From contig CAJXRQ010000004.1 of the NCBI GenBank assembly GCA_913060505.1, positions 1 through 64,000 of the forward strand: DNA of 64,000 nucleotides. The letters are read 5' to 3'. Below, in pieces: positions 1-64,000 of the stretch (position 1 is the first letter of the stretch; the number at the start of each line of letters is the position of its first letter). Under the pieces are notes generated by a model. That model ran no database searches. It was given only the letters and a program-made list of their open reading frames with translations, and was not told where the DNA came from. Source of the DNA: an uncultured Desulfovibrio sp. (GTDB lineage Bacteria > Desulfobacterota > Desulfovibrionia > Desulfovibrionales > Desulfovibrionaceae). The position numbers and the translations under genes are program-made.

Positions 1-154
1 CGGAACGGTCCAAAACCCGTGTCCCGGAGGGGGGCGAAAGCCACTCCTCCGGGAGGGGAAACAGAGTATTCAGTATCCCGAAAACAAATAGGGCAATTAA
101 GGGGATACTCGCTATGACGAGGCCGCTGTAAAGGAAGCGACGATTCCATCGCAT
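1..154 (-). CDS. pbpC: Penicillin-binding protein 1C, N-terminal fragment
   Basis: Only the first 51 codons are in the window; the gene runs off the left edge. They encode a short basic start (MRWNRR), one hydrophobic signal-anchor segment (about residues 8-28) and then a LFPLPEEWLS...GTRVLDR stretch, as found just before the transglycosylase domain of PBP1C proteins. The family is a bifunctional inner-membrane peptidoglycan synthase, with the catalytic part in the periplasm. The ATG is 6 bp after the stop of the alpha-2-macroglobulin gene, and pbpC next to yfhM-type alpha-2-macroglobulin is a well known bacterial pairing, which supports the call. The catalytic domains cannot be checked here. 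Confidence 0.75.
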   Translation of the reverse strand, partial: MRWNRRFLYSGLVIASIPLIALFVFGILNTLFPLPEEWLSPPSGTRVLDRS

Positions 155-160
155 GAAGGG

Positions 161-3100
161 TTATTCCTTTTTGGTAACCGTCATTTTTTCAAGCTTGCCC
201 ACGGCCTTGATTGCAGGATTATACATGGCTTCCGCCTGAACCGGAGGCACATTGTATATGCCGGGCGTTACAGCTCGAAGCTGGGTGTACCCAACGCTCC
301 AGTCGCGGTGTGATACATCCGTGAAGAACAGGATGCGATCGTCCCTGAGATCCTGATGCCCGGAAATGGTTTTTTCTTCCTTATCGACAAAAGCCGCTGA
401 TTCCGTCGTGGCGAGGCGAGCATTTTCCACTTCCAGTCCCGCAGGCAGAAGTTGTTGCAGGACTACATTTTTGACGTCATTGTCTGGTGCCCAGATTTGT
501 GTCTGCATAATTACCAGGTCACCTTGTTGCACGTGAGAGATATCAATAGGGTCTCCGTCTCGGTCCAGGAATGTCCTTTTAACGGAAAGTTCCTTGCTGA
601 CAGGCTTGAACGAGTCCGCAGTGGGGATGCCTCTTGAAGTGACGGACCAGTATATCGGAGGTTCTCCGGATGTGATCTCAACTGAGAGCGGACCGCTTTC
701 AGCAATTTTATCCTTGGTAAATGTCATTGCATCAGCAAAGGGCATATTGTTCTCCCCGGCCGTCAACTGGCCGCTGATCGGGCCGGCATTTTTGGCCATT
801 TTGCCCAACGCGGAGAAGGTCAACCCGTTTTCCAGGGTTGTCGTCCAGTAGTATGACTCCATCAGTTGAGAGACTTTTGCCGTCAGAGTAGGCACGAGAC
901 TGTCTTCCGGGTGGGCATCGGCAAGCACCATCAGCATGAGGGCATATTCACTCAAATCGGACTGCATGTGTCCCCGATATCTTCCCGACTTTACATCCGG
1001 CAAATCGACCAGAACGAGGTTGAAGGAATCAGAATCTCCTACCAGAGAATAAGCACAAGCCAACAATACACGAGCTGACGCTGTGAGCTTTTTCATGTTC
1101 TTGTCCCGCAATTCATCCATAGCGCCGCGGTTGGGATGTCCGGCCTTTGCCAGATCGTAGAGGGCGTATGCCGTCGTGTTCAAATCCAGCCGCTCGTTGC
1201 TGAGTTCTTCCATGTATTCCAGGGCAAGGTTGGTCATGCCCGAAGTAAATCCGGTTTGCTCTCCTTCAAGCAGGAAGTGGGTTACGTAGGCACTGACCCA
1301 CGGATACGGGGCTTCTTCTCCCGGCCAATAGGCAAAGCCACCATTGTTGGTCTGCATGGTGCGCAACCGTGAGATTGCTGCCTGCACCATATAGGCAGGG
1401 CCTTGCTTGTTGATCAGTTGCGGTGCAAAGGATCTGGCCAGATCCCCGAATCGAATGAGCGGGAAAGCTTTGGATGTCGTTTGTTCGGCGCATCCATATG
1501 GATAACCCAGCAGGTATTCCAGCTTTCCGGTAAAGCGTGTCAATGGCATTTTGCTCAGGGCGACGGTGCGCGTTACTGTTTCCGGTATGTAGCCTTCCGG
1601 GCTTGCAGCAAGTTGCCCATTATTTTTGGAGAATGATCCGAAAGCAATCTCCCTGCGATAGGGGATGGCTGGCCGGACAGGCAGTTCGGTAACGGCTTGC
1701 CGCGATTCAGCCTGAGCCGATGCCCGAACAGTAATTTTTGCGGCCCCTTCCGCTCCTGGCTTGGCAAGAAGCGGGACGTAAATGGTTTTCTCTTCGCTAT
1801 TTTCAAGGTGCAGGCTTTTCGGATATGTTCCGTTGATTTCGATCTGGCCTTCAACAAGAGTTTCAACGGCAATTGTCGTTTTTTCTCCCATATCGTTGCG
1901 AATAGTGACCGGCATTTCAATGGAATCCCCTGGAGAGAGGAATCTCGACAAGGTCTGTGTCACGGCGAGTGGGGAACGAACCCGAGTTATTGCCCGGCTT
2001 TTCCCGAACCGTTTACCGTCTGCGGCAACGGCAACTACACGGAGCGCTCCCTGAAAATCGGGGAGTGCCATCGAGTAGTGAACAACGCCGTTTTCATCTG
2101 CGGTAAGTGGACCGGACCAGAAGGAAACCGGCTTTACTCGACGGATGCCTTCCGTTCGCATGAACTGGCTTTCCGCTTTCATATCCATATCGCCGCCCGT
2201 TTCAATCTTGGCGATGATTCGGGATATGTTTGGGTACAGCATGGCGAAGGTATCAAAGCTGTCCACCCCAAGTGCGCGCCGAGCGTAGAAGAAGGCAAAC
2301 GGGTCCGGATCTTTTGAGCCGGCAAGTTGCATGATTCCTTCATCGACGGCCGCTATGGTAACGATTGCTCCCGGTTCTGCTTTCACTTCGACTGCGAGGT
2401 CAGATTCAGGTCTTACCTCGCTGGGAGTGTCGATGTGCAAACTGATTTTGTTGGACTTGTTATCGACAAACAAAGGAATTGCCCCAAAAGCCCTGCCAAC
2501 GGACCCTTCAGTCACATCATCCGCTTTGCGCATAAGCAAGGCGGTCACATAGACGTTGGGCACATACTTTTTCTTGATCGGGAATCGTACCTCCCCGGTG
2601 TTGCCCGTGAGTTCAACCACTTTGCTTTCGAGAATCCGGTCGCCTTCTATGCTGACAATCGCCCGGCCGGGGAAAGGTGCTCTCAGCTGGATTACAGCAG
2701 TATCTCCCGCATTATATTGATCCTTGTCCAAAGCGAGCTCTATCCGTGCCGGATTTTCGAGGGCCCATGGTGAATAGCCCCAACCGCCGCAATAGAATTG
2801 GGTAGTCGCTGCCGCTCCCGTGGAGGGAGAGAGTATTTTTACAGTATAGCTGCCGTACGTGGGGGGCGTAAATTGGACGCTTTGTTTCCCCGTCCCGGAT
2901 GGGATTTTAACAGATGAAATAAGTTTGGGGTCATTGACGGATTGATAACGGTAGTCGCCTGATGGCGTTTTCCTGACAATTGTGCGCCATTGATCCTTGT
3001 ACAGTGACGCTTTTAACTCCTCGAACTTTGTGAGGTTGCCGTCTTTGTCCACAGCGACAAAATCAAATTGGACAGGCTTGCCGTAATCAAAGTCATTTTG

Positions 3101-5248
3101 CTCTGAATTCTTTATACCAAGGTAGTAATCGTACGGATAAACAAGCACTCGTTTTCGTGCAGTTACGCCCCGTCCCCCATGCTCGCTGACGCGACCATAA
3201 ATGACTGCCTCCAACGTTGCCGGTGGCGACAACTGGCCTGGGATCTGGATGGAAAAGACCCCGTTGCCATCTTCATCCAGAGAGCCTTCCTCGGCGTAGA
3301 ATTCCTGAGGTTGAAATTCCTTGTCCGAATCACCAAAAGAATAGGTGGGATATTTTTTTGCACTAAACGGGATGGCCCGGAGTACTGCATGAGTGGCCAC
3401 CGGGAGTTTGGCCGCAGGCGGGCCAAAAAGGTAATGGCTTTTCACCGTGGCTGAAATCGTTTGTCCGGGGTTGAAGTTGTCGCTTTCTGTCTCAATTTCG
3501 ACTTTGATTCGGTCAGGAATAAATTCTTCCACATTGAATTCATATGTACCGACCGTGCTGTCTCCAACATTCAATGAAAGCCCATACGCTCCCGTCAAAG
3601 CGAAATCAGGTATGGGAATATTGATCTCGGCAATTCCGTATTTGTCTGGTTCAATCCGAATTTTGCGGACTTCGCGTCCCTTGGGATCTCTTTGAGAAAG
3701 AGTCATGGGCATGGATGGCGGAATGGAGAAATCGGCATTTCTCACAACCACGACTGCATTGAGAGTTTCACCGGGGCGATAGAGAGTCCTTTCGCCATAG
3801 ATAAAACCTCTTACCCCTGAGGAGGCTATCATTGTGCCGGAAACATCCAGCCCTGCAGTGTCCACTCTGAAGCGGGAGGGGAGCAAAAAGGAAAAATCGC
3901 CTGCGTTGTCGTCGGCGACAATCAGGTATGGTGTGCCATCCGAATTGTCCTGGGGCAGTTTGAGCTTTGCGACTCCATGGGTGTTGGTGGTTCCTTTGGC
4001 AAGTAATTGATTCTTATCGCTGATAAGTGAAAGCAGTACGTTGTTCAAAGGCTTGAGCGTCTTGTTGGAAACGGCCCAGACTGTAAAATCTGTTTTGCCT
4101 TTTTTTGCTACAAGACCGATGTCTGTGATCAGAGCCCACCGTTTGACTTCCTTGTAGCCGTCAATAGCCAAGCTGATCCTGTATAATCCATTGCCCGCAC
4201 TGGAAAGTTTCTTGCTAAACTTAACAGGTATCCGTGTCGTCTGGTTTGGCTTTTTCGGGAATATGATTTCTTTTTCGAATACTTTTGAACCGAGCGATTG
4301 CGGGACACTCTCTGCTACCCATTCGTCACTGAAGATGTTGTAGCCATAGCTGCTTAGCATTGAAAACAAGTTGTTTGGATATATTCTGTCGACCTGCAAA
4401 GTGGCTTTTGAGGTATTAACTCCCTCAACCACCATTGCCGCTCCATGATCCGTGGCCAGGGGCAAAAACAATCCGGAGCCGACAAAGTCTACCGAGGGCG
4501 CCAGGTCCGGCATGATGACTTTCTGTTTTACGTCATTTTTCAAAACGGCACCATCAGCAGCGGTCAAGCCGGCTCTGGCCATAATCCGATAGGTAGCGCC
4601 GGGTTTGAATTCGCCTGTTAGAATGAGAGCCCGGCCTGCCGAAGACAAAGAGTAATCAACCTTTGGCTCAATAATAATATAGGAGGCAGCCGTGGTGGGC
4701 ACCATGGGGGTGGAAAATTCCAACCTGAGAGTACCGCAGGAAGCATTGCATTCCGCGGTATGACCCTGCAATGTCAGGACATCTTTTTGAATGAGCGTTA
4801 TCTCCCGGGTGTATGTTTTATCAAGTTTAATGTCGCCTCCGGCCTGCTTCAACTTCCCATCCAAAATGAACTTGTACTTTTTCCCCTTTGTGTCTTTCTT
4901 TATGTCATCAGAGCGGATCAACAACCTTTCAGTACTCCATGACGTCCTTACCTGAAGGGGAATATCCCTGTCGTTGGATTCATCCACCAACCGCACATGG
5001 GCCAGAATATCTTCAGGGGATACGGCGAGGGAGAAAGAGAGGTCGATATCTATCAATGAGTACCCGTTTTTTTGCCCAGCACCTTCCGACAGAGTGATTG
5101 AAGTCGCTATAAAGTCTTCAATTTGTCTATCCATTACGGAGGTTGTCCTGTGTGTTGGAATATACCCTCTGAATATCCATGCTGCTTGGGCGATGACAAC
5201 GAGGACAAGAAAACCGATGGTGATATTTTTTATTCCGGATAGCTTCAT
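161..5248 (-). CDS. Bacterial alpha-2-macroglobulin family protein (YfhM-like)
   Basis: A 1,695-residue periplasmic protease-trap homologue. The N terminus has one hydrophobic segment (about residues 10-27) without an obvious lipobox, so it is probably a membrane-anchored form rather than the lipoprotein known from E. coli. The middle consists of repeated macroglobulin-like beta domains, including a RGFIYGERTLYRPGET stretch typical of the family. The thioester motif PYGCAEQ is intact, with the cysteine at about residue 1253, so this is the thioester-forming type. The family cross-links to attacking proteases and is thought to work with PBP1C at sites of cell-wall damage; pbpC follows 6 bp downstream, consistent with one transcription unit. 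The start ATG lies just after a TCAGGTTACTC leader. Confidence 0.9.
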   Translation of the reverse strand: MKLSGIKNITIGFLVLVVIAQAAWIFRGYIPTHRTTSVMDRQIEDFIATSITLSEGAGQKNGYSLIDIDLSFSLAVSPEDILAHVRLVDESNDRDIPLQVRTSWSTERLLIRSDDIKKDTKGKKYKFILDGKLKQAGGDIKLDKTYTREITLIQKDVLTLQGHTAECNASCGTLRLEFSTPMVPTTAASYIIIEPKVDYSLSSAGRALILTGEFKPGATYRIMARAGLTAADGAVLKNDVKQKVIMPDLAPSVDFVGSGLFLPLATDHGAAMVVEGVNTSKATLQVDRIYPNNLFSMLSSYGYNIFSDEWVAESVPQSLGSKVFEKEIIFPKKPNQTTRIPVKFSKKLSSAGNGLYRISLAIDGYKEVKRWALITDIGLVAKKGKTDFTVWAVSNKTLKPLNNVLLSLISDKNQLLAKGTTNTHGVAKLKLPQDNSDGTPYLIVADDNAGDFSFLLPSRFRVDTAGLDVSGTMIASSGVRGFIYGERTLYRPGETLNAVVVVRNADFSIPPSMPMTLSQRDPKGREVRKIRIEPDKYGIAEINIPIPDFALTGAYGLSLNVGDSTVGTYEFNVEEFIPDRIKVEIETESDNFNPGQTISATVKSHYLFGPPAAKLPVATHAVLRAIPFSAKKYPTYSFGDSDKEFQPQEFYAEEGSLDEDGNGVFSIQIPGQLSPPATLEAVIYGRVSEHGGRGVTARKRVLVYPYDYYLGIKNSEQNDFDYGKPVQFDFVAVDKDGNLTKFEELKASLYKDQWRTIVRKTPSGDYRYQSVNDPKLISSVKIPSGTGKQSVQFTPPTYGSYTVKILSPSTGAAATTQFYCGGWGYSPWALENPARIELALDKDQYNAGDTAVIQLRAPFPGRAIVSIEGDRILESKVVELTGNTGEVRFPIKKKYVPNVYVTALLMRKADDVTEGSVGRAFGAIPLFVDNKSNKISLHIDTPSEVRPESDLAVEVKAEPGAIVTIAAVDEGIMQLAGSKDPDPFAFFYARRALGVDSFDTFAMLYPNISRIIAKIETGGDMDMKAESQFMRTEGIRRVKPVSFWSGPLTADENGVVHYSMALPDFQGALRVVAVAADGKRFGKSRAITRVRSPLAVTQTLSRFLSPGDSIEMPVTIRNDMGEKTTIAVETLVEGQIEINGTYPKSLHLENSEEKTIYVPLLAKPGAEGAAKITVRASAQAESRQAVTELPVRPAIPYRREIAFGSFSKNNGQLAASPEGYIPETVTRTVALSKMPLTRFTGKLEYLLGYPYGCAEQTTSKAFPLIRFGDLARSFAPQLINKQGPAYMVQAAISRLRTMQTNNGGFAYWPGEEAPYPWVSAYVTHFLLEGEQTGFTSGMTNLALEYMEELSNERLDLNTTAYALYDLAKAGHPNRGAMDELRDKNMKKLTASARVLLACAYSLVGDSDSFNLVLVDLPDVKSGRYRGHMQSDLSEYALMLMVLADAHPEDSLVPTLTAKVSQLMESYYWTTTLENGLTFSALGKMAKNAGPISGQLTAGENNMPFADAMTFTKDKIAESGPLSVEITSGEPPIYWSVTSRGIPTADSFKPVSKELSVKRTFLDRDGDPIDISHVQQGDLVIMQTQIWAPDNDVKNVVLQQLLPAGLEVENARLATTESAAFVDKEEKTISGHQDLRDDRILFFTDVSHRDWSVGYTQLRAVTPGIYNVPPVQAEAMYNPAIKAVGKLEKMTVTKKE

Positions 5249-5431
5249 GAGTAACCTGACTTTTTTTCAATCAATATAAAATGTTATTGTCAAAAAAACT
5301 TTATGACTCCCCTGAATACATAATTCCCATATTCTTGTCGAATGAACAAAAAGTAATGGAAGTTAACCATGATATTTTCATGCAGGGTTGTTTTTGTTTT
5401 CTACAACGTAAACAAATCTATAGAAAGAGCA

Positions 5432-5465
5432 AAGAAAAGGCCCCATTGTGGGGCCTTTTCTTTAT
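5432..5465 (-). terminator. Rho-independent terminator downstream of the chemoreceptor gene
   Basis: A perfect AAAAGGCCCC / GGGGCCTTTT stem with a 5-nt loop, followed by T-rich sequence when read on the minus strand. It lies 20 bp after the chemoreceptor stop. The sequence could also terminate plus-strand transcription. Confidence 0.8.
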
Positions 5466-5484
5466 GATTTGTATTGGCAAGCGC

Positions 5485-7893
5485 TTAATGCATGCTGACG
5501 ATGAGACCGTGCAGCTGCTGGAAGGATTTTTCCACTGTGTGCACGTTGTCCTCCGATTGCTGCATAGCCTGATGTGTTTCTTCTGCTATGGTGCCGACCT
5601 CTGCCGCAGTATGGGCAATCTGCTCGGTAGCTGCGGATTGTTGTTCGGCTGCTGTTGCAATGCTGTCGATCATGGTGCTGGTTGTTTCCGCCATGGATGC
5701 TATTTCAGCAAGCGCCTTATCGGTCTCCTTGGATCCGGAAACGCTTTTTGATGCCTCGACATCCACATTGGAGATGGATTTGGTGCATTTGCTGGTGCCG
5801 CTTTGGATGGCGTTCACAGCCTGTTCCACCTCGCCCGTAGCCGCCATTGTTTTCTCCGCCAGTTTGCGAACTTCATCCGCGACAACGGAGAAGCCTCTTC
5901 CAGCCTCGCCAGCCCGAGCAGCTTCAATGGCCGCATTCAGGGCAAGCAGGTTGATCTGGTCTGCAATATCGTTGATGATTTCAAGGATATTGCCAATACC
6001 TTCCGCGTGCTGTGTCAATTGTTTCAGATCGGTTTGCATGGTGTGCACATGCTCCTGCAAGGTTAAAATGGACTGCATGGAGCTACGGACCACTTCCACG
6101 CCGCTGTCGGCCCGTTGTCTGGTATCCTGCGCGGTCTTGGCTGTTTCTGCCGTGTTGCGGGCGATTTCCTGAATGGTGGCACTCAGTTCATCCACAGCCG
6201 TGACCGTTTCCATCAGGCGTTCCTTTTGCTGTTCGGTCCTCGTGCTGGATGTAGCGAGAGCTTCAGTCAGGGTTTTGACTATTTCTTCTGTTTTTGTCGA
6301 AACTTCTTCAGCCTGTTGAGCCGCTTCTTCAATGCATTGCTTTTGTTCTTCAATGGCTCGTTGGCGCTCTTTGAGCTCCGTGACATCGTTCCAGAAGGTA
6401 ATGCCGCCGAGAATCGTTCCTTTCTCGTCACGCACGACATCCACATCAATGATCATTTCAAAGCTGCGTCCGTTGGAATTCGTGTATGTGAAGGGGATGT
6501 TGTGCCGAGCTTGGCCGTCCTCAAGTACGTCCACAAGGATGACATGGCGGCTTTTGTCCGCAAACAGGAATTCGGCAATATCCCAGTTTTTGTGATCCGC
6601 GATATTTCCACTGCGTCCGACGGTTTCAATCATGCTTTGGCTGCACGTTTGGAGTTTAAGGTCTGTGTCGACCACCGCGAAGGGGTTGCGAATGCCGTCC
6701 AGAATGCCCTGAGTAAAGGCTTTTTCTTCCCTGAGCCGACCTATCATGTGCACGGTCATGTTGTGCAGTGTTTCTGCAAGAACGCCAATCTCATCCTTGC
6801 GGCGCAGGACGAGTTCCGCATCCGTATTGCCTTGTTCGATTTCCGTCGCATATCGCACGACTTTGGCCAAGGGACGGGTTACCAGATATCTGGTCAGCAG
6901 GTAGAGTACTCCGGCCAGCACCAGAAGCAGTAAGGCTCCGCCATAGCAGAGAAGACGTGCGAATCCGTCGGCTCCTGCTATGATTTCCTTTTTGTCCTGC
7001 GCTGCGCAGAGGGTCCAGGCATGGAGGATATTCTGTGACGGAATATCTACTGGTCGGGCCAGATACTTGATTTCATTCCCGTTGCCATCGGCGTTGGTAA
7101 AATTTGTTTCCCCACTGACGATGCGTTTCAGATACGGGGCATCCCTGGAATCGGTTTTCAGAATTTGCTTCTTGTCTTTGTGCGCTATGAACATGCCCCG
7201 GTCATCTATGAAGAAAAGGTGACCGGTTTTACCAATACGGGTCTTGTTGATGAACATGTTGGTAAAGTAGTCCATCTGCGGTGCGAGTATGAGGGTACCC
7301 ACATGCCTGCCGTGGTCGAACACCGGTGCGGCAATGACGAAAATGGGGTTTCCTCGGAGCAGGCTGGGATATACTTGGCTGATGAAGTATTTTTTTCCGC
7401 TGCGCGAAGCCTTGATGTAGCTTAACTTTGTTCCGCCTTTGCCGATGGTTTTCCCATGCACGGTATCCGTAAAGAACGTACCATCCTTGACGGTCTTCAT
7501 TTGACCCTCGGCCATAAAGGTTATTGAACCGCCGTCAGTGGTATGCACTGCGAGAGGAATATTCTCGTAGAAGCCGTACATGTCGTGAATTCTTTGCAAG
7601 CGTTTTTGGGCGATTGCCACTGCCGTAGCGTCCGTTGGGTTAGCACAGGCTGTAATGACATCCTGGGATTCTGCAAGTTGGCGGGCGAGTTTTGTTTGTT
7701 CACCAATCCATTCCTGCAAAGCCAGAGCTGTCGTCCTCAGCGTTGCTTGTGTCGTAACTGTGCTATCCTCCAGTTCGGTATGAACCCGGTTGTTATACAG
7801 GTAAAATCCGAACAATGCTAAGAATGTAAAAAGGATTGTGAAAACACAAGCGATATACCGAAGCGCGAGTTTATGGAATAACCTGTTGCTCAC
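5485..7893 (-). CDS. Methyl-accepting chemotaxis protein with Cache, HAMP and PAS domains
   Basis: An 802-residue transmembrane chemoreceptor. Order: TM1 (about 9-34), a periplasmic Cache-type sensor region (about 40-310; contains [17 protein letters not shown] and a [13 protein letters not shown] stretch), TM2 (about 312-336), HAMP ([17 protein letters not shown]), a cytoplasmic PAS domain ([18 protein letters not shown]), then the MCP signalling coiled coil with the conserved hairpin tip around residues 640-660 ([19 protein letters not shown]). The GTG at 7893 is chosen because a GGGAGGAAA ribosome site sits 8 nt ahead; an upstream TTG in frame has no such site. The gene stands alone between the TonB-like gene and the alpha-2-macroglobulin gene. 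The ligand cannot be read from sequence; Cache domains commonly bind small organic acids or amino acids. Confidence 0.93.
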
Positions 7894-7968
7894 GATGTTT
7901 TTCCTCCCGGTAGTCGAAATGTTATTCAAGAAATTCGTATGAGTATTCTGGATATCTTTATGGTAAGA

Positions 7969-8490
7969 CTACATGCCGTATTGATACTTTACGGTCAAGA
8001 CAAAAGAAATAGGGGCTGTACCAATGATTTTTGGGCGGTGAACAACTCCACTGGCTTTTTGGATGGCGTAAAAAGCAGCCTGATCAAGCTTGGAATTGTC
8101 TGATGTGCGGACAAGATGGATATTACAGAAGCTATCATTTTCAAGAATAGTAAATGCATAGACCGCATTACCTATCATGTTGTTTGAATGATCTTCCCCT
8201 GGTTGAAATTTACGTGCCTCCACAGCTTTTTTTATATTCTTTAGAAATCGTTTAAGTGCCGCTTGTTGTCTGCGTTTATAGGCATTGGCGCCCTGATCGC
8301 CGCCTTCCGCCGTAGCAGGGGCATTCCGTAATGCTGCGGAGTCTGTTTTGGAGCCGCCCGGAATATCCAGAGAAACGGGAATGACTATCTGTGAGGACTC
8401 GGGGTGGGAAGTCTGCGTCCAGTTAGTTTCAAGAAACAGAAAATGTGCGAACAGCGAAAACGCTATGCTGGCGGCCAAAAAATGTCGCAT
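7969..8490 (-). CDS. TonB-like energy transducer, C-terminal domain protein
   Basis: A 173-residue protein with an N-terminal membrane anchor (about residues 4-20), a short hydrophilic linker and a C-terminal TonB-type domain in which FKPGED-like FQPGED, AFTILENDSFCNIHLVRTSDNSKLDQAAFYAIQ and a final beta strand are visible. TonB proteins carry proton-motive energy from ExbB-ExbD to outer-membrane receptors. The linker lacks the long Pro-Glu/Pro-Lys stretch of E. coli TonB, so it may be a TolA-like or shortened form. The ATG is only 2 bp after the exbD stop and has no clear ribosome site, which suggests translational coupling. No TonB-dependent receptor is encoded in the window. Confidence 0.75.
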   Translation of the reverse strand: MRHFLAASIAFSLFAHFLFLETNWTQTSHPESSQIVIPVSLDIPGGSKTDSAALRNAPATAEGGDQGANAYKRRQQAALKRFLKNIKKAVEARKFQPGEDHSNNMIGNAVYAFTILENDSFCNIHLVRTSDNSKLDQAAFYAIQKASGVVHRPKIIGTAPISFVLTVKYQYGM

Positions 8491-8492
8491 GG

Positions 8493-8930
8493 CTATTTTG
8501 CAGTCTTTTTTGCGGACTTTTGCTGTTTTGTGGCCGCTGCGATGACTAGATTATTGAATCCATGCTGGCGCACCATATCCACAATATGAACAAAGCGTGC
8601 CACGCGAACGTCCGGGGCCGATTTCAGCATAATGCATTCGGGTTGCCGGGCTATGGGCAGGGCAGCAGCATCTTCCAATTTGTGGGATATATCCAGCAAT
8701 GTTGAAGGAGTTCCATCACACAGGACTTTTCCTTCAGGGAGCAATTCGATGCGCAGTGATTTTTGTGTGATGGGTTTTGCGGTATCCGCGTCCGGCAAGT
8801 CCATGTTCAGCCCACGGGCTGTGAAGACTGCGGAGACTACGAAAAATATGAGCAGAATAAAGACCACATCCAGCAAGGGCGTGATATCCGGCGATGCCGG
8901 GGCCGGTGTCTTTTTGTGCAGGGATATCAT
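8493..8930 (-). CDS. exbD: ExbD/TolR-type biopolymer transport protein
   Basis: A 145-residue protein with a short cytoplasmic start, one transmembrane helix (LLDVVFILLIFFVVSAVF) carrying the conserved membrane aspartate (PLLDVV) and a periplasmic domain. With ExbB it forms the proton channel that powers TonB. The open frame extends upstream into exbB, but the ATG at 8930 shares its first base with the exbB stop (TAATG), so the 8930 start is preferred. The C terminus is lysine-rich (KQQKSAKKTAK). It is the second gene of an exbB-exbD-tonB block at the end of the GntR/MBL/COG0523 operon. Confidence 0.88.
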   Translation of the reverse strand: MISLHKKTPAPASPDITPLLDVVFILLIFFVVSAVFTARGLNMDLPDADTAKPITQKSLRIELLPEGKVLCDGTPSTLLDISHKLEDAAALPIARQPECIMLKSAPDVRVARFVHIVDMVRQHGFNNLVIAAATKQQKSAKKTAK

Positions 8931-9532
8931 TATTCGGCGTCCGGTTGCGTGGACGGAGTAAGATAGGCGACAGCTGTTTTTTGCAGGCTGAAAGCCGTTT
9001 TGGCGTGCATGCGGCAGAACCATCGATGTGCGAGCAGAGAGGGGATAGCGATGGATAGTCCCGCTGCGGTAGTCAGCAAAGCCTGCCAAATACCGCCGGA
9101 AAGCATCGCTATATCAACAGAACCTGACGATGCCAGACGCGAAAAAGCATTGATCATTCCAAGTACGGTTCCCAACAGCCCCATGAGCGGGGCCGCTGCG
9201 GAAACCGTAGCCAGAAAATCAAGGCGGCGGGAAAGTGTGAAAAGAGTTTCTTCGCCAACCTGTGTGATGTGTTGTTCCCTTGTTTGCGGGTCGGTTTTTT
9301 CAAAAAGTGCGTAAAAGAACGGGCGATACAATTGCGTTGATTCACAGATGGCATCCACAGCTTCGCTGATATTGCCGCTACGCGCCAGCGTGAACGCCTT
9401 TTGCACGGCCTGTTCGTTGGGAAAACGGGTTGTGGTGAAGGTCATGAATCGTTCGGCGATTACCGCCAGAGCTGCAACGGAAACAATGAGCAGCGGCCAC
9501 ATCATGAAGCCGCCCTGGTGCATTAGGGTCAT
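8930..9532 (-). CDS. exbB: ExbB/TolQ/MotA-type proton channel protein
   Basis: A 200-residue, three-helix membrane protein. An N-terminal helix (WPLLIVSVAALAVIAERF) is followed by a cytoplasmic loop and the conserved second/third helix region APLMGLLGTVLGMINAF...IWQALLTTAAGLSIAIPS, the signature of ExbB/TolQ. It forms the inner-membrane channel pentamer around ExbD. Its ATG overlaps the stop of the COG0523 gene (ATGA), so the two are translationally coupled. That physical coupling makes a shared role with the metal-chaperone-type GTPase likely. Confidence 0.9.
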   Translation of the reverse strand: MTLMHQGGFMMWPLLIVSVAALAVIAERFMTFTTTRFPNEQAVQKAFTLARSGNISEAVDAICESTQLYRPFFYALFEKTDPQTREQHITQVGEETLFTLSRRLDFLATVSAAAPLMGLLGTVLGMINAFSRLASSGSVDIAMLSGGIWQALLTTAAGLSIAIPSLLAHRWFCRMHAKTAFSLQKTAVAYLTPSTQPDAE

Positions 9533-11358
9533 GCGTACACCTCTTGAAGATTATCCAAAGCGGAAAGATCCATATTCTTGCCGATGGCAACGAGGAAGTA
9601 TTCGTCTTCAAACGAGTCTCCGAGCCTTGAAAGTTCATACCTCCCGGCCACGTATTGCACAACCTCGGCCTCTTCGGTCCCGGCAATTCCGACAATGCCC
9701 TTGAGCCGGAAGACCTCCGGGGGGAGGTTTTTCAATGTCCGGATAAGGTTTTCACGGCTCAAGGGCGAGGTAAAGGCAAAGCGTCTGGACGTGTATCCTT
9801 CCATGGTATGGTCGTGGTGCGGCGCTTTTGGAGGTGACGGAAGGAGGCCAGGGATGCTTTGCTTGAGGGTGTCGGTGTCGTAAAGCAGGCCAGGCTTGGC
9901 ATTGCCATACTCCGTCTGGATCAAGGCTGCCCGTTTGTTCAGTTGGCGAAGTTTTGCGGTTACTTCGTCGAGTTCTGCTTTTGAGGTGAGGTCGCACTTG
10001 TTGAGAAGAATGGTATCTGCCGCCCGAACCTGATCGCGTGCAATGTCGCTTTGGGAGAGCAGGTTCAGAGCATTGGGCGCATCGACGAGTGTCGTGATGG
10101 ATTCCAGTCGTACCAACGGACGCAGTTTGTCCAGTTCTTGCAAAATATTGAAAGGATTGGCCAGACCAGTTGTTTCCAGAACGATGACTTTTGGATTGAA
10201 TCGTGCCCGAAGTTGTTCAACTCCGCGAGAGATGCTTCCGGCCAGAGTGCAGCATACGCAGCCCTCGTCAAGTTCGACGATGGAGTCGTCACCTTCCAGC
10301 AATTTTCCGTCTACACCGGTTTGGCCTACCTCGTTTTGAATGATGGCCACCAGTTCGTCTCGGGATGCATGGTATTCCAGCAATTGGTTGAGAAAGGTGG
10401 TTTTGCCCGAGCCGAGGAAACCGCTCAGGACGATTAGCTTGGGGCGGGAGTCGAACGCATATGCATATTCTTCTTCCTTGCCCATGGCTGCGAGGTCGTG
10501 GGTTTTCCAAAGTACGGCTTGGGCTATGGATTCGGGCATAAGGTCTTTGCGGTCCGGGCCGCAGGAAATATCCGGTGCCGGGAAGGACCGGGGAAAAGCA
10601 AGCTCTCTGGCCGCCTTGCGATCTCCCCAGGCGAAGGTGTCGGTGATGGTTGTCACCTCCATATCCAGAAAACAGGGTTCTCCCTGTGCCGTATAACAGG
10701 AAGCCTCTCCGGGAGATAACCACTGACCATACCATGTGGTCGGAAGTTCCAAACTGTTGGTGACAGCTGCTCCCAATGCCAAAACGATGTCCAGGGCAAT
10801 AGCGTGTGCCGGGAAATCTTCCTCGGCTTCACCGGGGGAGATGACCCATTGGCCGGAAAGATCGGCTACACCATCCCGGGCAATGGTAATTTTGTGTTTG
10901 TCTGCCGCAAGACTCAATGCCAGTGCGTCTTCTGCAAAGTCGAGAGAAATTTTCAAAGATCCCATGCGGAATGGTGCTGCCCATGCTGTGTTGCCGGAAA
11001 AGCCGCGTATATTGCTCATATATTCGTCCTGGATTGCCGCAAGATTGGCGACAATGGACATGGTGTCCAACAGCTTTTCCTCCGGGGCAGGGAAGTAATA
11101 GATACCAATATCCGCATGGTGGCCCGTCTTGTCGCTCAGGCTGTTTTCGGTGCACAGCCCATAGACGCCGGGGCGTTTTTTGATTTTTGCGGTCCATCCT
11201 TGCGTGCCTTTGGCACATACGGACATGCCTTTCCAGCCAATGAGGCGTTTGAACGTTTCGTGTTGGGAGGCGGCGAGAATGCAGTTCATGAGCAGGTCCG
11301 GCATGTTGACCGGTTGGTCCTTGCGGCGTTGCTGAGGGAGGATCGCGGAAAGGTTCAT
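9529..11358 (-). CDS. COG0523 (CobW-like) G3E GTPase with large N-terminal domain
   Basis: A 609-residue protein in two parts. Residues 1 to about 305 match nothing I recognise. From about 308 it is a G3E GTPase: Walker A GFLGSGKTT (313-321), the metal-binding GCVCC motif (366-370; family consensus GCxCC), ETTGLANP and the NKCDL base-recognition motif, ending in a CobW C-terminal domain. COG0523 proteins insert or traffic metals (Zn, Co, Ni, Fe) into client enzymes. Most are 300-400 residues, so the N-terminal half is unusual. The ATG at 11358 follows a GGAAG site; an in-frame TTG lies 15 bp upstream. The gene lies 69 bp after the MBL gene with a GC-rich hairpin between, and its stop overlaps exbB. 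A role in metallating the exported MBL protein is an inference. Confidence 0.88.
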   Translation of the reverse strand: MNLSAILPQQRRKDQPVNMPDLLMNCILAASQHETFKRLIGWKGMSVCAKGTQGWTAKIKKRPGVYGLCTENSLSDKTGHHADIGIYYFPAPEEKLLDTMSIVANLAAIQDEYMSNIRGFSGNTAWAAPFRMGSLKISLDFAEDALALSLAADKHKITIARDGVADLSGQWVISPGEAEEDFPAHAIALDIVLALGAAVTNSLELPTTWYGQWLSPGEASCYTAQGEPCFLDMEVTTITDTFAWGDRKAARELAFPRSFPAPDISCGPDRKDLMPESIAQAVLWKTHDLAAMGKEEEYAYAFDSRPKLIVLSGFLGSGKTTFLNQLLEYHASRDELVAIIQNEVGQTGVDGKLLEGDDSIVELDEGCVCCTLAGSISRGVEQLRARFNPKVIVLETTGLANPFNILQELDKLRPLVRLESITTLVDAPNALNLLSQSDIARDQVRAADTILLNKCDLTSKAELDEVTAKLRQLNKRAALIQTEYGNAKPGLLYDTDTLKQSIPGLLPSPPKAPHHDHTMEGYTSRRFAFTSPLSRENLIRTLKNLPPEVFRLKGIVGIAGTEEAEVVQYVAGRYELSRLGDSFEDEYFLVAIGKNMDLSALDNLQEVYA

Positions 11359-11380
11359 ACTCTGTTCTTCCAAAGGATTG

Positions 11381-11406
11381 CCCGGCCCGTCTTTAGACGG
11401 GCCGGG
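11381..11406 (-). other. Intercistronic hairpin between the MBL and COG0523 genes
   Basis: An 11-bp perfect stem CCCGGCCCGTC / GACGGGCCGGG with a TTTA loop. On the minus strand it lacks an immediate T-run, so it is more likely an mRNA-stabilising or partial-attenuation element than a full stop. On the plus strand it is followed by GTTTTT, but no plus-strand gene precedes it. Confidence 0.6.
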
Positions 11407-11427
11407 GTTTTTAGCGTGAAGGGGTGG

Positions 11428-12597
11428 CTAACAGCCGAAGGTTATTTTATCTCCATTGCCCAGATAGTCCTTGGATGCGGATCGGAATCGCGCTGTGCCG
11501 CGAACAACGGGGTAACCTGACTCAATGAACTTTTTGGCAGTCAGGTGGCCGGTGCAATGGTTGCAGCCGATGCGTTCGAATCCCCATTGTCCCAAGGAGA
11601 TGACAAGGTCATCGTATTTGGGATCCCAGTCTTCGAAGGGGGAGATGTGCAGGCCGCCGTATATGCCATAGAACTTGTCGTTGTCATACTTCAGATTGGC
11701 ATAGGCGAAGTCCGCGAACTTCAGGATACCTTGATGGCAGCAACCGGAAATGAGCACAAGCCCCTTGTCCTTAATGTTGAAAGCCAATGAGGTCTCACCG
11801 AATACGCGGTTGATGATGGGCACGTCGAACTTGAGCAGGGCCATGCCGGGAATGATCGGTGTGACAGGCTTGTTCGCGATGGTCAGCTCACCCTTGTAGC
11901 CGGAATCCTTGATGTACTGAAGGCCTTCATCATAAAAGCCGTCGTGTACGTAGAGAGGAATACGGTTGTCGTACTTCATGGTCACGGGCAGGCCCCAGAA
12001 GTGGTCCCAATGCTCGTGGGAAATGAACAGCGCTTCGATTTCCTGATCGCGCAGCATCTGGTCGATGCCTTCTCGTTTGAAGCAATCGTTCATCCATTTG
12101 TATGACCAGCCGGTGTCCAGCAGGTATTTGTGCATGGTTCCGTCAAGCTCTTCCACCTCGATGAGGCAGGAGTATCCACCGGGGTTTTCCGGGTGGAGTG
12201 CCAGTTTTTTCTGGATTTCCCATGCTTTTTCAATGTCGTGGGGCAGCAGGTCTTTGATGGAGGAAATTCCGTCATCATAAGAACCTTGTGCTGATCCCTT
12301 GCCATTGGCGAACGGAGCCCAGTTCAATGTGTACTGGTTGACCAGCAACCCGCCAGCTTCATGGATGTCGCCGATCAGATGTGCGTTGTTGAACCAGCTT
12401 GTTTCCGAGATGTTGGTGACCCGGACGCTCCGGCAGGTACCGAAGTCATGCATCTTGCGTTCGGTTTTAGGCAGGCGTTCATATGCCCATGGGCTGTAGG
12501 AATACATCCCCATGCCCGCAAAGGCTCCGGCGACAAGGCCGGTTGCGGCGCCTTTCACGAAATCGCGTCTGCTTACGTTTTTGGTATCGTTACTCAT
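11428..12597 (-). CDS. Tat-exported metallo-beta-lactamase-fold hydrolase (COG1237-like)
   Basis: A 389-residue protein with a twin-arginine signal (SRRDFVKGAATGLVAGAFAG, residues 9-28), so it should be exported folded and with metal in place. The metallo-beta-lactamase site is present: HEHWDH (194-199), a later ISGCCHQG histidine, GGLHI and NHCTGH near the C terminus. This pattern is that of COG1237, whose archaeal members include a dihydropterin/aminobenzene-phosphate synthase; that activity should not be assumed here. The ATG follows an AAGGAGACAAAAT site. It lies 24 bp behind the unknown membrane protein gene and ahead of a COG0523 GTPase, so a periplasmic metalloenzyme working with a membrane partner is the simplest reading. 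Confidence 0.85.
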   Translation of the reverse strand: MSNDTKNVSRRDFVKGAATGLVAGAFAGMGMYSYSPWAYERLPKTERKMHDFGTCRSVRVTNISETSWFNNAHLIGDIHEAGGLLVNQYTLNWAPFANGKGSAQGSYDDGISSIKDLLPHDIEKAWEIQKKLALHPENPGGYSCLIEVEELDGTMHKYLLDTGWSYKWMNDCFKREGIDQMLRDQEIEALFISHEHWDHFWGLPVTMKYDNRIPLYVHDGFYDEGLQYIKDSGYKGELTIANKPVTPIIPGMALLKFDVPIINRVFGETSLAFNIKDKGLVLISGCCHQGILKFADFAYANLKYDNDKFYGIYGGLHISPFEDWDPKYDDLVISLGQWGFERIGCNHCTGHLTAKKFIESGYPVVRGTARFRSASKDYLGNGDKITFGC

Positions 12598-12621
12598 ATT
12601 TTGTCTCCTTGTTCCGGGCGC

Positions 12622-14025
12622 TTACTTGATAATAGTGAAGTTGGCGCCGATCCATGGCAGTAAGTAGATAACGGCCGTATAAAGAGCCAAGCCCACCAAC
12701 AAGCCGATGACCAGTCCCTTGGCGATACCCGGAGTCCATTTGACGTCGGAGGCCACGATTTCCTCATGTACTTCGGCGAGTTCTTCCTCTGTTTTGGGAA
12801 CGGCTTTCCAGCCCGGCCAGCCATCCATAAACCAGACGTTCATCAGGAAGATGTTGATGAGCCAAATCATGGGGATCATGGGGAACTGCTGAGGATGTGA
12901 AAATCCTTTCTGCGTTCCGAGGAACAGATGGGAAGTTTTGTAGTAAATCACGTAGACAACCACGGCCAGAAGCGCAGTCACGATGGTACGGATGCACACG
13001 TTGACGGGCCTGCTGAACTTGGTGGGCCAGTTGCCGCAGTAGAAGTTCAGATACAGGGTGGGCACAAGCCAGAAAATGGCCATTTCACCCACGTGCAGCC
13101 AGCGCCAGTCCGGAGCCATGAGGCGTCGGGTTCCGCGGATTGTCTGTCCCCATACGAGATCCTGTGCATAGAACAGGAAGAAGCAGAGGGCCAGGGCAAT
13201 GATGATAATGCCAAAGAAGGACGCGACACGGCGGAGTGTGTCGTGTTTGATAAGGTTGAAGGGATAACGTTCCCAAATGGTTTCAAATTGCCAGACCACG
13301 ACTGTGCAGCACATGATCCACGCGATGTGGAAGTTGCCGGAAACCGTATTGGCGAATTGTTCCCAGTAGGGAGGGCAGATGGCCGTGAATTTCTGCCAGG
13401 GATAGAACAGAATGGCCATATGCGAATGCATGGTTACGAAGTATACAACCATACTGAAGAAGAACGTTACCAGCACGATGGTAATCCCTCGAGCCGGTTG
13501 TCCGATTTTTTGCCATGGCGCATTTTCGCAGGCCACGACCCAACTGGGCGAGAGCCAGGAGGCGATGGCTGCGAACATCATGATGGCCTCTGCCGCGTAT
13601 TCGATGGAATAGAAGTCTGTTATCCCCATGGCTATGAGCCTGTCGGGATTGAAATAGGCGATGCCAAAGTTTCCAAGAATTTCGACAAAAAAACCTTTAA
13701 TCAAGAGAATCATGGCCGCCACACTCACAATTGTGAGCACCGCTCCTTTTATAAGCGGGTGTGTTTTGTTGAGCCATGTCCGTTTAAACGGCCAAAAATC
13801 GAAAATGTACGCGAGCCAGATGAAGATAATCAGCATCCAGCGGCAGACCATATAGCCCACGTAAGGAGTGTACATACGCATCAGGCCGCGGGGATCCTGA
13901 AAAATCCACCAAGTTAAATAGAAAAATGCCAGGATCAGGAAAGTGTTGATCAGCGCCGGAATGGGGCCGCTCCAGCGTTTGACCAGCTTTCGGCTCTCTA
14001 AGTAGCTGAAACTACTGGTGTCCAT
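12622..14025 (-). CDS. Polytopic membrane protein of unrecognised family
   Basis: A 467-residue protein with about 10-12 predicted membrane helices. I do not recognise the family. Several charged or polar residues fall in or beside hydrophobic stretches: YFVTMHSHMAILF, SGNFHIAWIMCC, VVVWQFETIWE and WLHVGEMAIFW. Membrane histidines next to acidic residues are compatible with metal or cofactor binding, but that is inference. Before the last two helices there is an acidic cytoplasmic-type loop (KTEEELAEVHEEIV). The ATG at 14025 is preferred because AAGGAG sits 8 nt ahead; an in-frame GTG at 14043 overlaps that site. It lies between the 81-aa gene and the Tat-exported hydrolase gene, and is probably co-transcribed with both. 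Confidence 0.85.
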   Translation of the reverse strand: MDTSSFSYLESRKLVKRWSGPIPALINTFLILAFFYLTWWIFQDPRGLMRMYTPYVGYMVCRWMLIIFIWLAYIFDFWPFKRTWLNKTHPLIKGAVLTIVSVAAMILLIKGFFVEILGNFGIAYFNPDRLIAMGITDFYSIEYAAEAIMMFAAIASWLSPSWVVACENAPWQKIGQPARGITIVLVTFFFSMVVYFVTMHSHMAILFYPWQKFTAICPPYWEQFANTVSGNFHIAWIMCCTVVVWQFETIWERYPFNLIKHDTLRRVASFFGIIIIALALCFFLFYAQDLVWGQTIRGTRRLMAPDWRWLHVGEMAIFWLVPTLYLNFYCGNWPTKFSRPVNVCIRTIVTALLAVVVYVIYYKTSHLFLGTQKGFSHPQQFPMIPMIWLINIFLMNVWFMDGWPGWKAVPKTEEELAEVHEEIVASDVKWTPGIAKGLVIGLLVGLALYTAVIYLLPWIGANFTIIK

Positions 14026-14064
14026 AGTTGTCGCTCCTTCCACAAGTTGCAGGCTCGAGGATGA

Positions 14065-14310
14065 TCAGGCCTCGGCGTCTGCATGCTCTTTCTTAGGTGT
14101 TGTCTGGGATGGCTTCGCGTCCGAAACCAGTGCTTCCAATTGCCCGGGTGTTACCGTTGCCGGGTCGATTCCCATGGCCATTGCTCGCAGGAAACACTCG
14201 TTTTCACTGAGGGGCTTCTGTTCAACCTCTCTGTTGGCGTCAAGTGCTTCCGGGGCTGATGACCGGTCCGAACCGGGAATGAACCGGCGGAAAAATGCTC
14301 TTCGTTCCAT
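14065..14310 (-). CDS. Small hydrophilic protein, 81 aa, in the GntR/MBL operon
   Basis: The protein begins MERRAFFRRF and ends in a charged tail (TPKKEHADAEA). The arginine-rich start resembles a twin-arginine motif, but no hydrophobic region follows, so it is probably cytoplasmic. A central LSENECFLRAMAMGIDPATV stretch may be a short helical domain. No family is recognised. Position supports a real gene: 24 bp after gntR and 39 bp before the membrane protein gene, same strand. It could be an accessory subunit of the membrane protein or an assembly factor; neither is shown. Confidence 0.65.
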   Translation of the reverse strand: MERRAFFRRFIPGSDRSSAPEALDANREVEQKPLSENECFLRAMAMGIDPATVTPGQLEALVSDAKPSQTTPKKEHADAEA

Positions 14311-14334
14311 TTGCCGTATGCCTTTCGACCTTTG

Positions 14335-15012
14335 TTACTCTTCTGGCAGTACCAATTTTGAAAATGCCTGTATGCTTTGTTCGGCCAGTTTCTCCGCTTC
14401 GCCGCAGTGGCCTGCCTTCAGGGCGTTGAACAGCTCCACGTGGTAGGCAAAGAGTGAATCAGCCTGGACTTCCGAGAGGCCGGTGCCTGAGTGTTCCAGA
14501 GTTTCGGCGGCAGCAAGAAGCTCCTTGAGCAGCAGGATGAGATAGTCGTTAGTCGATACCTCTGCCAGGATCAGAAAAAAGAAGACATATTCACGGCTGA
14601 TGGCGGCGATATCGAAATTGACAATGGACTTGCCGAGTTTTGCCGTGGACGATTCCAGCTTGTCGATGTCCGCTATGGTCACTCGGACTGATTCTGTCCG
14701 GGCCAGTTTCGGAGCCACAAAGGAGAGTGTTTCAAGCAACTGCCTGGTGGCTGCCGGGGAGTGTCTGTTGCGTAACATCTCCCAGTTTACGCGTCCTTCC
14801 TTGCTCTTCAGGTAACAGCCACTCTTTTGACGTATTTCCACGTATCCCATAGCTTCCAGGTTGCAGAGCACCTCTCGTATCGTGTTTCTGCTGGTGTCAA
14901 ACATGGCTGCCAGTCTGCGTTCTCCGGGGAGCCTGTCGCCTATGGCGAAGGAGCCTTGTTTGAACATGGCGGTAATTTTTCTGCAGAGCCGTGGGCGTTG
15001 TGTGTATGTCAT
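14335..15012 (-). CDS. GntR-family transcription regulator (FadR-type)
   Basis: A 225-residue regulator. The N-terminal winged helix-turn-helix is clear (FAIGDRLPGERRLAAMFDTSRNTIREVLCNLEAMGYVEIRQKSG, shown in parts at about residues 20-65), followed by an all-helical effector domain of FCD/FadR type. Such proteins usually repress and release DNA on binding an organic acid or acyl ligand. The start is uncertain: ATG at 15012 is used, but an in-frame GTG at 15027 lies nearer to the AAAGGA sequence. A TGGT-N3-ACCA palindrome (15016-15026) sits exactly at this start region, as expected for autorepression. It is the first gene of the operon leading into the MBL, COG0523 and ExbBD-TonB genes. Confidence 0.85.
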   Translation of the reverse strand: MTYTQRPRLCRKITAMFKQGSFAIGDRLPGERRLAAMFDTSRNTIREVLCNLEAMGYVEIRQKSGCYLKSKEGRVNWEMLRNRHSPAATRQLLETLSFVAPKLARTESVRVTIADIDKLESSTAKLGKSIVNFDIAAISREYVFFFLILAEVSTNDYLILLLKELLAAAETLEHSGTGLSEVQADSLFAYHVELFNALKAGHCGEAEKLAEQSIQAFSKLVLPEE

Positions 15013-15015
15013 TAT

Positions 15016-15026
15016 TGGTCCAACCA
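15016..15026. promoter_or_regulatory. Candidate GntR operator 1
   Basis: TGGTCCAACCA, an imperfect-centre palindrome of the TGGT-N3-ACCA form bound by FadR-type GntR proteins. It overlaps the gntR translation start. The 12-bp string GTGGTTGGACCA is shared exactly with operator 3. Confidence 0.55.
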
Positions 15027-15115
15027 CAGTCCTTTGACTTCAATGAAAAGGTTGATTTTTTGTTTTTTATGGAGTCAAAATTTGTAGGGCAAGGGGTTTG
15101 AGAAAAAAAGAACAT

Positions 15116-15134
15116 AAACTGGTTCTACCAGTTT
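15116..15134. promoter_or_regulatory. Candidate GntR operator 2, 19-bp palindrome
   Basis: AAACTGGT TCT ACCAGTTT is a perfect 8-bp inverted repeat around a 3-bp centre, strikingly like the FadR operator. It lies about 100 bp upstream of gntR. A weak sigma70-like pair (TTGCCC, 17 bp, TAAAAA on the minus strand) lies between it and gntR, so binding here could block or assist transcription of the operon. Confidence 0.6.
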
Positions 15135-15230
15135 GAAAAAGGGAAAAGCTAATCCGTGGTTGTATGGTAAAATATGCCATAAAAACAGTGTATTGGTTGG
15201 CGAATGCTTCATTGCTTTTGATGAAGAGAA

Positions 15231-15265
15231 AACTAGGGGCACACGCCTGTAACAAGCGTGTGCCC
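15231..15265 (-). terminator. Terminator of the PAS gene
   Basis: A 10-bp stem GGGCACACGC / GCGTGTGCCC with a 9-nt loop. On the minus strand it is followed by CTAGTTTTCTC, a weak T-tract. It separates the PAS gene from the gntR promoter region. Confidence 0.65.
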
Positions 15266-15283
15266 TTCTTTGCGTGAAGATCG

Positions 15284-15294
15284 TGGTTGGACCA
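15284..15294. promoter_or_regulatory. Candidate GntR operator 3
   Basis: TGGTTGGACCA, the same motif as operator 1 in opposite orientation, 3 bp beyond the stop of the PAS gene and about 270 bp upstream of gntR. Three sites in one 280-bp interval suggest cooperative binding or looping. Confidence 0.5.
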
Positions 15295-15296
15295 GT

Positions 15297-16574
15297 TTAT
15301 TTCTCGGATTTTCGACAGCGAGCCAGATTTTTGAGGAAATCAGGATAAAGGGATTTTAATGGGGCATCCGCGTCTGGGTCATAGCTTCCACCTGTGCTTG
15401 AGCAGAAGATGAGCACGTCCGTCAGGATTCCGTTTGTGAAGAAAGGATGGGCGTAATAGGATTGGATTCCACGAGGGATGAACAGCGCCCAGTCAATGGG
15501 TTTGATGCTTTTGGATGTTTCCATCACAACGTGGCGGTCCAGATTGAAGCGAACGATATTTTCGGCGATGGAACCTTCATAGGTATGAGTACGGTTTTCC
15601 GGGACGGTCTCAAAGGGGGCCCCAACACCGGTTACAGCCACCTTGTTTTTATCAATGAATATGCGTGAAAGCATCATGGCATTTGTCGGCGCCCCCTCGG
15701 GAAGGGCGTCCAGCATGGCTGTGAGCAGTTGCTTGACCGTTTTACATTTCCCCATGGCCGTACGAACGGCTTTGGCCGGAACCTTTTCATTGCCGCGCAC
15801 CGGGACACCCTTGCACGCCGAACAGTTATTACGGTGGACAAGCGTTACCCAAAGCAGATTTTGCTCATTGCGTGCAATGGCTTGGAACCTTGCAGTGCAC
15901 TGGTGTTTTCTGCCGAGGCTGTCCGCTATATTCAATTCCCCGGACCACGTGTTGGAAAAGATCAGCTTTTCATAGAGGTCGAACATCTTTTGGGCAGCGT
16001 TGTCGCCGAATAGCTGGTGAATATCCAGAGATGACATTTTTTTCTTGTCATATTGCAGCAGCTTCCGGGCCGCGGAATTGGCCATGTATACCGACCTGTC
16101 CGCAAAGCGTATGAGCAGGGCCGGGTCTTTCTGCAATTCGATTTTTGCAGAGAGTGGCGGACGGCCTTCCGAGGAAAGAACTGTTGAAACCTGTGGCGTG
16201 ATATCCATGAGCAAACCGATGGAACTGGTGGGATGTTCCGGGTCCGGCATGGCCATCATTTTGAACCATCCGTATGTTTGATCCTCCAGCCGCATACGGA
16301 ACATACAGGCGCATGCGTGGCGGTTTCTTATCTGCTGGTAGCAGGAATGAAAATTTTCGCGATCTTCGGGCTGGATCATGTGTTGCGCCAACTGTGGATT
16401 TTGCAGCACGGTCCTGGCCCGGTCGCTGAGGGATGGAATCGTATGGTTGTTCAGGAACGTTATTTCATTGCCCACAATATCTATTCGCCAAACAATGCCG
16501 GGCAGAAGGTCTAGATAGCCGGACAGACAGGAGTCTGTGGTGGGAGTATTTTGCTTGTTGCCGGTTTCAGGCAT
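15297..16574 (-). CDS. PAS-domain sensor protein without a recognisable output domain
   Basis: A 425-residue soluble protein. Two PAS-like domains are visible: one near the N terminus (LDLLPGIVWRIDIVGNEITFLNN, here in part) and one in the middle (LLIRFADRSVYMANSAARKLLQYD). The C-terminal third (FIDKNKVAVTGVGAPFETV ... PRGIQSYYAHPFF) looks like a GAF-type fold. No kinase, GGDEF, EAL, HTH or sigma54 module follows, so it probably signals by protein contact or is an orphan sensor. A CSACKG cysteine pair lies between domains. The start at 16574 has AAAGGA 8 nt ahead; the longer frame to 16646 has none. The gene is last in a possible CPBP - small ORF - PAS unit. Confidence 0.75.
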   Translation of the reverse strand: MPETGNKQNTPTTDSCLSGYLDLLPGIVWRIDIVGNEITFLNNHTIPSLSDRARTVLQNPQLAQHMIQPEDRENFHSCYQQIRNRHACACMFRMRLEDQTYGWFKMMAMPDPEHPTSSIGLLMDITPQVSTVLSSEGRPPLSAKIELQKDPALLIRFADRSVYMANSAARKLLQYDKKKMSSLDIHQLFGDNAAQKMFDLYEKLIFSNTWSGELNIADSLGRKHQCTARFQAIARNEQNLLWVTLVHRNNCSACKGVPVRGNEKVPAKAVRTAMGKCKTVKQLLTAMLDALPEGAPTNAMMLSRIFIDKNKVAVTGVGAPFETVPENRTHTYEGSIAENIVRFNLDRHVVMETSKSIKPIDWALFIPRGIQSYYAHPFFTNGILTDVLIFCSSTGGSYDPDADAPLKSLYPDFLKNLARCRKSEK

Positions 16575-16626
16575 TCTTGAGTCCTTTATTGGTCTTTTTT
16601 GTTGGCGGCGCAGAGGATGATATCGT

Positions 16627-16776
16627 TCAATCCCGTGCAATGGCAAATGGCTTCGGAGCAGCGGCTGTATTCACGCCTTTGAGGCAAATGCTTTCACAAG
16701 CTTTTCCTCTGCCGGAGCAGGCGCACCTTGTAGGCTCCTTGTGCATGAGTTGCAAGCCTTTTGGGTTGAAGGTCAT
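16627..16776 (-). CDS. Possible 49-aa cysteine-rich small protein
   Basis: The ATG overlaps the stop of the CPBP protease gene (ATGA), and the frame stays open for 49 codons, ending 53 bp before the PAS gene. The peptide holds four cysteines in a compact block (C18, C20, C27, C31: CACSGRGKACESIC) and ends KPFAIARD. The overlap and Cys spacing suggest a translationally coupled, possibly metal-binding small protein. Length is short enough that chance cannot be excluded, and I do not recognise it. Confidence 0.4.
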   Translation of the reverse strand: MTFNPKGLQLMHKEPTRCACSGRGKACESICLKGVNTAAAPKPFAIARD

Positions 16777-17450
16777 GACGGCGTATAGAAAAAATGCCCC
16801 AGGCCGACCGTGAAAATGATGCAGCCGTACAGAGCGTGTTCAAGCGAGGCCAGGAGCAGGGAATCCGTTTTGATGTAGACGCGGGCGAACAGATATCCGG
16901 CCGGTATTGTCAGAATAACGGCCAACCAGTTGCCGAAGATGATGTGCAGGAAGGAAAAAGCAATGGTGCTGGCCAAAATGATCGCAGGTTGCGAGCCGAG
17001 GATCGGCTTGTAGCGGTGAAAGAGGAACGCCCGGTATATGAGTTCTTGAGGGTAGGCAGAAAGTAGCGGATAAAGGACTATGACCGCAAGCCAGAGCCAC
17101 GGATGTTTGAGAGGAAAAGCAAACAGCATTGCCGGATCAATGAGAAGCACCATGAACACACAGCCTAAAGCAACGATTACGGCCCGGAGGCAAATGGCCT
17201 TTATCTCCCGTGCATTATTTCGTATTCCGTTGAGAAGCCTTGAGGTTTCGTAACTGTCGTTTTTGAGCAGGTATGCCAGACAGCCCAGAAAGATCAGCAG
17301 GAGTATGGGGATCTTGGGTAAAGGGACGATTCCGCTGGCATAAACCAGCGGAACCATGCCGAAAAGAATCAGGAATTCAAGCCAGAGAAATATGTTCCTG
17401 CCCATGTTTTCCTGTGGCGCCGTTTTGGCTGATGTTTGGGATTCTTTCAT
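16773..17450 (-). CDS. CPBP-family intramembrane metalloprotease-like protein
   Basis: A 225-residue protein with about seven hydrophobic segments. The CPBP (CAAX protease/bacteriocin-processing) signature is recognisable: PQELIYRAF (134-142), FSFLH (165-169) and a later EHALYG histidine (204-209). The family motif 1 is EExxxR; here the first glutamate is glutamine (QELIYR), while the catalytic-type second Glu and the Arg remain, so activity may be altered or retained. Such proteins process prenylated or membrane substrates or act as immunity proteins. Downstream neighbours are the Cys-rich small ORF (overlapping) and the PAS gene. Confidence 0.8.
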   Translation of the reverse strand: MKESQTSAKTAPQENMGRNIFLWLEFLILFGMVPLVYASGIVPLPKIPILLLIFLGCLAYLLKNDSYETSRLLNGIRNNAREIKAICLRAVIVALGCVFMVLLIDPAMLFAFPLKHPWLWLAVIVLYPLLSAYPQELIYRAFLFHRYKPILGSQPAIILASTIAFSFLHIIFGNWLAVILTIPAGYLFARVYIKTDSLLLASLEHALYGCIIFTVGLGHFFYTPS

Positions 17451-17627
17451 TTTGCCAACATAACCTTGTGCCTGTTACAGGTCTATCATTTCATCTGCTG
17501 CAATAGTGTTGCCGAACATTTTTTCGAAGTGACCGTTGATTGATTCTTCCGGGGCAAAGGGGTATTTCCGATTTCGTCCTTTTTTTTCCGCCGCAGACCT
17601 TACTGTTACACTATCCCGAGGAGATTT

Positions 17628-18428
17628 ATGATCACTCTTGAAAGCATTGCAAAGGATTTGGACGCGCTTCGCCAGTCCAAGCCGCTTGTTACCAATATTA
17701 CCAATTATGTAGTTACCAACTCCACGGCCAACGCCTTGCTGGCCATCGGGGCTTCTCCGATCATGACCCACGCCGTGGAAGAAGTTGAGGAACTTATGGC
17801 CTTCAGCAGCGCATTGGTCATCAACCTGGGTACGGTTGCACGGACGTATCTTGAAGCCATGCCCGTGGCCTGGGCTGCTGCCAACAAGAACGGCGTTCCG
17901 GTCGTCCTTGATCCCGTCGGTGCCGGTGCTTCCACGGTGCGGACCGAACAGCCGGTGAATATGTTGCAACAATATCAGCCGGCCATTATTCGGGGGAACG
18001 CTTCTGAAATCATGACGCTGGCCGGGCAGGCTGGCAAAGCCAAAGGTGTGGACAGCAGCCATGGTGCGGATGCTGCGGAAGTTGCCGCCCGGGATTTGGC
18101 GTTGGTCAACAAGTGCGCAGTGGTTGTTAGTGGGGAAGTTGACCTTGTGACCGATGGAGAACGCCTAGTGCGTATTCACGGCGGGAGCGAAATGATGCCG
18201 CTTGTTACAGGGCTTGGTTGTACATGTAGCGCCTTGTGCGGTGCCTTTGCCGGTGTAAATCCTGATTCCTTCGGCGCTGCGGCCCATGCCATGGCCGTCA
18301 TGAATGCTGCCGGAGCCGTTGCCGCCAAAAAAGCTGAAGGTCCGGGGACTCTCCAGCTGCATCTGTATGATATCCTCTACGCTCTTGATTCGGATATGAT
18401 CGGTTCGAACATGCGTCTGGAGCAGTAA
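17628..18428 (+). CDS. thiM: Hydroxyethylthiazole kinase
   Basis: A 266-residue cytoplasmic enzyme that phosphorylates the thiazole alcohol of thiamine during salvage. Family features are clear: PLVTNITNYVVTN near the start, VVLDPVGAGAS, IIRGNASEI, and the C-terminal TGLGCTCSAL motif containing the catalytic cysteine. The ATG has GAGGAG about 7 nt ahead. The stop overlaps the thiE start by one base (TAATG), so thiM-thiE is a coupled operon. I looked for a TPP riboswitch in the 180 bp upstream and did not see its conserved CUGAGA or ACCUGAUCUGG elements. Confidence 0.96.
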   Translation: MITLESIAKDLDALRQSKPLVTNITNYVVTNSTANALLAIGASPIMTHAVEEVEELMAFSSALVINLGTVARTYLEAMPVAWAAANKNGVPVVLDPVGAGASTVRTEQPVNMLQQYQPAIIRGNASEIMTLAGQAGKAKGVDSSHGADAAEVAARDLALVNKCAVVVSGEVDLVTDGERLVRIHGGSEMMPLVTGLGCTCSALCGAFAGVNPDSFGAAAHAMAVMNAAGAVAAKKAEGPGTLQLHLYDILYALDSDMIGSNMRLEQ

Positions 18429-19057
18429 TGTCGCCTGACTATTCCGTTTATCTGGTTACGGACCGACCTCTGTGCTGCGGCCGAGATCTCGTGGAGATCG
18501 TTGGGCTGGCAGTACAGGGCGGTGCCAGTATGGTGCAGTTGCGGGAAAAACAGGCCGGTACGCGGGATTTTGTCGCGATAGCACATGCCTTGCTGGATAT
18601 TGTGCGTCCGGCCGGTGTCCCTTTGTTGATCAATGACCGTATCGATGTGGCTCTGGCGGTAGGAGCTGACGGCGTACACGTGGGGCAGAGCGATATGCCA
18701 TATGAGGATGCCAGATGCCTTTTGGGACCGGAAGCCATTATCGGCCTGAGTGTCGAGACCATGGAGCAGGCAAAAGAGGCCGAATCATGGGACGTCGATT
18801 ATTTTGGCGTTAGCCCTGTTTTTGCTTCCACTACAAAGACAGACACTGGAGAACCCTGGGGACTTGAAGGTCTTCGACGTCTGCGGGAGCAGAGTGCCAA
18901 GCCGTTGGTTGGAATAGGTTCTTTGGGACCAGCCAATGCTGCCGATGTCATTCGGGCCGGGGCAGACGGTGTTGCCGTGGTCTCTGCAATTTGCAGCGCC
19001 GAGAAACCGGACCGGGCGGCAGCCGAACTTTGCCGAGTTGTCCGGTCCTCTCGATAA
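18428..19057 (+). CDS. thiE: Thiamine-phosphate synthase
   Basis: A 209-residue TIM-barrel enzyme joining hydroxymethylpyrimidine diphosphate to thiazole phosphate to give thiamine phosphate. The sequence shows YLVTDRPLC at the first strand, VQLREKQ, LLINDRIDVALAVGADGVHVGQSD (seen in parts), and the phosphate-binding VGIGSLG and GADGVAVVSAI segments. It follows thiM with a one-base overlap; together they form a thiamine salvage pair. No terminator is evident in the 118 bp before the PilZ gene. Confidence 0.96.
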   Translation: MSPDYSVYLVTDRPLCCGRDLVEIVGLAVQGGASMVQLREKQAGTRDFVAIAHALLDIVRPAGVPLLINDRIDVALAVGADGVHVGQSDMPYEDARCLLGPEAIIGLSVETMEQAKEAESWDVDYFGVSPVFASTTKTDTGEPWGLEGLRRLREQSAKPLVGIGSLGPANAADVIRAGADGVAVVSAICSAEKPDRAAAELCRVVRSSR

Positions 19058-19175
19058 ATTGTCATTTTCTTGCTTTCTGCGTTTATTTTGACGTACTTAA
19101 TAGTGGTGTGGCTGTTTTTTTGCATGACTTCGGAATGATGAATATGCATGGAAACATTTTCCCAGTGGTGAGAAC

Positions 19176-20174
19176 ATGATCGGTTTTCAGGGCCAGATGG
19201 ATTATCTTTACAAAGTACAGAACACCTTTGCTCATGGTAGCGGACGCTTGGATTTTCTTCAGGTTTTCGGGTTGATTCTGCTGGTGGTGGTTCCGGTAGT
19301 CCTGTTAACCGCGCTATGGCACTATCGACATTTTTTGTGGTTTCTTCTGGTTCGTTTTTTTACCCGGATATTTCTTTTTCGCAGACAGGGAGTGATTGAA
19401 AACTACCTCGTTTCCCGCGGGGTGGTCATTGAGGTCATTCTGCTGGAAGGCGGCAGGCTTGGACGTCAGCTTTGCTATTCCCGCATTGAGTCCGTGTATG
19501 GTGGGCGCATGCAATTGGAGATCGTCAAGGCCGATCCCACACGTCTTGATCTCAAGGGCAAGCGGGTAATCTGTTTTGTGAAACAGTTCAGTTTGTCCGG
19601 GAATAAATACAATTCCTTTGTGACCTATGTACGGGATTTTGAACGCAAGGGAACTGTCCTCAAGGGATTATATCTCCTGACCCCCATGCGGTATCGTTTC
19701 ACCATTCGGCGTAAGTATGTACGCAAAAAGATCAACCGCCCGGACGTTATTCGCGTCAAGATTTGGGATATTGCCAAACGTCAGGATTTCAAGAACCGGA
19801 GGCCTGATATATCCACCGTGCGCCAACCTTCGCGATACGAGGGAAGGCCTTTTTTGACAGTGGGCAATATTTCTCCGGGAGGCATACGAGTCTTTGTGCA
19901 TAATCCGACCAAGACGTTACCTGCCATGGACATAAACGAACCATTGGTCATGCGGGTCAGCATCAAGGATCCGGCAACCCGGCAGTTCTTTTTTGTCACG
20001 CTGATAGGAACGATCAGAAGCCGGTTCAAGACGGAGAAAGGCGGGATTGGATTGGGAATTCAGTTTACTTCACAGGGGGAGAGTCTTGGTGACGGATCCG
20101 GGCGTGTGCAGTGGAAGCGGGCAGCTGACGGTGTGCCAGCATTGGAAAAATTTCTTGAGAAATTCGGCAAATAA
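19176..20174 (+). CDS. Membrane-anchored PilZ-domain (c-di-GMP binding) protein
   Basis: A 332-residue protein with one N-terminal membrane helix (FLQVFGLILLVVVPVVLLTALW, here in part, about residues 27-48), a basic juxtamembrane region, a YcgR-N-like beta domain (about 80-165) and a C-terminal PilZ domain. PilZ hallmarks are RRKYVRKKI (the RxxxR c-di-GMP grip, about 178-186) and NISPGGIRV (the [D/N]xSxxG motif), followed by GIGLGIQF. It is expected to sense c-di-GMP at the inner membrane and to affect motility or surface traits. The ATG at 19176 follows GGTGAGAAC. It lies between thiE and a bidirectional terminator. Confidence 0.85.
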   Translation: MIGFQGQMDYLYKVQNTFAHGSGRLDFLQVFGLILLVVVPVVLLTALWHYRHFLWFLLVRFFTRIFLFRRQGVIENYLVSRGVVIEVILLEGGRLGRQLCYSRIESVYGGRMQLEIVKADPTRLDLKGKRVICFVKQFSLSGNKYNSFVTYVRDFERKGTVLKGLYLLTPMRYRFTIRRKYVRKKINRPDVIRVKIWDIAKRQDFKNRRPDISTVRQPSRYEGRPFLTVGNISPGGIRVFVHNPTKTLPAMDINEPLVMRVSIKDPATRQFFFVTLIGTIRSRFKTEKGGIGLGIQFTSQGESLGDGSGRVQWKRAADGVPALEKFLEKFGK

Positions 20175-20201
20175 AAAAGGCAGCCCTGTAGCTGCCTTTT
20201 T
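20174..20201. terminator. Bidirectional terminator between the PilZ gene and fur
   Basis: An 11-bp stem AAAAAGGCAGC / GCTGCCTTTTT with a 6-nt loop. T-tracts occur on both strands, and the element sits exactly between two convergent stop codons. Confidence 0.9.
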
Positions 20202-20202
20202 A

Positions 20203-20640
20203 CTAGCGTTTTTTATTTCTGCAATCTTCGCAAATTCCATAGAGATACATTTTGTGGCTGCAGAGTTCAAAGCCGTGTTTGTTAGCTATCTGTTCCTGCT
20301 GTTTTTCAATGACCGGGTCCATAATTTCGATGTTCTTGTTGCAGAGTGTGCATATTAAGTGGTCGTGGTGTTCCTTGCCATACGAAGCCTCATAACGGGT
20401 TACACCGTCCGCAAAGTCGAGCGGTTCAACAATGTCGGCCTCGACCAATAATTTGAGGGTTCGGTAGACAGTGGCCTGACCAACCGAGGGGTCTTCCTTC
20501 TTAACTTTTGCATATAGTTCTTCAGAAGACAGGTGTTCTTTTTGGCTGAGAATTGTTTCCAGAATAAGCCGCCGTTGCGGAGTAATCTTGAGGTTGTTGT
20601 CGGCTAGGTAGTCTATGAATACGTCTTGAGGCATCTTCAT
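20203..20640 (-). CDS. fur: Fur-family metal-responsive regulator
   Basis: A 145-residue dimeric repressor. The N-terminal winged helix contains LKITPQRRLILETI and SVGQATVYRTLKLL; the metal-sensing region contains the HHDHLIC segment, and structural zinc cysteines appear as CTLC and CEDC. Overall it resembles iron-sensing Fur more than Zur or PerR (KHGFELCSHKMYLYGIC parallels the C-terminal Fur region), but subclass is not certain from sequence alone. It is convergent with the PilZ gene. Upstream (20641-20867) I see no clear Fur box. Confidence 0.85.
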   Translation of the reverse strand: MKMPQDVFIDYLADNNLKITPQRRLILETILSQKEHLSSEELYAKVKKEDPSVGQATVYRTLKLLVEADIVEPLDFADGVTRYEASYGKEHHDHLICTLCNKNIEIMDPVIEKQQEQIANKHGFELCSHKMYLYGICEDCRNKKR

Positions 20641-20867
20641 ATTGTTCGCTTCCAGTTTATGTGTATCGATTTTTTCACAAATAAGGCATGCGTTTGTTCA
20701 TGTCAATGAATTGCAGTTTCATCGCCAATATATATTGTTAAAATGCCATTTTTTTTTACACCTCTTGATGCAAAAGATCCTCACGGCGACTCATGTTATT
20801 CCGGTCAATGATCACTCAGGACTTGACAGGAGATGTAATATATACAAAGTATTTCACCCTGCATTGC

Positions 20868-20959
20868 GGCGGGATGTCCGAGTCCGGCTTAAGGAGGCGG
20901 TCTTGAAAACCGTTGACCCTTCACGGGGTCCGTGGGTTCGAATCCTACTCCCGCCGCCA
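20868..20959 (+). tRNA. tRNA-Ser (TGA anticodon)
   Basis: A 92-nt class II tRNA. The acceptor stem GGCGGGA pairs fully with TCCCGCC, the discriminator is G and CCA is encoded. The anticodon arm GCGGT-CTTGAAA-ACCGT gives TGA. A long variable arm and the GGTTCGAATCC T-arm are present. A TTGACA hexamer occurs 40 nt upstream, but a good -10 partner is not obvious. Confidence 0.95.
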
Positions 20960-20970
20960 TTTGAGAGATT

Positions 20971-21003
20971 AAACCGCATGGTCCTTAGACCATGCGGTTT
21001 TTT
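20971..21003 (+). terminator. Terminator after tRNA-Ser
   Basis: A 13-bp perfect stem AAACCGCATGGTC / GACCATGCGGTTT with a 4-nt loop followed by TTT. It probably serves the tRNA, and from the other strand the convergent small gene ending at 21005. Confidence 0.9.
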
Positions 21004-21004
21004 G

Positions 21005-21322
21005 TTATTGTTTCAAGAAGCGCTCATTTTCTTCCAAAAGTTTGGCACGAAGTTTTGCTTCGGAGTCGGTTGAGAGGCCTATGCGTTTCATGTGCTGCAT
21101 GGAGTTATCCAACAGTAGGCTGAAAAATTGTTTTTTTTGGTGAATAGACAGATTCGCCACTTCCTGCCATTGCGAAACGCCAATAGCCTTCAGGGATTCG
21201 GTTATTCCGAACCGAAAGGATCCCTTGACTGAAAGCTTACTCATATTCGGACAATTTTCGATTACGACTTCCGCCAGTGAGTCGATCTTTTTTTCCTGCT
21301 TTGAATTTCCGCGTGACTGCAT
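21005..21322 (-). CDS. Conserved-looking hypothetical protein, 105 aa
   Basis: A hydrophilic, mostly helical protein (LTDSE-type C-terminal helix: STDSEAKLRAKLLEENERF). No family is recognised. A ribosome site (AAGGAGATATGCC) precedes the ATG, the gene ends at a strong terminator, and coding bias looks normal, so it is probably real. It is flanked by tRNA-Ser and the two-hairpin repeat; nothing in the context points to a function. Confidence 0.65.
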   Translation of the reverse strand: MQSRGNSKQEKKIDSLAEVVIENCPNMSKLSVKGSFRFGITESLKAIGVSQWQEVANLSIHQKKQFFSLLLDNSMQHMKRIGLSTDSEAKLRAKLLEENERFLKQ

Positions 21323-21410
21323 GGCATATCTCCTTGTGTTGAATGGATTTCATATCTGTATCCATACTGCAGTAAAAAGCGATGCCGGACATTGATACAG
21401 GATAATAGAT

Positions 21411-21487
21411 TTGCCGCCAGGGCAAGTGCGGTTGCCCTGGCGGCTGTTTAGAGGAGGCGTTCATGAATGCTCGAACGCGCGTTTTTT
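21411..21487 (+). repeat. Two-hairpin element, copy 1
   Basis: A 13-bp stem (GCCGCCAGGGCAA / TTGCCCTGGCGGC, 21413-21444), the linker GAGGAGGC, then a second stem GCGTTC / GAACGC (21457-21478) followed by GCGTTTTTTC. It matches copy 2 (29713-29793) in both stems, the AGTGCGGT loop and the linker. On the plus strand it reads as a small RNA ending in a terminator; on the minus strand it is the 3' region of the TRAP operon with a CCTCCT linker. Orientation is not settled. Confidence 0.7.
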
Positions 21488-21519
21488 CTCTCTTGAAGAG
21501 ACGAAACAGGTTGCTCCTG

Positions 21520-22794
21520 TTACATCATATGGCTGGGAATGAACATGACCAAATCGGGGCAGAAGATGAGGATGAACATTACAATAACCAATACCGCGAG
21601 ATAGGGCAGTACAGCCATGGACAGTTTCTCGATGTTGATATCGCCGATATTGCAGGCCACGAAGAGGCATAAGCCCACGGGAGGGGTGATTTGCCCAATG
21701 GACAGGGTCAGCACCAGCAAGACGCCGAAGAAGACCGGATCAATGCCTACGGAAGTAATTACGGGATAGAATATGGGGGCCATGAGTACCACAGCCACGG
21801 CATTGTCGAGGAACGTACCCACCACCAGCAGCGAAATGCAGATGAGGATGAGCAGCACTTGCGGATCCTTGGAGAATCCGAGCAGGGCTGTGGTCAGGGC
21901 CTGGGGAATCTGTTCACTGGCCATGAGGTAGCTGAAGCAATGTGCCGTGGCGACCAGAAACATGATAATGGCCGCACTTTTTGACGTATCCAGCACCACC
22001 TTGCAAAGCCGTTTGGCATCAAGCAGTTTGTAGATGAACATGCCCACGATAAGTCCGTAAGCGACAGCAACAACGGCGGCTTCCGTGGGAGTGAACACAC
22101 CGCCGTAGATACCGCCAAGTATGATCAGCGGCATGAGCAGGGCAAGCGATGCATCCTTTACGGCTTTAATGGTTTGGTTGAAGGGCACCTTGGCTTCGCT
22201 TCCGATGCCAAGACGTTTTGCCATGAAGTAGTTGGCACCCATGAGTGCGCCGCTCATGAGAAATCCGGGGATGATGCCGCCGAGGAAGAGTTTGCCGACA
22301 GAAGCTCCGGTTACCACGCCATACAGAACCATGGTGATGCTCGGTGGAATAAGCAGGCCGATGGTTCCAGAGGCCGCCACGCACGCACCGGAAAAGGCTT
22401 TGGAGTAGCCTTTTTCCTGCATGGGGCCGACCATGACCGAACCGATGGCCGCAGTCGTAGCGGGAGCGGAGCCGGAAATGGCACCAAAAAAGGTGCAGGC
22501 TGCTGTTGCCACATGGCCGAGTCCACCTGTGTAGCGGCCGAAGAAGCAGCTGGCCAGGTTTACGAGGCGTGACGAAACGCCGCCGGAAGACATGATATTG
22601 CCTGCCAGGATGAAGAACGGAATGGCCATCAACGTAAAGGAATCCACACCGCCGTATGCCTTTTGCACGAGAACCATCAAGGGAACGTGGCTATGAAAAA
22701 GGAGTGCTACCAGAGAGGAAAGTCCCAAGGCCACGGCGATGGGCACCCCGATAATCACCAAAACGAAAAAACTGAGGAAAAGTGTCGTACCCAT
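21520..22794 (-). CDS. dctM: TRAP transporter large permease subunit
   Basis: A 424-residue inner-membrane protein with about 12 helices that catalyses sodium-coupled uptake with DctQ and a periplasmic binding protein. The DctM pattern is clear: VGMF-type N-terminal helix, KGYSKAFSGACVAASGTIGLLIPPS (seen in parts), GGIYGGVFTPTEAAVVAV and IGQITPPVGLCLFVACNI. It is the last gene of a lyase-dctP-dctQ-dctM operon; dctQ ends 9 bp upstream. Substrate is not shown by the permease itself; the linked lyase suggests a substituted C4-C6 di- or tricarboxylate. Confidence 0.93.
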   Translation of the reverse strand: MGTTLFLSFFVLVIIGVPIAVALGLSSLVALLFHSHVPLMVLVQKAYGGVDSFTLMAIPFFILAGNIMSSGGVSSRLVNLASCFFGRYTGGLGHVATAACTFFGAISGSAPATTAAIGSVMVGPMQEKGYSKAFSGACVAASGTIGLLIPPSITMVLYGVVTGASVGKLFLGGIIPGFLMSGALMGANYFMAKRLGIGSEAKVPFNQTIKAVKDASLALLMPLIILGGIYGGVFTPTEAAVVAVAYGLIVGMFIYKLLDAKRLCKVVLDTSKSAAIIMFLVATAHCFSYLMASEQIPQALTTALLGFSKDPQVLLILICISLLVVGTFLDNAVAVVLMAPIFYPVITSVGIDPVFFGVLLVLTLSIGQITPPVGLCLFVACNIGDINIEKLSMAVLPYLAVLVIVMFILIFCPDLVMFIPSHMM

Positions 22795-22803
22795 AATGAA
22801 CCT

Positions 22804-23304
22804 CTAGGCTTCTTTGCAGATGATGGTTTGAACCCGCTCAAGGGCATGTTGGATGATATTCAGGGCCATGAAGAGACTACCCAGCGGAACGGCCAGATAA
22901 ATGATGCCAACCGGGATGAAGCCCATGGATGAGGATGTCTGGCCGAGGGCAAGCACTCTGGAGGAGACTATGAAGCCGTCCTTTACGAAGACCCACAGCA
23001 GCCAGAGGCAGGCCATGTCGGCCAGCGTATAGACTGCCGCCCGCAGTTTGGGAGGCCTGATTATGTCGACGAAATAGGTGACCTTGATATGCGTATTTTC
23101 GTGAAATGCCACGCTGGCACCGAGGAAGGTCAGCCAGATGAACAGGTAACGGGCCAGTTCGTCGGACCAGGACAAGGAGTCCTGCAATACATAGCGGCAC
23201 ACGACCTGAACGAAAATGACGATGGTCATGATGGAAAATACCGAGGTAATGAAAATCGAAATGAATTTATTGAAGAAAGCATTGACCGCTCGCAGCAGTT
23301 GCAT
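22804..23304 (-). CDS. dctQ: TRAP transporter small permease subunit
   Basis: A 166-residue protein with four helices. The family core LSWSDELARYLFIWLTFLGAS is present in parts at about residues 43-63, followed by FHENTHIKV. It pairs with DctM to form the membrane component. A stable hairpin lies between dctP and dctQ, and dctM starts 9 bp after its stop. Confidence 0.92.
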   Translation of the reverse strand: MQLLRAVNAFFNKFISIFITSVFSIMTIVIFVQVVCRYVLQDSLSWSDELARYLFIWLTFLGASVAFHENTHIKVTYFVDIIRPPKLRAAVYTLADMACLWLLWVFVKDGFIVSSRVLALGQTSSSMGFIPVGIIYLAVPLGSLFMALNIIQHALERVQTIICKEA

Positions 23305-23329
23305 CGCAAACTCCTTTGTGAGGTTGGAA

Positions 23330-23354
23330 AGGGGCGGGAGTGTTTCCCGCCCCT
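23330..23354 (-). other. Intercistronic hairpin between dctP and dctQ
   Basis: A perfect 10-bp stem AGGGGCGGGA / TCCCGCCCCT with a 5-nt loop and no long T-run. In binding-protein transport operons such a hairpin commonly stabilises the upstream message and lowers expression of the membrane subunits, so more DctP than DctQM would be made. Confidence 0.75.
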
Positions 23355-23378
23355 ACCGGTATATGGAGGTTCGGTCGT

Positions 23379-24353
23379 CTACTGGACGGCCTTGATATCC
23401 TTGATCCACTTGCCGAAACGATCGGCATGCTGCTTGTAAACGGCCTTGGTCGCTTTTTCGAAGGCGGCGCGATCCGCGGTATTCACCTGCATCTTGGTCT
23501 TCAGATCCTCAAGCTGCTTTGCTTCCAGCTTGCTTACTTCGGCCCGCATCCATATTGCGACTTCGCGAGCAGCATCGTGCAAGATCTTCTGCTGATCGGG
23601 AGTTATTGTGTCATAGATGATCTTGCTCATGACCAGCGGTTCGCTGACATGGATGTGGCTTGTCAGAGACAGGTATTTCTGCACTTCGTAGAATTTTTGG
23701 TGTTCTACGTGGGCCAACGGGTTTTCCTGGCCGTCGACAGTGCCCAGTTGCAGGGCCGAGTAGAGCTCGCCAAAGGCCATGGGGGTAGGCGATGCTCCAA
23801 AGGCCTTGAAGGAATCCACGAAGATGTAGCCGCTGGGAGTACGGATTTTCAGCCCCGCCAAGTCCTCGGGTTTATTGATGGGGTGCTTGGAGTTCGTGAT
23901 ATGGCGGAAGCCGTTTTCCCAGTATCCCAGAACGACCAGTCCCTTTTTGGCCAGGTTGTCGGAGAGCATCCGGCCGATCTTGCCGTCCAGTACCTTGCCC
24001 ACATGGTCAATGTCGCGGAACAGGAAGGGCATGTTCAAAACACCCATGGTTTCCTCGAAGCTGGAGAGCAGGACGTCGGACGTGAGGACCATGTCCACGG
24101 TGCCGAGCTGTGCGCCTTCCACGAGTTCACGCTGTTTGCCCAGCTGGTTGGCGGGGAATATTTTTATGTTGATATCCCCGTTGGACATCTTCTTGACCAG
24201 ATCCCGGAACATGACGGTACCGGCATGGTAGTGGTGGTCGATAGGGGCAAGGTGGCCGAGTTTGAATGTGACCTGAGCCTGGCTCACGGCGGGCATGAGC
24301 AGCAAGGTGCTGGCGATGGCGGCGACAAGCAAGCGCCTGATGGCATGGAACAT
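23379..24353 (-). CDS. dctP: TRAP transporter periplasmic solute-binding protein
   Basis: A 324-residue protein with a Sec signal peptide (cleavage after about residue 26, VSQA|Q). The DctP fold is clear: FKLGHLAPIDHHYH, IKIFPANQLGKQRE, the ligand-carboxylate arginine in GLKIRTP, and AFGELYSALQLGTVDGQENP. DctP-family proteins bind organic acids with an arginine salt bridge. First transport gene after the lyase gene, 30 bp away. Confidence 0.94.
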   Translation of the reverse strand: MFHAIRRLLVAAIASTLLLMPAVSQAQVTFKLGHLAPIDHHYHAGTVMFRDLVKKMSNGDINIKIFPANQLGKQRELVEGAQLGTVDMVLTSDVLLSSFEETMGVLNMPFLFRDIDHVGKVLDGKIGRMLSDNLAKKGLVVLGYWENGFRHITNSKHPINKPEDLAGLKIRTPSGYIFVDSFKAFGASPTPMAFGELYSALQLGTVDGQENPLAHVEHQKFYEVQKYLSLTSHIHVSEPLVMSKIIYDTITPDQQKILHDAAREVAIWMRAEVSKLEAKQLEDLKTKMQVNTADRAAFEKATKAVYKQHADRFGKWIKDIKAVQ

Positions 24354-24383
24354 AGGAACCTCCTGATTATGTGAAACGAATGG

Positions 24384-25247
24384 CTACGCGTACTTGTTCT
24401 CTTTTTCGCAGTATGAAGGCAGGCCAATAAATCCGTTGAACTCCTCGAAAGTGAGCAGGTTCTCCCAGATTCCCTTGGTTGTACCGTCGTGCTTCAGCGT
24501 TTCCATGTAGGAACGGACAGCTTTTGCTGCCGCATAAACAGGGCCGGTGCAGTAAATGGCGATGTTGTATCCCATCTCTTCCATTTCAGGCACCGTGGGC
24601 ATGGGAGTCCGGCCGCCTTCCAGCATGTTGGCGAGGGTAAAGCTTTCAGGGAAAGCCTTGTTGATGGCCTTCATTTCCTCAACGCTTTCAGGAGACTCGA
24701 CGAACAGCAGGTCGGCTCCAGCTTCCTTGTACATGGCGGCGCGCTCAAGGGCGGCTTCCAGACCATGGTTGGTGCGGGCATCGGTGCGGGCGATGATCAC
24801 AAAGTCGTCGTCACGGCGGGTGTCGCAGGCAGCCTTGATTTTCTGGACCATTTCTTCGGCGGGGATGATTTTACGGCCGAGCATGTGGCCGCATTTCTTG
24901 GGGAAGACCTGGTCTTCGAGCTGGATGGCGCAGACTCCGGCCTTTTCATATTCACGGACTGTGCGAATGACATTCAGCGGGTTGCCATAGCCCGTGTCAC
25001 CATCGGCCAGAATGGGCACATCAACGGCCTCGGCCATATCTGCGGCCCGGCGAGCCATTTCCGTCATGGTCAGCAGACCTACGTCCGGTTGGCCCAATAC
25101 GCTGGCAGACTGACCGTAACCAGTCATATAGACAGCCTTGAAGCCGCTGGCTTCGATAATTTTTGCGCTGAGCATGTCATAGGCTCCGGGAGCTACGAGC
25201 AGTTCCTTGGAAGCAAGCAGTTGGCGAAGTTGTGTAGTTTTTTTCAT
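24384..25247 (-). CDS. Isocitrate lyase/PEP mutase superfamily enzyme, probable C-C lyase
   Basis: A 287-residue TIM-barrel enzyme. Metal/substrate residues are in ADGDTGYGNP (81-90) and EDQ (111-113); the loop carries KKCGH with catalytic-type Cys119, which marks lyases (isocitrate, 2-methylisocitrate, 2,3-dimethylmalate lyase) rather than PEP mutase. Length and the KKCGHM loop fit dimethylmalate- or methylisocitrate-type lyases best; oxaloacetate decarboxylase is an alternative. The start at 25247 has AAGGAGA 8 nt ahead; the frame extends 17 codons further without a better site. A consensus sigma54 promoter lies 36-50 bp upstream, so the lyase and the TRAP importer are co-induced, which suggests the transporter feeds this enzyme. 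Confidence 0.85.
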   Translation of the reverse strand: MKKTTQLRQLLASKELLVAPGAYDMLSAKIIEASGFKAVYMTGYGQSASVLGQPDVGLLTMTEMARRAADMAEAVDVPILADGDTGYGNPLNVIRTVREYEKAGVCAIQLEDQVFPKKCGHMLGRKIIPAEEMVQKIKAACDTRRDDDFVIIARTDARTNHGLEAALERAAMYKEAGADLLFVESPESVEEMKAINKAFPESFTLANMLEGGRTPMPTVPEMEEMGYNIAIYCTGPVYAAAKAVRSYMETLKHDGTTKGIWENLLTFEEFNGFIGLPSYCEKENKYA

Positions 25248-25282
25248 GAAAACAATTCTCCTTAAAGTTTGCTCTTCCTTAG

Positions 25283-25297
25283 GCAAGGCATGTGCCA
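25283..25297 (-). promoter_or_regulatory. Sigma54 promoter of the lyase-TRAP operon
   Basis: Read on the minus strand: TGGCAC-ATGCC-TTGC, matching the -24/-12 consensus TGGCAC-N5-TTGC at every fixed base. Transcription should start near 25271, about 24 nt before the ATG. The divergent genes encode a histidine kinase and a GAFTGA-type activator, the class of protein sigma54 promoters need. Confidence 0.9.
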
Positions 25298-25451
25298 ACT
25301 TTGATGGTCGTTTTTATTTATTTGATATTATTGATGATATTCAGGTGGATGGAGGGGGGGGATATTCTCTGGACATGACGAATGTAATACATTGAAGTTC
25401 GCAGTTTCGGCATGAATCCGTTTCATAATGCTTTGCCCATATGCTTTTTGA

Positions 25452-25466
25452 CCGATTGAAAATCGG
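25452..25466. promoter_or_regulatory. Candidate activator-binding palindrome
   Basis: CCGATT-GAA-AATCGG, a 6-bp inverted repeat about 160 bp upstream of the sigma54 promoter, a normal distance for an enhancer-like site. The rest of the 350-bp gap between the lyase and kinase genes (25248-25596) is AT-rich with no gene that I can support. Confidence 0.4.
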
Positions 25467-25596
25467 ACATGCAATAATGCATGGCTATTACAAAAGTCAT
25501 GGGGGTTTACAGGCAGGGTTGGTGTGATACCATAATTTAAATTGGTGCTGCTTTTATGGCTGAATTCACATTGTTACCTGATCTGAGTATTTCAGC

Positions 25597-28197
25597 ATGA
25601 TTTTAAAAAAAATCCTTGGGGAAATCAGTTCATTCTTTCGAAATACGACCCCACCTCGGCGTACGCTCGTTTTTTTGATTTTGTTGTGCGCGTTACTCTT
25701 TGTTTTGGGGTATGGCTCTGCAAATCTGTTGAAGCTTGAAAACAGGCGCAATGACCACGAGCTGTCGACCAAGCTCATCGCGCAACAAATACGGGTTATT
25801 CTCAGTGAACGTATTGAGATGGGAAAGCGGTTGGCACACAATCCGACTATCTTGCGACTTTTCAAACAACTTCCCGAGAACATGGATTCCCGGGCTCTCT
25901 TGAATACGGTCAACGAGATGGCCAACACCTCATTGATCTATGCAGTTGATAAATCCGGAAAGACCTTCGCCAGTGCGGATTCGGACGAGGCTCTTTTGAT
26001 AGGGAAGAATTACAGTTTCCGGCCATATTTTCAAAAAGCCATGGAAGGGAAAATTGCCCTGTACCCCGCCGTGGGAGCTTTTACCAACCTGCGTGGTATT
26101 CATATCGCCATCCCCGTTGTGGACGGTGCCGGAACCCCGCCTCTTGGTGCACTGGTCATGAAAATAGACATCAGGGAAATTGAGAGCATTTTTCGTTCAA
26201 GAGAAGAGAAACTGGCGATTGTTTCACCTGAAGGTGTAATACTTTCTTCCAATCAACCGGATTGGCTGCTGCGCTCATTGCGGCCTTTGCCTTCCGAAGT
26301 TCAGGACCGGCTCGGCAGAACCCGCCAGTTCATGCAGGACTCCATTGTTCCGCTCGACGTGAACTTGACCGGAGCCCGTGTGCGTATGGGCAAGTTCTTT
26401 TACAATATCATGCGTGAGCCTTTGCCCATTCCGGGATGGTTCGTGCTTTCCTGCCAAACTGATCTGCCTTTGGCGCCGTTGCCGCCGTTTCAGAAAACTT
26501 TATGGGAAGCCGGGCTGGCCGTGGCCGCCGGCCTTGCAGTGCTCATCTTTTTCCTCAGTGTCAACGTCATGAACAGAAAGCGCGCCGAGGAAGGACTGCG
26601 TAGGACCGAAGAGAAATATCGGAGCATTTTTGAGAACGCGGTCATGGGTGTTTACCAAAGCACTCCCGAAGGACGTTTTTTCGAAGCCAGTCCTTCCATG
26701 GCCTCCATCTTGGGATATGACGATCCAGCCGACCTGATCGAATCCGTCAAGGATATGCGCGATATTTATGTTGATCCGACAGATCGGGATGTCTGGCTCA
26801 ATTTACTCAACGAAAAAAAGTCGTTCAGCGGCTTCGAAACCCGTTATTTCAAGAAGGACGGTACTCCCATCTGGGTATCGCTTTCCACCCGGTTGGCCTC
26901 TAGCGAGACGGGAGGAGAGCAGTTTCTGGAGGGATTTTGCCTTGATATGAATGAGAAGAAAGAGGCCGTGGAGGCGTTGCGGCGCGAACGGGATATTCTT
27001 ACTCGTATTATGGCCACAAGCCCGGCAAGTATTGTGCTGAGTGACGTGGACGGCAATATCTCCTATGCAAATGCACAGGCCGAAAACCTTCTGGAGATTC
27101 AGCCGGTATCCGGTTCTCAGACGGAATACACACGGGCCAAGTGCCGGATGCGGCAACTGGACGGTTCTCCCATGGCGCGTCATGAATCGCCCGTGTGGAA
27201 AGCTTTGGAGCAGCAGGAAATAGTTCTCAAGGAACGTTGTATGCTTCAATGGCCGGAAGGTCGTCAGGTCTTGGTGTCCGTAAGTATTGCGCCTCTGTTT
27301 GATGCGGACGGCAATGCCACGGAATTCGTGGCGCTGTATGAAGACATTACAAGGACCGTACTTGCCGAGAAGGAAGCCGCGCAACAGCAGCAACAGTTGT
27401 TCGAGGCTGACCGCATGATTGCCATGGGGATTCTCACATCGGGCATAGCCCATGAAATCAACAATCCCAACACCTACATCATGTCTTCTGCTCAGACGCT
27501 GTCCCAGGCGTGGCGGGAAGCTGTCATGGTGCTTGACGAATACCATGAGGAAAACGGCGAGTTCGCTATCGGGGGGTTGCCGTACTCCACATTGCGCGAA
27601 ATGCTGCCGGCGTTGAACGCACGTGTTCTGGATGGTTCTCGGCGTATCGGGCGTATTATAAAAGAATTATTGGTTTTTTCTCGTCGAGAATCTACGAAAA
27701 CCACGGAGACTGTGGATCTGAACAAGGTTCTGACAACCGTGGAAGTTTTGCTTTCGAGTATGATCAAAAAGAGTACCCATCATTTTGCCATGCATCTTCA
27801 ACAGGGGGAGCTGTTGGTGGATGGTAATTTCCAGCGTCTTGAGCAGGTGCTTATCAACGTTTTGCAGAATGCCTGCCAGGCGTTGTCGGCTCCGGACAAG
27901 GGTATTCAAGTTGTTTCCCGCACGGATGAAGAAAAAGGGGTAGCCGTCGTTCAGGTTCATGACCAGGGCCAAGGCATCTCAGAAGAAAATCTGAATAGGG
28001 TCATGGATCCCTTTTTTACCACCAAACGGGATTCCGGAGGCACGGGGCTTGGGCTGGCGGTCTCCTCAACTATTGTGCACGACCTTGGAGGAACCCTTCA
28101 ATTCGAATCCCGGGAGGGGGACGGCACTACGGTGACCCTCTCCTTGCCTCTTAAACCGATTTCCCCCGCAACGGAGAATTCTGATGTCGAAATGTGA
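25597..28197 (+). CDS. Sensor histidine kinase with Cache and two PAS domains
   Basis: An 866-residue membrane sensor. Order: TM1 (about 22-44), a periplasmic DctB-like Cache domain (DKSGKTFASADS ... YSFRPYFQKAMEGK), TM2 (about 305-325), PAS 1 (about 340-455), PAS 2 (about 465-585), phosphoacceptor helix SGIAHEINNPN with His619, and a HATPase domain with NVLQNACQA, DQGQGIS and GGTGLGLAVS. The family autophosphorylates and passes phosphate to a partner regulator, here the next gene, with which it overlaps by 14 bp. The FRPYF motif is shared with dicarboxylate sensors, so an organic acid ligand is likely. It is divergent from the lyase-TRAP operon it probably controls. Confidence 0.93.
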   Translation: MILKKILGEISSFFRNTTPPRRTLVFLILLCALLFVLGYGSANLLKLENRRNDHELSTKLIAQQIRVILSERIEMGKRLAHNPTILRLFKQLPENMDSRALLNTVNEMANTSLIYAVDKSGKTFASADSDEALLIGKNYSFRPYFQKAMEGKIALYPAVGAFTNLRGIHIAIPVVDGAGTPPLGALVMKIDIREIESIFRSREEKLAIVSPEGVILSSNQPDWLLRSLRPLPSEVQDRLGRTRQFMQDSIVPLDVNLTGARVRMGKFFYNIMREPLPIPGWFVLSCQTDLPLAPLPPFQKTLWEAGLAVAAGLAVLIFFLSVNVMNRKRAEEGLRRTEEKYRSIFENAVMGVYQSTPEGRFFEASPSMASILGYDDPADLIESVKDMRDIYVDPTDRDVWLNLLNEKKSFSGFETRYFKKDGTPIWVSLSTRLASSETGGEQFLEGFCLDMNEKKEAVEALRRERDILTRIMATSPASIVLSDVDGNISYANAQAENLLEIQPVSGSQTEYTRAKCRMRQLDGSPMARHESPVWKALEQQEIVLKERCMLQWPEGRQVLVSVSIAPLFDADGNATEFVALYEDITRTVLAEKEAAQQQQQLFEADRMIAMGILTSGIAHEINNPNTYIMSSAQTLSQAWREAVMVLDEYHEENGEFAIGGLPYSTLREMLPALNARVLDGSRRIGRIIKELLVFSRRESTKTTETVDLNKVLTTVEVLLSSMIKKSTHHFAMHLQQGELLVDGNFQRLEQVLINVLQNACQALSAPDKGIQVVSRTDEEKGVAVVQVHDQGQGISEENLNRVMDPFFTTKRDSGGTGLGLAVSSTIVHDLGGTLQFESREGDGTTVTLSLPLKPISPATENSDVEM

Positions 28198-29611
28198 GAC
28201 GACCCGTTCCCGGGTGTTGGTGGTGGACGACGAATGGGAGGTTCTGGAAGGTTTTCGGCTTACGTTGATGTCTGGCGGAATCAATGACGTGATCACTTGC
28301 CAGGACAGTCGCAAGGTGATGTCACTGTTGGAACAGGATGACTCCATCGGCGTGGTCCTGCTCGATCTCATCATGCCTTACGTCAATGGGCAGGAACTTC
28401 TTCAGAGTCTTCAGCAAACGTACCCGCAAATTGCCGTTGTCGTCATAACGGCTTTGGATGAATTGACGACTGCAGTGGAGTGCATGAAGAGCGGCTCATT
28501 TGATTACCTCGTCAAACCCGTGGAGAATATTCGTCTGGTTTCCTGTGTGCAGCGCGCCAACAATCATCAGGCAATCATTCATGAAAACCGCGCTCTCAAA
28601 CGGCGGGTGCTTTCCGATACGCTGGATCATCCGGAGATTTTCTCCGGCATTATCACCCGGAGTCCAGCCATGCTTTCCCTGTTCCAATATGTCGAGGCCA
28701 TAGCTTCTTCTCCTGAAGCCGTGCTTATTACAGGGGAAACCGGGGTAGGGAAAGAATTGATGGCCCGCGCAATTCATGCCTTGAGCGGACGTGAAGGAAA
28801 GCTTGTGGCCGTAAATGTGGCCGGGCTGGATGAACAGAGTTTTTCAGACACGCTTTTCGGACATCGCAAAGGAGCTTTTACCGGCGCGGACTCCAGCCGT
28901 GACGGGTTGATCAAGACTGCCGAGGGCGGAACGCTGTTTTTGGATGAAATCGGAGATCTTGGGGCAGGGATGCAGGTCAAGCTGTTGCGTTTGTTACAGG
29001 AACAGGAATACTATCCTCTGGGGTCGGATTTGCCTCGCAAGGCGCAAGTACGCATCGTAGTTGCCACGCATTGTGATCTTTTGGCCAACGTAGGTACAAC
29101 TGTTTTTCGGCGAGATCTTTACTACCGACTCCAAACCCACCTTGTGCAGATTCCGCCCTTGCGGCAACGCAAGGAAGATCTGCCGCTTTTGGTGAATCAT
29201 TTCCTGGAATTGGCTGCCGAGACATTGAACAAGAAAACGCCCAGGCCTCCCAAGGAACTACTGCCGCTCCTGGAAAGCTATACTTTTCCGGGCAACATCC
29301 GGGAGTTGCAAACCATGCTTTTCGATGCCGTCGGTAATCATCAGGGTGGTGTCCTTTCCTTGGCTGCGATAAAGGAACGCATTTTCGAACATACTGAATC
29401 TCATGCTTCCTTAACCGGGGAAGATATTCAGGAAGAGAATTCATTTGCTTCTACCCGAACCCTGCCAACTTTGCAGGAGGCACGGACGCAATTGGTAGAA
29501 GAGGCCTTGCGACGCGCAGGCGGTAGCCAGACCATTGCAGCCCGGTATCTCGGGATCACCCAATCGGCTTTGAGCCGTCACCTGAAGCGCAGAAAGGAGT
29601 GCCTTTCATAA
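28184..29611 (+). CDS. Sigma54-dependent response regulator
   Basis: A 475-residue NtrC/DctD-class activator. Receiver domain with phosphorylatable Asp61 (VVLLDLIMP), central AAA+ domain with GETGVGKE (Walker A), GAFTGA (230-235, the sigma54 contact loop) and GGTLFLDEIGDL (Walker B), and a C-terminal Fis-type HTH (GGSQTIAARYLGITQSALSRHL, in part). It starts inside the kinase gene with GGAG ahead of the ATG. The intact GAFTGA loop plus the consensus sigma54 promoter in front of the divergent lyase gene make that operon its probable target. Confidence 0.95.
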   Translation: MSKCETTRSRVLVVDDEWEVLEGFRLTLMSGGINDVITCQDSRKVMSLLEQDDSIGVVLLDLIMPYVNGQELLQSLQQTYPQIAVVVITALDELTTAVECMKSGSFDYLVKPVENIRLVSCVQRANNHQAIIHENRALKRRVLSDTLDHPEIFSGIITRSPAMLSLFQYVEAIASSPEAVLITGETGVGKELMARAIHALSGREGKLVAVNVAGLDEQSFSDTLFGHRKGAFTGADSSRDGLIKTAEGGTLFLDEIGDLGAGMQVKLLRLLQEQEYYPLGSDLPRKAQVRIVVATHCDLLANVGTTVFRRDLYYRLQTHLVQIPPLRQRKEDLPLLVNHFLELAAETLNKKTPRPPKELLPLLESYTFPGNIRELQTMLFDAVGNHQGGVLSLAAIKERIFEHTESHASLTGEDIQEENSFASTRTLPTLQEARTQLVEEALRRAGGSQTIAARYLGITQSALSRHLKRRKECLS

Positions 29612-29660
29612 GAGCTTGATGCTTTGAATTTATTCAGGAAGGGGGGGAAGATTTTCCCTG

Positions 29661-29696
29661 TGCGCACGCGTTTTTTCAAAAAAGGACGCGTGCGCA
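29661..29696. other. Long palindrome after the response regulator gene
   Basis: TGCGCACGCGT / ACGCGTGCGCA, 11 bp perfect, continuing inward as T6/A6 with a GG bulge. It is 50 bp after the stop and probably forms the 3' end structure of the kinase-regulator message, though no T-run follows. Confidence 0.55.
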
Positions 29697-29712
29697 TTAC
29701 TTTGGTTTATGG

Positions 29713-29793
29713 TTGCCGCCAGGGCGAAGTGCGGTAGCCCTGGCGGCGTACTGAGGAGGCTGCGTTCACTTGGAGGGTTGAACGCGCGGTTTT
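29713..29793 (+). repeat. Two-hairpin element, copy 2
   Basis: An 11-bp stem GCCGCCAGGGC / GCCCTGGCGGC (29715-29747), linker GAGGAGGC (29753-29760), second stem GCGTTCA / TGAACGC (29762-29785) and then GCGGTTTTC. Same order and sequence blocks as copy 1 at 21411-21487. Both copies lie in the 3' intergenic region of a carboxylate-transporter gene on the minus strand. Confidence 0.7.
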
Positions 29794-29954
29794 CTGCTTT
29801 GGTTGTCGTTGGTGCTGTTCAGATTTGTTGGAGCATAGCGAAGCACATGATGGTGCGCGGCTCCCATGAGGAAGAAATGGTATCTTGCTGTTACGTGTCT
29901 GGCTCTGCATGCTCTCCAACGAAGCGGTGGCGTTGAATCTGTGAAGCTGCTCAT
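29766..29954 (-). CDS. Possible 62-aa protein downstream of the DASS transporter gene
   Basis: The frame has a good ribosome site (AAGGGAG 7 nt before the ATG) and encodes a basic, His/Arg-rich peptide starting MSSFTDSTPPLRW. Its 3' end runs into hairpin II of the repeat element. Composition (many Arg, His, Thr) is atypical, and no family is recognised, so it may be a chance frame. Reported because it occupies most of an otherwise gene-free 410-bp gap (29612-30020). Confidence 0.25.
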   Translation of the reverse strand: MSSFTDSTPPLRWRACRARHVTARYHFFLMGAAHHHVLRYAPTNLNSTNDNQSRKPRVQPSK

Positions 29955-29989
29955 GGTTTTCTCCCTTTGAATGAAGTTTTTATTGATCG

Positions 29990-30016
29990 GGCGGACGATG
30001 TTATCCGCCTTTTTTT
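29990..30016 (+). terminator. Plus-strand terminator in the regulator-DASS gap
   Basis: GGCGGA / TCCGCC stem (8-nt loop) followed by seven Ts on the plus strand. The nearest plus-strand gene ends 380 bp upstream, so either that message has a long 3' end or a separate RNA is transcribed in the gap. Confidence 0.75.
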
Positions 30017-30020
30017 GTTT

Positions 30021-31559
30021 TCATCGTATAACGGCCCATTCCGGCAGGGTGTGGAGGTCAATGCCCCAAAGAACTGGCAGAATATAGATGACGAAGATTG
30101 TTATGAGTATGGTTCCAAGGATGTTGAGCCATATACCTGTCTTGGCCATTTGCCCGATGGTTACGCATCCGCTGCCGAAAACAACTGCGTTGGGAGGCGT
30201 TGCCACGGGGAGCATGAAGGCGAACGATGCGGCGATTCCCGCCCCGATGATGGTAGCGTATGGATGAACTCCCATGGCGATTGCCGCGGCTCCCATGATG
30301 GGAACGAGTAGCGTTGCGGTTGCCGTATTGGAGGTGCTTTCCGTGAGCAGAGTGGTGAGTTGGACCACAATGGCTACGAAGACCAGCAGGTTGACGCCGT
30401 CGAGTCCGTTCAATTGCGAGGCGATGTATGCGGCAAGGCCGGTTTGGGAAAAGCCGTTGGCAATGGCCAAACCGCCACCAAACAGAATGATGACGTTCCA
30501 GGGAATTTTGACTGCAGTCTGCCAGTCCAGCAGGAATTGCCCTTTGCGCAGATTGGTGGGAATGGCGAACATTATCAAGGCCCCGAGAATGCCTATCGTG
30601 GTGTCATGTACACAGTTGAAATTGGGGAATATTGTATGGATCAGTGCCATTTTGGAAAGGAAACCACGGGCGAGCCAGAACGCCGCCACAAAACAACTGA
30701 CGGCTATGATCTTTTTTTCTTCCGGTTTCATGGGGCCGAGCTTCCGGATTTCCTCGGCTATGATTTTGGCACTGCCGGAAAGTTGCATTCCTTTCATCGG
30801 GAATAATACTCTGGTCAACAAAATCCAGGAGATGGCAAGCATTATGATGGACAAAGGGAGCCCGAACATCATCCATTGTCCGAAGCCTATCTGAATGCCG
30901 AACATTTTTTCCACCATGCCGACCATGACGGTATTGGCCGGGGTGCCGATAATGGTCGCAACACCGCCCATGGATGCAGCGTAGGCAATGCCCAGCATGA
31001 GACATTTCCCGAAGTTGGATTCCGGTCCGGTTGAGCCGCAGGCACGGATCATGGCTGAATCAAAGCCTGTGGCCTGTTTGATGACCGCCAGTCCGATGGG
31101 AATCATGAGCATCGTGGTTGCCGTATTGGAAACCCACATGGAAAGAAAAGCCGTGGCAACCATGAACCCGAGCACCATCCTGCCGGGGCTGGTCCCCACG
31201 AGCTTGATGGTGTGGATAGCCACACGCCTGTGCAGGTTCCAACGCTCCATGGTCACGGCCAGAAAAAAGCCGCCCATAAAAAGGTAGATCAGGTGGTTGG
31301 CGTAAGGGGCTGTTGCCATGCTTGACTTCATCACTCCGAGCAACGGGAAAAGTGCAATGGGAAGCAGGGATGTTGCAGGAATGGGAATGGCTTCCGTTAT
31401 CCACCAAATGGCCATCAGTGCGGTGACTGCCGCCACCCGCCATGCTTCTGTTTTCATCCCTTCCGGTGCCGGGAGAAGAAGCATTGCTATAAATACTGCC
31501 GGGCCAACGAAGAAGCCCGCATACTTGGCTCGTCCACTTTCTTCGGATTTGGTTCCCAT
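30021..31559 (-). CDS. DASS-family (SLC13/CitT-like) sodium:dicarboxylate transporter 1
   Basis: A 512-residue inner-membrane carrier with about 12-14 helices. DASS signatures: WWITEAIPIPATSLLPIALFPLLG near the N terminus (shown in part), the two SNT motifs (MWVSNTATTMLMIP and TESTSNTATATLLVP) that coordinate sodium and substrate, and FGSGCVTIGQM near the end. Members import succinate, fumarate, malate or citrate. The ATG has GAGGAACAT directly ahead. It lies downstream of a consensus sigma54 promoter and next to a DctB/DctD pair, which fits induction by dicarboxylate. A close paralogue lies at 58003-59547. Confidence 0.93.
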   Translation of the reverse strand: MGTKSEESGRAKYAGFFVGPAVFIAMLLLPAPEGMKTEAWRVAAVTALMAIWWITEAIPIPATSLLPIALFPLLGVMKSSMATAPYANHLIYLFMGGFFLAVTMERWNLHRRVAIHTIKLVGTSPGRMVLGFMVATAFLSMWVSNTATTMLMIPIGLAVIKQATGFDSAMIRACGSTGPESNFGKCLMLGIAYAASMGGVATIIGTPANTVMVGMVEKMFGIQIGFGQWMMFGLPLSIIMLAISWILLTRVLFPMKGMQLSGSAKIIAEEIRKLGPMKPEEKKIIAVSCFVAAFWLARGFLSKMALIHTIFPNFNCVHDTTIGILGALIMFAIPTNLRKGQFLLDWQTAVKIPWNVIILFGGGLAIANGFSQTGLAAYIASQLNGLDGVNLLVFVAIVVQLTTLLTESTSNTATATLLVPIMGAAAIAMGVHPYATIIGAGIAASFAFMLPVATPPNAVVFGSGCVTIGQMAKTGIWLNILGTILITIFVIYILPVLWGIDLHTLPEWAVIR

Positions 31560-31626
31560 ATGTTCCTCGTCTGGCTTTCAACCTTGAACTGTGGCCGGAG
31601 TTCTACGCCGCCGTGTGTTGAGAAGA

Positions 31627-31641
31627 GCAACGGACGTGCCA
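31627..31641 (-). promoter_or_regulatory. Sigma54 promoter of the DASS 1 gene
   Basis: Minus strand: TGGCACG-TCCG-TTGC, a perfect match to the extended sigma54 consensus. Expected start near 31615, about 55 nt before the ATG. The DctD-like activator gene ends 117 bp further upstream. Confidence 0.9.
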
Positions 31642-31698
31642 GAAGAAGGCCATTTGTAATATGCAGGAATACAATAATATTGTGGGAGGGGAGGAGGG

Positions 31699-31755
31699 CT
31701 GTCGGCGGATTCTTGCTTATTGTTGAGAGGAGCGTAAGCAAAAATCCGCCGACAG
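31699..31755 (-). terminator. Long hairpin at the 3' end of the dctD-like gene
   Basis: A 13-bp stem CTGTCGGCGGATT / AATCCGCCGACAG continuing, after one mismatch, into TTGCTTA / TAAGCAA, with a 15-nt loop containing GAGAGGAGC. It starts 4 bp after the stop. No T-run follows on the minus strand, so it may act as a Rho-type or processing barrier that insulates the DASS promoter. Confidence 0.6.
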
Positions 31756-31758
31756 ATT

Positions 31759-33105
31759 CTAGGTACGTTTCAGGCCGTATCGTTGCATTTTTTCATTGAG
31801 CGTACGGCGGGGAGTATGCAACTCGTCCATGACGTCCTTGATGTTCCAGGCGTGGCGTGCCAAGGCTTTTTGGATCAAGTGACGTTCGAACAGATTGACC
31901 TGCTCCCGGAGTGACATGGATGGATCATGATTATCCATAGCCTTTTCTGACAGCAGTTTCGGTATCCTTTCTCCCACTGCCATACCGGATAGCACAAACC
32001 GTTCCGCCAGGTTTTTCAATTCACGTACGTTGCCCGGCCAATTGTGGCTCATCATGATTGCCATGCTTGCCGTAGGTACAGAGTCAGCAGAACGGCCATA
32101 AGTATCTGCGGCGCGTTCCAGGAAAAAAGAAAAGAGAAGCGGAATATCCTCGGTCCTGTCGCGTAGGGGCGGTACCGTCAGTTCCACTGTATTCAGCCGG
32201 AAATACAGATCCTCACGGAGTCGCCCTTCCGCGATGGCCTTGCGTGGATCTTCATTCATGGCAGAGATAAGGCGAAATTCCACCGATACCGGCGTGTTAC
32301 TCCCCAGAGGGGTGATCTCCCGGCATTCCAGAGCCCGCAACAACTTGCTTTGGATGTCGAGCGGCATTGAATTTATTTCGTCCAGGAATAAGGTGCCGCC
32401 GCTGGCCGCTTCCAGCTTCCCTGTGCGATCGCCCCTGGCGCCGGTAAAGGCCCCGTTTTTATGGCCAAAAAGTTCGCTTTCCGCCATGCTCAGTGGAATG
32501 GCAGAGCAGTTAAGCGCAAGATACGCTCCCTTCTTTCGGTCGCTCATTTCGTGGATGGAACGGGCGATCACTTCCTTGCCCGTCCCTGTCTCTCCAAGAA
32601 GTAATACATTGGCAACTGTGGGTGCTATGTGGGCCATCTCCCGTTTCAATTCCCGCATGGGATTGCACGTGCCGATCAGTCGGGAATCGAGGCTCTCATT
32701 GTTTTTGAGTTCTTTCCGCAGTTCCCGGTTTTCCAGAATAAGCCGACGTTTCTCAAGAGCGCGCTTAATGGTTTCAATGATCTGCTCAGGGTCGAAAGGC
32801 TTTTCCACAAAGTCATATGCACCACCTCGAATGGCTTCCACGGCCATGGCGATATCTCCATGCCCGGTGAACAGGACCACGGGAATATGCGGATCAACAG
32901 CCGCAATTTTCTTTTGCAGGCCAAGTCCGTCGAGACCCGGCATTTTGACATCCGAAAGTACGATGCCCGGGTAGTCCGTGGTGATCATATTCAATGCGCT
33001 TTCTGCGTCCCCGAAGTCCATGACTTTGAAATCGGAAAGCTCCAGCCATTGTCTGGCCGAGTCGCGGACTGTTTGCTCGTCGTCAATGAGTATGACTTGC
33101 ATCAT
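31759..33105 (-). CDS. Sigma54-dependent C4-dicarboxylate response regulator (DctD-like)
   Basis: A 448-residue activator: receiver with Asp52 (GIVLSDVKMPG), AAA+ domain with GETGTGKE (171-178), GAFTGA (218-223) and GGTLFLDEINSM, and a Fis-type HTH at the end (ARHAWNIKDVMDELHTPRRTL). Strong overall resemblance to DctD, which drives dicarboxylate transporter genes from sigma54 promoters. Its start overlaps the kinase stop (ATGATG). The neighbouring DASS gene with its sigma54 promoter is the obvious target. Confidence 0.94.
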   Translation of the reverse strand: MMQVILIDDEQTVRDSARQWLELSDFKVMDFGDAESALNMITTDYPGIVLSDVKMPGLDGLGLQKKIAAVDPHIPVVLFTGHGDIAMAVEAIRGGAYDFVEKPFDPEQIIETIKRALEKRRLILENRELRKELKNNESLDSRLIGTCNPMRELKREMAHIAPTVANVLLLGETGTGKEVIARSIHEMSDRKKGAYLALNCSAIPLSMAESELFGHKNGAFTGARGDRTGKLEAASGGTLFLDEINSMPLDIQSKLLRALECREITPLGSNTPVSVEFRLISAMNEDPRKAIAEGRLREDLYFRLNTVELTVPPLRDRTEDIPLLFSFFLERAADTYGRSADSVPTASMAIMMSHNWPGNVRELKNLAERFVLSGMAVGERIPKLLSEKAMDNHDPSMSLREQVNLFERHLIQKALARHAWNIKDVMDELHTPRRTLNEKMQRYGLKRT

Positions 33106-34895
33106 GATTTCCCGTTTATTTCTTTGTTTGAGGTAGCTGGTATGGAAAGGGGGAGTGTCAGCGTGAATTCCGCCCCTCCGCCGGGACGATTACCCCCACG
33201 AATTTTGCCCTTCATATCCCTGATGATCTTATAGGAAATGGAGAGTCCCAAGCCGACCCCGACGCCTTCTTTTTTGGTGGTGACAAAAGGCTCGAACAGC
33301 CGATTGCCAATATCTTCCGCAATACCCGGCCCATTGTCCCAGACATGTATCCGGGCCACTCCATTTTGCGTTGTGAGTGTTACGCCGATGACTGGTCTTT
33401 CCGTCTTTTGCAGAGAGTCCAACGCATTGCGGTAGAGGTTGATGAGCACCTGCTCCAGGCGGACCCTATCCCCCATGATTGATACGGGGACATCGGGCAA
33501 CCTGAGATGCAGGTCACACTCTTCGGTTTTGAACTGGTGCTTCATGAGCGTCAGGGCCTCGTCTATGGCCTGACGCAGATCGAATTCCTTTTTCTTGTTC
33601 GAAGACTTGCGGATGAACGATTTGAGTTGGCTTGTAACCTTCCCCATACGGTCGCAAAGGTTTGATATCTTGAGCAGCGTCTGATCGAGATCGTCTGTTT
33701 TGTTTCGAGAGAACATAAGCCTGCAACTGGCGATATAGGTTTTGCTGGCTGCAATGGGCTGGTTCAGTTCATGAGCTATTGCCGTTGCCATTTCTCCCAA
33801 AGCAGCAAGTTTGCCTGCCTGCACGAGTTCTTCCTGTGCTTCGCGGAGTTCCTTCTCGGTTCGCTTGCGTTCTTCGATTTCCAATGCCAGTTGTTTGTTC
33901 ATCTGCCTGAATTTTTCCGCTTCTTCGGCTTGTTTTCGCGACAGCAGTCTTTGGCGGCGCTCTCTGTAGAGCATCCACGTAAGGATCGCACCGCAAACGA
34001 GTACGAATGAAGTCAGGGTGATGCCCAGAGTTCGCTCCCAAAGCGCCTTTTCACTTATGAGGTAGCTTATCTTCCATCCCATTCCTGCAATAGTACGGGA
34101 ATTGATAAGAAAACGTTTAGAGTTGATGATGATTTCATCAAAGCCGAGAAGCGAAGACGGCTTGCTTTGAAGGCGTTTGATTTTTGGCTCAGGGTATTGC
34201 TCCCGTTTTCGTATCCTGTCTTGGACTTCCTGTGAGAGTGGAACCAGTGTTCGATATTTCCACGCCGGGCGGCTGGAAAGAATGATAACGTCATTTTCGT
34301 CGGCCACAAAAACGGTTTCCCCGCCTTTTTGCCACAGGTTGCCGAGTGGTGAGAGTGCGATTTTTGTGCTGGCTACTCCAATGATTTTTTCATCGTCCCG
34401 AATTGGATGCGATACATAGAATCCTGGCTCGCCTTCCATGATTCCTATGCCGAAGAATTTTCCGCCATGCCCCTTGAGAGCTTCTTTGAAGTAGGGGCGA
34501 AAGCCGAGGTCCAGATCTATGAATGAATCTTTTTTTTGCCAGTCGCTGGCTGCAATGACTTTGCCCTTGGTGTCCATGATGTAGATCGCTGCGGATTTGG
34601 CCTTTTTATTCGCAGTTGCAAGAAAATTGTTTGCCGCTTCAAGGCTGCCGTCACCGGTAAGCAGGGACTTAATTTCATTGGCCCGTGCGATGAGGTCTGG
34701 GAGGTATTCGTATTTTTGCAGGGCGGAGTTGAACGTGCTGCCGTAAAGCGTCAAACGTTCATCGGATATTCTTTGAAGACCATGGAGATAGTCATATTGA
34801 ACCACAAGTGAAGTGATGGCGGGAATTCCGACCATTGCCAGCAGAGCGAGGAGGGCTGGCAGAATTTTTATATCGGCGGCCTTGAATAATCGCAT
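33102..34895 (-). CDS. C4-dicarboxylate sensor histidine kinase (DctB-like)
   Basis: A 597-residue sensor: TM1 (about 12-34), periplasmic double-Cache domain with the DctB hallmarks ASDWQ and LGFRPYFKEAL, TM2 (about 295-315), a coiled coil, the phosphoacceptor helix AIAHELNQPIAASKTY with His375, and HATPase motifs (LINLYRNALDS, DNGPGIA, VGVGLGLSIS). DctB proteins detect succinate, fumarate or malate. It is co-transcribed with, and overlaps, the DctD-like gene. The 323 bp upstream (34896-35218) hold its promoter region and a GC hairpin; no gene is supported there. Confidence 0.94.
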   Translation of the reverse strand: MRLFKAADIKILPALLALLAMVGIPAITSLVVQYDYLHGLQRISDERLTLYGSTFNSALQKYEYLPDLIARANEIKSLLTGDGSLEAANNFLATANKKAKSAAIYIMDTKGKVIAASDWQKKDSFIDLDLGFRPYFKEALKGHGGKFFGIGIMEGEPGFYVSHPIRDDEKIIGVASTKIALSPLGNLWQKGGETVFVADENDVIILSSRPAWKYRTLVPLSQEVQDRIRKREQYPEPKIKRLQSKPSSLLGFDEIIINSKRFLINSRTIAGMGWKISYLISEKALWERTLGITLTSFVLVCGAILTWMLYRERRQRLLSRKQAEEAEKFRQMNKQLALEIEERKRTEKELREAQEELVQAGKLAALGEMATAIAHELNQPIAASKTYIASCRLMFSRNKTDDLDQTLLKISNLCDRMGKVTSQLKSFIRKSSNKKKEFDLRQAIDEALTLMKHQFKTEECDLHLRLPDVPVSIMGDRVRLEQVLINLYRNALDSLQKTERPVIGVTLTTQNGVARIHVWDNGPGIAEDIGNRLFEPFVTTKKEGVGVGLGLSISYKIIRDMKGKIRGGNRPGGGAEFTLTLPLSIPATSNKEINGKS

Positions 34896-35164
34896 GATAT
34901 TATTAACGGCGGGAGCAGTTTTCCTGTTGTAGTGAATGAGTTTTATCTGTGCCGGTTGCGACTAAGTTTGTTCTTTTTTGTTTCTATCGGCGGAAAATTG
35001 CTCATCATACTGGTGTCAGCCTATGGGGATTTTCTGCAATATACTTTAATCGTGAACGTTTTTTCTGTTTTTTGCAATGGGCTCCAGAGAGAAACAAAGC
35101 AAAGAACATACCATGCGTATTTATTCGGCAAAATAATGGAAAGGAGTGGGTACAGGGAGGGCAA

Positions 35165-35186
35165 CCCCGCTCCCAAAGGAGCGGGG
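35165..35186 (-). terminator. Hairpin after the 94-aa protein gene
   Basis: A 9-bp perfect stem CCCCGCTCC / GGAGCGGGG with a CAAA loop, 33 bp after the stop, with only a weak T-tract. A second, imperfect stem (CCGGAATA / TATTCCCGG) lies between it and the stop. Confidence 0.55.
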
Positions 35187-35218
35187 CAGGCCGGAATATG
35201 GCGTTATTCCCGGCGGTG

Positions 35219-35503
35219 TTAAATTGTGAGGTTGTTGATGACGCCCAAGCCCGCATAGGAGCCGAGAACGTCTTTCTGGAAGTTGTAGCTTTGGGTCATT
35301 CCTGAGTCCGACCCGCTGCCAGAGTTCATGTAATCCAGGGTTTTGCTGACCAAATCTCCTTCTGCAGACGTTTTGTCCACCGGAGCCGGACTGCTGCCGC
35401 TGTTGTTCATGTAATCCAGTGTTTGGGTGACGACCTGGGCGCTGAAGGTCTGCTGATCCGTGGCATTGCCCAGGGAACTCGCCCCGATTGAGAGTTCGTT
35501 CAT
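35219..35503 (-). CDS. Small repeat protein under a sigma28-type promoter
   Basis: A 94-residue soluble protein rich in Ser, Gly, Asn and Asp. It holds an internal duplication: VTQTLDYMNNSGSS (about 25-38) and VSKTLDYMNSGSGS (about 52-65), followed by a C-terminal SYNFQKDVLGSYAGLG stretch. There is no signal peptide. No named family is recognised. A GGGAGGGAAG ribosome site precedes the ATG, and a near-consensus sigma28 (FliA) promoter lies 44-70 bp upstream, which points to expression with late flagellar/chemotaxis genes. Alternatives such as a secreted or filament-associated protein remain open. Confidence 0.75.
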   Translation of the reverse strand: MNELSIGASSLGNATDQQTFSAQVVTQTLDYMNNSGSSPAPVDKTSAEGDLVSKTLDYMNSGSGSDSGMTQSYNFQKDVLGSYAGLGVINNLTI

Positions 35504-35546
35504 GGTCTTCCCTCCCGTTCACAGGCCGGAAATAACGCCTATCTTC

Positions 35547-35573
35547 TTATCGACGCTTTTTTATAAATCTTTA
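35547..35573 (-). promoter_or_regulatory. Sigma28 (FliA)-type promoter
   Basis: Minus strand: TAAAGATT, exactly 11 bp, GTCGATAA, against the consensus TAAAGTTT-N11-GCCGATAA (one mismatch in each box). Start expected near 35540, about 37 nt before the ATG of the 94-aa protein. Confidence 0.75.
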
Positions 35574-35609
35574 TGTTTCTTTATGCTGATGAGGGCTATG
35601 CTTTTGCCT

Positions 35610-35651
35610 AAAAAAAAGACCCCGCATGACCATTAATAGGCTCTGCGGGGT
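35610..35651 (-). terminator. Terminator of the cvpA-mazG unit
   Basis: Minus strand: ACCCCGCA / TGCGGGGT stem with a 17-nt loop, followed by a run of eight or more Ts. It lies 38 bp after the mazG stop. Confidence 0.85.
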
Positions 35652-35688
35652 GTAATAACAGGTTGATGCGGATTTACTGGAAACTTCT

Positions 35689-36486
35689 TTATCCTTTGAC
35701 CTCATCCCAGAGGGCATTCATCTGGTCAAGGTCAAGAGTATTCATGTCCTGCCCCCGTTGTTTTGCCAATGCTTCCATAGCTGCAAACCGGGACAGGAAT
35801 TTCTGGTTGGCGAAGTCGAGGGCCGCATTAGCCTTGATGCCTTTACGCCTGCCCAGTTCCACAAGCGTGAAAATGTAGTCGCCGAATTCCTGTTCTGATG
35901 CGGTTGCGTCGTTTTGGACCAAGGCCTGCTGCCATTCGTTCCATTCTTCCCGCAGTTGGCTTTCCACTTCTGCATCGGAGTTCCATGTGAACTTGTTGCG
36001 CGCGGCTTTGGCGTTGATGCGGTATGCCCGTAACAGGGGCGGGAGTCCTTTGGGCAGGGAGGCGAAGACGCTTTGGTCTTTCTTGTCCTTGTTTTCTTCG
36101 CGTTTGATTTTCTCCCAGTTGTCCCAGAGTTGATTAATGTCTTCAAACTCCTGATTGCCAAAGACATGAGGGTGGCGACGTATCATTTTGGCTGCGCTGT
36201 ATCGCAGGCTGTCCGAAAGCGTGAATCCGTTGTTTTTTGCATACAGGGTTGAGGTGAACAGTAACAGGAACATGACGTCCCCCATCTCTTCCATGGCCTC
36301 GTGTGTGTCTCCTGCACGGATAGCTTCAATAAGTTCAAAAGTTTCTTCCGCAAGGTAATCGCATAGGGATTGCGGCGTCTGTTCTTTGTCCCATGGGCAG
36401 CCATCCGGCCCGATGAGTGAATCAATGACGTCCTGAAGTTCCTTCAATGCCGCTGTAGCGGGGTGGGTGTTATCCGTGGTGGGCAT
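35689..36486 (-). CDS. mazG: Nucleoside triphosphate pyrophosphohydrolase
   Basis: A 265-residue two-domain MazG that hydrolyses NTPs to NMP and PPi in the cytoplasm, a housekeeping role. The first domain shows CPWDKEQT, EETFELIEAI and EEMGDVMFLLLF, the EExxE...ExxD magnesium site; the second repeats the pattern (EEWNEWQQAL ... EQEFGDYIFTLVELGR). Length equals that of E. coli MazG. It lies 43 bp after cvpA on the same strand and ends at a strong terminator. Confidence 0.95.
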   Translation of the reverse strand: MPTTDNTHPATAALKELQDVIDSLIGPDGCPWDKEQTPQSLCDYLAEETFELIEAIRAGDTHEAMEEMGDVMFLLLFTSTLYAKNNGFTLSDSLRYSAAKMIRRHPHVFGNQEFEDINQLWDNWEKIKREENKDKKDQSVFASLPKGLPPLLRAYRINAKAARNKFTWNSDAEVESQLREEWNEWQQALVQNDATASEQEFGDYIFTLVELGRRKGIKANAALDFANQKFLSRFAAMEALAKQRGQDMNTLDLDQMNALWDEVKG

Positions 36487-36528
36487 GGATTCCTCTCAAA
36501 AAGTGTCTGGCAATGAAAAGGGGACCGG

Positions 36529-37110
36529 CTATTGATCCCCTGCGTTGGTAATGGTTTCCTGAATAAGACCGACGGCGTTGTCCGCCTCATTTTGTATCAC
36601 TTCCGGGGACGGAAGGACTATCCCCCTTTCCTGCAGTGATGTTCGGACATTGTCTGGCGTGAAATCTGCCAGTTTGTCCACGGCTGGTTGCGCGTAGGGG
36701 ACTATTTTGGATTCCTTGATGAATTGGGCATTGGGTAGGAACGACTGCAACAAAAGGAGCAGCAGAAGGCACAGCAGGCCACCCTCTACGGCGCCAAAAA
36801 CCGCTCCGGCTGAACGGTCCAGCCAGCCGAGCAGGGCAAGCTCCAGAAATTGGCGGATGATTTTTGCCAACAGCCAGCAGATGATCAGGATTCCGAAAAA
36901 AATAAGAACGTAGCTGAGCGCCCGGATTGTCGATTCATTGGAAAGGTACACTTTCAGGTGTGGCGAAAGAAGATCATGATAGCGGGAGGCCATGAAGTAG
37001 GCCAATCCAATGGAAACAAGGGATATGATTTCTTTGACCAGCCCCCGGAAGAAACCGCGGGCAAGGAAGATGCCAGTTATAATAATAAGTGTTATGTCCA
37101 AAAAATTCAT
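36529..37110 (-). CDS. cvpA: CvpA-family membrane protein
   Basis: A 193-residue inner-membrane protein with four helices. MNFLDITLIIITGIFLARGFFRG (in part) is the typical CvpA opening: D in the first helix and FxRGFxRG. The hydrophilic C-terminal third is presumably periplasmic or cytoplasmic. CvpA is linked to colicin V export and envelope stress in E. coli; function here is unknown. The ATG at 37110 has AAAGGAC ahead; the frame extends 12 codons further without support. The 304 bp upstream to rfbC (37111-37414) contain no feature I can support beyond the divergent promoters they must hold. Confidence 0.85.
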   Translation of the reverse strand: MNFLDITLIIITGIFLARGFFRGLVKEIISLVSIGLAYFMASRYHDLLSPHLKVYLSNESTIRALSYVLIFFGILIICWLLAKIIRQFLELALLGWLDRSAGAVFGAVEGGLLCLLLLLLLQSFLPNAQFIKESKIVPYAQPAVDKLADFTPDNVRTSLQERGIVLPSPEVIQNEADNAVGLIQETITNAGDQ

Positions 37111-37414
37111 TGCATGTCCTTTGGTGTTGCATGTCGGAAATATCATTCGACACGGCAGCGTCGCAAGGCCTTCTTCTGGCCGTGCAGGTCACGGAAGGGC
37201 ATGTGCCGATTCAGAGGTAACGGCTTGAACCTGTTATCAACTTTATTTCCCCATGCCCTTTGGAGGGAACTATCAGAGCAATGAACAAAAGTGAACCGGT
37301 CGAGCTTTTTTTTTACCGGACAGTCTTTTGTTTGGTCGGTTGCGCTTGTGCCGAGTCGCAAACTCCGATAAATGTTCGATTCATCGGTATGTTGCGTTGA
37401 TAAGGAGAATGTAG

Positions 37415-37987
37415 ATGAAGGTCGTACAAACCGGTTTTTCCGGACTTGTGATTATAGAACCCGTTGCCTTTGAAGATGAGCGCGGTTTTTTTCTTGAAAG
37501 TTTTAATAAACGAGTTTTTGCCGAAGCCGGCATTGACGTAGACTTTGTGCAAGATAACCATGCATACTCCCGAAGTGTCGGTGTGTTGCGAGGATTCCAT
37601 TTTCAGCTCCCTCCAACCACACAGTCGAAATTGGTGTGGGTGACTCGAGGCCGTGTCCTTGATGTCGTTATCGACTTGCGCACAGGGTCGCCGACCTATG
37701 GCAAAACTTTTGAGTTGGAACTTGACGCAATTGAGCGGCGGCGTCTGTTTGTGCCTGTAGGGTTTGCCCATGCATACCTGACACTCGAACCGGATACCGA
37801 ATTCATGTACAAGGTGGATACGTATTACGCTCCGGAGTTTGATTCCGGAATTCGTTTTGATGATCCGGACGTCAATTTCGATTGGGACTCCCGGTTGAAT
37901 GGGATGGCTCCCATTTTGTCTCCCAAGGATCAGAAGCTCGGCTCTTTGGCCGATTTTAATTCTCCGTTTGTTTTCAGCAAGGAGTAA
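37415..37987 (+). CDS. rfbC: dTDP-4-dehydrorhamnose 3,5-epimerase
   Basis: A 190-residue cupin-fold enzyme of the dTDP-rhamnose pathway for surface polysaccharide. Key family segments: DERGFFLESFNK, FVQDNHAYSRSVGVLRGFHFQ (in parts; includes the catalytic histidine), VWVTRGRVLDVVIDLRTGSPTYG and the GFAHAYLTLEPDTEFMYKVD region with the catalytic tyrosine/aspartate area. AAGGAGA precedes the ATG. The manC gene begins 3 bp after the stop, so the two form an operon. Other rml genes are not in the window. Confidence 0.95.
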   Translation: MKVVQTGFSGLVIIEPVAFEDERGFFLESFNKRVFAEAGIDVDFVQDNHAYSRSVGVLRGFHFQLPPTTQSKLVWVTRGRVLDVVIDLRTGSPTYGKTFELELDAIERRRLFVPVGFAHAYLTLEPDTEFMYKVDTYYAPEFDSGIRFDDPDVNFDWDSRLNGMAPILSPKDQKLGSLADFNSPFVFSKE

Positions 37988-37990
37988 CTC

Positions 37991-39430
37991 ATGCCGCGCA
38001 AGTCTGGACGGAAAAAAGCGCTTATTCCCCAATGCCATGCCATTGTTCTTGCCGGAGGTTCCGGTACACGCCTTTGGCCGCTTTCCCGAAATCTGCTGCC
38101 CAAGCAATTGCTTGCCTTGGACGGCAAGGAAACGCTCCTGCAGCAGACTTTGAAGCGTGTATTGAGTGCTTTTGGCCCTGAAAGCGTTTGGGTGGTCACC
38201 AACGAAGAACATGTTTTTGAAGTTCGCAATCAGGTAGAGTCTGTTGATAACCGCCTGCTTGACCAAGTCCTTTCCGAACCACTTGCACGTAATACATTGC
38301 CGGCCACCTTGCTGGCTGTGGAGCAGGTTGCAAAGCAGCTTCCCGAAGACGGTTTGGTAGCCGTTTTTCCTTCTGATCACCTGATCAAGGATGAGGTCAC
38401 GTGGCGCCGGAACTTGGAGTCGGCCGGGGATATTGCGTCCAAGGGCTATTTCGTGACCATGGGAGTGGAAGCCCTGCACCCGGAAACCGGATACGGGTAT
38501 GTCTCGCTTGGTCGGGAGTTGGATGGTGGAGTCTACGAGTGCGCCGGATTCATTGAAAAACCAGACTTTTCGATGGCTAAACGCTATCATCGGGATGGTG
38601 GACATCTGTGGAATAGTGGTATTTTTGTTTTTGGATACAAGGAATTTCTCAAGTCCGTCGCCGTTCACCAGCCGGAGCTCTGGTCATGGTGGTTGTCTCG
38701 TGATGAGAGCCCTCTGACAGAGAACTACGGTCGTATTGCTGATATTTCCATCGACTACGGCATTGCGGAACGAGTCGAGAATATTGCAGTGGTTCGAGCT
38801 GAGTTCGATTGGGAGGATCTCGGCAGTTGGGAGGCCATGTATCGGCTGGGGGAGCGGGACAAGGACGGGAATGTAATCCGCGGTGACGTAATGGCTGTGG
38901 ATTGTCGTAACAGCCTGTTGATTTCCCGGGGAGGACGTCTTGCCGCTGTGGGATTGCAGAACATGATCATGGTGCAGACGCGTGACGCCACGTTGGCGTG
39001 TCCGATGCCACACGTGCAACGAGTTCGTGAAATCGTGGACATGCTGCGTGCCGAGGGCAGCAAATTGGCGGAATGCCATCCCAAAGTGAATCGGCCTTGG
39101 GGAAGCTACATGGTGCTTGAAGAGGAAAATAATTATAAGATCAAGCGCATTACCGTGCATCCCGGAGCTCATCTCAGTTTGCAGATGCATCATCATCGCA
39201 GCGAACATTGGGTTGTGGTCAGCGGAACAGCCGAGGTGGAGATTGACGGGAGTAGTAGTATCCTGACTGAAAATCAGTCTGTCGATATCCCTCAGGCCTC
39301 TCGCCACAGGCTCGGCAATCCGGGAAAGGTCGTTTTGGAAATCATTGAAATTCAGAGTGGACCGTACCTTGAGGAAGATGATATCGTCCGCTTCGATGAT
39401 CTCTATGGTCGGACAGAGAACCCGAAATAG
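37991..39430 (+). CDS. manC: Mannose-1-phosphate guanylyltransferase / mannose-6-phosphate isomerase
   Basis: A 479-residue bifunctional enzyme making GDP-mannose. N-terminal nucleotidyltransferase: VLAGGSGTRLWPLSR and PKQLL (about 18-40), FPSDHLIKD, FIEKPD and the WNSGIFVF segment. C-terminal cupin isomerase domain: RPWGSYMVLEE, ITVHPGAHLSLQMHHHRSEHWVVVSG (in parts, metal histidines) and IEIQSGPYLEEDDIVRFDD. Supplies GDP-mannose for polysaccharide. It is coupled to rfbC. No terminator is evident before qrcA. Confidence 0.96.
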   Translation: MPRKSGRKKALIPQCHAIVLAGGSGTRLWPLSRNLLPKQLLALDGKETLLQQTLKRVLSAFGPESVWVVTNEEHVFEVRNQVESVDNRLLDQVLSEPLARNTLPATLLAVEQVAKQLPEDGLVAVFPSDHLIKDEVTWRRNLESAGDIASKGYFVTMGVEALHPETGYGYVSLGRELDGGVYECAGFIEKPDFSMAKRYHRDGGHLWNSGIFVFGYKEFLKSVAVHQPELWSWWLSRDESPLTENYGRIADISIDYGIAERVENIAVVRAEFDWEDLGSWEAMYRLGERDKDGNVIRGDVMAVDCRNSLLISRGGRLAAVGLQNMIMVQTRDATLACPMPHVQRVREIVDMLRAEGSKLAECHPKVNRPWGSYMVLEEENNYKIKRITVHPGAHLSLQMHHHRSEHWVVVSGTAEVEIDGSSSILTENQSVDIPQASRHRLGNPGKVVLEIIEIQSGPYLEEDDIVRFDDLYGRTENPK

Positions 39431-39514
39431 TTTTCCCATGTCATTTGCATATGTTTCACGTTGATATTATTGCCTTTTTTAGGCGGTGCACTTCGTGAAA
39501 ATTTTCATATGCGC

Positions 39515-39544
39515 TTGACATGGAAAAGAAGTGTGCCGTATGCA
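39515..39544 (+). promoter_or_regulatory. Possible promoter of the qrc operon
   Basis: A perfect TTGACA, 18 bp, then TATGCA, about 60 bp upstream of the qrcA ATG. The -10 box is only a moderate match. Confidence 0.35.
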
Positions 39545-39604
39545 TGCTTAATTCTGTTATGGTTTGATTTATTTCATTAACTTCAGGAGTGACGGGGCGA
39601 GGTT

Positions 39605-40366
39605 ATGGAGGAAAAAAAATCTTCCGGAAGGTGTGGAGGCGTTCTCCCGTTCTTCATCGGATTCCTGATCTGCTGCATCCTTGGATGGGTCGTGATTCCG
39701 CCTTTGTTTTATACAAAGGTGGAGCAGCCTGTAAGGTTCAGCCACAAGGTTCACGTTGAAGGGCAGGAAATGGACTGTGACAGCTGCCACTATTTCAGGG
39801 AAGACGGCTCTTATGCCGGCTTTCCGTCCAACGCACAATGTGCTGACTGTCATGCTGTCGACGATGCGGACAGTGTTCTTGATGCCATTGTTGAAAAAGT
39901 GGGCAGCAAAGACAAGATCGAAGACATTCTCAAGCTTCCTGTCGACGAGATGCCTGAGGGGCTGACCGAACTGGTCCAGAGCAGCGACGAGGCTAACGTC
40001 AAGGCGGAACTTGAGTACTTGGTCAAGTACGCACTTCAGGGCAAGGAAGTTCCCTGGTTGAACTACCAGTATCAGCCTGACAATGTTTATTTTTCCCACA
40101 AGGCACACCAGGATGTGACCTTTGAAGCTTTGGCCGAGAAGCATGTGGACCTCGACGGCGTGGTGGACCATGCGGTGCTTGCGGAGGGCGGAGATCACAA
40201 CTGTAATCTCTGTCATATGAAGGGCATCGAAACAAACGACACACCACCCGCGTTTGAGCGTAACATTCTGTCCGGCTACAGCAAGATTACCATGAAGATG
40301 TGGCAGTGCGAACGTTGTCATGCCCAGATGGGGCAGAACAACGCATGCTACGTTTGCCACAAGTAA
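39605..40366 (+). CDS. qrcA: Qrc complex multihaem cytochrome c subunit
   Basis: A 253-residue cytochrome c with an N-terminal membrane anchor (about residues 13-34) and a periplasmic part. Five CxxCH haem motifs are visible: 58-62, 79-83, 200-204, 235-239 and 248-252, plus distal-ligand type histidines (FSHKVH, FSHKAH). QrcA takes electrons from the periplasmic type I cytochrome c3 that serves hydrogenases and formate dehydrogenases and passes them towards the menaquinone pool. The characterised D. vulgaris protein is described as hexahaem, so one motif is either absent or non-canonical here. qrcB starts 15 bp downstream. Confidence 0.93.
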   Translation: MEEKKSSGRCGGVLPFFIGFLICCILGWVVIPPLFYTKVEQPVRFSHKVHVEGQEMDCDSCHYFREDGSYAGFPSNAQCADCHAVDDADSVLDAIVEKVGSKDKIEDILKLPVDEMPEGLTELVQSSDEANVKAELEYLVKYALQGKEVPWLNYQYQPDNVYFSHKAHQDVTFEALAEKHVDLDGVVDHAVLAEGGDHNCNLCHMKGIETNDTPPAFERNILSGYSKITMKMWQCERCHAQMGQNNACYVCHK

Positions 40367-40381
40367 AAGGGGTGCTTCACA

Positions 40382-42382
40382 ATGGGTTTTGATCGCAGAA
40401 CGTTCATACAGTTATCTGTTGGCGGCACCGTTGGTATCCTTTTTACTCCGGTGCTTTGGAAAGCTCTTGATGATGTGTCCATCTGGACACAGAACTGGCC
40501 TTGGATTCCCCGGTTGAAGTATGGCGCGTTGGAAGACCAGCCTGCTGTTTCCAAGCTTTGTGATTCCGGTTGTGCCGTGAAGGTCCGCAAGGTGGCCGGA
40601 TCGGCTTTTGGAACCGAGGGCAACGAAGACAGTCCTTTGAGCAAGGGAGGGATTTGCCCCATCTGTGCCAATGCAGTGCAGGTGATGCGTAACCCCAACC
40701 GCGTTAAAGGCCCCATGAAGAAAGTTGGTGAAGCTTTTGAGCCGATTACGTGGGAAGATGCCAAAAGCATGGTGGCTGACAAGCTGGCCGCAGCCAAAGG
40801 CAAGGTTGCCTTTATTTCTGGCGACCAGACCGGGACGGCTAACGAAGTCTTTTCCGGTTTTCTAGCAGGGATTGGCAGCGAAGATTACCTTCAGATGCCT
40901 TGCGACATGCAGGCCGCAAGCCGCGCTTATAACGGCGTGATGGGCGGCACCGGACAGGTCGCTTATGATTTGGAAAATTCGGATTTCGTACTGCTCGCCG
41001 GTGCGGATGCCATGGAATCCTGGGGACCGACGGTCGCCAACCAGAAGGCATTTGCCGCGACGCATCCTACCGGAGAAAAGCCTACTGCCATTTACATGCT
41101 TGCCAGCCCGGTGCAGACCCGCACCGCTTCGGTTGTCGACGCATGGATTCCGGTTCCGGAAGAGGGGATGGCAACATTCCTGCTCGGCGTAGCCTATCAT
41201 CTGATTCGTGCCGGGAAGTATGCCGGTGCTGCTGATTTCGGCTCATTCCGCTCCATGATTATGGATGCGTACGCTCCTGGCAAGGTTGAAGCCGCCATCG
41301 GCGTCAAGGGAGCAGATACCGCGGCGTTGGCTAAACAGCTGCTTGCCGCATCTGATCCGATAGTTGTTCCCGGCGGAACTTCCGTGGCCACGGCAACAGC
41401 TGCTTTTGCCGTGAATATGCTGCTTGGTTCTCTCAGGAAAGTGAGCGAGTTCCCTAAAGTCATACAATCCGCCATGAGCACCTCCGAGCGCATGAGCAAG
41501 GATTTGCTGACGTGGGTAAACAAGGGTGCGGCTCCAGCTGTGGCCATGGTATACGAAGCAAATCCTGCGTACTCTCTGCCTGATGATTTCAAGGCAGGTT
41601 TTGTGGTGAGCTTTGCCACGGAGTGGGACGAGACAGCTGCCAAGGCTGATCTTGTTTTGCCCAACGCGTTTACCTTCGAACGTTTTGACGACATGCAGAA
41701 TCCTTACGGAATCGGCAAGCAGACCTACTCTGTCGGCGTTCCTGTTTGCCGTCCGACACTGGACGTCATGGCCAGCACCGATTTCATTCTTGATGTCGCT
41801 GCTTCCATGGGGATTAATCTCGGATTCGATAGTTTTGCCGAAGTTATTGCCGCCAAGGCCGAGGCTGTTGGCGCGGACTTCGATGAAGCCTCCGGCGGCC
41901 AGTATGAAGGCAGTTACTCCAGCGCCAGGGCTTCGGTTTTGGGCGCTTCGGTTTTGAGCCGAGCAGCCGCACCGGTTCGAGGAAACGGCGCTGTTGTGTT
42001 GGCTCCCTACAGTCAGCTGATTGTTGGCAGCCAGAATGTTGCGACTACGCCGAACGCCCCCTGCGTCATCAGTACCAACGTACTCAAGGGTGGGACTCTC
42101 GTGGCCATGATGTGCAGCGCCACAGCGAAAAAAATTGGCGTATCCGATGAAAGCAAAATCAAGCTTTCCGGCGGAAACGGTGAGGCTGCAGCCTTGGTGA
42201 AGATCAACGAGGGTGTCCTTCCGGGAGCCGTGGCTGTGCCTTTGGGCCTTGGCCACACCGTTGGCGACGAGTTCTCCAAAGGCGTGGGCGATAATGTTTA
42301 CAAGATTCTCACGGTACGTTCCGAGGCCGCCACTGGCGCGACCGTCTGGACCGGTTCCACCGTGAATGTCGCCAAAATGTAG
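40382..42382 (+). CDS. qrcB: Qrc complex molybdopterin-oxidoreductase-like subunit
   Basis: A 666-residue protein of the molybdopterin oxidoreductase superfamily with a twin-arginine start (DRRTFIQLSVGG). An N-terminal Fe-S domain holds CDSGCAVKV and GGICPICANAVQ cysteines. The known QrcB lacks bound molybdenum and is thought to be a structural/electron-transfer relic; the short length compared with active family members (700-900 residues or more) agrees with this. It lies at the periplasmic face between QrcA and QrcC. Its Ala/Ser-rich stretch around residues 495-535 is a loop or linker. Confidence 0.93.
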   Translation: MGFDRRTFIQLSVGGTVGILFTPVLWKALDDVSIWTQNWPWIPRLKYGALEDQPAVSKLCDSGCAVKVRKVAGSAFGTEGNEDSPLSKGGICPICANAVQVMRNPNRVKGPMKKVGEAFEPITWEDAKSMVADKLAAAKGKVAFISGDQTGTANEVFSGFLAGIGSEDYLQMPCDMQAASRAYNGVMGGTGQVAYDLENSDFVLLAGADAMESWGPTVANQKAFAATHPTGEKPTAIYMLASPVQTRTASVVDAWIPVPEEGMATFLLGVAYHLIRAGKYAGAADFGSFRSMIMDAYAPGKVEAAIGVKGADTAALAKQLLAASDPIVVPGGTSVATATAAFAVNMLLGSLRKVSEFPKVIQSAMSTSERMSKDLLTWVNKGAAPAVAMVYEANPAYSLPDDFKAGFVVSFATEWDETAAKADLVLPNAFTFERFDDMQNPYGIGKQTYSVGVPVCRPTLDVMASTDFILDVAASMGINLGFDSFAEVIAAKAEAVGADFDEASGGQYEGSYSSARASVLGASVLSRAAAPVRGNGAVVLAPYSQLIVGSQNVATTPNAPCVISTNVLKGGTLVAMMCSATAKKIGVSDESKIKLSGGNGEAAALVKINEGVLPGAVAVPLGLGHTVGDEFSKGVGDNVYKILTVRSEAATGATVWTGSTVNVAKM

Positions 42383-42393
42383 GGGGAACCGTC

Positions 42394-43200
42394 ATGCATA
42401 TGAAAGAATTCAAAATCAAATGGGGCATGGTCATTGACATCGACAAGTGCACGGGCTGTGGCGCGTGCATGGTCGCGTGCCAGGTGGAGAACAACATTGC
42501 TCCCATGACCAAGAAGGACCCGTATAACTATGTACAGGCATTGACCAAGGATAGGGATGACGCCGACAACAAGCTGCGTACCCTCACCTGGATGAATGTC
42601 TATGAACTGTCCAACGGCAAAAGCTTCCCCGAACATGAGGTTGCCTATCTGCCACGGCCTTGCATGCAGTGCGGCAACCCCGCCTGTGTGCCTGTGTGCC
42701 CGGTAGTGGCCACGGACAAGAACGAAGAAGGTGGCATCGTCAGCCAGATTTACCCCCGTTGTATCGGTTGCCGGTATTGTATGGCTGCTTGCCCGTACCA
42801 TGCCCGTTACTTCAACTGGTGGGATCCCCTCTGGCCCGAAGGCATGGACAAACAGCTCAGCCCGGCCGTTTCACCTCGTCCGCGCGGCGTTGTTGAAAAA
42901 TGTAACTTCTGCCATACGCGTTATGCCAAGGCAAAGGATCAGGCTCGCGAAAACGGGGAAGATCCCATGAACCTGGCCGAAGGCGCATATGTTCCGGCTT
43001 GTGCCGAAATTTGTCCTTCCGGGGCCATTACCTTCGGTGACCTGAACAACCCTGAGCACAAGGTGCATGAACTGGCGAAAAGTCCGCATGCTTTCAGGCT
43101 GCTCGAAAAGCTCGGCCTGCACCCGCAGGTTTACTACATGAGCAAGCGCGAGTGGGTTCGCAAGCAGGGCGATAACTACAACGCTGGCGACAAGCACTAG
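42394..43200 (+). CDS. qrcC: Qrc complex iron-sulfur subunit
   Basis: A 268-residue PsrB/HybA-like electron-transfer protein. Four cysteine groups are present: KCTGCGACMVACQVEN, RPCMQCGNPACVPVCP, RCIGCRYCMAACPYHARYFNW and a CNFCHTRY...CAEICPSGA pair. It wires QrcA/B haem and Fe-S centres to the membrane subunit QrcD. It has no signal peptide of its own and probably travels with the Tat-exported QrcB. The gene lies 11 bp after qrcB and 12 bp before qrcD. Confidence 0.94.
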   Translation: MHMKEFKIKWGMVIDIDKCTGCGACMVACQVENNIAPMTKKDPYNYVQALTKDRDDADNKLRTLTWMNVYELSNGKSFPEHEVAYLPRPCMQCGNPACVPVCPVVATDKNEEGGIVSQIYPRCIGCRYCMAACPYHARYFNWWDPLWPEGMDKQLSPAVSPRPRGVVEKCNFCHTRYAKAKDQARENGEDPMNLAEGAYVPACAEICPSGAITFGDLNNPEHKVHELAKSPHAFRLLEKLGLHPQVYYMSKREWVRKQGDNYNAGDKH

Positions 43201-43212
43201 GAGGGAGTCAAA

Positions 43213-44445
43213 ATGGATAGCAAACTCTTCCCGGAAGGCGTTCAGCGCTGTTCTTTCGGCAAGTTCTTGATCTGGAGCTGCTTCATTCTGGCCTTCTTCC
43301 TCTGGGGGCTGTATGCGGCTGTTCTGGTGCTTTATAATGGAATCGGAACCACCGGCCTGGATAACTATTTCGGGTTCGGTCTGTGGATCACCTTTGACCT
43401 TGCCGTCATCGCTTTGGGGGCAGGGGCATTCTTCACCGGGTTCCTGAAATACATTTTGAAAATCAAGCAGTTGGAGAAGATAATCAACCTGACGGTTATC
43501 GTTGGTTTCATCTGCTACTCCGGCGCTATGCTGGTTTTGACGTTGGATATCGGGCAACCGGGTCGTGCATGGTTCGGCTACTGGCATCCCAACGTTCACT
43601 CCATGCTTACGGAAGTTATCTTCTGCATCACCTGTTACTGCACCGTACTGATCATCGAGTACGTACCGCTGATCCTGGAGCAGAAGCAGCTGAACAAGGT
43701 TCCCTTCATTCATGCCCTTGCGCATAACATGCATGTGAACATGGCTCTTTTTGCCGGATTGGGCACCTTTTTGTCCACATTCCACCAAGGTTCCCTCGGT
43801 GGCATGTATGGCGTGCTGATTGGTCGTCCGTACGCCTTCCGCGAAGGCTTTTTCATCTGGCCGTGGACATTCTTCCTGTTCGTAATCTCCGCTGTGGGGT
43901 CCGGTCCTGTATTCACTGTTCTGGTTTGTACCTTCATGGAGAAGCTGACCGGCAAGAAATTGGTGGAATACAAGGTCAAGGCTCTTATGGGCAAGATCGC
44001 GGGAACCATGTTGACGGTCTATGTTTTCCTGAAGATTCTGGATACATGGGCATGGGCTACCGGTTACCTGCCGTCGGTTGGTTTGACCTTTGACGACATG
44101 TTCTACGGTGTTGCCTATGGCAAATGGATGATGTTTACCGAAATCGTGTTGTGCGGTGTGCTACCGGCCATCATGCTGATAGTCCCGTCCATTCGTAATA
44201 AACCGGCTCTGCTGTATACTGCGGCTTTGCTGGACTGCATCGGCGTGACCATCAACCGCTACGTGTTCACTGTTCAGACCATCGCCTTCCCGGCCATGCC
44301 GTTTGACAAGTGGTACGTGTACTATCCGAACTGGGTTGAATGGGCCTCTTCTGTTATGATCGTGGCCTATGGCTTCCTGGTGCTGTCCCTCTCGTATCGT
44401 TATCTGCCGGTTTTCCCGCAGGAACGCCATTTGAACTACAAGTAG
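43213..44445 (+). CDS. qrcD: Qrc complex NrfD-like quinone-interacting membrane subunit
   Basis: A 410-residue NrfD/PsrC-family protein with about ten helices. The LDIGQPGRAWFGYWHPNVHSM region (in part) is a conserved NrfD feature at the quinone site, and further conserved aromatic and histidine residues follow (LAHNMHVNMALFAG, STFHQGSLGG). It reduces menaquinone with electrons from QrcABC and is thought to contribute to proton-motive force in sulfate reducers growing on H2 or formate. Last gene of the operon, followed by a strong terminator. Confidence 0.94.
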   Translation: MDSKLFPEGVQRCSFGKFLIWSCFILAFFLWGLYAAVLVLYNGIGTTGLDNYFGFGLWITFDLAVIALGAGAFFTGFLKYILKIKQLEKIINLTVIVGFICYSGAMLVLTLDIGQPGRAWFGYWHPNVHSMLTEVIFCITCYCTVLIIEYVPLILEQKQLNKVPFIHALAHNMHVNMALFAGLGTFLSTFHQGSLGGMYGVLIGRPYAFREGFFIWPWTFFLFVISAVGSGPVFTVLVCTFMEKLTGKKLVEYKVKALMGKIAGTMLTVYVFLKILDTWAWATGYLPSVGLTFDDMFYGVAYGKWMMFTEIVLCGVLPAIMLIVPSIRNKPALLYTAALLDCIGVTINRYVFTVQTIAFPAMPFDKWYVYYPNWVEWASSVMIVAYGFLVLSLSYRYLPVFPQERHLNYK

Positions 44446-44470
44446 AGTAGACAGTTACTTTCGAAGAATT

Positions 44471-44504
44471 GAGAGCTCCGGCCGTTGGCTGGAGCTCTTT
44501 TTTT
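44471..44504 (+). terminator. Terminator of the qrc operon
   Basis: An AGAGCTCCGGCC / GGCTGGAGCTCT stem with GTT loop and one G-T pair, followed by seven Ts, 27 bp after the qrcD stop. The remaining gap to the por terminator (44505-44713) shows no gene. Confidence 0.93.
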
Positions 44505-44713
44505 ACATTGGGAGGATAATCATGCTTTGGCAAGGAATCCTTCTTTGCCTTTCCTTTTCATCTAACGACTGATGCGAATACATAAGGTTGGATGCTCTCT
44601 TGTCTCTCAGAAACAGGGACAACTACGTTAGTCGTTGATTTTGGCAAGAAGAAAGTTTTCGAGGCTATTGGGATCTTTTTTTAGAAGGTTCCTGCACCGT
44701 CCGAGGCAAATAG

Positions 44714-44746
44714 TAAAAAAAGGGAGCGGACCAAAGCCCGCTCCCT
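44714..44746 (-). terminator. Terminator of por
   Basis: Minus strand: AGGGAGCGGGC / CCGCTCCCT stem followed by seven Ts, 22 bp after the por stop. Confidence 0.9.
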
Positions 44747-44767
44747 GATTATCGTATATAGCCTGAA

Positions 44768-48400
<3,633 letters not shown>

Positions 48401-48613
48401 TTAACGCAGTGCGGCTCAAGATGCCAGTGCGATTTCAAGTTCTTCTTCTCTGGAATTTATCTATTGTCAGAACAGGTTTTGGGCCTGGTGAACAGAGCTT
48501 GGCTCTGTATATCTCCTTACTTCGCTGGTGGCTTGATCCTGGGCCATGACGAGTTATTTGAATTCGGCATGTATTTCCCTGAGCAGATCATTATGACACC
48601 GTTTTCATTGTGT

Positions 48614-48641
48614 TTAATAGTATTCATTCTACAGCATTCAA
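48614..48641 (-). promoter_or_regulatory. Possible por promoter
   Basis: Minus strand: TTGAAT, 16 bp, TATTAA. Used, it would give a leader of about 300 nt that includes the hairpin at 48365-48391. Confidence 0.3.
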
Positions 48642-48781
48642 CGCGATAGACCCTGATATATTTTTGGGTCGATGACAGCGTCTCTCAAAGTTCTGTCGGG
48701 TCTGTATCATTCCATGGCGTCTGCGTCCATTCCCTAAAGGCTTTTGGGCCGGTTAATTCGGATTGATTGGTGTTACTTGCT

Positions 48782-50896
48782 TTATTTACGGGTATTTTTT
48801 GTCGCTTCAGCCTGTGCCTGAATTGCCGTAATGGCGACAGTGTTGACGATATCCCGCACCGTACAACCTCGGGAAAGGTCGTTGACAGGTTTGTTCAACC
48901 CTTGCAGGATCGGGCCAATGGCAACGGAACCAGGCACTGACCGCTGCACCGCCTTGTATGTGTTGTTGCCCGTGTTGAGGTCTGGAAAGATAAAGACTGT
49001 GGCGTGCCCAGCAACAGGGCTGCCCGGCAGTTTGGTACTGGCAACATCCGGATCAATGGCCGCATCATATTGAAGTGGTCCCTCCAACGCGAGAGCGGGT
49101 GCTTTTTCCTTGGCTATCCTGGTTGCCAATATTACCTTTTCCACATCTTCGCCTGTTCCGGAATCTCCAGTGGAATAGGAAAGCATGGCGACTTTGGGAT
49201 CAATGCCAAAAATGCTGGCTGTTTCTGCGGAACTGATGGCAATTTCCGCCAATTGTTCGGCGTTGGGGTTCGGGTTGACCGCACAATCCCCATACACCAA
49301 TACTTTATCGTTCTGGCACATGAGAAAGACTGAGGAGACAATGGACGCCCCTGGTTTGGGCTTCACGAATTCGAAAGCCGGACGAATTGTTTGTGCCGTG
49401 GTCGTGATGGAACCGGAAACCATGCCGTCCGCGTGTCCTTTGTGTACCATCATGGTAGCGAAGTAAGTCGGGTCACTCATTCGGTCATGGGCCATATCAA
49501 GAGTGACACCTTTATGCTTTCTGGCTTCAAGGTATGTCTGCACATAGTCGTTGAAATATTCTGATTTGGTCGGCGCTATGATTTGAGCGTTACCAAGGTT
49601 GACCCCGATATCCGAAGCCTGTTTGTGAACTGTGTCAGGATCGCCCAGTAGAATGATGTCTGCCACGCCGCGTCTGATCAGAATGTCCGTGGCTTGCAGG
49701 ATGCGTTCGCTGGCACTTTCGGGCAGCACGATGCGTTGTGGCCTGACCTTGGCTTTTTCAATAAGCGTGTATTCGAACATGAGCGGCGTGATGCGGGTAG
49801 ATTCCGCAGAGACCATCCGAGAACGGAGTTCTTCCGTATTGATGCAGGATTCGAACAGCCCAAGGGCCGAGGCAATCTTCATGGGGTTTTCGGGATCAAT
49901 GGTTCCATGCAGGCCGTTGAGAATCAGTGCGCTTTTGTAAGTGTGCCCCGGAACGGAAAGTATTGGCACAGGAACGCCGGTCCACCCCTCGATAAGTCGG
50001 TGGACGTTAACAGGCGGCTGTAATCCTCCGGTCAGCACGATGCCGGAAATATCCGGATATGATGTGGACAATCGTGAAGCCAGACTGGCCAGCACGATGT
50101 CGGACCGATCGCCCGGTGTGACAATAAGACTGCCTTCTGCAATATATTCGAGGTAGTTGGTAATATGCATGGCTGCAACAAGGATGTCGTCAATCTGTGT
50201 ATCCAGCCTGCCATGTCCATACAAAACCGAAGCTCCCAGCCACTTTACCACGTCGTTGATAGTGGGATTTCCCAAGCTTTTTTCATCGGGAATAGCATAT
50301 ATTAATGGAGGGTGCTCGGAACGGACGGAGTTTCGGATGTCCGCTGTTATGGAATCCGGTACGTCATTGCCGGTCCGGTTGATGATCACAGCCATGACTT
50401 CAAGGCCTTTTTCTTCAAATGTTTCTATTGTACTCAGGCTGGATTCACGAATGTCTTCCGTATCCTTTTTCTGGCCGTTGACCACGGCAAGAACCGGACA
50501 ACCGAGATTGCTGACAATGGCTGCGTTCATTTCAAACTCGAGTGCAGCCTCTCCTCCGAGATAGTCGGTGCCTTCACAGAGAACGAAGTCATATTCCGAT
50601 TCCAGCTCCTTGAATTTGTTGAGCGTATTTTCTAGAAGCAAAGCCTGCTTTCCTTCGTTGAGCATCCGCTTGGCTTCACCCAGTTTGTACGCATACGTAT
50701 TTTCATACGGTATGGTTAATTTGAATTGCCGCAGGATAAGGTCTATGTCGTGGTCGCGGGTATCATTGTCGCTGATTATGGGACGAAAAATAGCGACCTT
50801 GCGGACGTGGGCCATAAGCAACTGCATGACGCCCAACACAACTGCCGATTTGCCGCTACGCGCTTCCGTAGCCGAGATGTAAATGCTTTTGGACAT
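48782..50896 (-). CDS. pta: Phosphate acetyltransferase
   Basis: A 704-residue long-form Pta converting acetyl-CoA and phosphate to acetyl-phosphate, the step after Por that leads to ATP through acetate kinase. Domains: N-terminal BioD-like P-loop region (SKSIYISATEARSGKSAVV in part, with GKS), central DRTGG region (GDRSDIVLASLASR), and the C-terminal catalytic PTA domain (RIVLPESASERIL, DGMVSGS, PDLNTGNNTYKAVQRS). The ATG at 50896 is chosen by homology length (E. coli Pta has 714 residues), but its ribosome site is poor. The frame stays open to an ATG at 51130 that overlaps rnfB and would add 78 low-complexity residues. Confidence 0.93.
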   Translation of the reverse strand: MSKSIYISATEARSGKSAVVLGVMQLLMAHVRKVAIFRPIISDNDTRDHDIDLILRQFKLTIPYENTYAYKLGEAKRMLNEGKQALLLENTLNKFKELESEYDFVLCEGTDYLGGEAALEFEMNAAIVSNLGCPVLAVVNGQKKDTEDIRESSLSTIETFEEKGLEVMAVIINRTGNDVPDSITADIRNSVRSEHPPLIYAIPDEKSLGNPTINDVVKWLGASVLYGHGRLDTQIDDILVAAMHITNYLEYIAEGSLIVTPGDRSDIVLASLASRLSTSYPDISGIVLTGGLQPPVNVHRLIEGWTGVPVPILSVPGHTYKSALILNGLHGTIDPENPMKIASALGLFESCINTEELRSRMVSAESTRITPLMFEYTLIEKAKVRPQRIVLPESASERILQATDILIRRGVADIILLGDPDTVHKQASDIGVNLGNAQIIAPTKSEYFNDYVQTYLEARKHKGVTLDMAHDRMSDPTYFATMMVHKGHADGMVSGSITTTAQTIRPAFEFVKPKPGASIVSSVFLMCQNDKVLVYGDCAVNPNPNAEQLAEIAISSAETASIFGIDPKVAMLSYSTGDSGTGEDVEKVILATRIAKEKAPALALEGPLQYDAAIDPDVASTKLPGSPVAGHATVFIFPDLNTGNNTYKAVQRSVPGSVAIGPILQGLNKPVNDLSRGCTVRDIVNTVAITAIQAQAEATKNTRK

Positions 50897-51102
50897 AAGA
50901 GGCGAACGCTCCTTTTTTTGAATTTCCCGGCAGGGCCTTGCCTCGTTTGAGAGGCGTGGGGTTGGGGTGCATTCACCCGGGGGATGAATTTCGGGTGATT
51001 TTTGGCTTGCGCTTTTATGGGATGCAAGCCCTGCCGGGGAGGCGCCGGGAATGGGAGGCATTTCCGGCGCCGTTTCGTCCACAGTGGTACTGTGGACAGG
51101 GG

Positions 51103-53202
51103 CTACCGTAGTTCTTGTTCGTTTTTCCATGGGAGTTCCATATCCCTGTCATAGCATGTCAGGCCACAATGCAGACAGCGATTTGCCTCTGTCAGGGCCT
51201 CGGGTTCGGAAAGCGCTCCTTCCACCTCTGCAAAGGTGCAGTTCCGATCGTCTCCGTGGCACATGTGCGGCATATTGGCTCGTTCAGAGTGCTGTACTCC
51301 CGGAACTTCCTTGAACAGGGTATAAGGTATGAGTTCTCGTTGCACCATGGGAGGGATCGGGATGTCTCCTTCCCGCTGCAAATAGTAATGTATAGATCGG
51401 GCAGCCTTTCGGCCGTCTCCTACTGCGGCAATGACCAGATCCGGTCCCGTGAATACGTCTCCGGCGGTAAATACACCAGGGACAACGGTTTGTAAGGTGT
51501 CTGGATCGGCAACAATGGTTTGCCAGCGAGTTGTTTCAACCGGGCATTTTTCGACGGTTTCATCGTAGAGGCAACTCAGGTCGGGTTTTTGACCAATGGC
51601 CGGAATAATGAAATCCGTTTCCATGAGTGTTTCCGAGCCTTCTATGGGCTCCGGGCGACGTCGGCCGGAATCATCGGGTTCTCCCAATTTCATCATCCTG
51701 AATTCCAGATGGGTGGCTTTGCCGTTTTCATCCCCAATGACACGGGTAGGGGCGGCCAGGAATTTGAATTGAACACCTTCTTCCTCGGCCCCGACGATTT
51801 CTTCGGGGTTGGCCGGCATTTCAGCTCTGGTCCGGCGGTAAAGCATGGTTACTTCCGCTCCGAGACGAACACAGGTCCGGGCGCAGTCTATGGCCGTATT
51901 ACCTCCGCCCACAACGATGACTTTGCGCCCAATGTCAATGGTTTGCCCTAATGCGTGCGCTGTAAGGAATTCAATGCCACCTAATACGCCTTCCAGATCT
52001 TCTCCTTCAGCGTACATGCCGCTGGCCTGCCAGGCTCCTAGCCCGAGAAAGACGGCTTCGAAACCATCCTCTTTCAAGGTGTTAAGGTCGTAGTCTCTGC
52101 CGAATTTCCTTTTGAGGTGAATGTCGACGCCGAGATCGAGGATTCCCTGAATTTCCCAATCCAGATCTTTTTTGGGGAGGCGATATTCGGGTATGCCGTA
52201 TCGCAGTTGACCTCCCAAGGCTGGCATGGCTTCAAAAATAGTTGGGTTGTGTCCTAGTCTGCGCAGGAAGTAGGCACAGGAAAGTCCGGCAGGCCCGCCG
52301 CCAATGACGGCCACTTTATGTCCGGTCTCTTTGGCACAGGGAATGGGCAGCCGATTGCCGCTATGCAGTTCCCGGTCCGCCACAAAACGTTTGAGCATAT
52401 TGATGCCGACGGGTGAATCCACATGGCCACGCCGACAGACTGATTCACATGGTCTTGGACATACTCTCCCGCAGACCATGAGCAACGGGTTGCGCTCGCG
52501 TATGGTGTTTACCGCGCCTTCATAATCCCCGGCTTTGATTTGTTCTATGTATCGGGGAATGTCGATTTGGCCGGGGCATTGCTGTCTGCATGGAGCAAGA
52601 CAGTCCGTAACTTCGTTCAGATGCAGCAAGCGGCTGGTTATGCCAACAATGGAGATGACGCCTCGCGGACAGGCCTCCACGCATTTGCCACAGGCCCGGC
52701 ATTCATTCGGGTCTACCACGGGCAATTTTTCAGGCCCCATATGAATGGCGTCGAACGGACAAACAGCAACACATGTTCCAAAGCCGAGGCATCCTTCCGG
52801 GCAGGATTTCGCACCGCCGTGCAACATGGCCGCGGCTTGGCAGTCCATGATTCCGGAGTATGCAAAGCGCTCTTCGGCTCGTTCGCCTCCTGTACAATCC
52901 CGAAAGGCGATTTCCGGCTCGCGTTCTTCTATGGTCTGTCCCATGAGTTCCGCTATAGCAGCCATGGCCTCCAGATCCGCTACTACGCATACGCTTGGGT
53001 TGGCTTTGCCAGCTGCAATGGCCGTGGCCGCGCCGGCGCATCCGGGATAGCCGCAACCGCCGCAATTTACACCGGGCAGAAGGTCTTCGACTTGTGCGAT
53101 GCGTGGGTCTTCCTTGACATAGAGCAACTTGGAGGCCACGGCGAGAATTGCGGCAGCTCCAAGTCCGAGACCAAACAGTGTTAGTCCTGATGTCGTAATC
53201 AT
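51103..53202 (-). CDS. rnfB: RnfB fused to a GltD-like NAD(P)H/FAD oxidoreductase module
   Basis: A 699-residue protein. Residues 1-185 are RnfB: N-terminal helix, the CGGCGYPGC...C cluster motif (47-72), and two ferredoxin-type clusters (134-148 and 168-178). From about 195 the protein becomes a glutamate-synthase small-subunit/NfnB-like module: Fe-S cysteine set CLAPCRQQCPGQ and VCGRVCPRPCESVC, FAD site VAVIGGGPAGLSCAYFL (from about 297), a second nucleotide site VIVVGGGNTAIDC, and PAIGQKPD plus GVFTAGDVF near the end. A C-terminal CLHCGLTC pair follows. Typical RnfB has about 200-330 residues, so the fusion is the striking point. It implies an NAD(P)H site on RnfB facing the cytoplasm. Last rnf gene; pta follows. 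Confidence 0.93.
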   Translation of the reverse strand: MITTSGLTLFGLGLGAAAILAVASKLLYVKEDPRIAQVEDLLPGVNCGGCGYPGCAGAATAIAAGKANPSVCVVADLEAMAAIAELMGQTIEEREPEIAFRDCTGGERAEERFAYSGIMDCQAAAMLHGGAKSCPEGCLGFGTCVAVCPFDAIHMGPEKLPVVDPNECRACGKCVEACPRGVISIVGITSRLLHLNEVTDCLAPCRQQCPGQIDIPRYIEQIKAGDYEGAVNTIRERNPLLMVCGRVCPRPCESVCRRGHVDSPVGINMLKRFVADRELHSGNRLPIPCAKETGHKVAVIGGGPAGLSCAYFLRRLGHNPTIFEAMPALGGQLRYGIPEYRLPKKDLDWEIQGILDLGVDIHLKRKFGRDYDLNTLKEDGFEAVFLGLGAWQASGMYAEGEDLEGVLGGIEFLTAHALGQTIDIGRKVIVVGGGNTAIDCARTCVRLGAEVTMLYRRTRAEMPANPEEIVGAEEEGVQFKFLAAPTRVIGDENGKATHLEFRMMKLGEPDDSGRRRPEPIEGSETLMETDFIIPAIGQKPDLSCLYDETVEKCPVETTRWQTIVADPDTLQTVVPGVFTAGDVFTGPDLVIAAVGDGRKAARSIHYYLQREGDIPIPPMVQRELIPYTLFKEVPGVQHSERANMPHMCHGDDRNCTFAEVEGALSEPEALTEANRCLHCGLTCYDRDMELPWKNEQELR

Positions 53203-53216
53203 ATCGGGTAATCTCC

Positions 53217-53792
53217 CTAGATCATCCCTTTGAAAGCGAAGAACGCCAAAGACATGAGTCCTGCCATGACCAATCCTACAGGTGTTCCCCGCATGGCACG
53301 GGGAACTCTGCGAATTTCAAGTCTTTCGCGTATGCCAGCCAACACCACCAGTGCGATCATGAACCCGATACCTGAAGCAGCTGCAAAGGCGACCGATTTG
53401 AGAAGAGGGAATTCCTTACGTTGGCAAATAAGGGCAATACCCATGACTGCGCAGTTAGTCGTGATCAGAGGAAGAAAAATGCCCAGGGATTTATAGAGAG
53501 GAGGTACCATTTTTTTCAGGAACATTTCTACGAATTGCACCAGTGAGGCAATGACCAGAATGAAGGCCAACGTTTGAAGAAAGTCCAATCCCAGAGGAGA
53601 AAGCAGGTATTCCTGAACCAGCCAGGTGATAGCTGTGGCCATGACCGCCACGAATACGACGGCTCCTCCCATTCCGAGGGCTACACTGGTTTCCTTGGAA
53701 GTGCCGATGAACGGGCAGTTTCCAAGGTATTGAGCCAGAACGATGTTATTGACGAATATGGCCGCAATGAACAGCAGGAAATATTCTTGCAT
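53217..53792 (-). CDS. rnfA: Rnf complex membrane subunit A
   Basis: A 191-residue protein with six helices. The two family cysteines that bind the intramembrane 2Fe-2S cluster with RnfE are present: YLGNCPFIG (C26) and ITTNCAVMG. Pseudo-symmetric to RnfE/NqrD. The ATG at 53792 follows AAGGAGGAACC; the longer frame overlaps rnfE and is not used. It lies 14 bp before rnfB. Confidence 0.94.
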   Translation of the reverse strand: MQEYFLLFIAAIFVNNIVLAQYLGNCPFIGTSKETSVALGMGGAVVFVAVMATAITWLVQEYLLSPLGLDFLQTLAFILVIASLVQFVEMFLKKMVPPLYKSLGIFLPLITTNCAVMGIALICQRKEFPLLKSVAFAAASGIGFMIALVVLAGIRERLEIRRVPRAMRGTPVGLVMAGLMSLAFFAFKGMI

Positions 53793-53806
53793 TGGCTGGT
53801 TCCTCC

Positions 53807-54475
53807 TTATCGTCCGCCGCAGACGCCGCAGGATCCACAATCATGAGTCGGCCCGTCCACAGGGGCCAGTCCCTTGCGCTTGCGTTGCAGGTTGGTAAAG
53901 AAATTCATCAGGGCAAGCAGGATGCCGAGGGTAACAAAAGCTCCTGGTGCAGCAGCCATGAAGGAAAGTGGTTCGAATCCATCCCAGACGACCGTGTGGC
54001 CGAAGAGTTGCCCGTGTCCGAGCACTTCCCGCAATCCGCCAAGAAATGTTAACGACATGGTAAAACCCATGCCCATTCCCAACCCGTCGGCAATGGCCAG
54101 AAGCGGGGGATTTTTGGAGGCGAAGGCTTCGGCTCGACCGAGAATGATGCAGTTGACGACAATAAGCGGCACGAAAATGCCCAATTGCTGATACAGGGGA
54201 AAAGCGTATGCCTGCATGAGGAGTTCCACCGCAACAACCAGTGAGGCCGCTATGACGATGAAACAAGCGATGCGTACTTTGGCAGGGATGATTTTTCGTA
54301 CCAGTGAAACCAGCAGGTTGGAGAGTGTGAGTACGAAGATGACCGCCATGCCCATGCCAAAGCCGTTCTCTGCCGTGGATGTTACGGCCAGAACCGGGCA
54401 CAGCCCGAGAACCAGTTTGAACGGTGGCAGGTCCTTCCAAAGCCCTTTGGAGAATTCCTTCCAGAGTCTGCTCAT
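53807..54475 (-). CDS. rnfE: Rnf complex membrane subunit E
   Basis: A 222-residue protein with six helices. Family cysteines appear in LGLCPVLAVTSTAENGFGM and VNCIILGRAEAF. An N-terminal SRLWKEFSKGLWKD stretch is typical. The C terminus ends in a cysteine-rich DCGSCGVCGG tail, which is not a core RnfE feature and could bind metal. GGAGG sits 5 nt before the ATG. Confidence 0.93.
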   Translation of the reverse strand: MSRLWKEFSKGLWKDLPPFKLVLGLCPVLAVTSTAENGFGMGMAVIFVLTLSNLLVSLVRKIIPAKVRIACFIVIAASLVVAVELLMQAYAFPLYQQLGIFVPLIVVNCIILGRAEAFASKNPPLLAIADGLGMGMGFTMSLTFLGGLREVLGHGQLFGHTVVWDGFEPLSFMAAAPGAFVTLGILLALMNFFTNLQRKRKGLAPVDGPTHDCGSCGVCGGR

Positions 54476-54486
54476 CTCGGCCTCCG

Positions 54487-55062
54487 TTATTGCCAGGCGG
54501 TTGTCAGTTTGCTTCTCAGTTCATTATATATTTTGACTGCTTTTTGTACTGCTGCGACAGTTCCAGTGGAGGATATCGTTGCCCCTGCAACCGCGTTGAC
54601 TTCGCCTCCGCCCGATTTGAGCCTGGCCTGTTCGGCCGTCATGCCATGGAATTGCGAGGTGAAGCCGTGTTTGCTGACTTTGCTTCCTACGCCGGGCGTT
54701 TCCTTCATTGTGGTTATGCCGATACCACTCAGATTGCCGGATTCAGGATCGAAGCCGACCATGACGCCGATGTCACCGCCATACCCTTGCCCCGAGGTTT
54801 CAAAAGCCAGTCCTACCAGAGAGCCTCCCTTGAGGGCCGGGAAAATGGTTACCTGTTGGTCTTGAACCGTGAAAATCTTTCTATCCCTGATGGGATTGTT
54901 GTCGTGCGCTGCAAGTACCTGCTCAATGGCCGGGGCCTGTACGTAGCTCAGGATTTGTTCCTCGATGCGCGGGGCTGTAACGCTTTTCAAAGCTGCCAGA
55001 CTGACGCCGGATATGCCGCAGATGACTGAAAGCACGACGATCATTTTTATCATTTCCCGCAT
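54487..55062 (-). CDS. rnfG: Rnf complex periplasmic flavoprotein subunit G
   Basis: A 191-residue protein: one N-terminal helix (about 5-25) and a periplasmic FMN-binding domain. The covalent FMN motif is recognisable as NAVAGATISS (157-164; canonical S/T-G-A-T), with the attachment threonine at 162. An ETPGVGSKV segment is also conserved in the family. GGGAGGAACTAAGTC precedes the ATG, 3 bp after rnfD. Confidence 0.93.
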   Translation of the reverse strand: MREMIKMIVVLSVICGISGVSLAALKSVTAPRIEEQILSYVQAPAIEQVLAAHDNNPIRDRKIFTVQDQQVTIFPALKGGSLVGLAFETSGQGYGGDIGVMVGFDPESGNLSGIGITTMKETPGVGSKVSKHGFTSQFHGMTAEQARLKSGGGEVNAVAGATISSTGTVAAVQKAVKIYNELRSKLTTAWQ

Positions 55063-55065
55063 GAC

Positions 55066-56013
55066 TTAGTTCCTCCCAAAGGGTTTGGGCTTGATTCTGT
55101 CCAGCAGGGGGGATGTCAGGTTGGCCAACAGGATGGCATAGGGAACGCCGTCCGGATATACTCCGTATACGCGAATGATGATCACCAGTACTCCTGCCAG
55201 CAAACCGTAAAGCAGGGCCGGTATTTTGCGCATCGGGGAACTGGAACTGTCCGTCGCCAAAAAGAAAGCTCCAAATATAATGCTTCCTGTCAGCAGGTGG
55301 AACATGGCCGGAGCGTATTTTTGCGGATCTGCGGCATGGAATATTCCTGCAGTGATGAGCACCCCGGCGAGCATGCCCACGGGAATGGCCACTTTAATGT
55401 GCTTGCGCATGGTCAGGAATATGCCGCCGATGAAGAGAGCTCCGGTCTGAATAGCTCCAAGCCCTCCCAACTGCCTGCCGACGAGCAGATCATTTAGCGA
55501 GAATCCCGCAATTGATTGTGCTCCGAAGTGCTTGAGTTGTGATAGCGGGTAGTTCAATTCCGAAGTCAGCATTGCCGCGTCAATGTCCATATGGCTTGCC
55601 CACGACAAGCTACATACGGCCCAACCGACTAATGGCGCGCATAATGGGGAGCCTCCCAAACCGCCAAACATCATTTTACCCAAGACGATGCTGGTTGTGC
55701 TTCCAAAAACGACCAGCCACCATGGTGCGGATGCTGGCAGCAGGAAAGCGAAACCCAGACCCACCGTAAAGGCGTGCATGTCGTCCACCTGGGAAGTGCG
55801 TCCCATGACTATATCCGATATGAATTCGGCAATAACGGCGGTGGCCGTCGCCAAGGTCATGACACGCAGGGCGTCCATGCCGAAGTGGTAAACCGCCAAT
55901 GCTGCGGCGGGGAGCATTGCCAGCAGGATGGCGCGCATACGTTTTTTTACCGTCTTGCCACAATGGGCAAAAGGTGGGGGCGAAACGGTCAGGGTCGGGA
56001 TCAATGGTTTCAT
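55066..56013 (-). CDS. rnfD: Rnf complex membrane subunit D
   Basis: A 315-residue protein with about nine helices. Family landmarks: FGGLGGSPLCAPLVGWA and FHLLTGSIIFGAFFLATDSSSSPM, and the closing VYPDGVPYAILLANLTSPLLDR. In characterised RnfD/NqrB a covalent FMN is attached to the threonine of an S/T-G-A-T motif before the DLxxG segment; here that position reads KHFGAQSIAG (161-170), with no threonine. Covalent flavin at the usual site is therefore unlikely. The gene starts 2 bp after rnfC. Confidence 0.92.
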   Translation of the reverse strand: MKPLIPTLTVSPPPFAHCGKTVKKRMRAILLAMLPAAALAVYHFGMDALRVMTLATATAVIAEFISDIVMGRTSQVDDMHAFTVGLGFAFLLPASAPWWLVVFGSTTSIVLGKMMFGGLGGSPLCAPLVGWAVCSLSWASHMDIDAAMLTSELNYPLSQLKHFGAQSIAGFSLNDLLVGRQLGGLGAIQTGALFIGGIFLTMRKHIKVAIPVGMLAGVLITAGIFHAADPQKYAPAMFHLLTGSIIFGAFFLATDSSSSPMRKIPALLYGLLAGVLVIIIRVYGVYPDGVPYAILLANLTSPLLDRIKPKPFGRN

Positions 56014-56014
56014 T

Positions 56015-57133
56015 TTATCCTTCTCCCTTGTCTATGGGGTCGCAAACGTCCGCTTGGGTCAGATGCTGTTTTGCCAGTCGGATATATTGCAGGAGCGGCC
56101 GACGGGAAATGCAGAAAAATCCGCACATGCCACACTCCATGCATGCGTCGATTCCATGCATGCGGCATTTTTCGTACATGCGAAATTCCGCGTAGCCAGA
56201 AATCGTGGCCGGATCAATGCGGGCGGGACATACGGAAATACACTCGCCGCAACCGATGCAGGGAGAATCCTCCACTGGCGGATATTGTCCCTTGGGCACG
56301 ATGAATAGCCCGTATGTATCTTTGGATACGCCTTGCAGCAGGGAGTGGGCCGCCTGACCGCGCATTAGTCCTCCCAACACCACGGCGTCGCCGTCGTTAA
56401 CGGTTTGATTGGCCGCTTTGAGAACCTCGCCGACAGAGGTTCCCACTGTGACCACAAAGTCGGTGTCGTTGCAGGTTACAACCGTTTTATCGCATGGAAG
56501 TCCTGCATCCATGATTATGCCAATTTCAAAAAGTTGTCCTACGGACAGAACCACGGCGTCATCCGGATTTTCTTTCCCTGTAACGGCTTTTGCCACCAGC
56601 GGATCCAGTCCGTTGGGATAACCGCTTTCGATGAACACGGATTCACAGCCTTCAATCGTTTGCGGCGCTCCGTTTTCCAAAGCCAGAACCGTACGGCTGG
56701 GGGCAAGCAGGGATTGTGCTGTGGATATGCCCAATTGAATTATTTGGGAAAACTCGTTCAGCATATGGGAAAAGGCCGTTACTCCGGGGTCCGGTTCCAC
56801 ACCGTTGACAATGAGTGTCTGGACGGAGCCAAGCGGGATGTTTGCTCCCATTTCATTGAGGGCAGTTTGCAGCGCCTCTCCGGAGAGCCGGTTCAACTCT
56901 TTTGGAGTCGGTTGGGAAGTCTCGTCGGCCCTGATACAGACGTAAGTGGGATGCACTTCCGTAACTGTCCCCGAAATCGGGACATAATGTCCGCCGCCGA
57001 TGTGTATTCCCCGGGCTATGCGTTGGCCGCACTTGATTTCCGGGCGATGGCAGGAGAGGGGAACCCGCACGTTTTCCGGTTCTGGGATGACTGTCAACGG
57101 TCCTTCGCGCACAATGGATTCAAACAATTTCAT
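56015..57133 (-). CDS. rnfC: Rnf complex subunit C, divergent short form
   Basis: A 372-residue protein. An N-terminal barrel (GIHIGGGHYVPISGTVTEV) and a C-terminal pair of 4Fe-4S motifs (CIGCGECISVCPARIDP and CMECGMCGFFCIS followed by LLQYIRLAK) identify it as RnfC. The usual glycine-rich FMN/NADH segment (GxxGxGGAxFPTxxK) is replaced by SGEALQTALNEMGANIPLG (84-102), and the NGAECEPY motif by NGVEPDPG. Length is also below the usual 430-700. So this RnfC may not bind NADH itself. The start at 57133 has GGAGA 7 nt ahead; the frame upstream overlaps the cytochrome gene. Confidence 0.9.
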   Translation of the reverse strand: MKLFESIVREGPLTVIPEPENVRVPLSCHRPEIKCGQRIARGIHIGGGHYVPISGTVTEVHPTYVCIRADETSQPTPKELNRLSGEALQTALNEMGANIPLGSVQTLIVNGVEPDPGVTAFSHMLNEFSQIIQLGISTAQSLLAPSRTVLALENGAPQTIEGCESVFIESGYPNGLDPLVAKAVTGKENPDDAVVLSVGQLFEIGIIMDAGLPCDKTVVTCNDTDFVVTVGTSVGEVLKAANQTVNDGDAVVLGGLMRGQAAHSLLQGVSKDTYGLFIVPKGQYPPVEDSPCIGCGECISVCPARIDPATISGYAEFRMYEKCRMHGIDACMECGMCGFFCISRRPLLQYIRLAKQHLTQADVCDPIDKGEG

Positions 57134-57146
57134 GATCAGGTCTCCA

Positions 57147-57896
57147 TCAGCGTATGTGGCACTTGAAACACGAATTTTCCCCAAAGGGCCCCTTGCCTTT
57201 ACGCTCGTGGCAATCCATGCATTGGTCGTGGAATGCATTCATGCGATTAAGAACGAGATCCTTGGTATGCTCGTTATGGCATTGGCCGCAGGATGAGAAG
57301 TCTCCGTCGTATTGACTCATATCCACAGCTTCGTGGCAGGACGTACAACTTGTCAGTCCCTGTTCGAACATGTCCTCGTGGCAACCCTGGCAGCGTTTGT
57401 GTGCAGCGGAGGCCAGGCCGGGCATATCGTCATCGCCCTTGTCTTCATGGCAGGATTTGCATTGTCCGGGCTCGGGTTCGATGTCTTCTCCATGGTGGCA
57501 GGCCTGGCAATTGTCTTCAGCAAATTCGATATGTTCATCATGGTCGAATATGAGATGCTCATATTCGATGTGATGACACTGGATACAGTACTTTTTGTCC
57601 GGGAATGAAGCGATGTGGTTGTCCACATAATGCTCGTCAAAAGCGACGGGATGGCAAGAGCCGCAGGCAAGAGCCTTGTCTTCGGCGTGCGTCATCTCGT
57701 GGTGGCAGTCCGCACAGGGAATCTTGTAGTTCCGATGGTGCACAAGGTGCGAAAAGATTACCTTTCCGCCATTGTTATGGAACAGAATACGGACCGGCAT
57801 TTCGGTTTTGGCTTGTGTTCTGGTGTATCCGACCATGGACACGGCAAGAAGAATGACGACAGCAACCATGACCGGGGCGTATCGTTTGTTGAGCAT
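57147..57896 (-). CDS. Rnf-linked decahaem cytochrome c
   Basis: A 249-residue periplasmic cytochrome with a signal peptide or anchor (about 1-29). Ten CxxCH motifs are present, from CADCH near residue 61 to CFKCH at the end. It heads the rnf operon, 13 bp ahead of rnfC, as known for Desulfovibrio Rnf clusters, where a decahaem cytochrome is thought to exchange electrons between Rnf and the periplasmic c3 network. It can thus link ferredoxin/NADH electrons with periplasmic redox partners. Confidence 0.92.
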   Translation of the reverse strand: MLNKRYAPVMVAVVILLAVSMVGYTRTQAKTEMPVRILFHNNGGKVIFSHLVHHRNYKIPCADCHHEMTHAEDKALACGSCHPVAFDEHYVDNHIASFPDKKYCIQCHHIEYEHLIFDHDEHIEFAEDNCQACHHGEDIEPEPGQCKSCHEDKGDDDMPGLASAAHKRCQGCHEDMFEQGLTSCTSCHEAVDMSQYDGDFSSCGQCHNEHTKDLVLNRMNAFHDQCMDCHERKGKGPFGENSCFKCHIR

Positions 57897-57951
57897 TGTA
57901 CTGTTCTCCGTTGAAATGGAGCACTGTTTCTGCCCTTTTGGGGGCCGTGTG

Positions 57952-57992
57952 TGTTGCGGCGGTTTTTTCTGGAACGATGAACCGCCGCAACA
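57952..57992 (-). terminator. Hairpin between the DASS 2 gene and the rnf operon
   Basis: A 13-bp perfect stem TGTTGCGGCGGTT / AACCGCCGCAACA with a 15-nt loop, 10 bp after the DASS 2 stop. It lacks a T-run on the minus strand, so termination may be partial or Rho-linked. Confidence 0.6.
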
Positions 57993-58002
57993 CGTTCAGT
58001 CG

Positions 58003-59547
58003 TTACTGAGGCATGACGGCCCAAGTGGGCAGCACATGCAGATCAATGCCCCACAGTACCGGTAACAGGTATGTGGTGAAGGCCGTGATCAGAACCGCGC
58101 CTATGATGTTCAACCATAGCCCGGCACTGGCCATCTGTTTGATAGTCACGCAACCGGACCCGAATATGACTGCGTTCGGAGGTGTTGCGACAGGAAGCAT
58201 GAAAGCGAAGGATGCCGCCACGCAGGCTCCCACGATGGTCGCAAAGGGATGGACTCCCATGGCGATTGCCGCAGCTCCCATAATGGGTACCAACAGCGTC
58301 GCGGTTGCCGTGTTGGAGGTTATTTCCGTGAGGAAGATGGTTATCACCACCACCGCGCCCACGAACACCAGAATGCTGGCACCTTCAAGTGCACCCAGTT
58401 GAGCCGCGATATAGGCGGCCAACCCCGTCTTGGCAAAGCCGTTAGCAATGGCAAGACCACCACCGAAAAGCAGAATTACATCCCACGGTATCTTAACGGC
58501 GGTTTTCCAGTCCAGCAGGAATTCACCTTTTTTGAAGTCTGAGGGGATACAGAAAAGCAGGAGGGCTCCCAAAATGCCTATTGTGGCGTCTGCGACCATG
58601 CCGAAATGAGGCATGACGGCTTTGACCAAAACAGCTTTTTTCAGGAAACCGCGGGCCAGCCAGAAACCGGCCACGAAACATCCCGTGATCACGATGCGTT
58701 TTTCTTCCTTTTTCATGGGGCCGAGCTTTTCAAGCTCACGGTCGATGATTGCCCGTCCTCCCGCCAGCTCCATGTTGCCGGTAGAGAAGAGTATTTTTGT
58801 CAGCAAAAGCCAGGAGATACTAATCATGATCACGGAAAGAGGCACGCCAAACATCATCCACTGGGCAAACCCGATTTGAACGCCGAACATTTTTTCGACC
58901 ATGCCGACCATGACCGTGTTCGGAGGGGTGCCGATGATAGTTGCCACGCCACCCATTGAGGCTGCATACGCGATGCCGAGCATCAAGCCCTTGCCGAAGT
59001 TGATACTCTGGTTTCCTTTTTCAGAAGCATGTGTGCGCAAAGCATCGGCATCAAAGCCTGTTGCCTGCTGCACCACGGCGAGCCCGATGGGAACCATCAT
59101 CATGGTCGTTGCAGTATTGGAAACCCACATGGACAGAAAGGCGGTGGCAATCATGAATCCAAGGGTCATTTTTGCAGGACTGGTACCTACAGCCCGGATG
59201 GTGTGAATAGCCACGCGCCGGTGCAGATTCCATCGTTCCATGGTTACGGCAATGAAAAAACCTCCCATGAACAGGTAGATAAGATGGTTGGCGTATGGCG
59301 CAGTAGCTGCATTGGATTTCATGACTCCGAGAAGCGGAAACAGGGCGATGGGTAAAAGGGATGTGGCCGGAATGGGAATTGCCTCCGAGATCCACCAGGT
59401 AGCCATCAGCACAGTGACTGCGGCAACTTTCCAAGCTGCAGGCTTCATTCCCTCTGGAACGGGGATTAGAAGCATGAGGATGAAGAGTGCCGGTCCCAAG
59501 AAAAAGCCGATTTTTTTGCCGTTTGCGGCATTGGCGTTCGAGCTCAT
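58003..59547 (-). CDS. DASS-family sodium:dicarboxylate transporter 2
   Basis: A 514-residue carrier highly similar over its full length to the one at 30021-31559 (shared WWISEAIPIPATS, MWVSNTATTMMMVP, TEITSNTATATLLVP and FGSGCVTIKQM segments). Main differences are a 12-residue charged insertion (RTHASEKGNQSIN) in a central loop and a longer N terminus. The start at 59547 has AGAGAGGA ahead; the in-frame ATG at 59586 has none. It follows the malic enzyme gene with a hairpin between. No sigma54 promoter is seen here, unlike paralogue 1, which suggests constitutive or operon-level expression with the fumarate/malate genes. Confidence 0.92.
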   Translation of the reverse strand: MSSNANAANGKKIGFFLGPALFILMLLIPVPEGMKPAAWKVAAVTVLMATWWISEAIPIPATSLLPIALFPLLGVMKSNAATAPYANHLIYLFMGGFFIAVTMERWNLHRRVAIHTIRAVGTSPAKMTLGFMIATAFLSMWVSNTATTMMMVPIGLAVVQQATGFDADALRTHASEKGNQSINFGKGLMLGIAYAASMGGVATIIGTPPNTVMVGMVEKMFGVQIGFAQWMMFGVPLSVIMISISWLLLTKILFSTGNMELAGGRAIIDRELEKLGPMKKEEKRIVITGCFVAGFWLARGFLKKAVLVKAVMPHFGMVADATIGILGALLLFCIPSDFKKGEFLLDWKTAVKIPWDVILLFGGGLAIANGFAKTGLAAYIAAQLGALEGASILVFVGAVVVITIFLTEITSNTATATLLVPIMGAAAIAMGVHPFATIVGACVAASFAFMLPVATPPNAVIFGSGCVTIKQMASAGLWLNIIGAVLITAFTTYLLPVLWGIDLHVLPTWAVMPQ

Positions 59548-59641
59548 AATTCCTCTCTCTTTGAGCTTGCGCAGCAGTTGCTGCATCCTAGAACCTGTAA
59601 CCCTACCGTCAGTGTTTCTGGTCGCTTTCCACCCCCTATGC

Positions 59642-59672
59642 GGAGGAGGTCCCGCAAATTTAGACCTCCTCC
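59642..59672 (-). terminator. Hairpin after the malic enzyme gene
   Basis: A 10-bp perfect stem GGAGGAGGTC / GACCTCCTCC with an 11-nt loop, 14 bp after the stop, without a T-run. Confidence 0.55.
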
Positions 59673-59685
59673 ACCGGAAGACGAC

Positions 59686-61005
59686 CTAGAAGTCGAGGTT
59701 ATACGTGGAAAGGAAATCTCCCACGCGTTTTTTGGAAGCACCCAGACGTTCCCGCAGCTCCACGCGGTATGCGTCCAGATCCAGTTTCTTGCGAGCTACG
59801 CCGGTTTCCATGGCGGCTTTGGCCACGGCCACGGAAACGAATTCGATGAGGCGCAGGTCGGGTGCTTTCGGGATGATGTAGTCCATGCCGAATTCCAGCT
59901 TGTCCACGCCATAGGCTTCGCACACGTAATCCGGGGCCGGCTCTTTGGCCAGGGCCGCAAGGGCCTGTGCCGCTGCCAGCTTCATTTCTTCATTGATTGC
60001 GGTGGCGTTGCAGTCCAGAGCTCCGCGGAAGATGAAGGGGAAACCGAGAACGTTGTTAACCTGGTTCGGGTAGTCGGAACGCCCGGTTCCCATGATGGCA
60101 TCGGGGCGGGCTTCCTTGGCGTCGTTGTAGGTGATTTCCGGATCTGGGTTCGCGCAAGCGAAAATGATCGGATTGTCTGCCATGGATTTGACCATGTCCT
60201 TGGAAACCATGTCCTTGACCGAAAGGCCGAGGAAACAATCGGCGCCAGCCATGGCTTCGGCCAAGGAACCGTATTCCTTGTCCGTGGCATATGCCTGTTT
60301 TGTCGGACTCAGGTCGGTACGGCTCTTGTTGATGTGGCCGCGTGAGTCGAACATGGCAATGTTTTCGGGTTTTACACCCATTCCCTTGTACAGGTTGGTG
60401 CAGGCAATGGCACCCGCGCCGGCGCCGGAAACGACCACGCGCATGTTTTCGACTTTCTTGCCGGAAATCTCCAGAGCGTTCATCATACCGGCAGCCGTAA
60501 CAATAGCGGTGCCATGCTGGTCGTCGTGGAAGACCGGAATATTCATTTCCTTTTTCAGGGTCTCTTCGATGTAGAAGCATTCCGGTGCTTTGATATCCTC
60601 AAGGTTGATGCCGCCGAAGGTCGGCTCCAGAGCCTTGACAATCTCAATGATTTTGTCCGGATCCTTGGCATCAAGGTTGATGTCATAAACATCGACATCG
60701 CCGAAGACCTTGAAAAGAACACCTTTGCCTTCCATGACCGGTTTGCCGGCTTCGGCACCGATGTTGCCGAGGCCCAGAACAGCGGAACCGTTGGATACGA
60801 CGGCAACGAGGTTCCCACGACCGGTGTATTTGTAGGAAAGTTCCTTATCGCCATGAATTGCCATGCACGCTTCGGCAACGCCCGGGCTGTACGCCATGGA
60901 CAGGTGTTTCTGGGTTGCGCAAGGCTTGACCGGCACGACTTCGACTTTGCCCGGGCGCCCTTCAGAATGGTAATCCAATGCTTCTTGCTTGGTAAACAGA
61001 GCCAT
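59686..61005 (-). CDS. Malic enzyme (malate to pyruvate, NAD(P)-dependent)
   Basis: A 439-residue decarboxylating malate dehydrogenase. Landmarks: [35 protein letters not shown] (in parts), [43 protein letters not shown] (in parts; metal-binding Glu-Asp), the [16 protein letters not shown] dinucleotide fold and [10 protein letters not shown]. Bacterial short form without the phosphotransacetylase-like tail of MaeB. Start at 61005 because GGAGG lies between it and the in-frame ATG at 61017. Links the C4 pool to pyruvate and hence to Por. Confidence 0.95.
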
Positions 61006-61038
61006 TTGATCCTCCAATAGAATCGGTTTCAGTGGTTA

Positions 61039-61593
61039 TCAGAGACCGGCCGCTTTGCGGTCCGGCTGAGCATACAATTCGCCGCCATGGGCGTCGTTGA
61101 TCACCAGCAGGGGAAAATCCTCCACTGTCAACTTGCGGATGGCTTCCGGTCCGAGGTCATCGAAAGCAATGACTTCGGCTTCCGTAATGCACTTGGAAAG
61201 AAGTGCACCAGCGCCGCCAGTGGCGCCGAAATAAACAGCAATATTGTCTTTGAGAGCTTGTTTCACTTCGTCATTTCGCTTGCCTTTGCCTACGCTGGCT
61301 TTTTGGCCGAGCTTGTGCAGCCGTGGGGCATACGTGTCCATGCGGTAGCTGGTGGTGGGACCGGCTGAACCGATGGGACGGCCCGGAGGAGCCGGGCTGG
61401 GGCCGACATAATAAATCACGGAGCCTTGCAGTTCGAAAGGCAGTTCCTTGCCTTCGTCCAACAGGTCGCACAGCCGCTTGTGCGCTGCATCGCGAGCCGT
61501 GTAGATATGTCCGGTGAGCTTGACCACGTCTCCCGCTTTCAGCGGCTTCAGGTCTTCATCCGTGAGCGGTGTGTTCAGCGAATATTCAGCCAT
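61039..61593 (-). CDS. Class I fumarase, beta subunit
   Basis: A 184-residue swivelling C-terminal-type domain of the Fe-S fumarase (fumarate to malate). Family segments: LTGHIYTARDAAHKRL, YVGPSPAPPGRPIGSAGPTTSYRMD (in parts) and FGATGGAGALLSKCI. In two-subunit class I hydrolyases the alpha chain holds the cluster. The ATG shares one base with the alpha stop (TAATG), with GAGGAGG ahead, so the two are coupled. Tartrate dehydratase is an alternative activity, but the location between frdB and malic enzyme favours fumarase. Confidence 0.93.
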   Translation of the reverse strand: MAEYSLNTPLTDEDLKPLKAGDVVKLTGHIYTARDAAHKRLCDLLDEGKELPFELQGSVIYYVGPSPAPPGRPIGSAGPTTSYRMDTYAPRLHKLGQKASVGKGKRNDEVKQALKDNIAVYFGATGGAGALLSKCITEAEVIAFDDLGPEAIRKLTVEDFPLLVINDAHGGELYAQPDRKAAGL

Positions 61594-62432
61594 TACAATT
61601 CCACCTCCTCGTGCCTTTGGGAGTGACACTGGACGTTGACCGCCAGCGGCAAACTGGCGATATGGCAGGGTTCAAGAGCTATTTTTACACTCAGGACCGT
61701 GGTTTTTCCTCCAAGGCCCATGGGGCCGATGCCCAACTTGTTGAGCGCTTCTTCAAGTTCCTTTTCCAGTTCCGCTATTTTCGGGTCCGGGTGCGTGTCG
61801 TCCAGGCGGCGCAGCAGAGCCTTTTTGGCAATGCGCGCTGAATGATCGAATGTTCCTCCTACTCCGATGCCGACGATTGTCGGAGGACAGGGGTTCGGTC
61901 CGGCTTCCGCAATGCGTTCAATGACAAACTTCTTGATGCCTTCCCATCCTTGGGCCGGGGCAAGCATGGTGACGCGGCTCATGTTTTCTGCACCGCCACC
62001 CTTGGCCATGTATGCGATTTTGAGCTTGTCTCCAGGGACAATGTCGAAGTGAATAATGGCCGGGGTGTTGTCGCCCGTATTTTTGCGGGTTAGTGGATCG
62101 CATGCGGATTTGCGAAGGTAGCCTTCACCGTATCCTTTGCGAACGCCTTTGTTGATAGCGTCCTTGACGTTGCCGCCTTCGACGGTGAGGTCTTCGCCAA
62201 TTTCAACGAAGAAGACCGCCAGCCCCGTGTCCTGACACAGAGGCAGTTTCGTTTTCATGGCCAGATCAGCGTTTTCCAACAGTTGCCGGAGCACTTCCTT
62301 GGCCGAAGCAGAGTCTTCGTTCGCCATGGCCTGTTCGAATTTGGCCCGAACATCGTCCGGAAGCTCGGTGTTGGCCCGAACACACATGGTGGCAACCGCG
62401 TCGATAATGTCTTTTGCTTGGATAGTACGCAT
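61593..62432 (-). CDS. Class I fumarase, alpha subunit
   Basis: A 279-residue catalytic subunit carrying the labile 4Fe-4S cluster. Expected cysteines are seen in LPLCQDTGLAVFF, GPNPCPPTIVGIGVGG and AVNVQCHSQRH. RKNTGDNTPAIIHFDIVPGD is a further conserved stretch. Its ATG is 2 bp behind frdB. With frd, fumarase and malic enzyme in one run, the cell can convert succinate/fumarate/malate to pyruvate or run the chain in reverse to fumarate respiration. Confidence 0.94.
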   Translation of the reverse strand: MRTIQAKDIIDAVATMCVRANTELPDDVRAKFEQAMANEDSASAKEVLRQLLENADLAMKTKLPLCQDTGLAVFFVEIGEDLTVEGGNVKDAINKGVRKGYGEGYLRKSACDPLTRKNTGDNTPAIIHFDIVPGDKLKIAYMAKGGGAENMSRVTMLAPAQGWEGIKKFVIERIAEAGPNPCPPTIVGIGVGGTFDHSARIAKKALLRRLDDTHPDPKIAELEKELEEALNKLGIGPMGLGGKTTVLSVKIALEPCHIASLPLAVNVQCHSQRHEEVEL

Positions 62433-62434
62433 GG

Positions 62435-63172
62435 CTACTTCCTGAATATTTCCTTGATTGCTGTAATGCCCATCTTACGGCGCAGGAACCCGAGCTGGTT
62501 TTGCAGGGGGAGGCCTTTGGGGCAGACGTCTTCGCAGGCCAAAAGGCCCATGCAGCCGAACACGCCGTTGTCATTGCCGATAATTTCAAAGTATTGCTTG
62601 TCGGTCCGCTCATCTCGAGGGTCGACCACGAAGCGGGCGATGCGGTTCAGTGCTGCCGCACCCATGAAGTCTTCGCGCAGTCGAGCCGTACCGCAGGCGG
62701 AAACGCAACAGCCGCATTCGATGCAGCGTTCCAGCTCATAGATTTGCTCGGCCACGTCATTGTTCATACGCTCTTCTTCCTTGGTGGGGTCGAAGGTCTT
62801 GGACGTGTGAACCCAAGATTCCGTTTTCTCGTACATTTCACGGAACCAAACGCCGGTATCCACGGCCAGGTCGCCGATAAGTTTGAACACCGGAAGAGGG
62901 TGCAGGACTATTTTGCTGGGTTGGTCCTTGGTCTTGGTCTGGCAGGCTAGGCCTGGGCGACCGTTGATGACCATGGCGCATGCTCCGCAGATGCCAGCCC
63001 GGCAGCAGAAATCGAAAATAAGGCTCGGATCCTGTTCTTCACGAATCCTGTTCAATGCAATGAACAGGGTCATGTTCTGGGTCTCTTCGAGCCGGAAAGT
63101 CTGCATCCGGGGCTGGTCCCCTTCTTTTTGAGGGTTGTACCGGAATATTTCGAATTGAAGTTCTCTACCCAT
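62435..63172 (-). CDS. frdB: Fumarate reductase/succinate dehydrogenase iron-sulfur subunit
   Basis: A 245-residue protein. N-terminal ferredoxin domain with CCRAGICGACAMVINGRPGLAC (in parts; 2Fe-2S), and the C-terminal domain with CIECGCCVSACG (4Fe-4S) and CMGLLACEDVCP / KGLPL (3Fe-4S). Connects the FrdA flavin to the membrane haem/quinone subunit, which is probably encoded upstream, outside the window. 13 bp after frdA. Confidence 0.95.
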   Translation of the reverse strand: MGRELQFEIFRYNPQKEGDQPRMQTFRLEETQNMTLFIALNRIREEQDPSLIFDFCCRAGICGACAMVINGRPGLACQTKTKDQPSKIVLHPLPVFKLIGDLAVDTGVWFREMYEKTESWVHTSKTFDPTKEEERMNNDVAEQIYELERCIECGCCVSACGTARLREDFMGAAALNRIARFVVDPRDERTDKQYFEIIGNDNGVFGCMGLLACEDVCPKGLPLQNQLGFLRRKMGITAIKEIFRK

Positions 63173-63185
63173 GATGAGTTCCTCT

Positions 63186-64000
63186 CTACTTGTCCTTCTT
63201 GATCATGCGTTCCTTGACGAATTGCTCATCGGCCGGAATGATCGTGCCGCCGCCGTAGCCGCGTTCTCCCGGAGGAATTTCGAAAACCGGCGAGGCATCT
63301 TCATATTGGAGATCCGGCAGGGTCGCGTCTTCTTTCCAGTAAGCCAGAGTGCGGGTCAGCCATTCGGCGTCATTTCGTTCCGGGAAGTCGACCCTGTTAT
63401 GGGAACCTCGTGATTCCGTACGGTCCAGAGCTCCCTTGGCGATCATCAGAGCCAGTTTGACCTGTCCCTTGATCTTGAGTGCTGCCGCCAGTTCATGGTT
63501 GACGCCCAATCCATCCGATTTAAGTCCGATGTGCCCTGCGCGATCCAGAACTTTCTGCAAGGTTTCCACGGTCTCTTCCAGATCCGGTCCGTTGCGGAAT
63601 ACGAAGCATCCCTTCATGAGTGCTTCCTGCATGTCATTGCGCACATCGTAGACATTTTCCGATCCATTGCGGCCGGATATGAGATCCTGGATGCGCTGCT
63701 CCTGCTTCTTATATTCCTGAGTCACTATGTCTGTCTTGATTTTTGTTTCGTATCCTTCCAGAAACTCGACGATTTTTGCTCCGATGATGCCGCCGGCAAC
63801 AACGGTTTCCGCCAACGAGTTTCCGCCCAGCCTGTTGAAGCCGTGCATATCCCAGCAAGCGACTTCACCGGCGGAGAACAGTCCCTTGAGCCCGTATACC
63901 GCACCGTCCTTGTTGGTGCGTATGCCAGCCATGGTATAGTGCTGGGTGGGCCGTACTGGAATGAGTTCCGTGCGGGGATCAACACCCAGGAAGTGGTGAC
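63186..64000 (-). CDS. frdA: Fumarate reductase flavoprotein subunit, C-terminal part
   Basis: Partial: the gene continues beyond the right edge. The frame is open from the stop at 63186 to base 64000 and encodes HFLGVDPRTELIPVRPTQHYTM (shown in part), the substrate/capping region, then LFSAGEVACWDMHGFNRLGGNSL and the helical domain with RTESRGSHNRVDFPERNDAEW, including the arginine residues of the active site. These match FrdA/SdhA. The FAD-binding N terminus is not in the window. With frdB it forms the membrane-bound complex interconverting fumarate and succinate. Confidence 0.94.
   Translation of the reverse strand, partial: HHFLGVDPRTELIPVRPTQHYTMAGIRTNKDGAVYGLKGLFSAGEVACWDMHGFNRLGGNSLAETVVAGGIIGAKIVEFLEGYETKIKTDIVTQEYKKQEQRIQDLISGRNGSENVYDVRNDMQEALMKGCFVFRNGPDLEETVETLQKVLDRAGHIGLKSDGLGVNHELAAALKIKGQVKLALMIAKGALDRTESRGSHNRVDFPERNDAEWLTRTLAYWKEDATLPDLQYEDASPVFEIPPGERGYGGGTIIPADEQFVKERMIKKDK

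Follow-up and report, generated by a model that had tools for sequence, protein, structure and literature searches.

Gene content of the locus

The window (the whole stretch of DNA analyzed here, 64,000 nucleotides from a draft genome of an uncultured Desulfovibrio sp. that is 81% complete) carries an rnf operon on its minus strand, to which all coordinates below refer; its gene order, rnfCDGEAB, is that given for A. woodii (PMC4841214). A cytochrome c gene with ten heme motifs (57147..57896) heads the rnf genes immediately upstream of rnfC. Further upstream follow a DASS-family anion transporter of the dicarboxylate type (58003..59586; TIGR00785, 278.9 bits), a malic enzyme (59686..61017), the C-terminal-domain subunit (61039..61629; PF05683) and the alpha subunit (61593..62432; PF05681) of fumarase, a fumarate reductase/succinate dehydrogenase Fe-S subunit (62435..63172; PF13085, PF13183) and the C-terminal part of the fumarate reductase flavoprotein subunit (63186..64000; PF02910), which continues beyond the window and was met again in locus L257, reaching past the window. 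The best model for the malic enzyme is the NADP-dependent malic enzyme PRK12861, matched at 534 bits, below the cut-off of 1178 for this model of 764 positions. With phosphate acetyltransferase (pta, 48782..50896; PRK05632, 919 bits) and pyruvate:ferredoxin oxidoreductase (PFOR, 44768..48307; PF01855, PF01558, PF10371, PF17147) on the other side of the operon, the cluster reads FrdAB-FumAB-malic enzyme-DASS-cytochrome-rnf-pta-PFOR, and the reactions it encodes are expected to produce NADPH along with reduced ferredoxin.

The malic enzyme and the DASS transporter lie beside the cytochrome and rnf genes at 11 other window-type loci (G016, G020, G014, G010, G006, G024, G021, G002, G013, G007 and G130; the count leaves out G011:C4 and G019). 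No pta match was obtained at G130, G008 is cut off upstream, and the malate cluster is absent at the window-type locus L035. The D. alaskensis G20 genes for NfnAB-2 (Dde_1250-1251) have malic enzyme (Dde_1253) and fumarase (Dde_1254-1255) as close neighbors, and during growth on malate and fumarate Rnf was important and Nfn-2 mildly so, according to the available text of PMC4215793.

Loss of the flavin and nucleotide sites in RnfC and RnfD

For the rnfC open reading frame a length of 407 aa (56015-57238) is possible, but a start at the ATG at 57133 was adopted, which keeps the gene clear of the upstream cytochrome gene; the resulting protein of 372 aa (56015..57133) agrees in length, coordinates and anatomy with a first-pass annotation of the sequence. 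Two [4Fe-4S] motifs are kept. The protein scores below the cut-offs of NCBIfam rnfC TIGR01945 (141.7 bits, cut-off 245.95) and Pfam Complex1_51K (27.0 bits, cut-off 31.2), whereas the RnfC of M. acetivorans, used as a control, exceeds that of TIGR01945. In the alignment with intact RnfCs (e.g., L088, reading GLGGATFP and NGAEWEPY), the glycine-rich FMN/NADH loop is deleted in the window protein, and NGVEPDPG (56783..56806) stands in place of NGAECEPY after the missing loop. The annotation was therefore right that this RnfC lacks a normal FMN/NADH site, but 'SGEALQTALNEMGANIPLG', which it quoted as an altered loop motif, is a mis-registration, because the loop itself is absent altogether. The AlphaFold model of RnfC (pLDDT 88.8) has A. 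woodii RnfC as its best Foldseek match (TM 0.81, over 423 columns); the soluble ligand-binding (SLBB) family is absent among the families listed for the protein (E up to 0.001), although the model nonetheless aligns with A. woodii RnfC.

The state of the RnfC Gly-loop and the RnfB fusion were scored in 130 rnf loci. The loop is not intact in 109 of them, the window included (hereafter dead RnfC), and all eight RnfC cluster cysteines are kept in 109/109.

RnfD (315 aa, 55066..56013; TIGR01946, 221.8 bits) lacks the threonine for covalent FMN: its residue 155 (55549..55551) is a tyrosine, in a column that is threonine in the intact-RnfC rows. This threonine occurs in 19/19 intact-RnfC rows with a letter at the position and in only 10 of the 101 dead-RnfC rows, two of which (L167 and L168) arose separately within the intact clade; since it is lost in most dead-RnfC rows (91/101), the electron return path looks dismantled. 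RnfG (54487..55062; NF045876, 284.4 bits) keeps its GATxS flavin-attachment motif, and GATxS/T is found in 96 of the 99 dead-RnfC rows having RnfG, the three exceptions reading GAS. RnfE (53807..54475) and RnfA (53217..53792; TIGR01943, 256.5 bits) each keep two cluster cysteines, as do all dead-RnfC rows that have a letter at these positions.

The fused RnfB

The rnfB gene (51103..53202) encodes a protein of 699 aa. Its residues 1-190 (52633..53202), with a membrane anchor, a [4Fe-4S] domain and a two-cluster ferredoxin domain, are genuine RnfB (TIGR01944, 73.7 bits, cut-off 68.7; Pfam FeS PF04060, 43.4 bits), and the 14 cysteines checked in this part are kept in 91/91 fused proteins longer than 640 aa. 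Residues 199-687 (51142..52608) form a Fer4_20 and FAD/NADP(H) module with a C-terminal CxxCxxxC segment; it resembles PRK12771 (495.8 bits, slightly below the cut-off of 516), and Pyr_redox_2 and Fer4_20 also match. Its FAD motif GGGPAG spans residues 301-306 (52285..52302), with glycines G301, G303 and G306 present in 91/91 fused proteins, and a second nucleotide site, GGGNTA...YRRTR, spans residues 432-459 (51826..51909; GGGNTA at 432-437, YRR at 455-457). The claim of the first-pass annotation that this protein carries a module like NfnB/GltD, with motifs for FAD and a pyridine nucleotide, is borne out: both an FAD motif and an NADP(H)-type motif are present in the GltD-like domain. The label 'NAD(H)-type', however, does not fit, because NfnB, StnC, DPD and GltD, to which the module is related, all use NADP(H) and because YRR has been retained; judging from these relatives, the second site probably belongs to the NADP(H) class.

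The eight top-ranking Foldseek rows show 37-42% identity between the module and NfnB/StnC/NfnABC-like modules (model pLDDT only 63.5). Among solved structures, it is related to NfnABC, StnABC, NfnI, glutamate synthase and DPD, and by sequence the three best solved matches are NfnABC and StnABC chains. It has Fer4_20 and the FAD and NADP(H) Rossmann folds in common with the NfnB, StnC and NfnABC modules but differs from them in being fused to RnfB. The cysteine-bearing segment is N-terminal in NfnL, whereas in the window it is C-terminal as in the Stn and NfnABC chains (the NfnL segment match is weak, -0.2 bits).

The fusion is no chance artefact, because genomes of the same genus carry full-length fused relatives: such proteins were found at 72-87% identity in 13 genomes, and in all 25 genomes of the genus, that of the window among them, one or more fused proteins match over nearly the full length with an identity of at least 47%. 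The second nucleotide site is degenerate in the own-genome paralogue L033, and the pentaheme-type paralogues have lost the nucleotide motif while retaining the fusion. For a further 37 module-bearing proteins the retrieved DNA contains no rnfC; some of them lie at contig ends and others look solitary, and four of the 37 are soluble cousins of 595-601 aa.

Distribution of the fusion and comparison with known Rnf complexes

A dead RnfC accompanies the fusion in every case (58/58 fused operons), and none of the 20 intact-RnfC operons with RnfB in view is fused; the fused gene lies on the strand of rnfC in 57 of the 58. Another 33 dead-RnfC loci were scored as unfused. In 31 of these the score is clean; a contig end truncates L158, and the RnfB-like gene of L171 lies on the other strand. 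The phylogenetic tree, in which the window and locus L096 of genome G287 belong to one clade of 88 rows (SH-aLRT 89), favors loss of the RnfC nucleotide site before the RnfB fusion; one clade would have dropped the module again afterwards. Support at the key node is SH-aLRT 89. The first-pass idea that the module had moved from RnfC to RnfB survives insofar as the fusion is seen only beside a dead RnfC, but a single transfer event is not supported, given the cleanly unfused operons and the order of events that the tree favors.

The combination of RnfC loss and RnfB fusion is already known and not new. The same design was reported in 2016 as the Desulfobacula toluolica Tol2-type Rnf (Rnf2) and is also present in the rnf2 cluster of Desulfococcus multivorans (PMC5109826, as far as its available text goes). 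There, RnfB has about 700 aa with a nucleotide-binding module and RnfC has no NADH-ubiquinone oxidoreductase site, with both of which the window agrees, and RnfC also has no SLBB domain. G287, with an intact RnfC near 3.10 Mb and a dead RnfC plus fusion near 3.11-3.12 Mb, is probably D. multivorans, the layout fitting that description. Compared with the fused locus of G287, the window has a shorter RnfC (372 vs. 431 aa) and ten rather than five heme motifs in the cytochrome, and unlike the Tol2-type Rnf its operon lies within a malate-to-acetate cluster. Desulfovibrionaceae are assigned Rnf1 in the available part of PMC11887813.

With canonical Rnf (A. woodii, C. tetanomorphum, A. vinelandii) the window has in common the homology of RnfA/E/G/D, the RnfC fold, the RnfG flavin motif and the cluster cysteines of RnfA, RnfE and RnfC, but not the RnfC loop, the NGAECEPY-type motif or the RnfD threonine, and RnfB has the additional module. 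In Methanosarcina acetivorans, a multiheme cytochrome c gene is co-transcribed with rnf and the complex does not interact with NAD or NADP; the adjoining cytochrome gene is a trait of the window too, whereas the available text mentions no NfnB-like fusion (PMC4023990). In the related pump Na+-NQR, NqrA, which corresponds to RnfC, no longer has redox cofactors, and an NADH-oxidizing FAD subunit was recruited (PMC11889175, available part); there NqrF takes over the role of RnfB, whereas the window keeps RnfB and extends it with another FAD module.

Possible electron paths

The fusion, the lost RnfC loop and RnfD threonine, the retained cofactor residues of RnfG, RnfA, RnfE and RnfB and the conserved cluster can be read directly from the sequence. 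As to function, we see an even chance that the complex is an ion pump passing electrons from ferredoxin and NADPH via RnfG to the decaheme cytochrome. RnfB would be the entry for two carriers, reduced ferredoxin at its ordinary ferredoxin domain and NADPH at the fused FAD module; electrons would traverse the RnfA/E iron-sulfur site to the RnfG flavin and leave to the periplasmic decaheme cytochrome c, driving ion export en route. RnfC would be retained as an iron-sulfur and structural subunit that no longer reacts with NAD(H), and the pump would here serve C4-dicarboxylate oxidation, with NADPH from malic enzyme and reduced ferredoxin from PFOR. We infer NADPH rather than NADH as the substrate, and likewise the direction of flow, the cytochrome exit and the pumping. 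The intact path is U-shaped, through RnfG-FMN, RnfD-FMN, riboflavin and RnfC to NAD (PMC11889175); with both the RnfC loop and the RnfD threonine gone, the return to NAD would be broken. According to PMC4841214, attempts with G20 vesicles to show an ion gradient coupled to electron transfer from ferredoxin to NAD were unsuccessful, and RnfC is probably dead in G20 too.

Some observations count against this reading. The 8/8 cluster cysteines of dead RnfC would be odd if RnfC carried no electrons; 13 of the 58 fused operons (9 type A, 4 type B) have no gene with at least four heme motifs near rnfC; and ten dead-RnfC rows have the RnfD threonine. A single chain bearing both a ferredoxin and an NADPH site might allow a short circuit that bypasses pumping, an NfnA-like gene stands beside a GltD-like gene elsewhere in the genome, and L035 does without the malate cluster.

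The retained RnfC clusters would be accounted for by an altered U-path, from ferredoxin through RnfB, RnfA/E, RnfG, RnfD and the RnfC clusters to the clusters and FAD of the fused module, i.e., a pumping ferredoxin:NADP+ oxidoreductase with its nucleotide site now next to RnfC. A short circuit is avoided, the restriction of the fusion to operons with dead RnfC agrees with it, and A. woodii RnfC binds RnfB via its C-terminal helix (PMC11889175); we nevertheless consider it unlikely, since the missing RnfD threonine breaks the link from RnfG to RnfC and the RnfC clusters are also kept in dead-RnfC operons without a fusion. The single iron-sulfur relay between ferredoxin and nucleotide sites on one chain, and the module-bearing proteins without rnfC nearby, four of them soluble, might instead point to a plain membrane-anchored ferredoxin:NADP+ reductase that balances both pools without driving the pump, pumping being from ferredoxin to cytochrome only. 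This is quite improbable, because the module, fused to RnfB and at a conserved place in the operon, seems meant to send electrons to the membrane, and the pentaheme-type paralogues are still fused without the nucleotide motif.

Flavin-based bifurcation, which the first-pass annotation had entertained, or confurcation, in either case at the FAD of the module, has an NfnB-like fold, FAD and flanking clusters in its favor. The window has Lys271 (Lys in 49/49 type A and 31/42 type B proteins) where StnC has K170 and Pyrococcus NfnL has a glutamate that we take to be a cluster ligand. Arg341, an arginine in 91/91 fused proteins, aligns with StnC R239, which is equated with NfnB R201 (PMC10482914), but this arginine is common to bifurcating and non-bifurcating forms. 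Because the module resembles StnC, whose GltD-like FAD is non-bifurcating (PMC10482914), as well as NfnABC, bifurcation is very unlikely; furthermore, the HydB/NuoF-like FMN loop of RnfC is gone and neither the operon nor the cluster showed an NfnA-type gene (the own-genome PF10418 search gave three places, all on other contigs, one of which, C8:44619, adjoins a GltD-like gene). That the arrangement is a degenerate or annotation-level oddity without functional meaning could be argued from the divergent RnfC sequences of the clade and the draft state of the genome, but this is scarcely credible and already largely refuted by conservation: the reading frames are open, cysteines and synteny are conserved, relatives occur phylum-wide, and in D. 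multivorans proteomes, under the conditions used there, six of six subunits of Rnf1 and five of Rnf2 were detected (PMC5109826).

Implications for sulfate reducers

If the outward route from RnfB to the decaheme cytochrome is extended to the whole clade, its Rnf complexes would be one-way pumps instead of ferredoxin:NAD+ pumps, with only the outward half-path left, on which periplasmic cytochromes receive electrons from ferredoxin and, where RnfB is fused, from NADPH as well, and with loss of the RnfC nucleotide site and the RnfD covalent FMN as their signature; many sulfate reducers now annotated with ferredoxin:NAD+ Rnf would have this form instead. We put this forward tentatively, as a possibility somewhat short of even. 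If the Rnf of the clade indeed cannot reduce NAD+, energy-yield models using Rnf as a ferredoxin:NAD+ pump need change for many Desulfobacterota. The routing of NADPH and NADH electrons into sulfate reduction has been called a 'long-standing mystery' (PMC4215793). The locus is suited to a direct test, as the two reduced carriers of the malate cluster match the two electron entries of RnfB, and the same-genome paralogue without the nucleotide motif and the relatives without the fusion are natural comparators. In the available text of a 2024 study, many Desulfovibrionaceae are described as having lost rnfB, with an FAD-dependent oxidoreductase in its place (PMC11434368); in the fused operons read here, this oxidoreductase contains RnfB.

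The rnf operon of the window

The multiheme cytochrome gene and rnfC-D-G-E-A-B occupy positions 57896 to 51103 on the minus strand, and the cytochrome at their head has ten heme motifs. RnfC has 372 aa when started from the ATG at 57133 and scores 141.7 bits, far under the cut-off of the rnfC model (245.95); its glycine-rich FMN/NADH loop is gone and both CxxCxxCxxxC motifs are retained. The AlphaFold model of RnfC (pLDDT 88.8) is closest to A. woodii RnfC (TM 0.81), followed by other RnfCs and then NqrA. RnfB (699 aa) combines a full RnfB N-terminus (residues 1-190) with an NfnB/GltD-like module (199-687) that carries FAD and NADP(H)-type motifs (its AlphaFold model, mean pLDDT 63.5, was employed solely to match the fold of the module).

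The window Rnf is a real, conserved and partly known variant. The fused-RnfB design is already known in outline: an A. woodii-type Rnf1 and an Rnf2 of the type of Desulfobacula toluolica Tol2 occur together in D. multivorans (accessible text of PMC5109826), and the available part of a 2025 paper (PMC11887813) places Rnf2 in the core genome of Desulfobacteraceae and ascribes Rnf1 to Desulfovibrionaceae. According to the accessible text of PMC11434368 (2024), rnfB is lost from many Desulfovibrionaceae, with an FAD-dependent oxidoreductase in its place; in the fused operons analyzed here this oxidoreductase contains RnfB. The open-access literature searched, as far as its available text goes, yielded no earlier description of the malate cluster or of the missing RnfD threonine (both below).

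Loss of the RnfC loop and fusion of RnfB

Loci with both rnfC and rnfD numbered 132, from which two RnfC fragments (L190, L194) were dropped; overlong open frames were cut to their last 470 residues ahead of alignment. The RnfC loop was intact in 21 of the 130 remaining loci (L063, L088, and the 20 high-scoring fetched loci minus L139, which was cut short and not tabulated), with RnfB unfused in 20, not in view in one (L088) and fused in none. In the other 109 the loop was not intact (hereafter dead RnfC), and RnfB was fused in 58, unfused in 33 and not in view in 18. On rechecking, 31 of the 33 unfused cases were clean (a contig end truncates L158, and the RnfB-like gene of L171 is on the opposite strand), and among the 58 fused genes 57 shared the strand of rnfC (the exception, in L128, is 8.4 kb away from rnfC on the opposite strand). 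These loci are non-independent, having been selected by similarity or rnfC score and coming in many cases from one clade; the fused ones are related and so stand for near one event, not 58.

A tree of RnfA, RnfE and RnfD was computed for 121 loci (9 of the 130 were short of genes) by a quick search without a mixture model, and included two identical pairs (L115/L185, L119/L189). In it 99 dead-RnfC rows formed a single clade (SH-aLRT 100), from which 11 unfused rows split off (support 97), leaving 88 rows that hold all the fused ones (89); nested among the latter was a 20-row clade (support 98) with 18 unfused rows and 2 whose RnfB is out of view. A separate 52-row tree was also a quick one, with its outermost row, L063, on a long branch. 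Two dead-RnfC rows, L167 (genome G260) and L168 (G200), were placed inside the intact clade; both lack the glycine loop and keep the RnfD threonine, which points to a separate loss.

The first-pass annotation had proposed that the NAD(H) module moved from RnfC to RnfB. The association it noticed holds, in that the fusion was seen only together with a dead RnfC; a strict transfer is not needed, given the unfused dead-RnfC operons and the tree, on which the idea that RnfC was lost recently and in step with the fusion was rejected as well. Judged from the sequences, the cheapest reading would be loss in RnfC, then fusion, with the module finally lost once; independent gains are possible.

Distribution and types of the fused RnfB

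In one draw, full-length fusions came up only in same-genus genomes, which first suggested a genus-specific trait; this was rejected once the fusion had turned up in three more genera of the same family and in many other families across the phylum. Within the order the fusion occurs in genera g1, g16, g19 and g24, and within the phylum a near-full-length fused RnfB was present in at least 32 of the 297 genomes drawn, the window's own genome not counted. Among the matches listed in that draw, 30 of the 32 also have an RnfC match below 330 bits (the two others are G135 and G285); confirmed intact RnfCs scored at least 490 bits. Named holders among the matches listed are Desulfosarcina alkanivorans, Desulfocarbo indianensis, Desulfopila aestuarii and Salidesulfovibrio brasiliensis (in the last the open frame found has only 450 aa).

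The 91 fused RnfBs longer than 640 aa were divided by a regular expression (YRR[TS] then EMPA) into 49 of type A and 42 of type B, so that conservation of Y/R/R in type A is by definition. GGG at 432-434 and Lys271 (window numbering) are present in 49/49 of type A. In type B the second Rossmann motif has decayed to a varying degree; with R456 present in 23/42, some type B proteins may still have the site. All 91 proteins retain the FAD glycines and, apart from Cys201 (retained, by alignment, in 30/49 of type A) and a single C-terminal gap, the cysteines. Ten hemes accompanied type A (14/14) and five type B (10/10) in the same-order set; as a general rule this tie was rejected, since it fails phylum-wide.

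The window's own genome has a second rnf set, split over the ends of contigs C27 (L033:738-2849) and C30 (L034), with a five-heme cytochrome; the fused RnfB of L033 is of type B, its second nucleotide motif degraded (GDTNTA, no YRR). Soluble proteins of 595-601 aa that join an RnfB-like ferredoxin domain to the same GltD-like module (identity over the module 51-52%) are encoded at L046:10509-12314, L125:8690-10477, L126:8477-10276 and L127:2495-4294, loci that also carry a 2-oxoacid:ferredoxin oxidoreductase-like gene. By sequence they could represent the donor of the fusion or, because their ferredoxin domain is RnfB-like, equally shortened fused RnfBs. The NuoF-like neighbors of the apparently solitary type B fused genes at L100:6559-10564 and L121:2477-6627 have an intact GRGGAGFP loop and might provide an NADH site.

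Electron path and predicted function

Flavin-based bifurcation at the RnfB module, also suggested at first pass, is disfavored: its three best solved sequence matches are NfnABC/StnABC chains, and according to the accessible text of PMC10482914 the GltD-like FAD of StnC is not the bifurcating flavin, K170 sitting at the cluster that neighbors it. By alignment, Lys271 of the window occupies the K170 position, at which P. furiosus NfnL has Glu. We take this Glu to be a cluster ligand. The window operon shows no NfnA-type gene; one lies elsewhere in the same genome, adjoining a GltD-like gene.

Electrons of canonical Rnf pass from RnfB through RnfA/E, RnfG-FMN, RnfD-FMN, riboflavin and RnfC to NAD (PMC11889175, available part). 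The dead-RnfC rows retain the RnfA/E cysteines and, in 96/99, the RnfG flavin motif (the intact rows match the RnfG pattern in 15/18, with AAT or AST in the rest, and have Ala for one RnfE cysteine in 3/19). The FMN-holding threonine of RnfD is Thr in 19/19 intact rows with a letter at this column and in 10/101 dead rows; the window has Tyr155. Likely riboflavin ligands are partly kept in the window RnfD (Asp255 retained, Asn replaced by Cys125), positions that we infer to correspond to A. woodii D249 and N123. With the RnfC loop and the RnfD threonine lost and the RnfA/E and RnfG residues kept, the path appears interrupted at two points of its return branch and intact in its outward one. The sole ApbE-domain match listed in the window's own genome (81% complete) lies about 5 kb past the window end (G000:C4:68815-69636, in a 746-codon open frame); ApbE attaches covalent flavins.

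Because the return branch looks broken, the outward branch intact, and a cytochrome gene heads the operon, the simplest route would be for electrons to leave RnfG to the periplasmic cytochrome; exit to the periplasm has likewise been proposed for M. acetivorans Rnf (PMC4023990, accessible text). The best-supported function predicted from these sequences, to which we give an even chance, would be a pump fed by ferredoxin and NADPH that delivers to periplasmic cytochrome c. Against it stand the RnfC clusters, whose eight cysteines are kept in 109/109 dead-RnfC loci, the weak dhcA phenotype in G20 (available parts of PMC4215793 and PMC4841214), and 13 of the 58 fused operons, which are without a visible cytochrome gene.

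The malate cluster

Genes for a dicarboxylate-type transporter, malic enzyme, both fumarase parts and fumarate reductase subunits lie upstream of the rnf genes, and pta and PFOR downstream, all on the same strand. None of these neighbors was seen at ten loci with decaheme Rnf of other types (L036, L037, L041, L048, L055, L061, L070, L071, L089, L173), of which L055, L061, L070, L071 and L089 have upstream flanks under 2 kb, too short for the farther genes. Malic enzyme and a DASS gene adjoin the cytochrome and rnf genes again in 11 other window-type loci; of the remaining window-type loci, L035 is without the cluster, that of G008 is cut off upstream, and those of G011:C4 and G019 fell outside the comparison. 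NADPH and reduced ferredoxin, both possible donors to RnfB, are expected to arise from malate oxidation here. In D. alaskensis G20, by locus tags in the accessible text of PMC4215793, it is instead NfnAB-2 that has the malic enzyme and fumarase genes close by.
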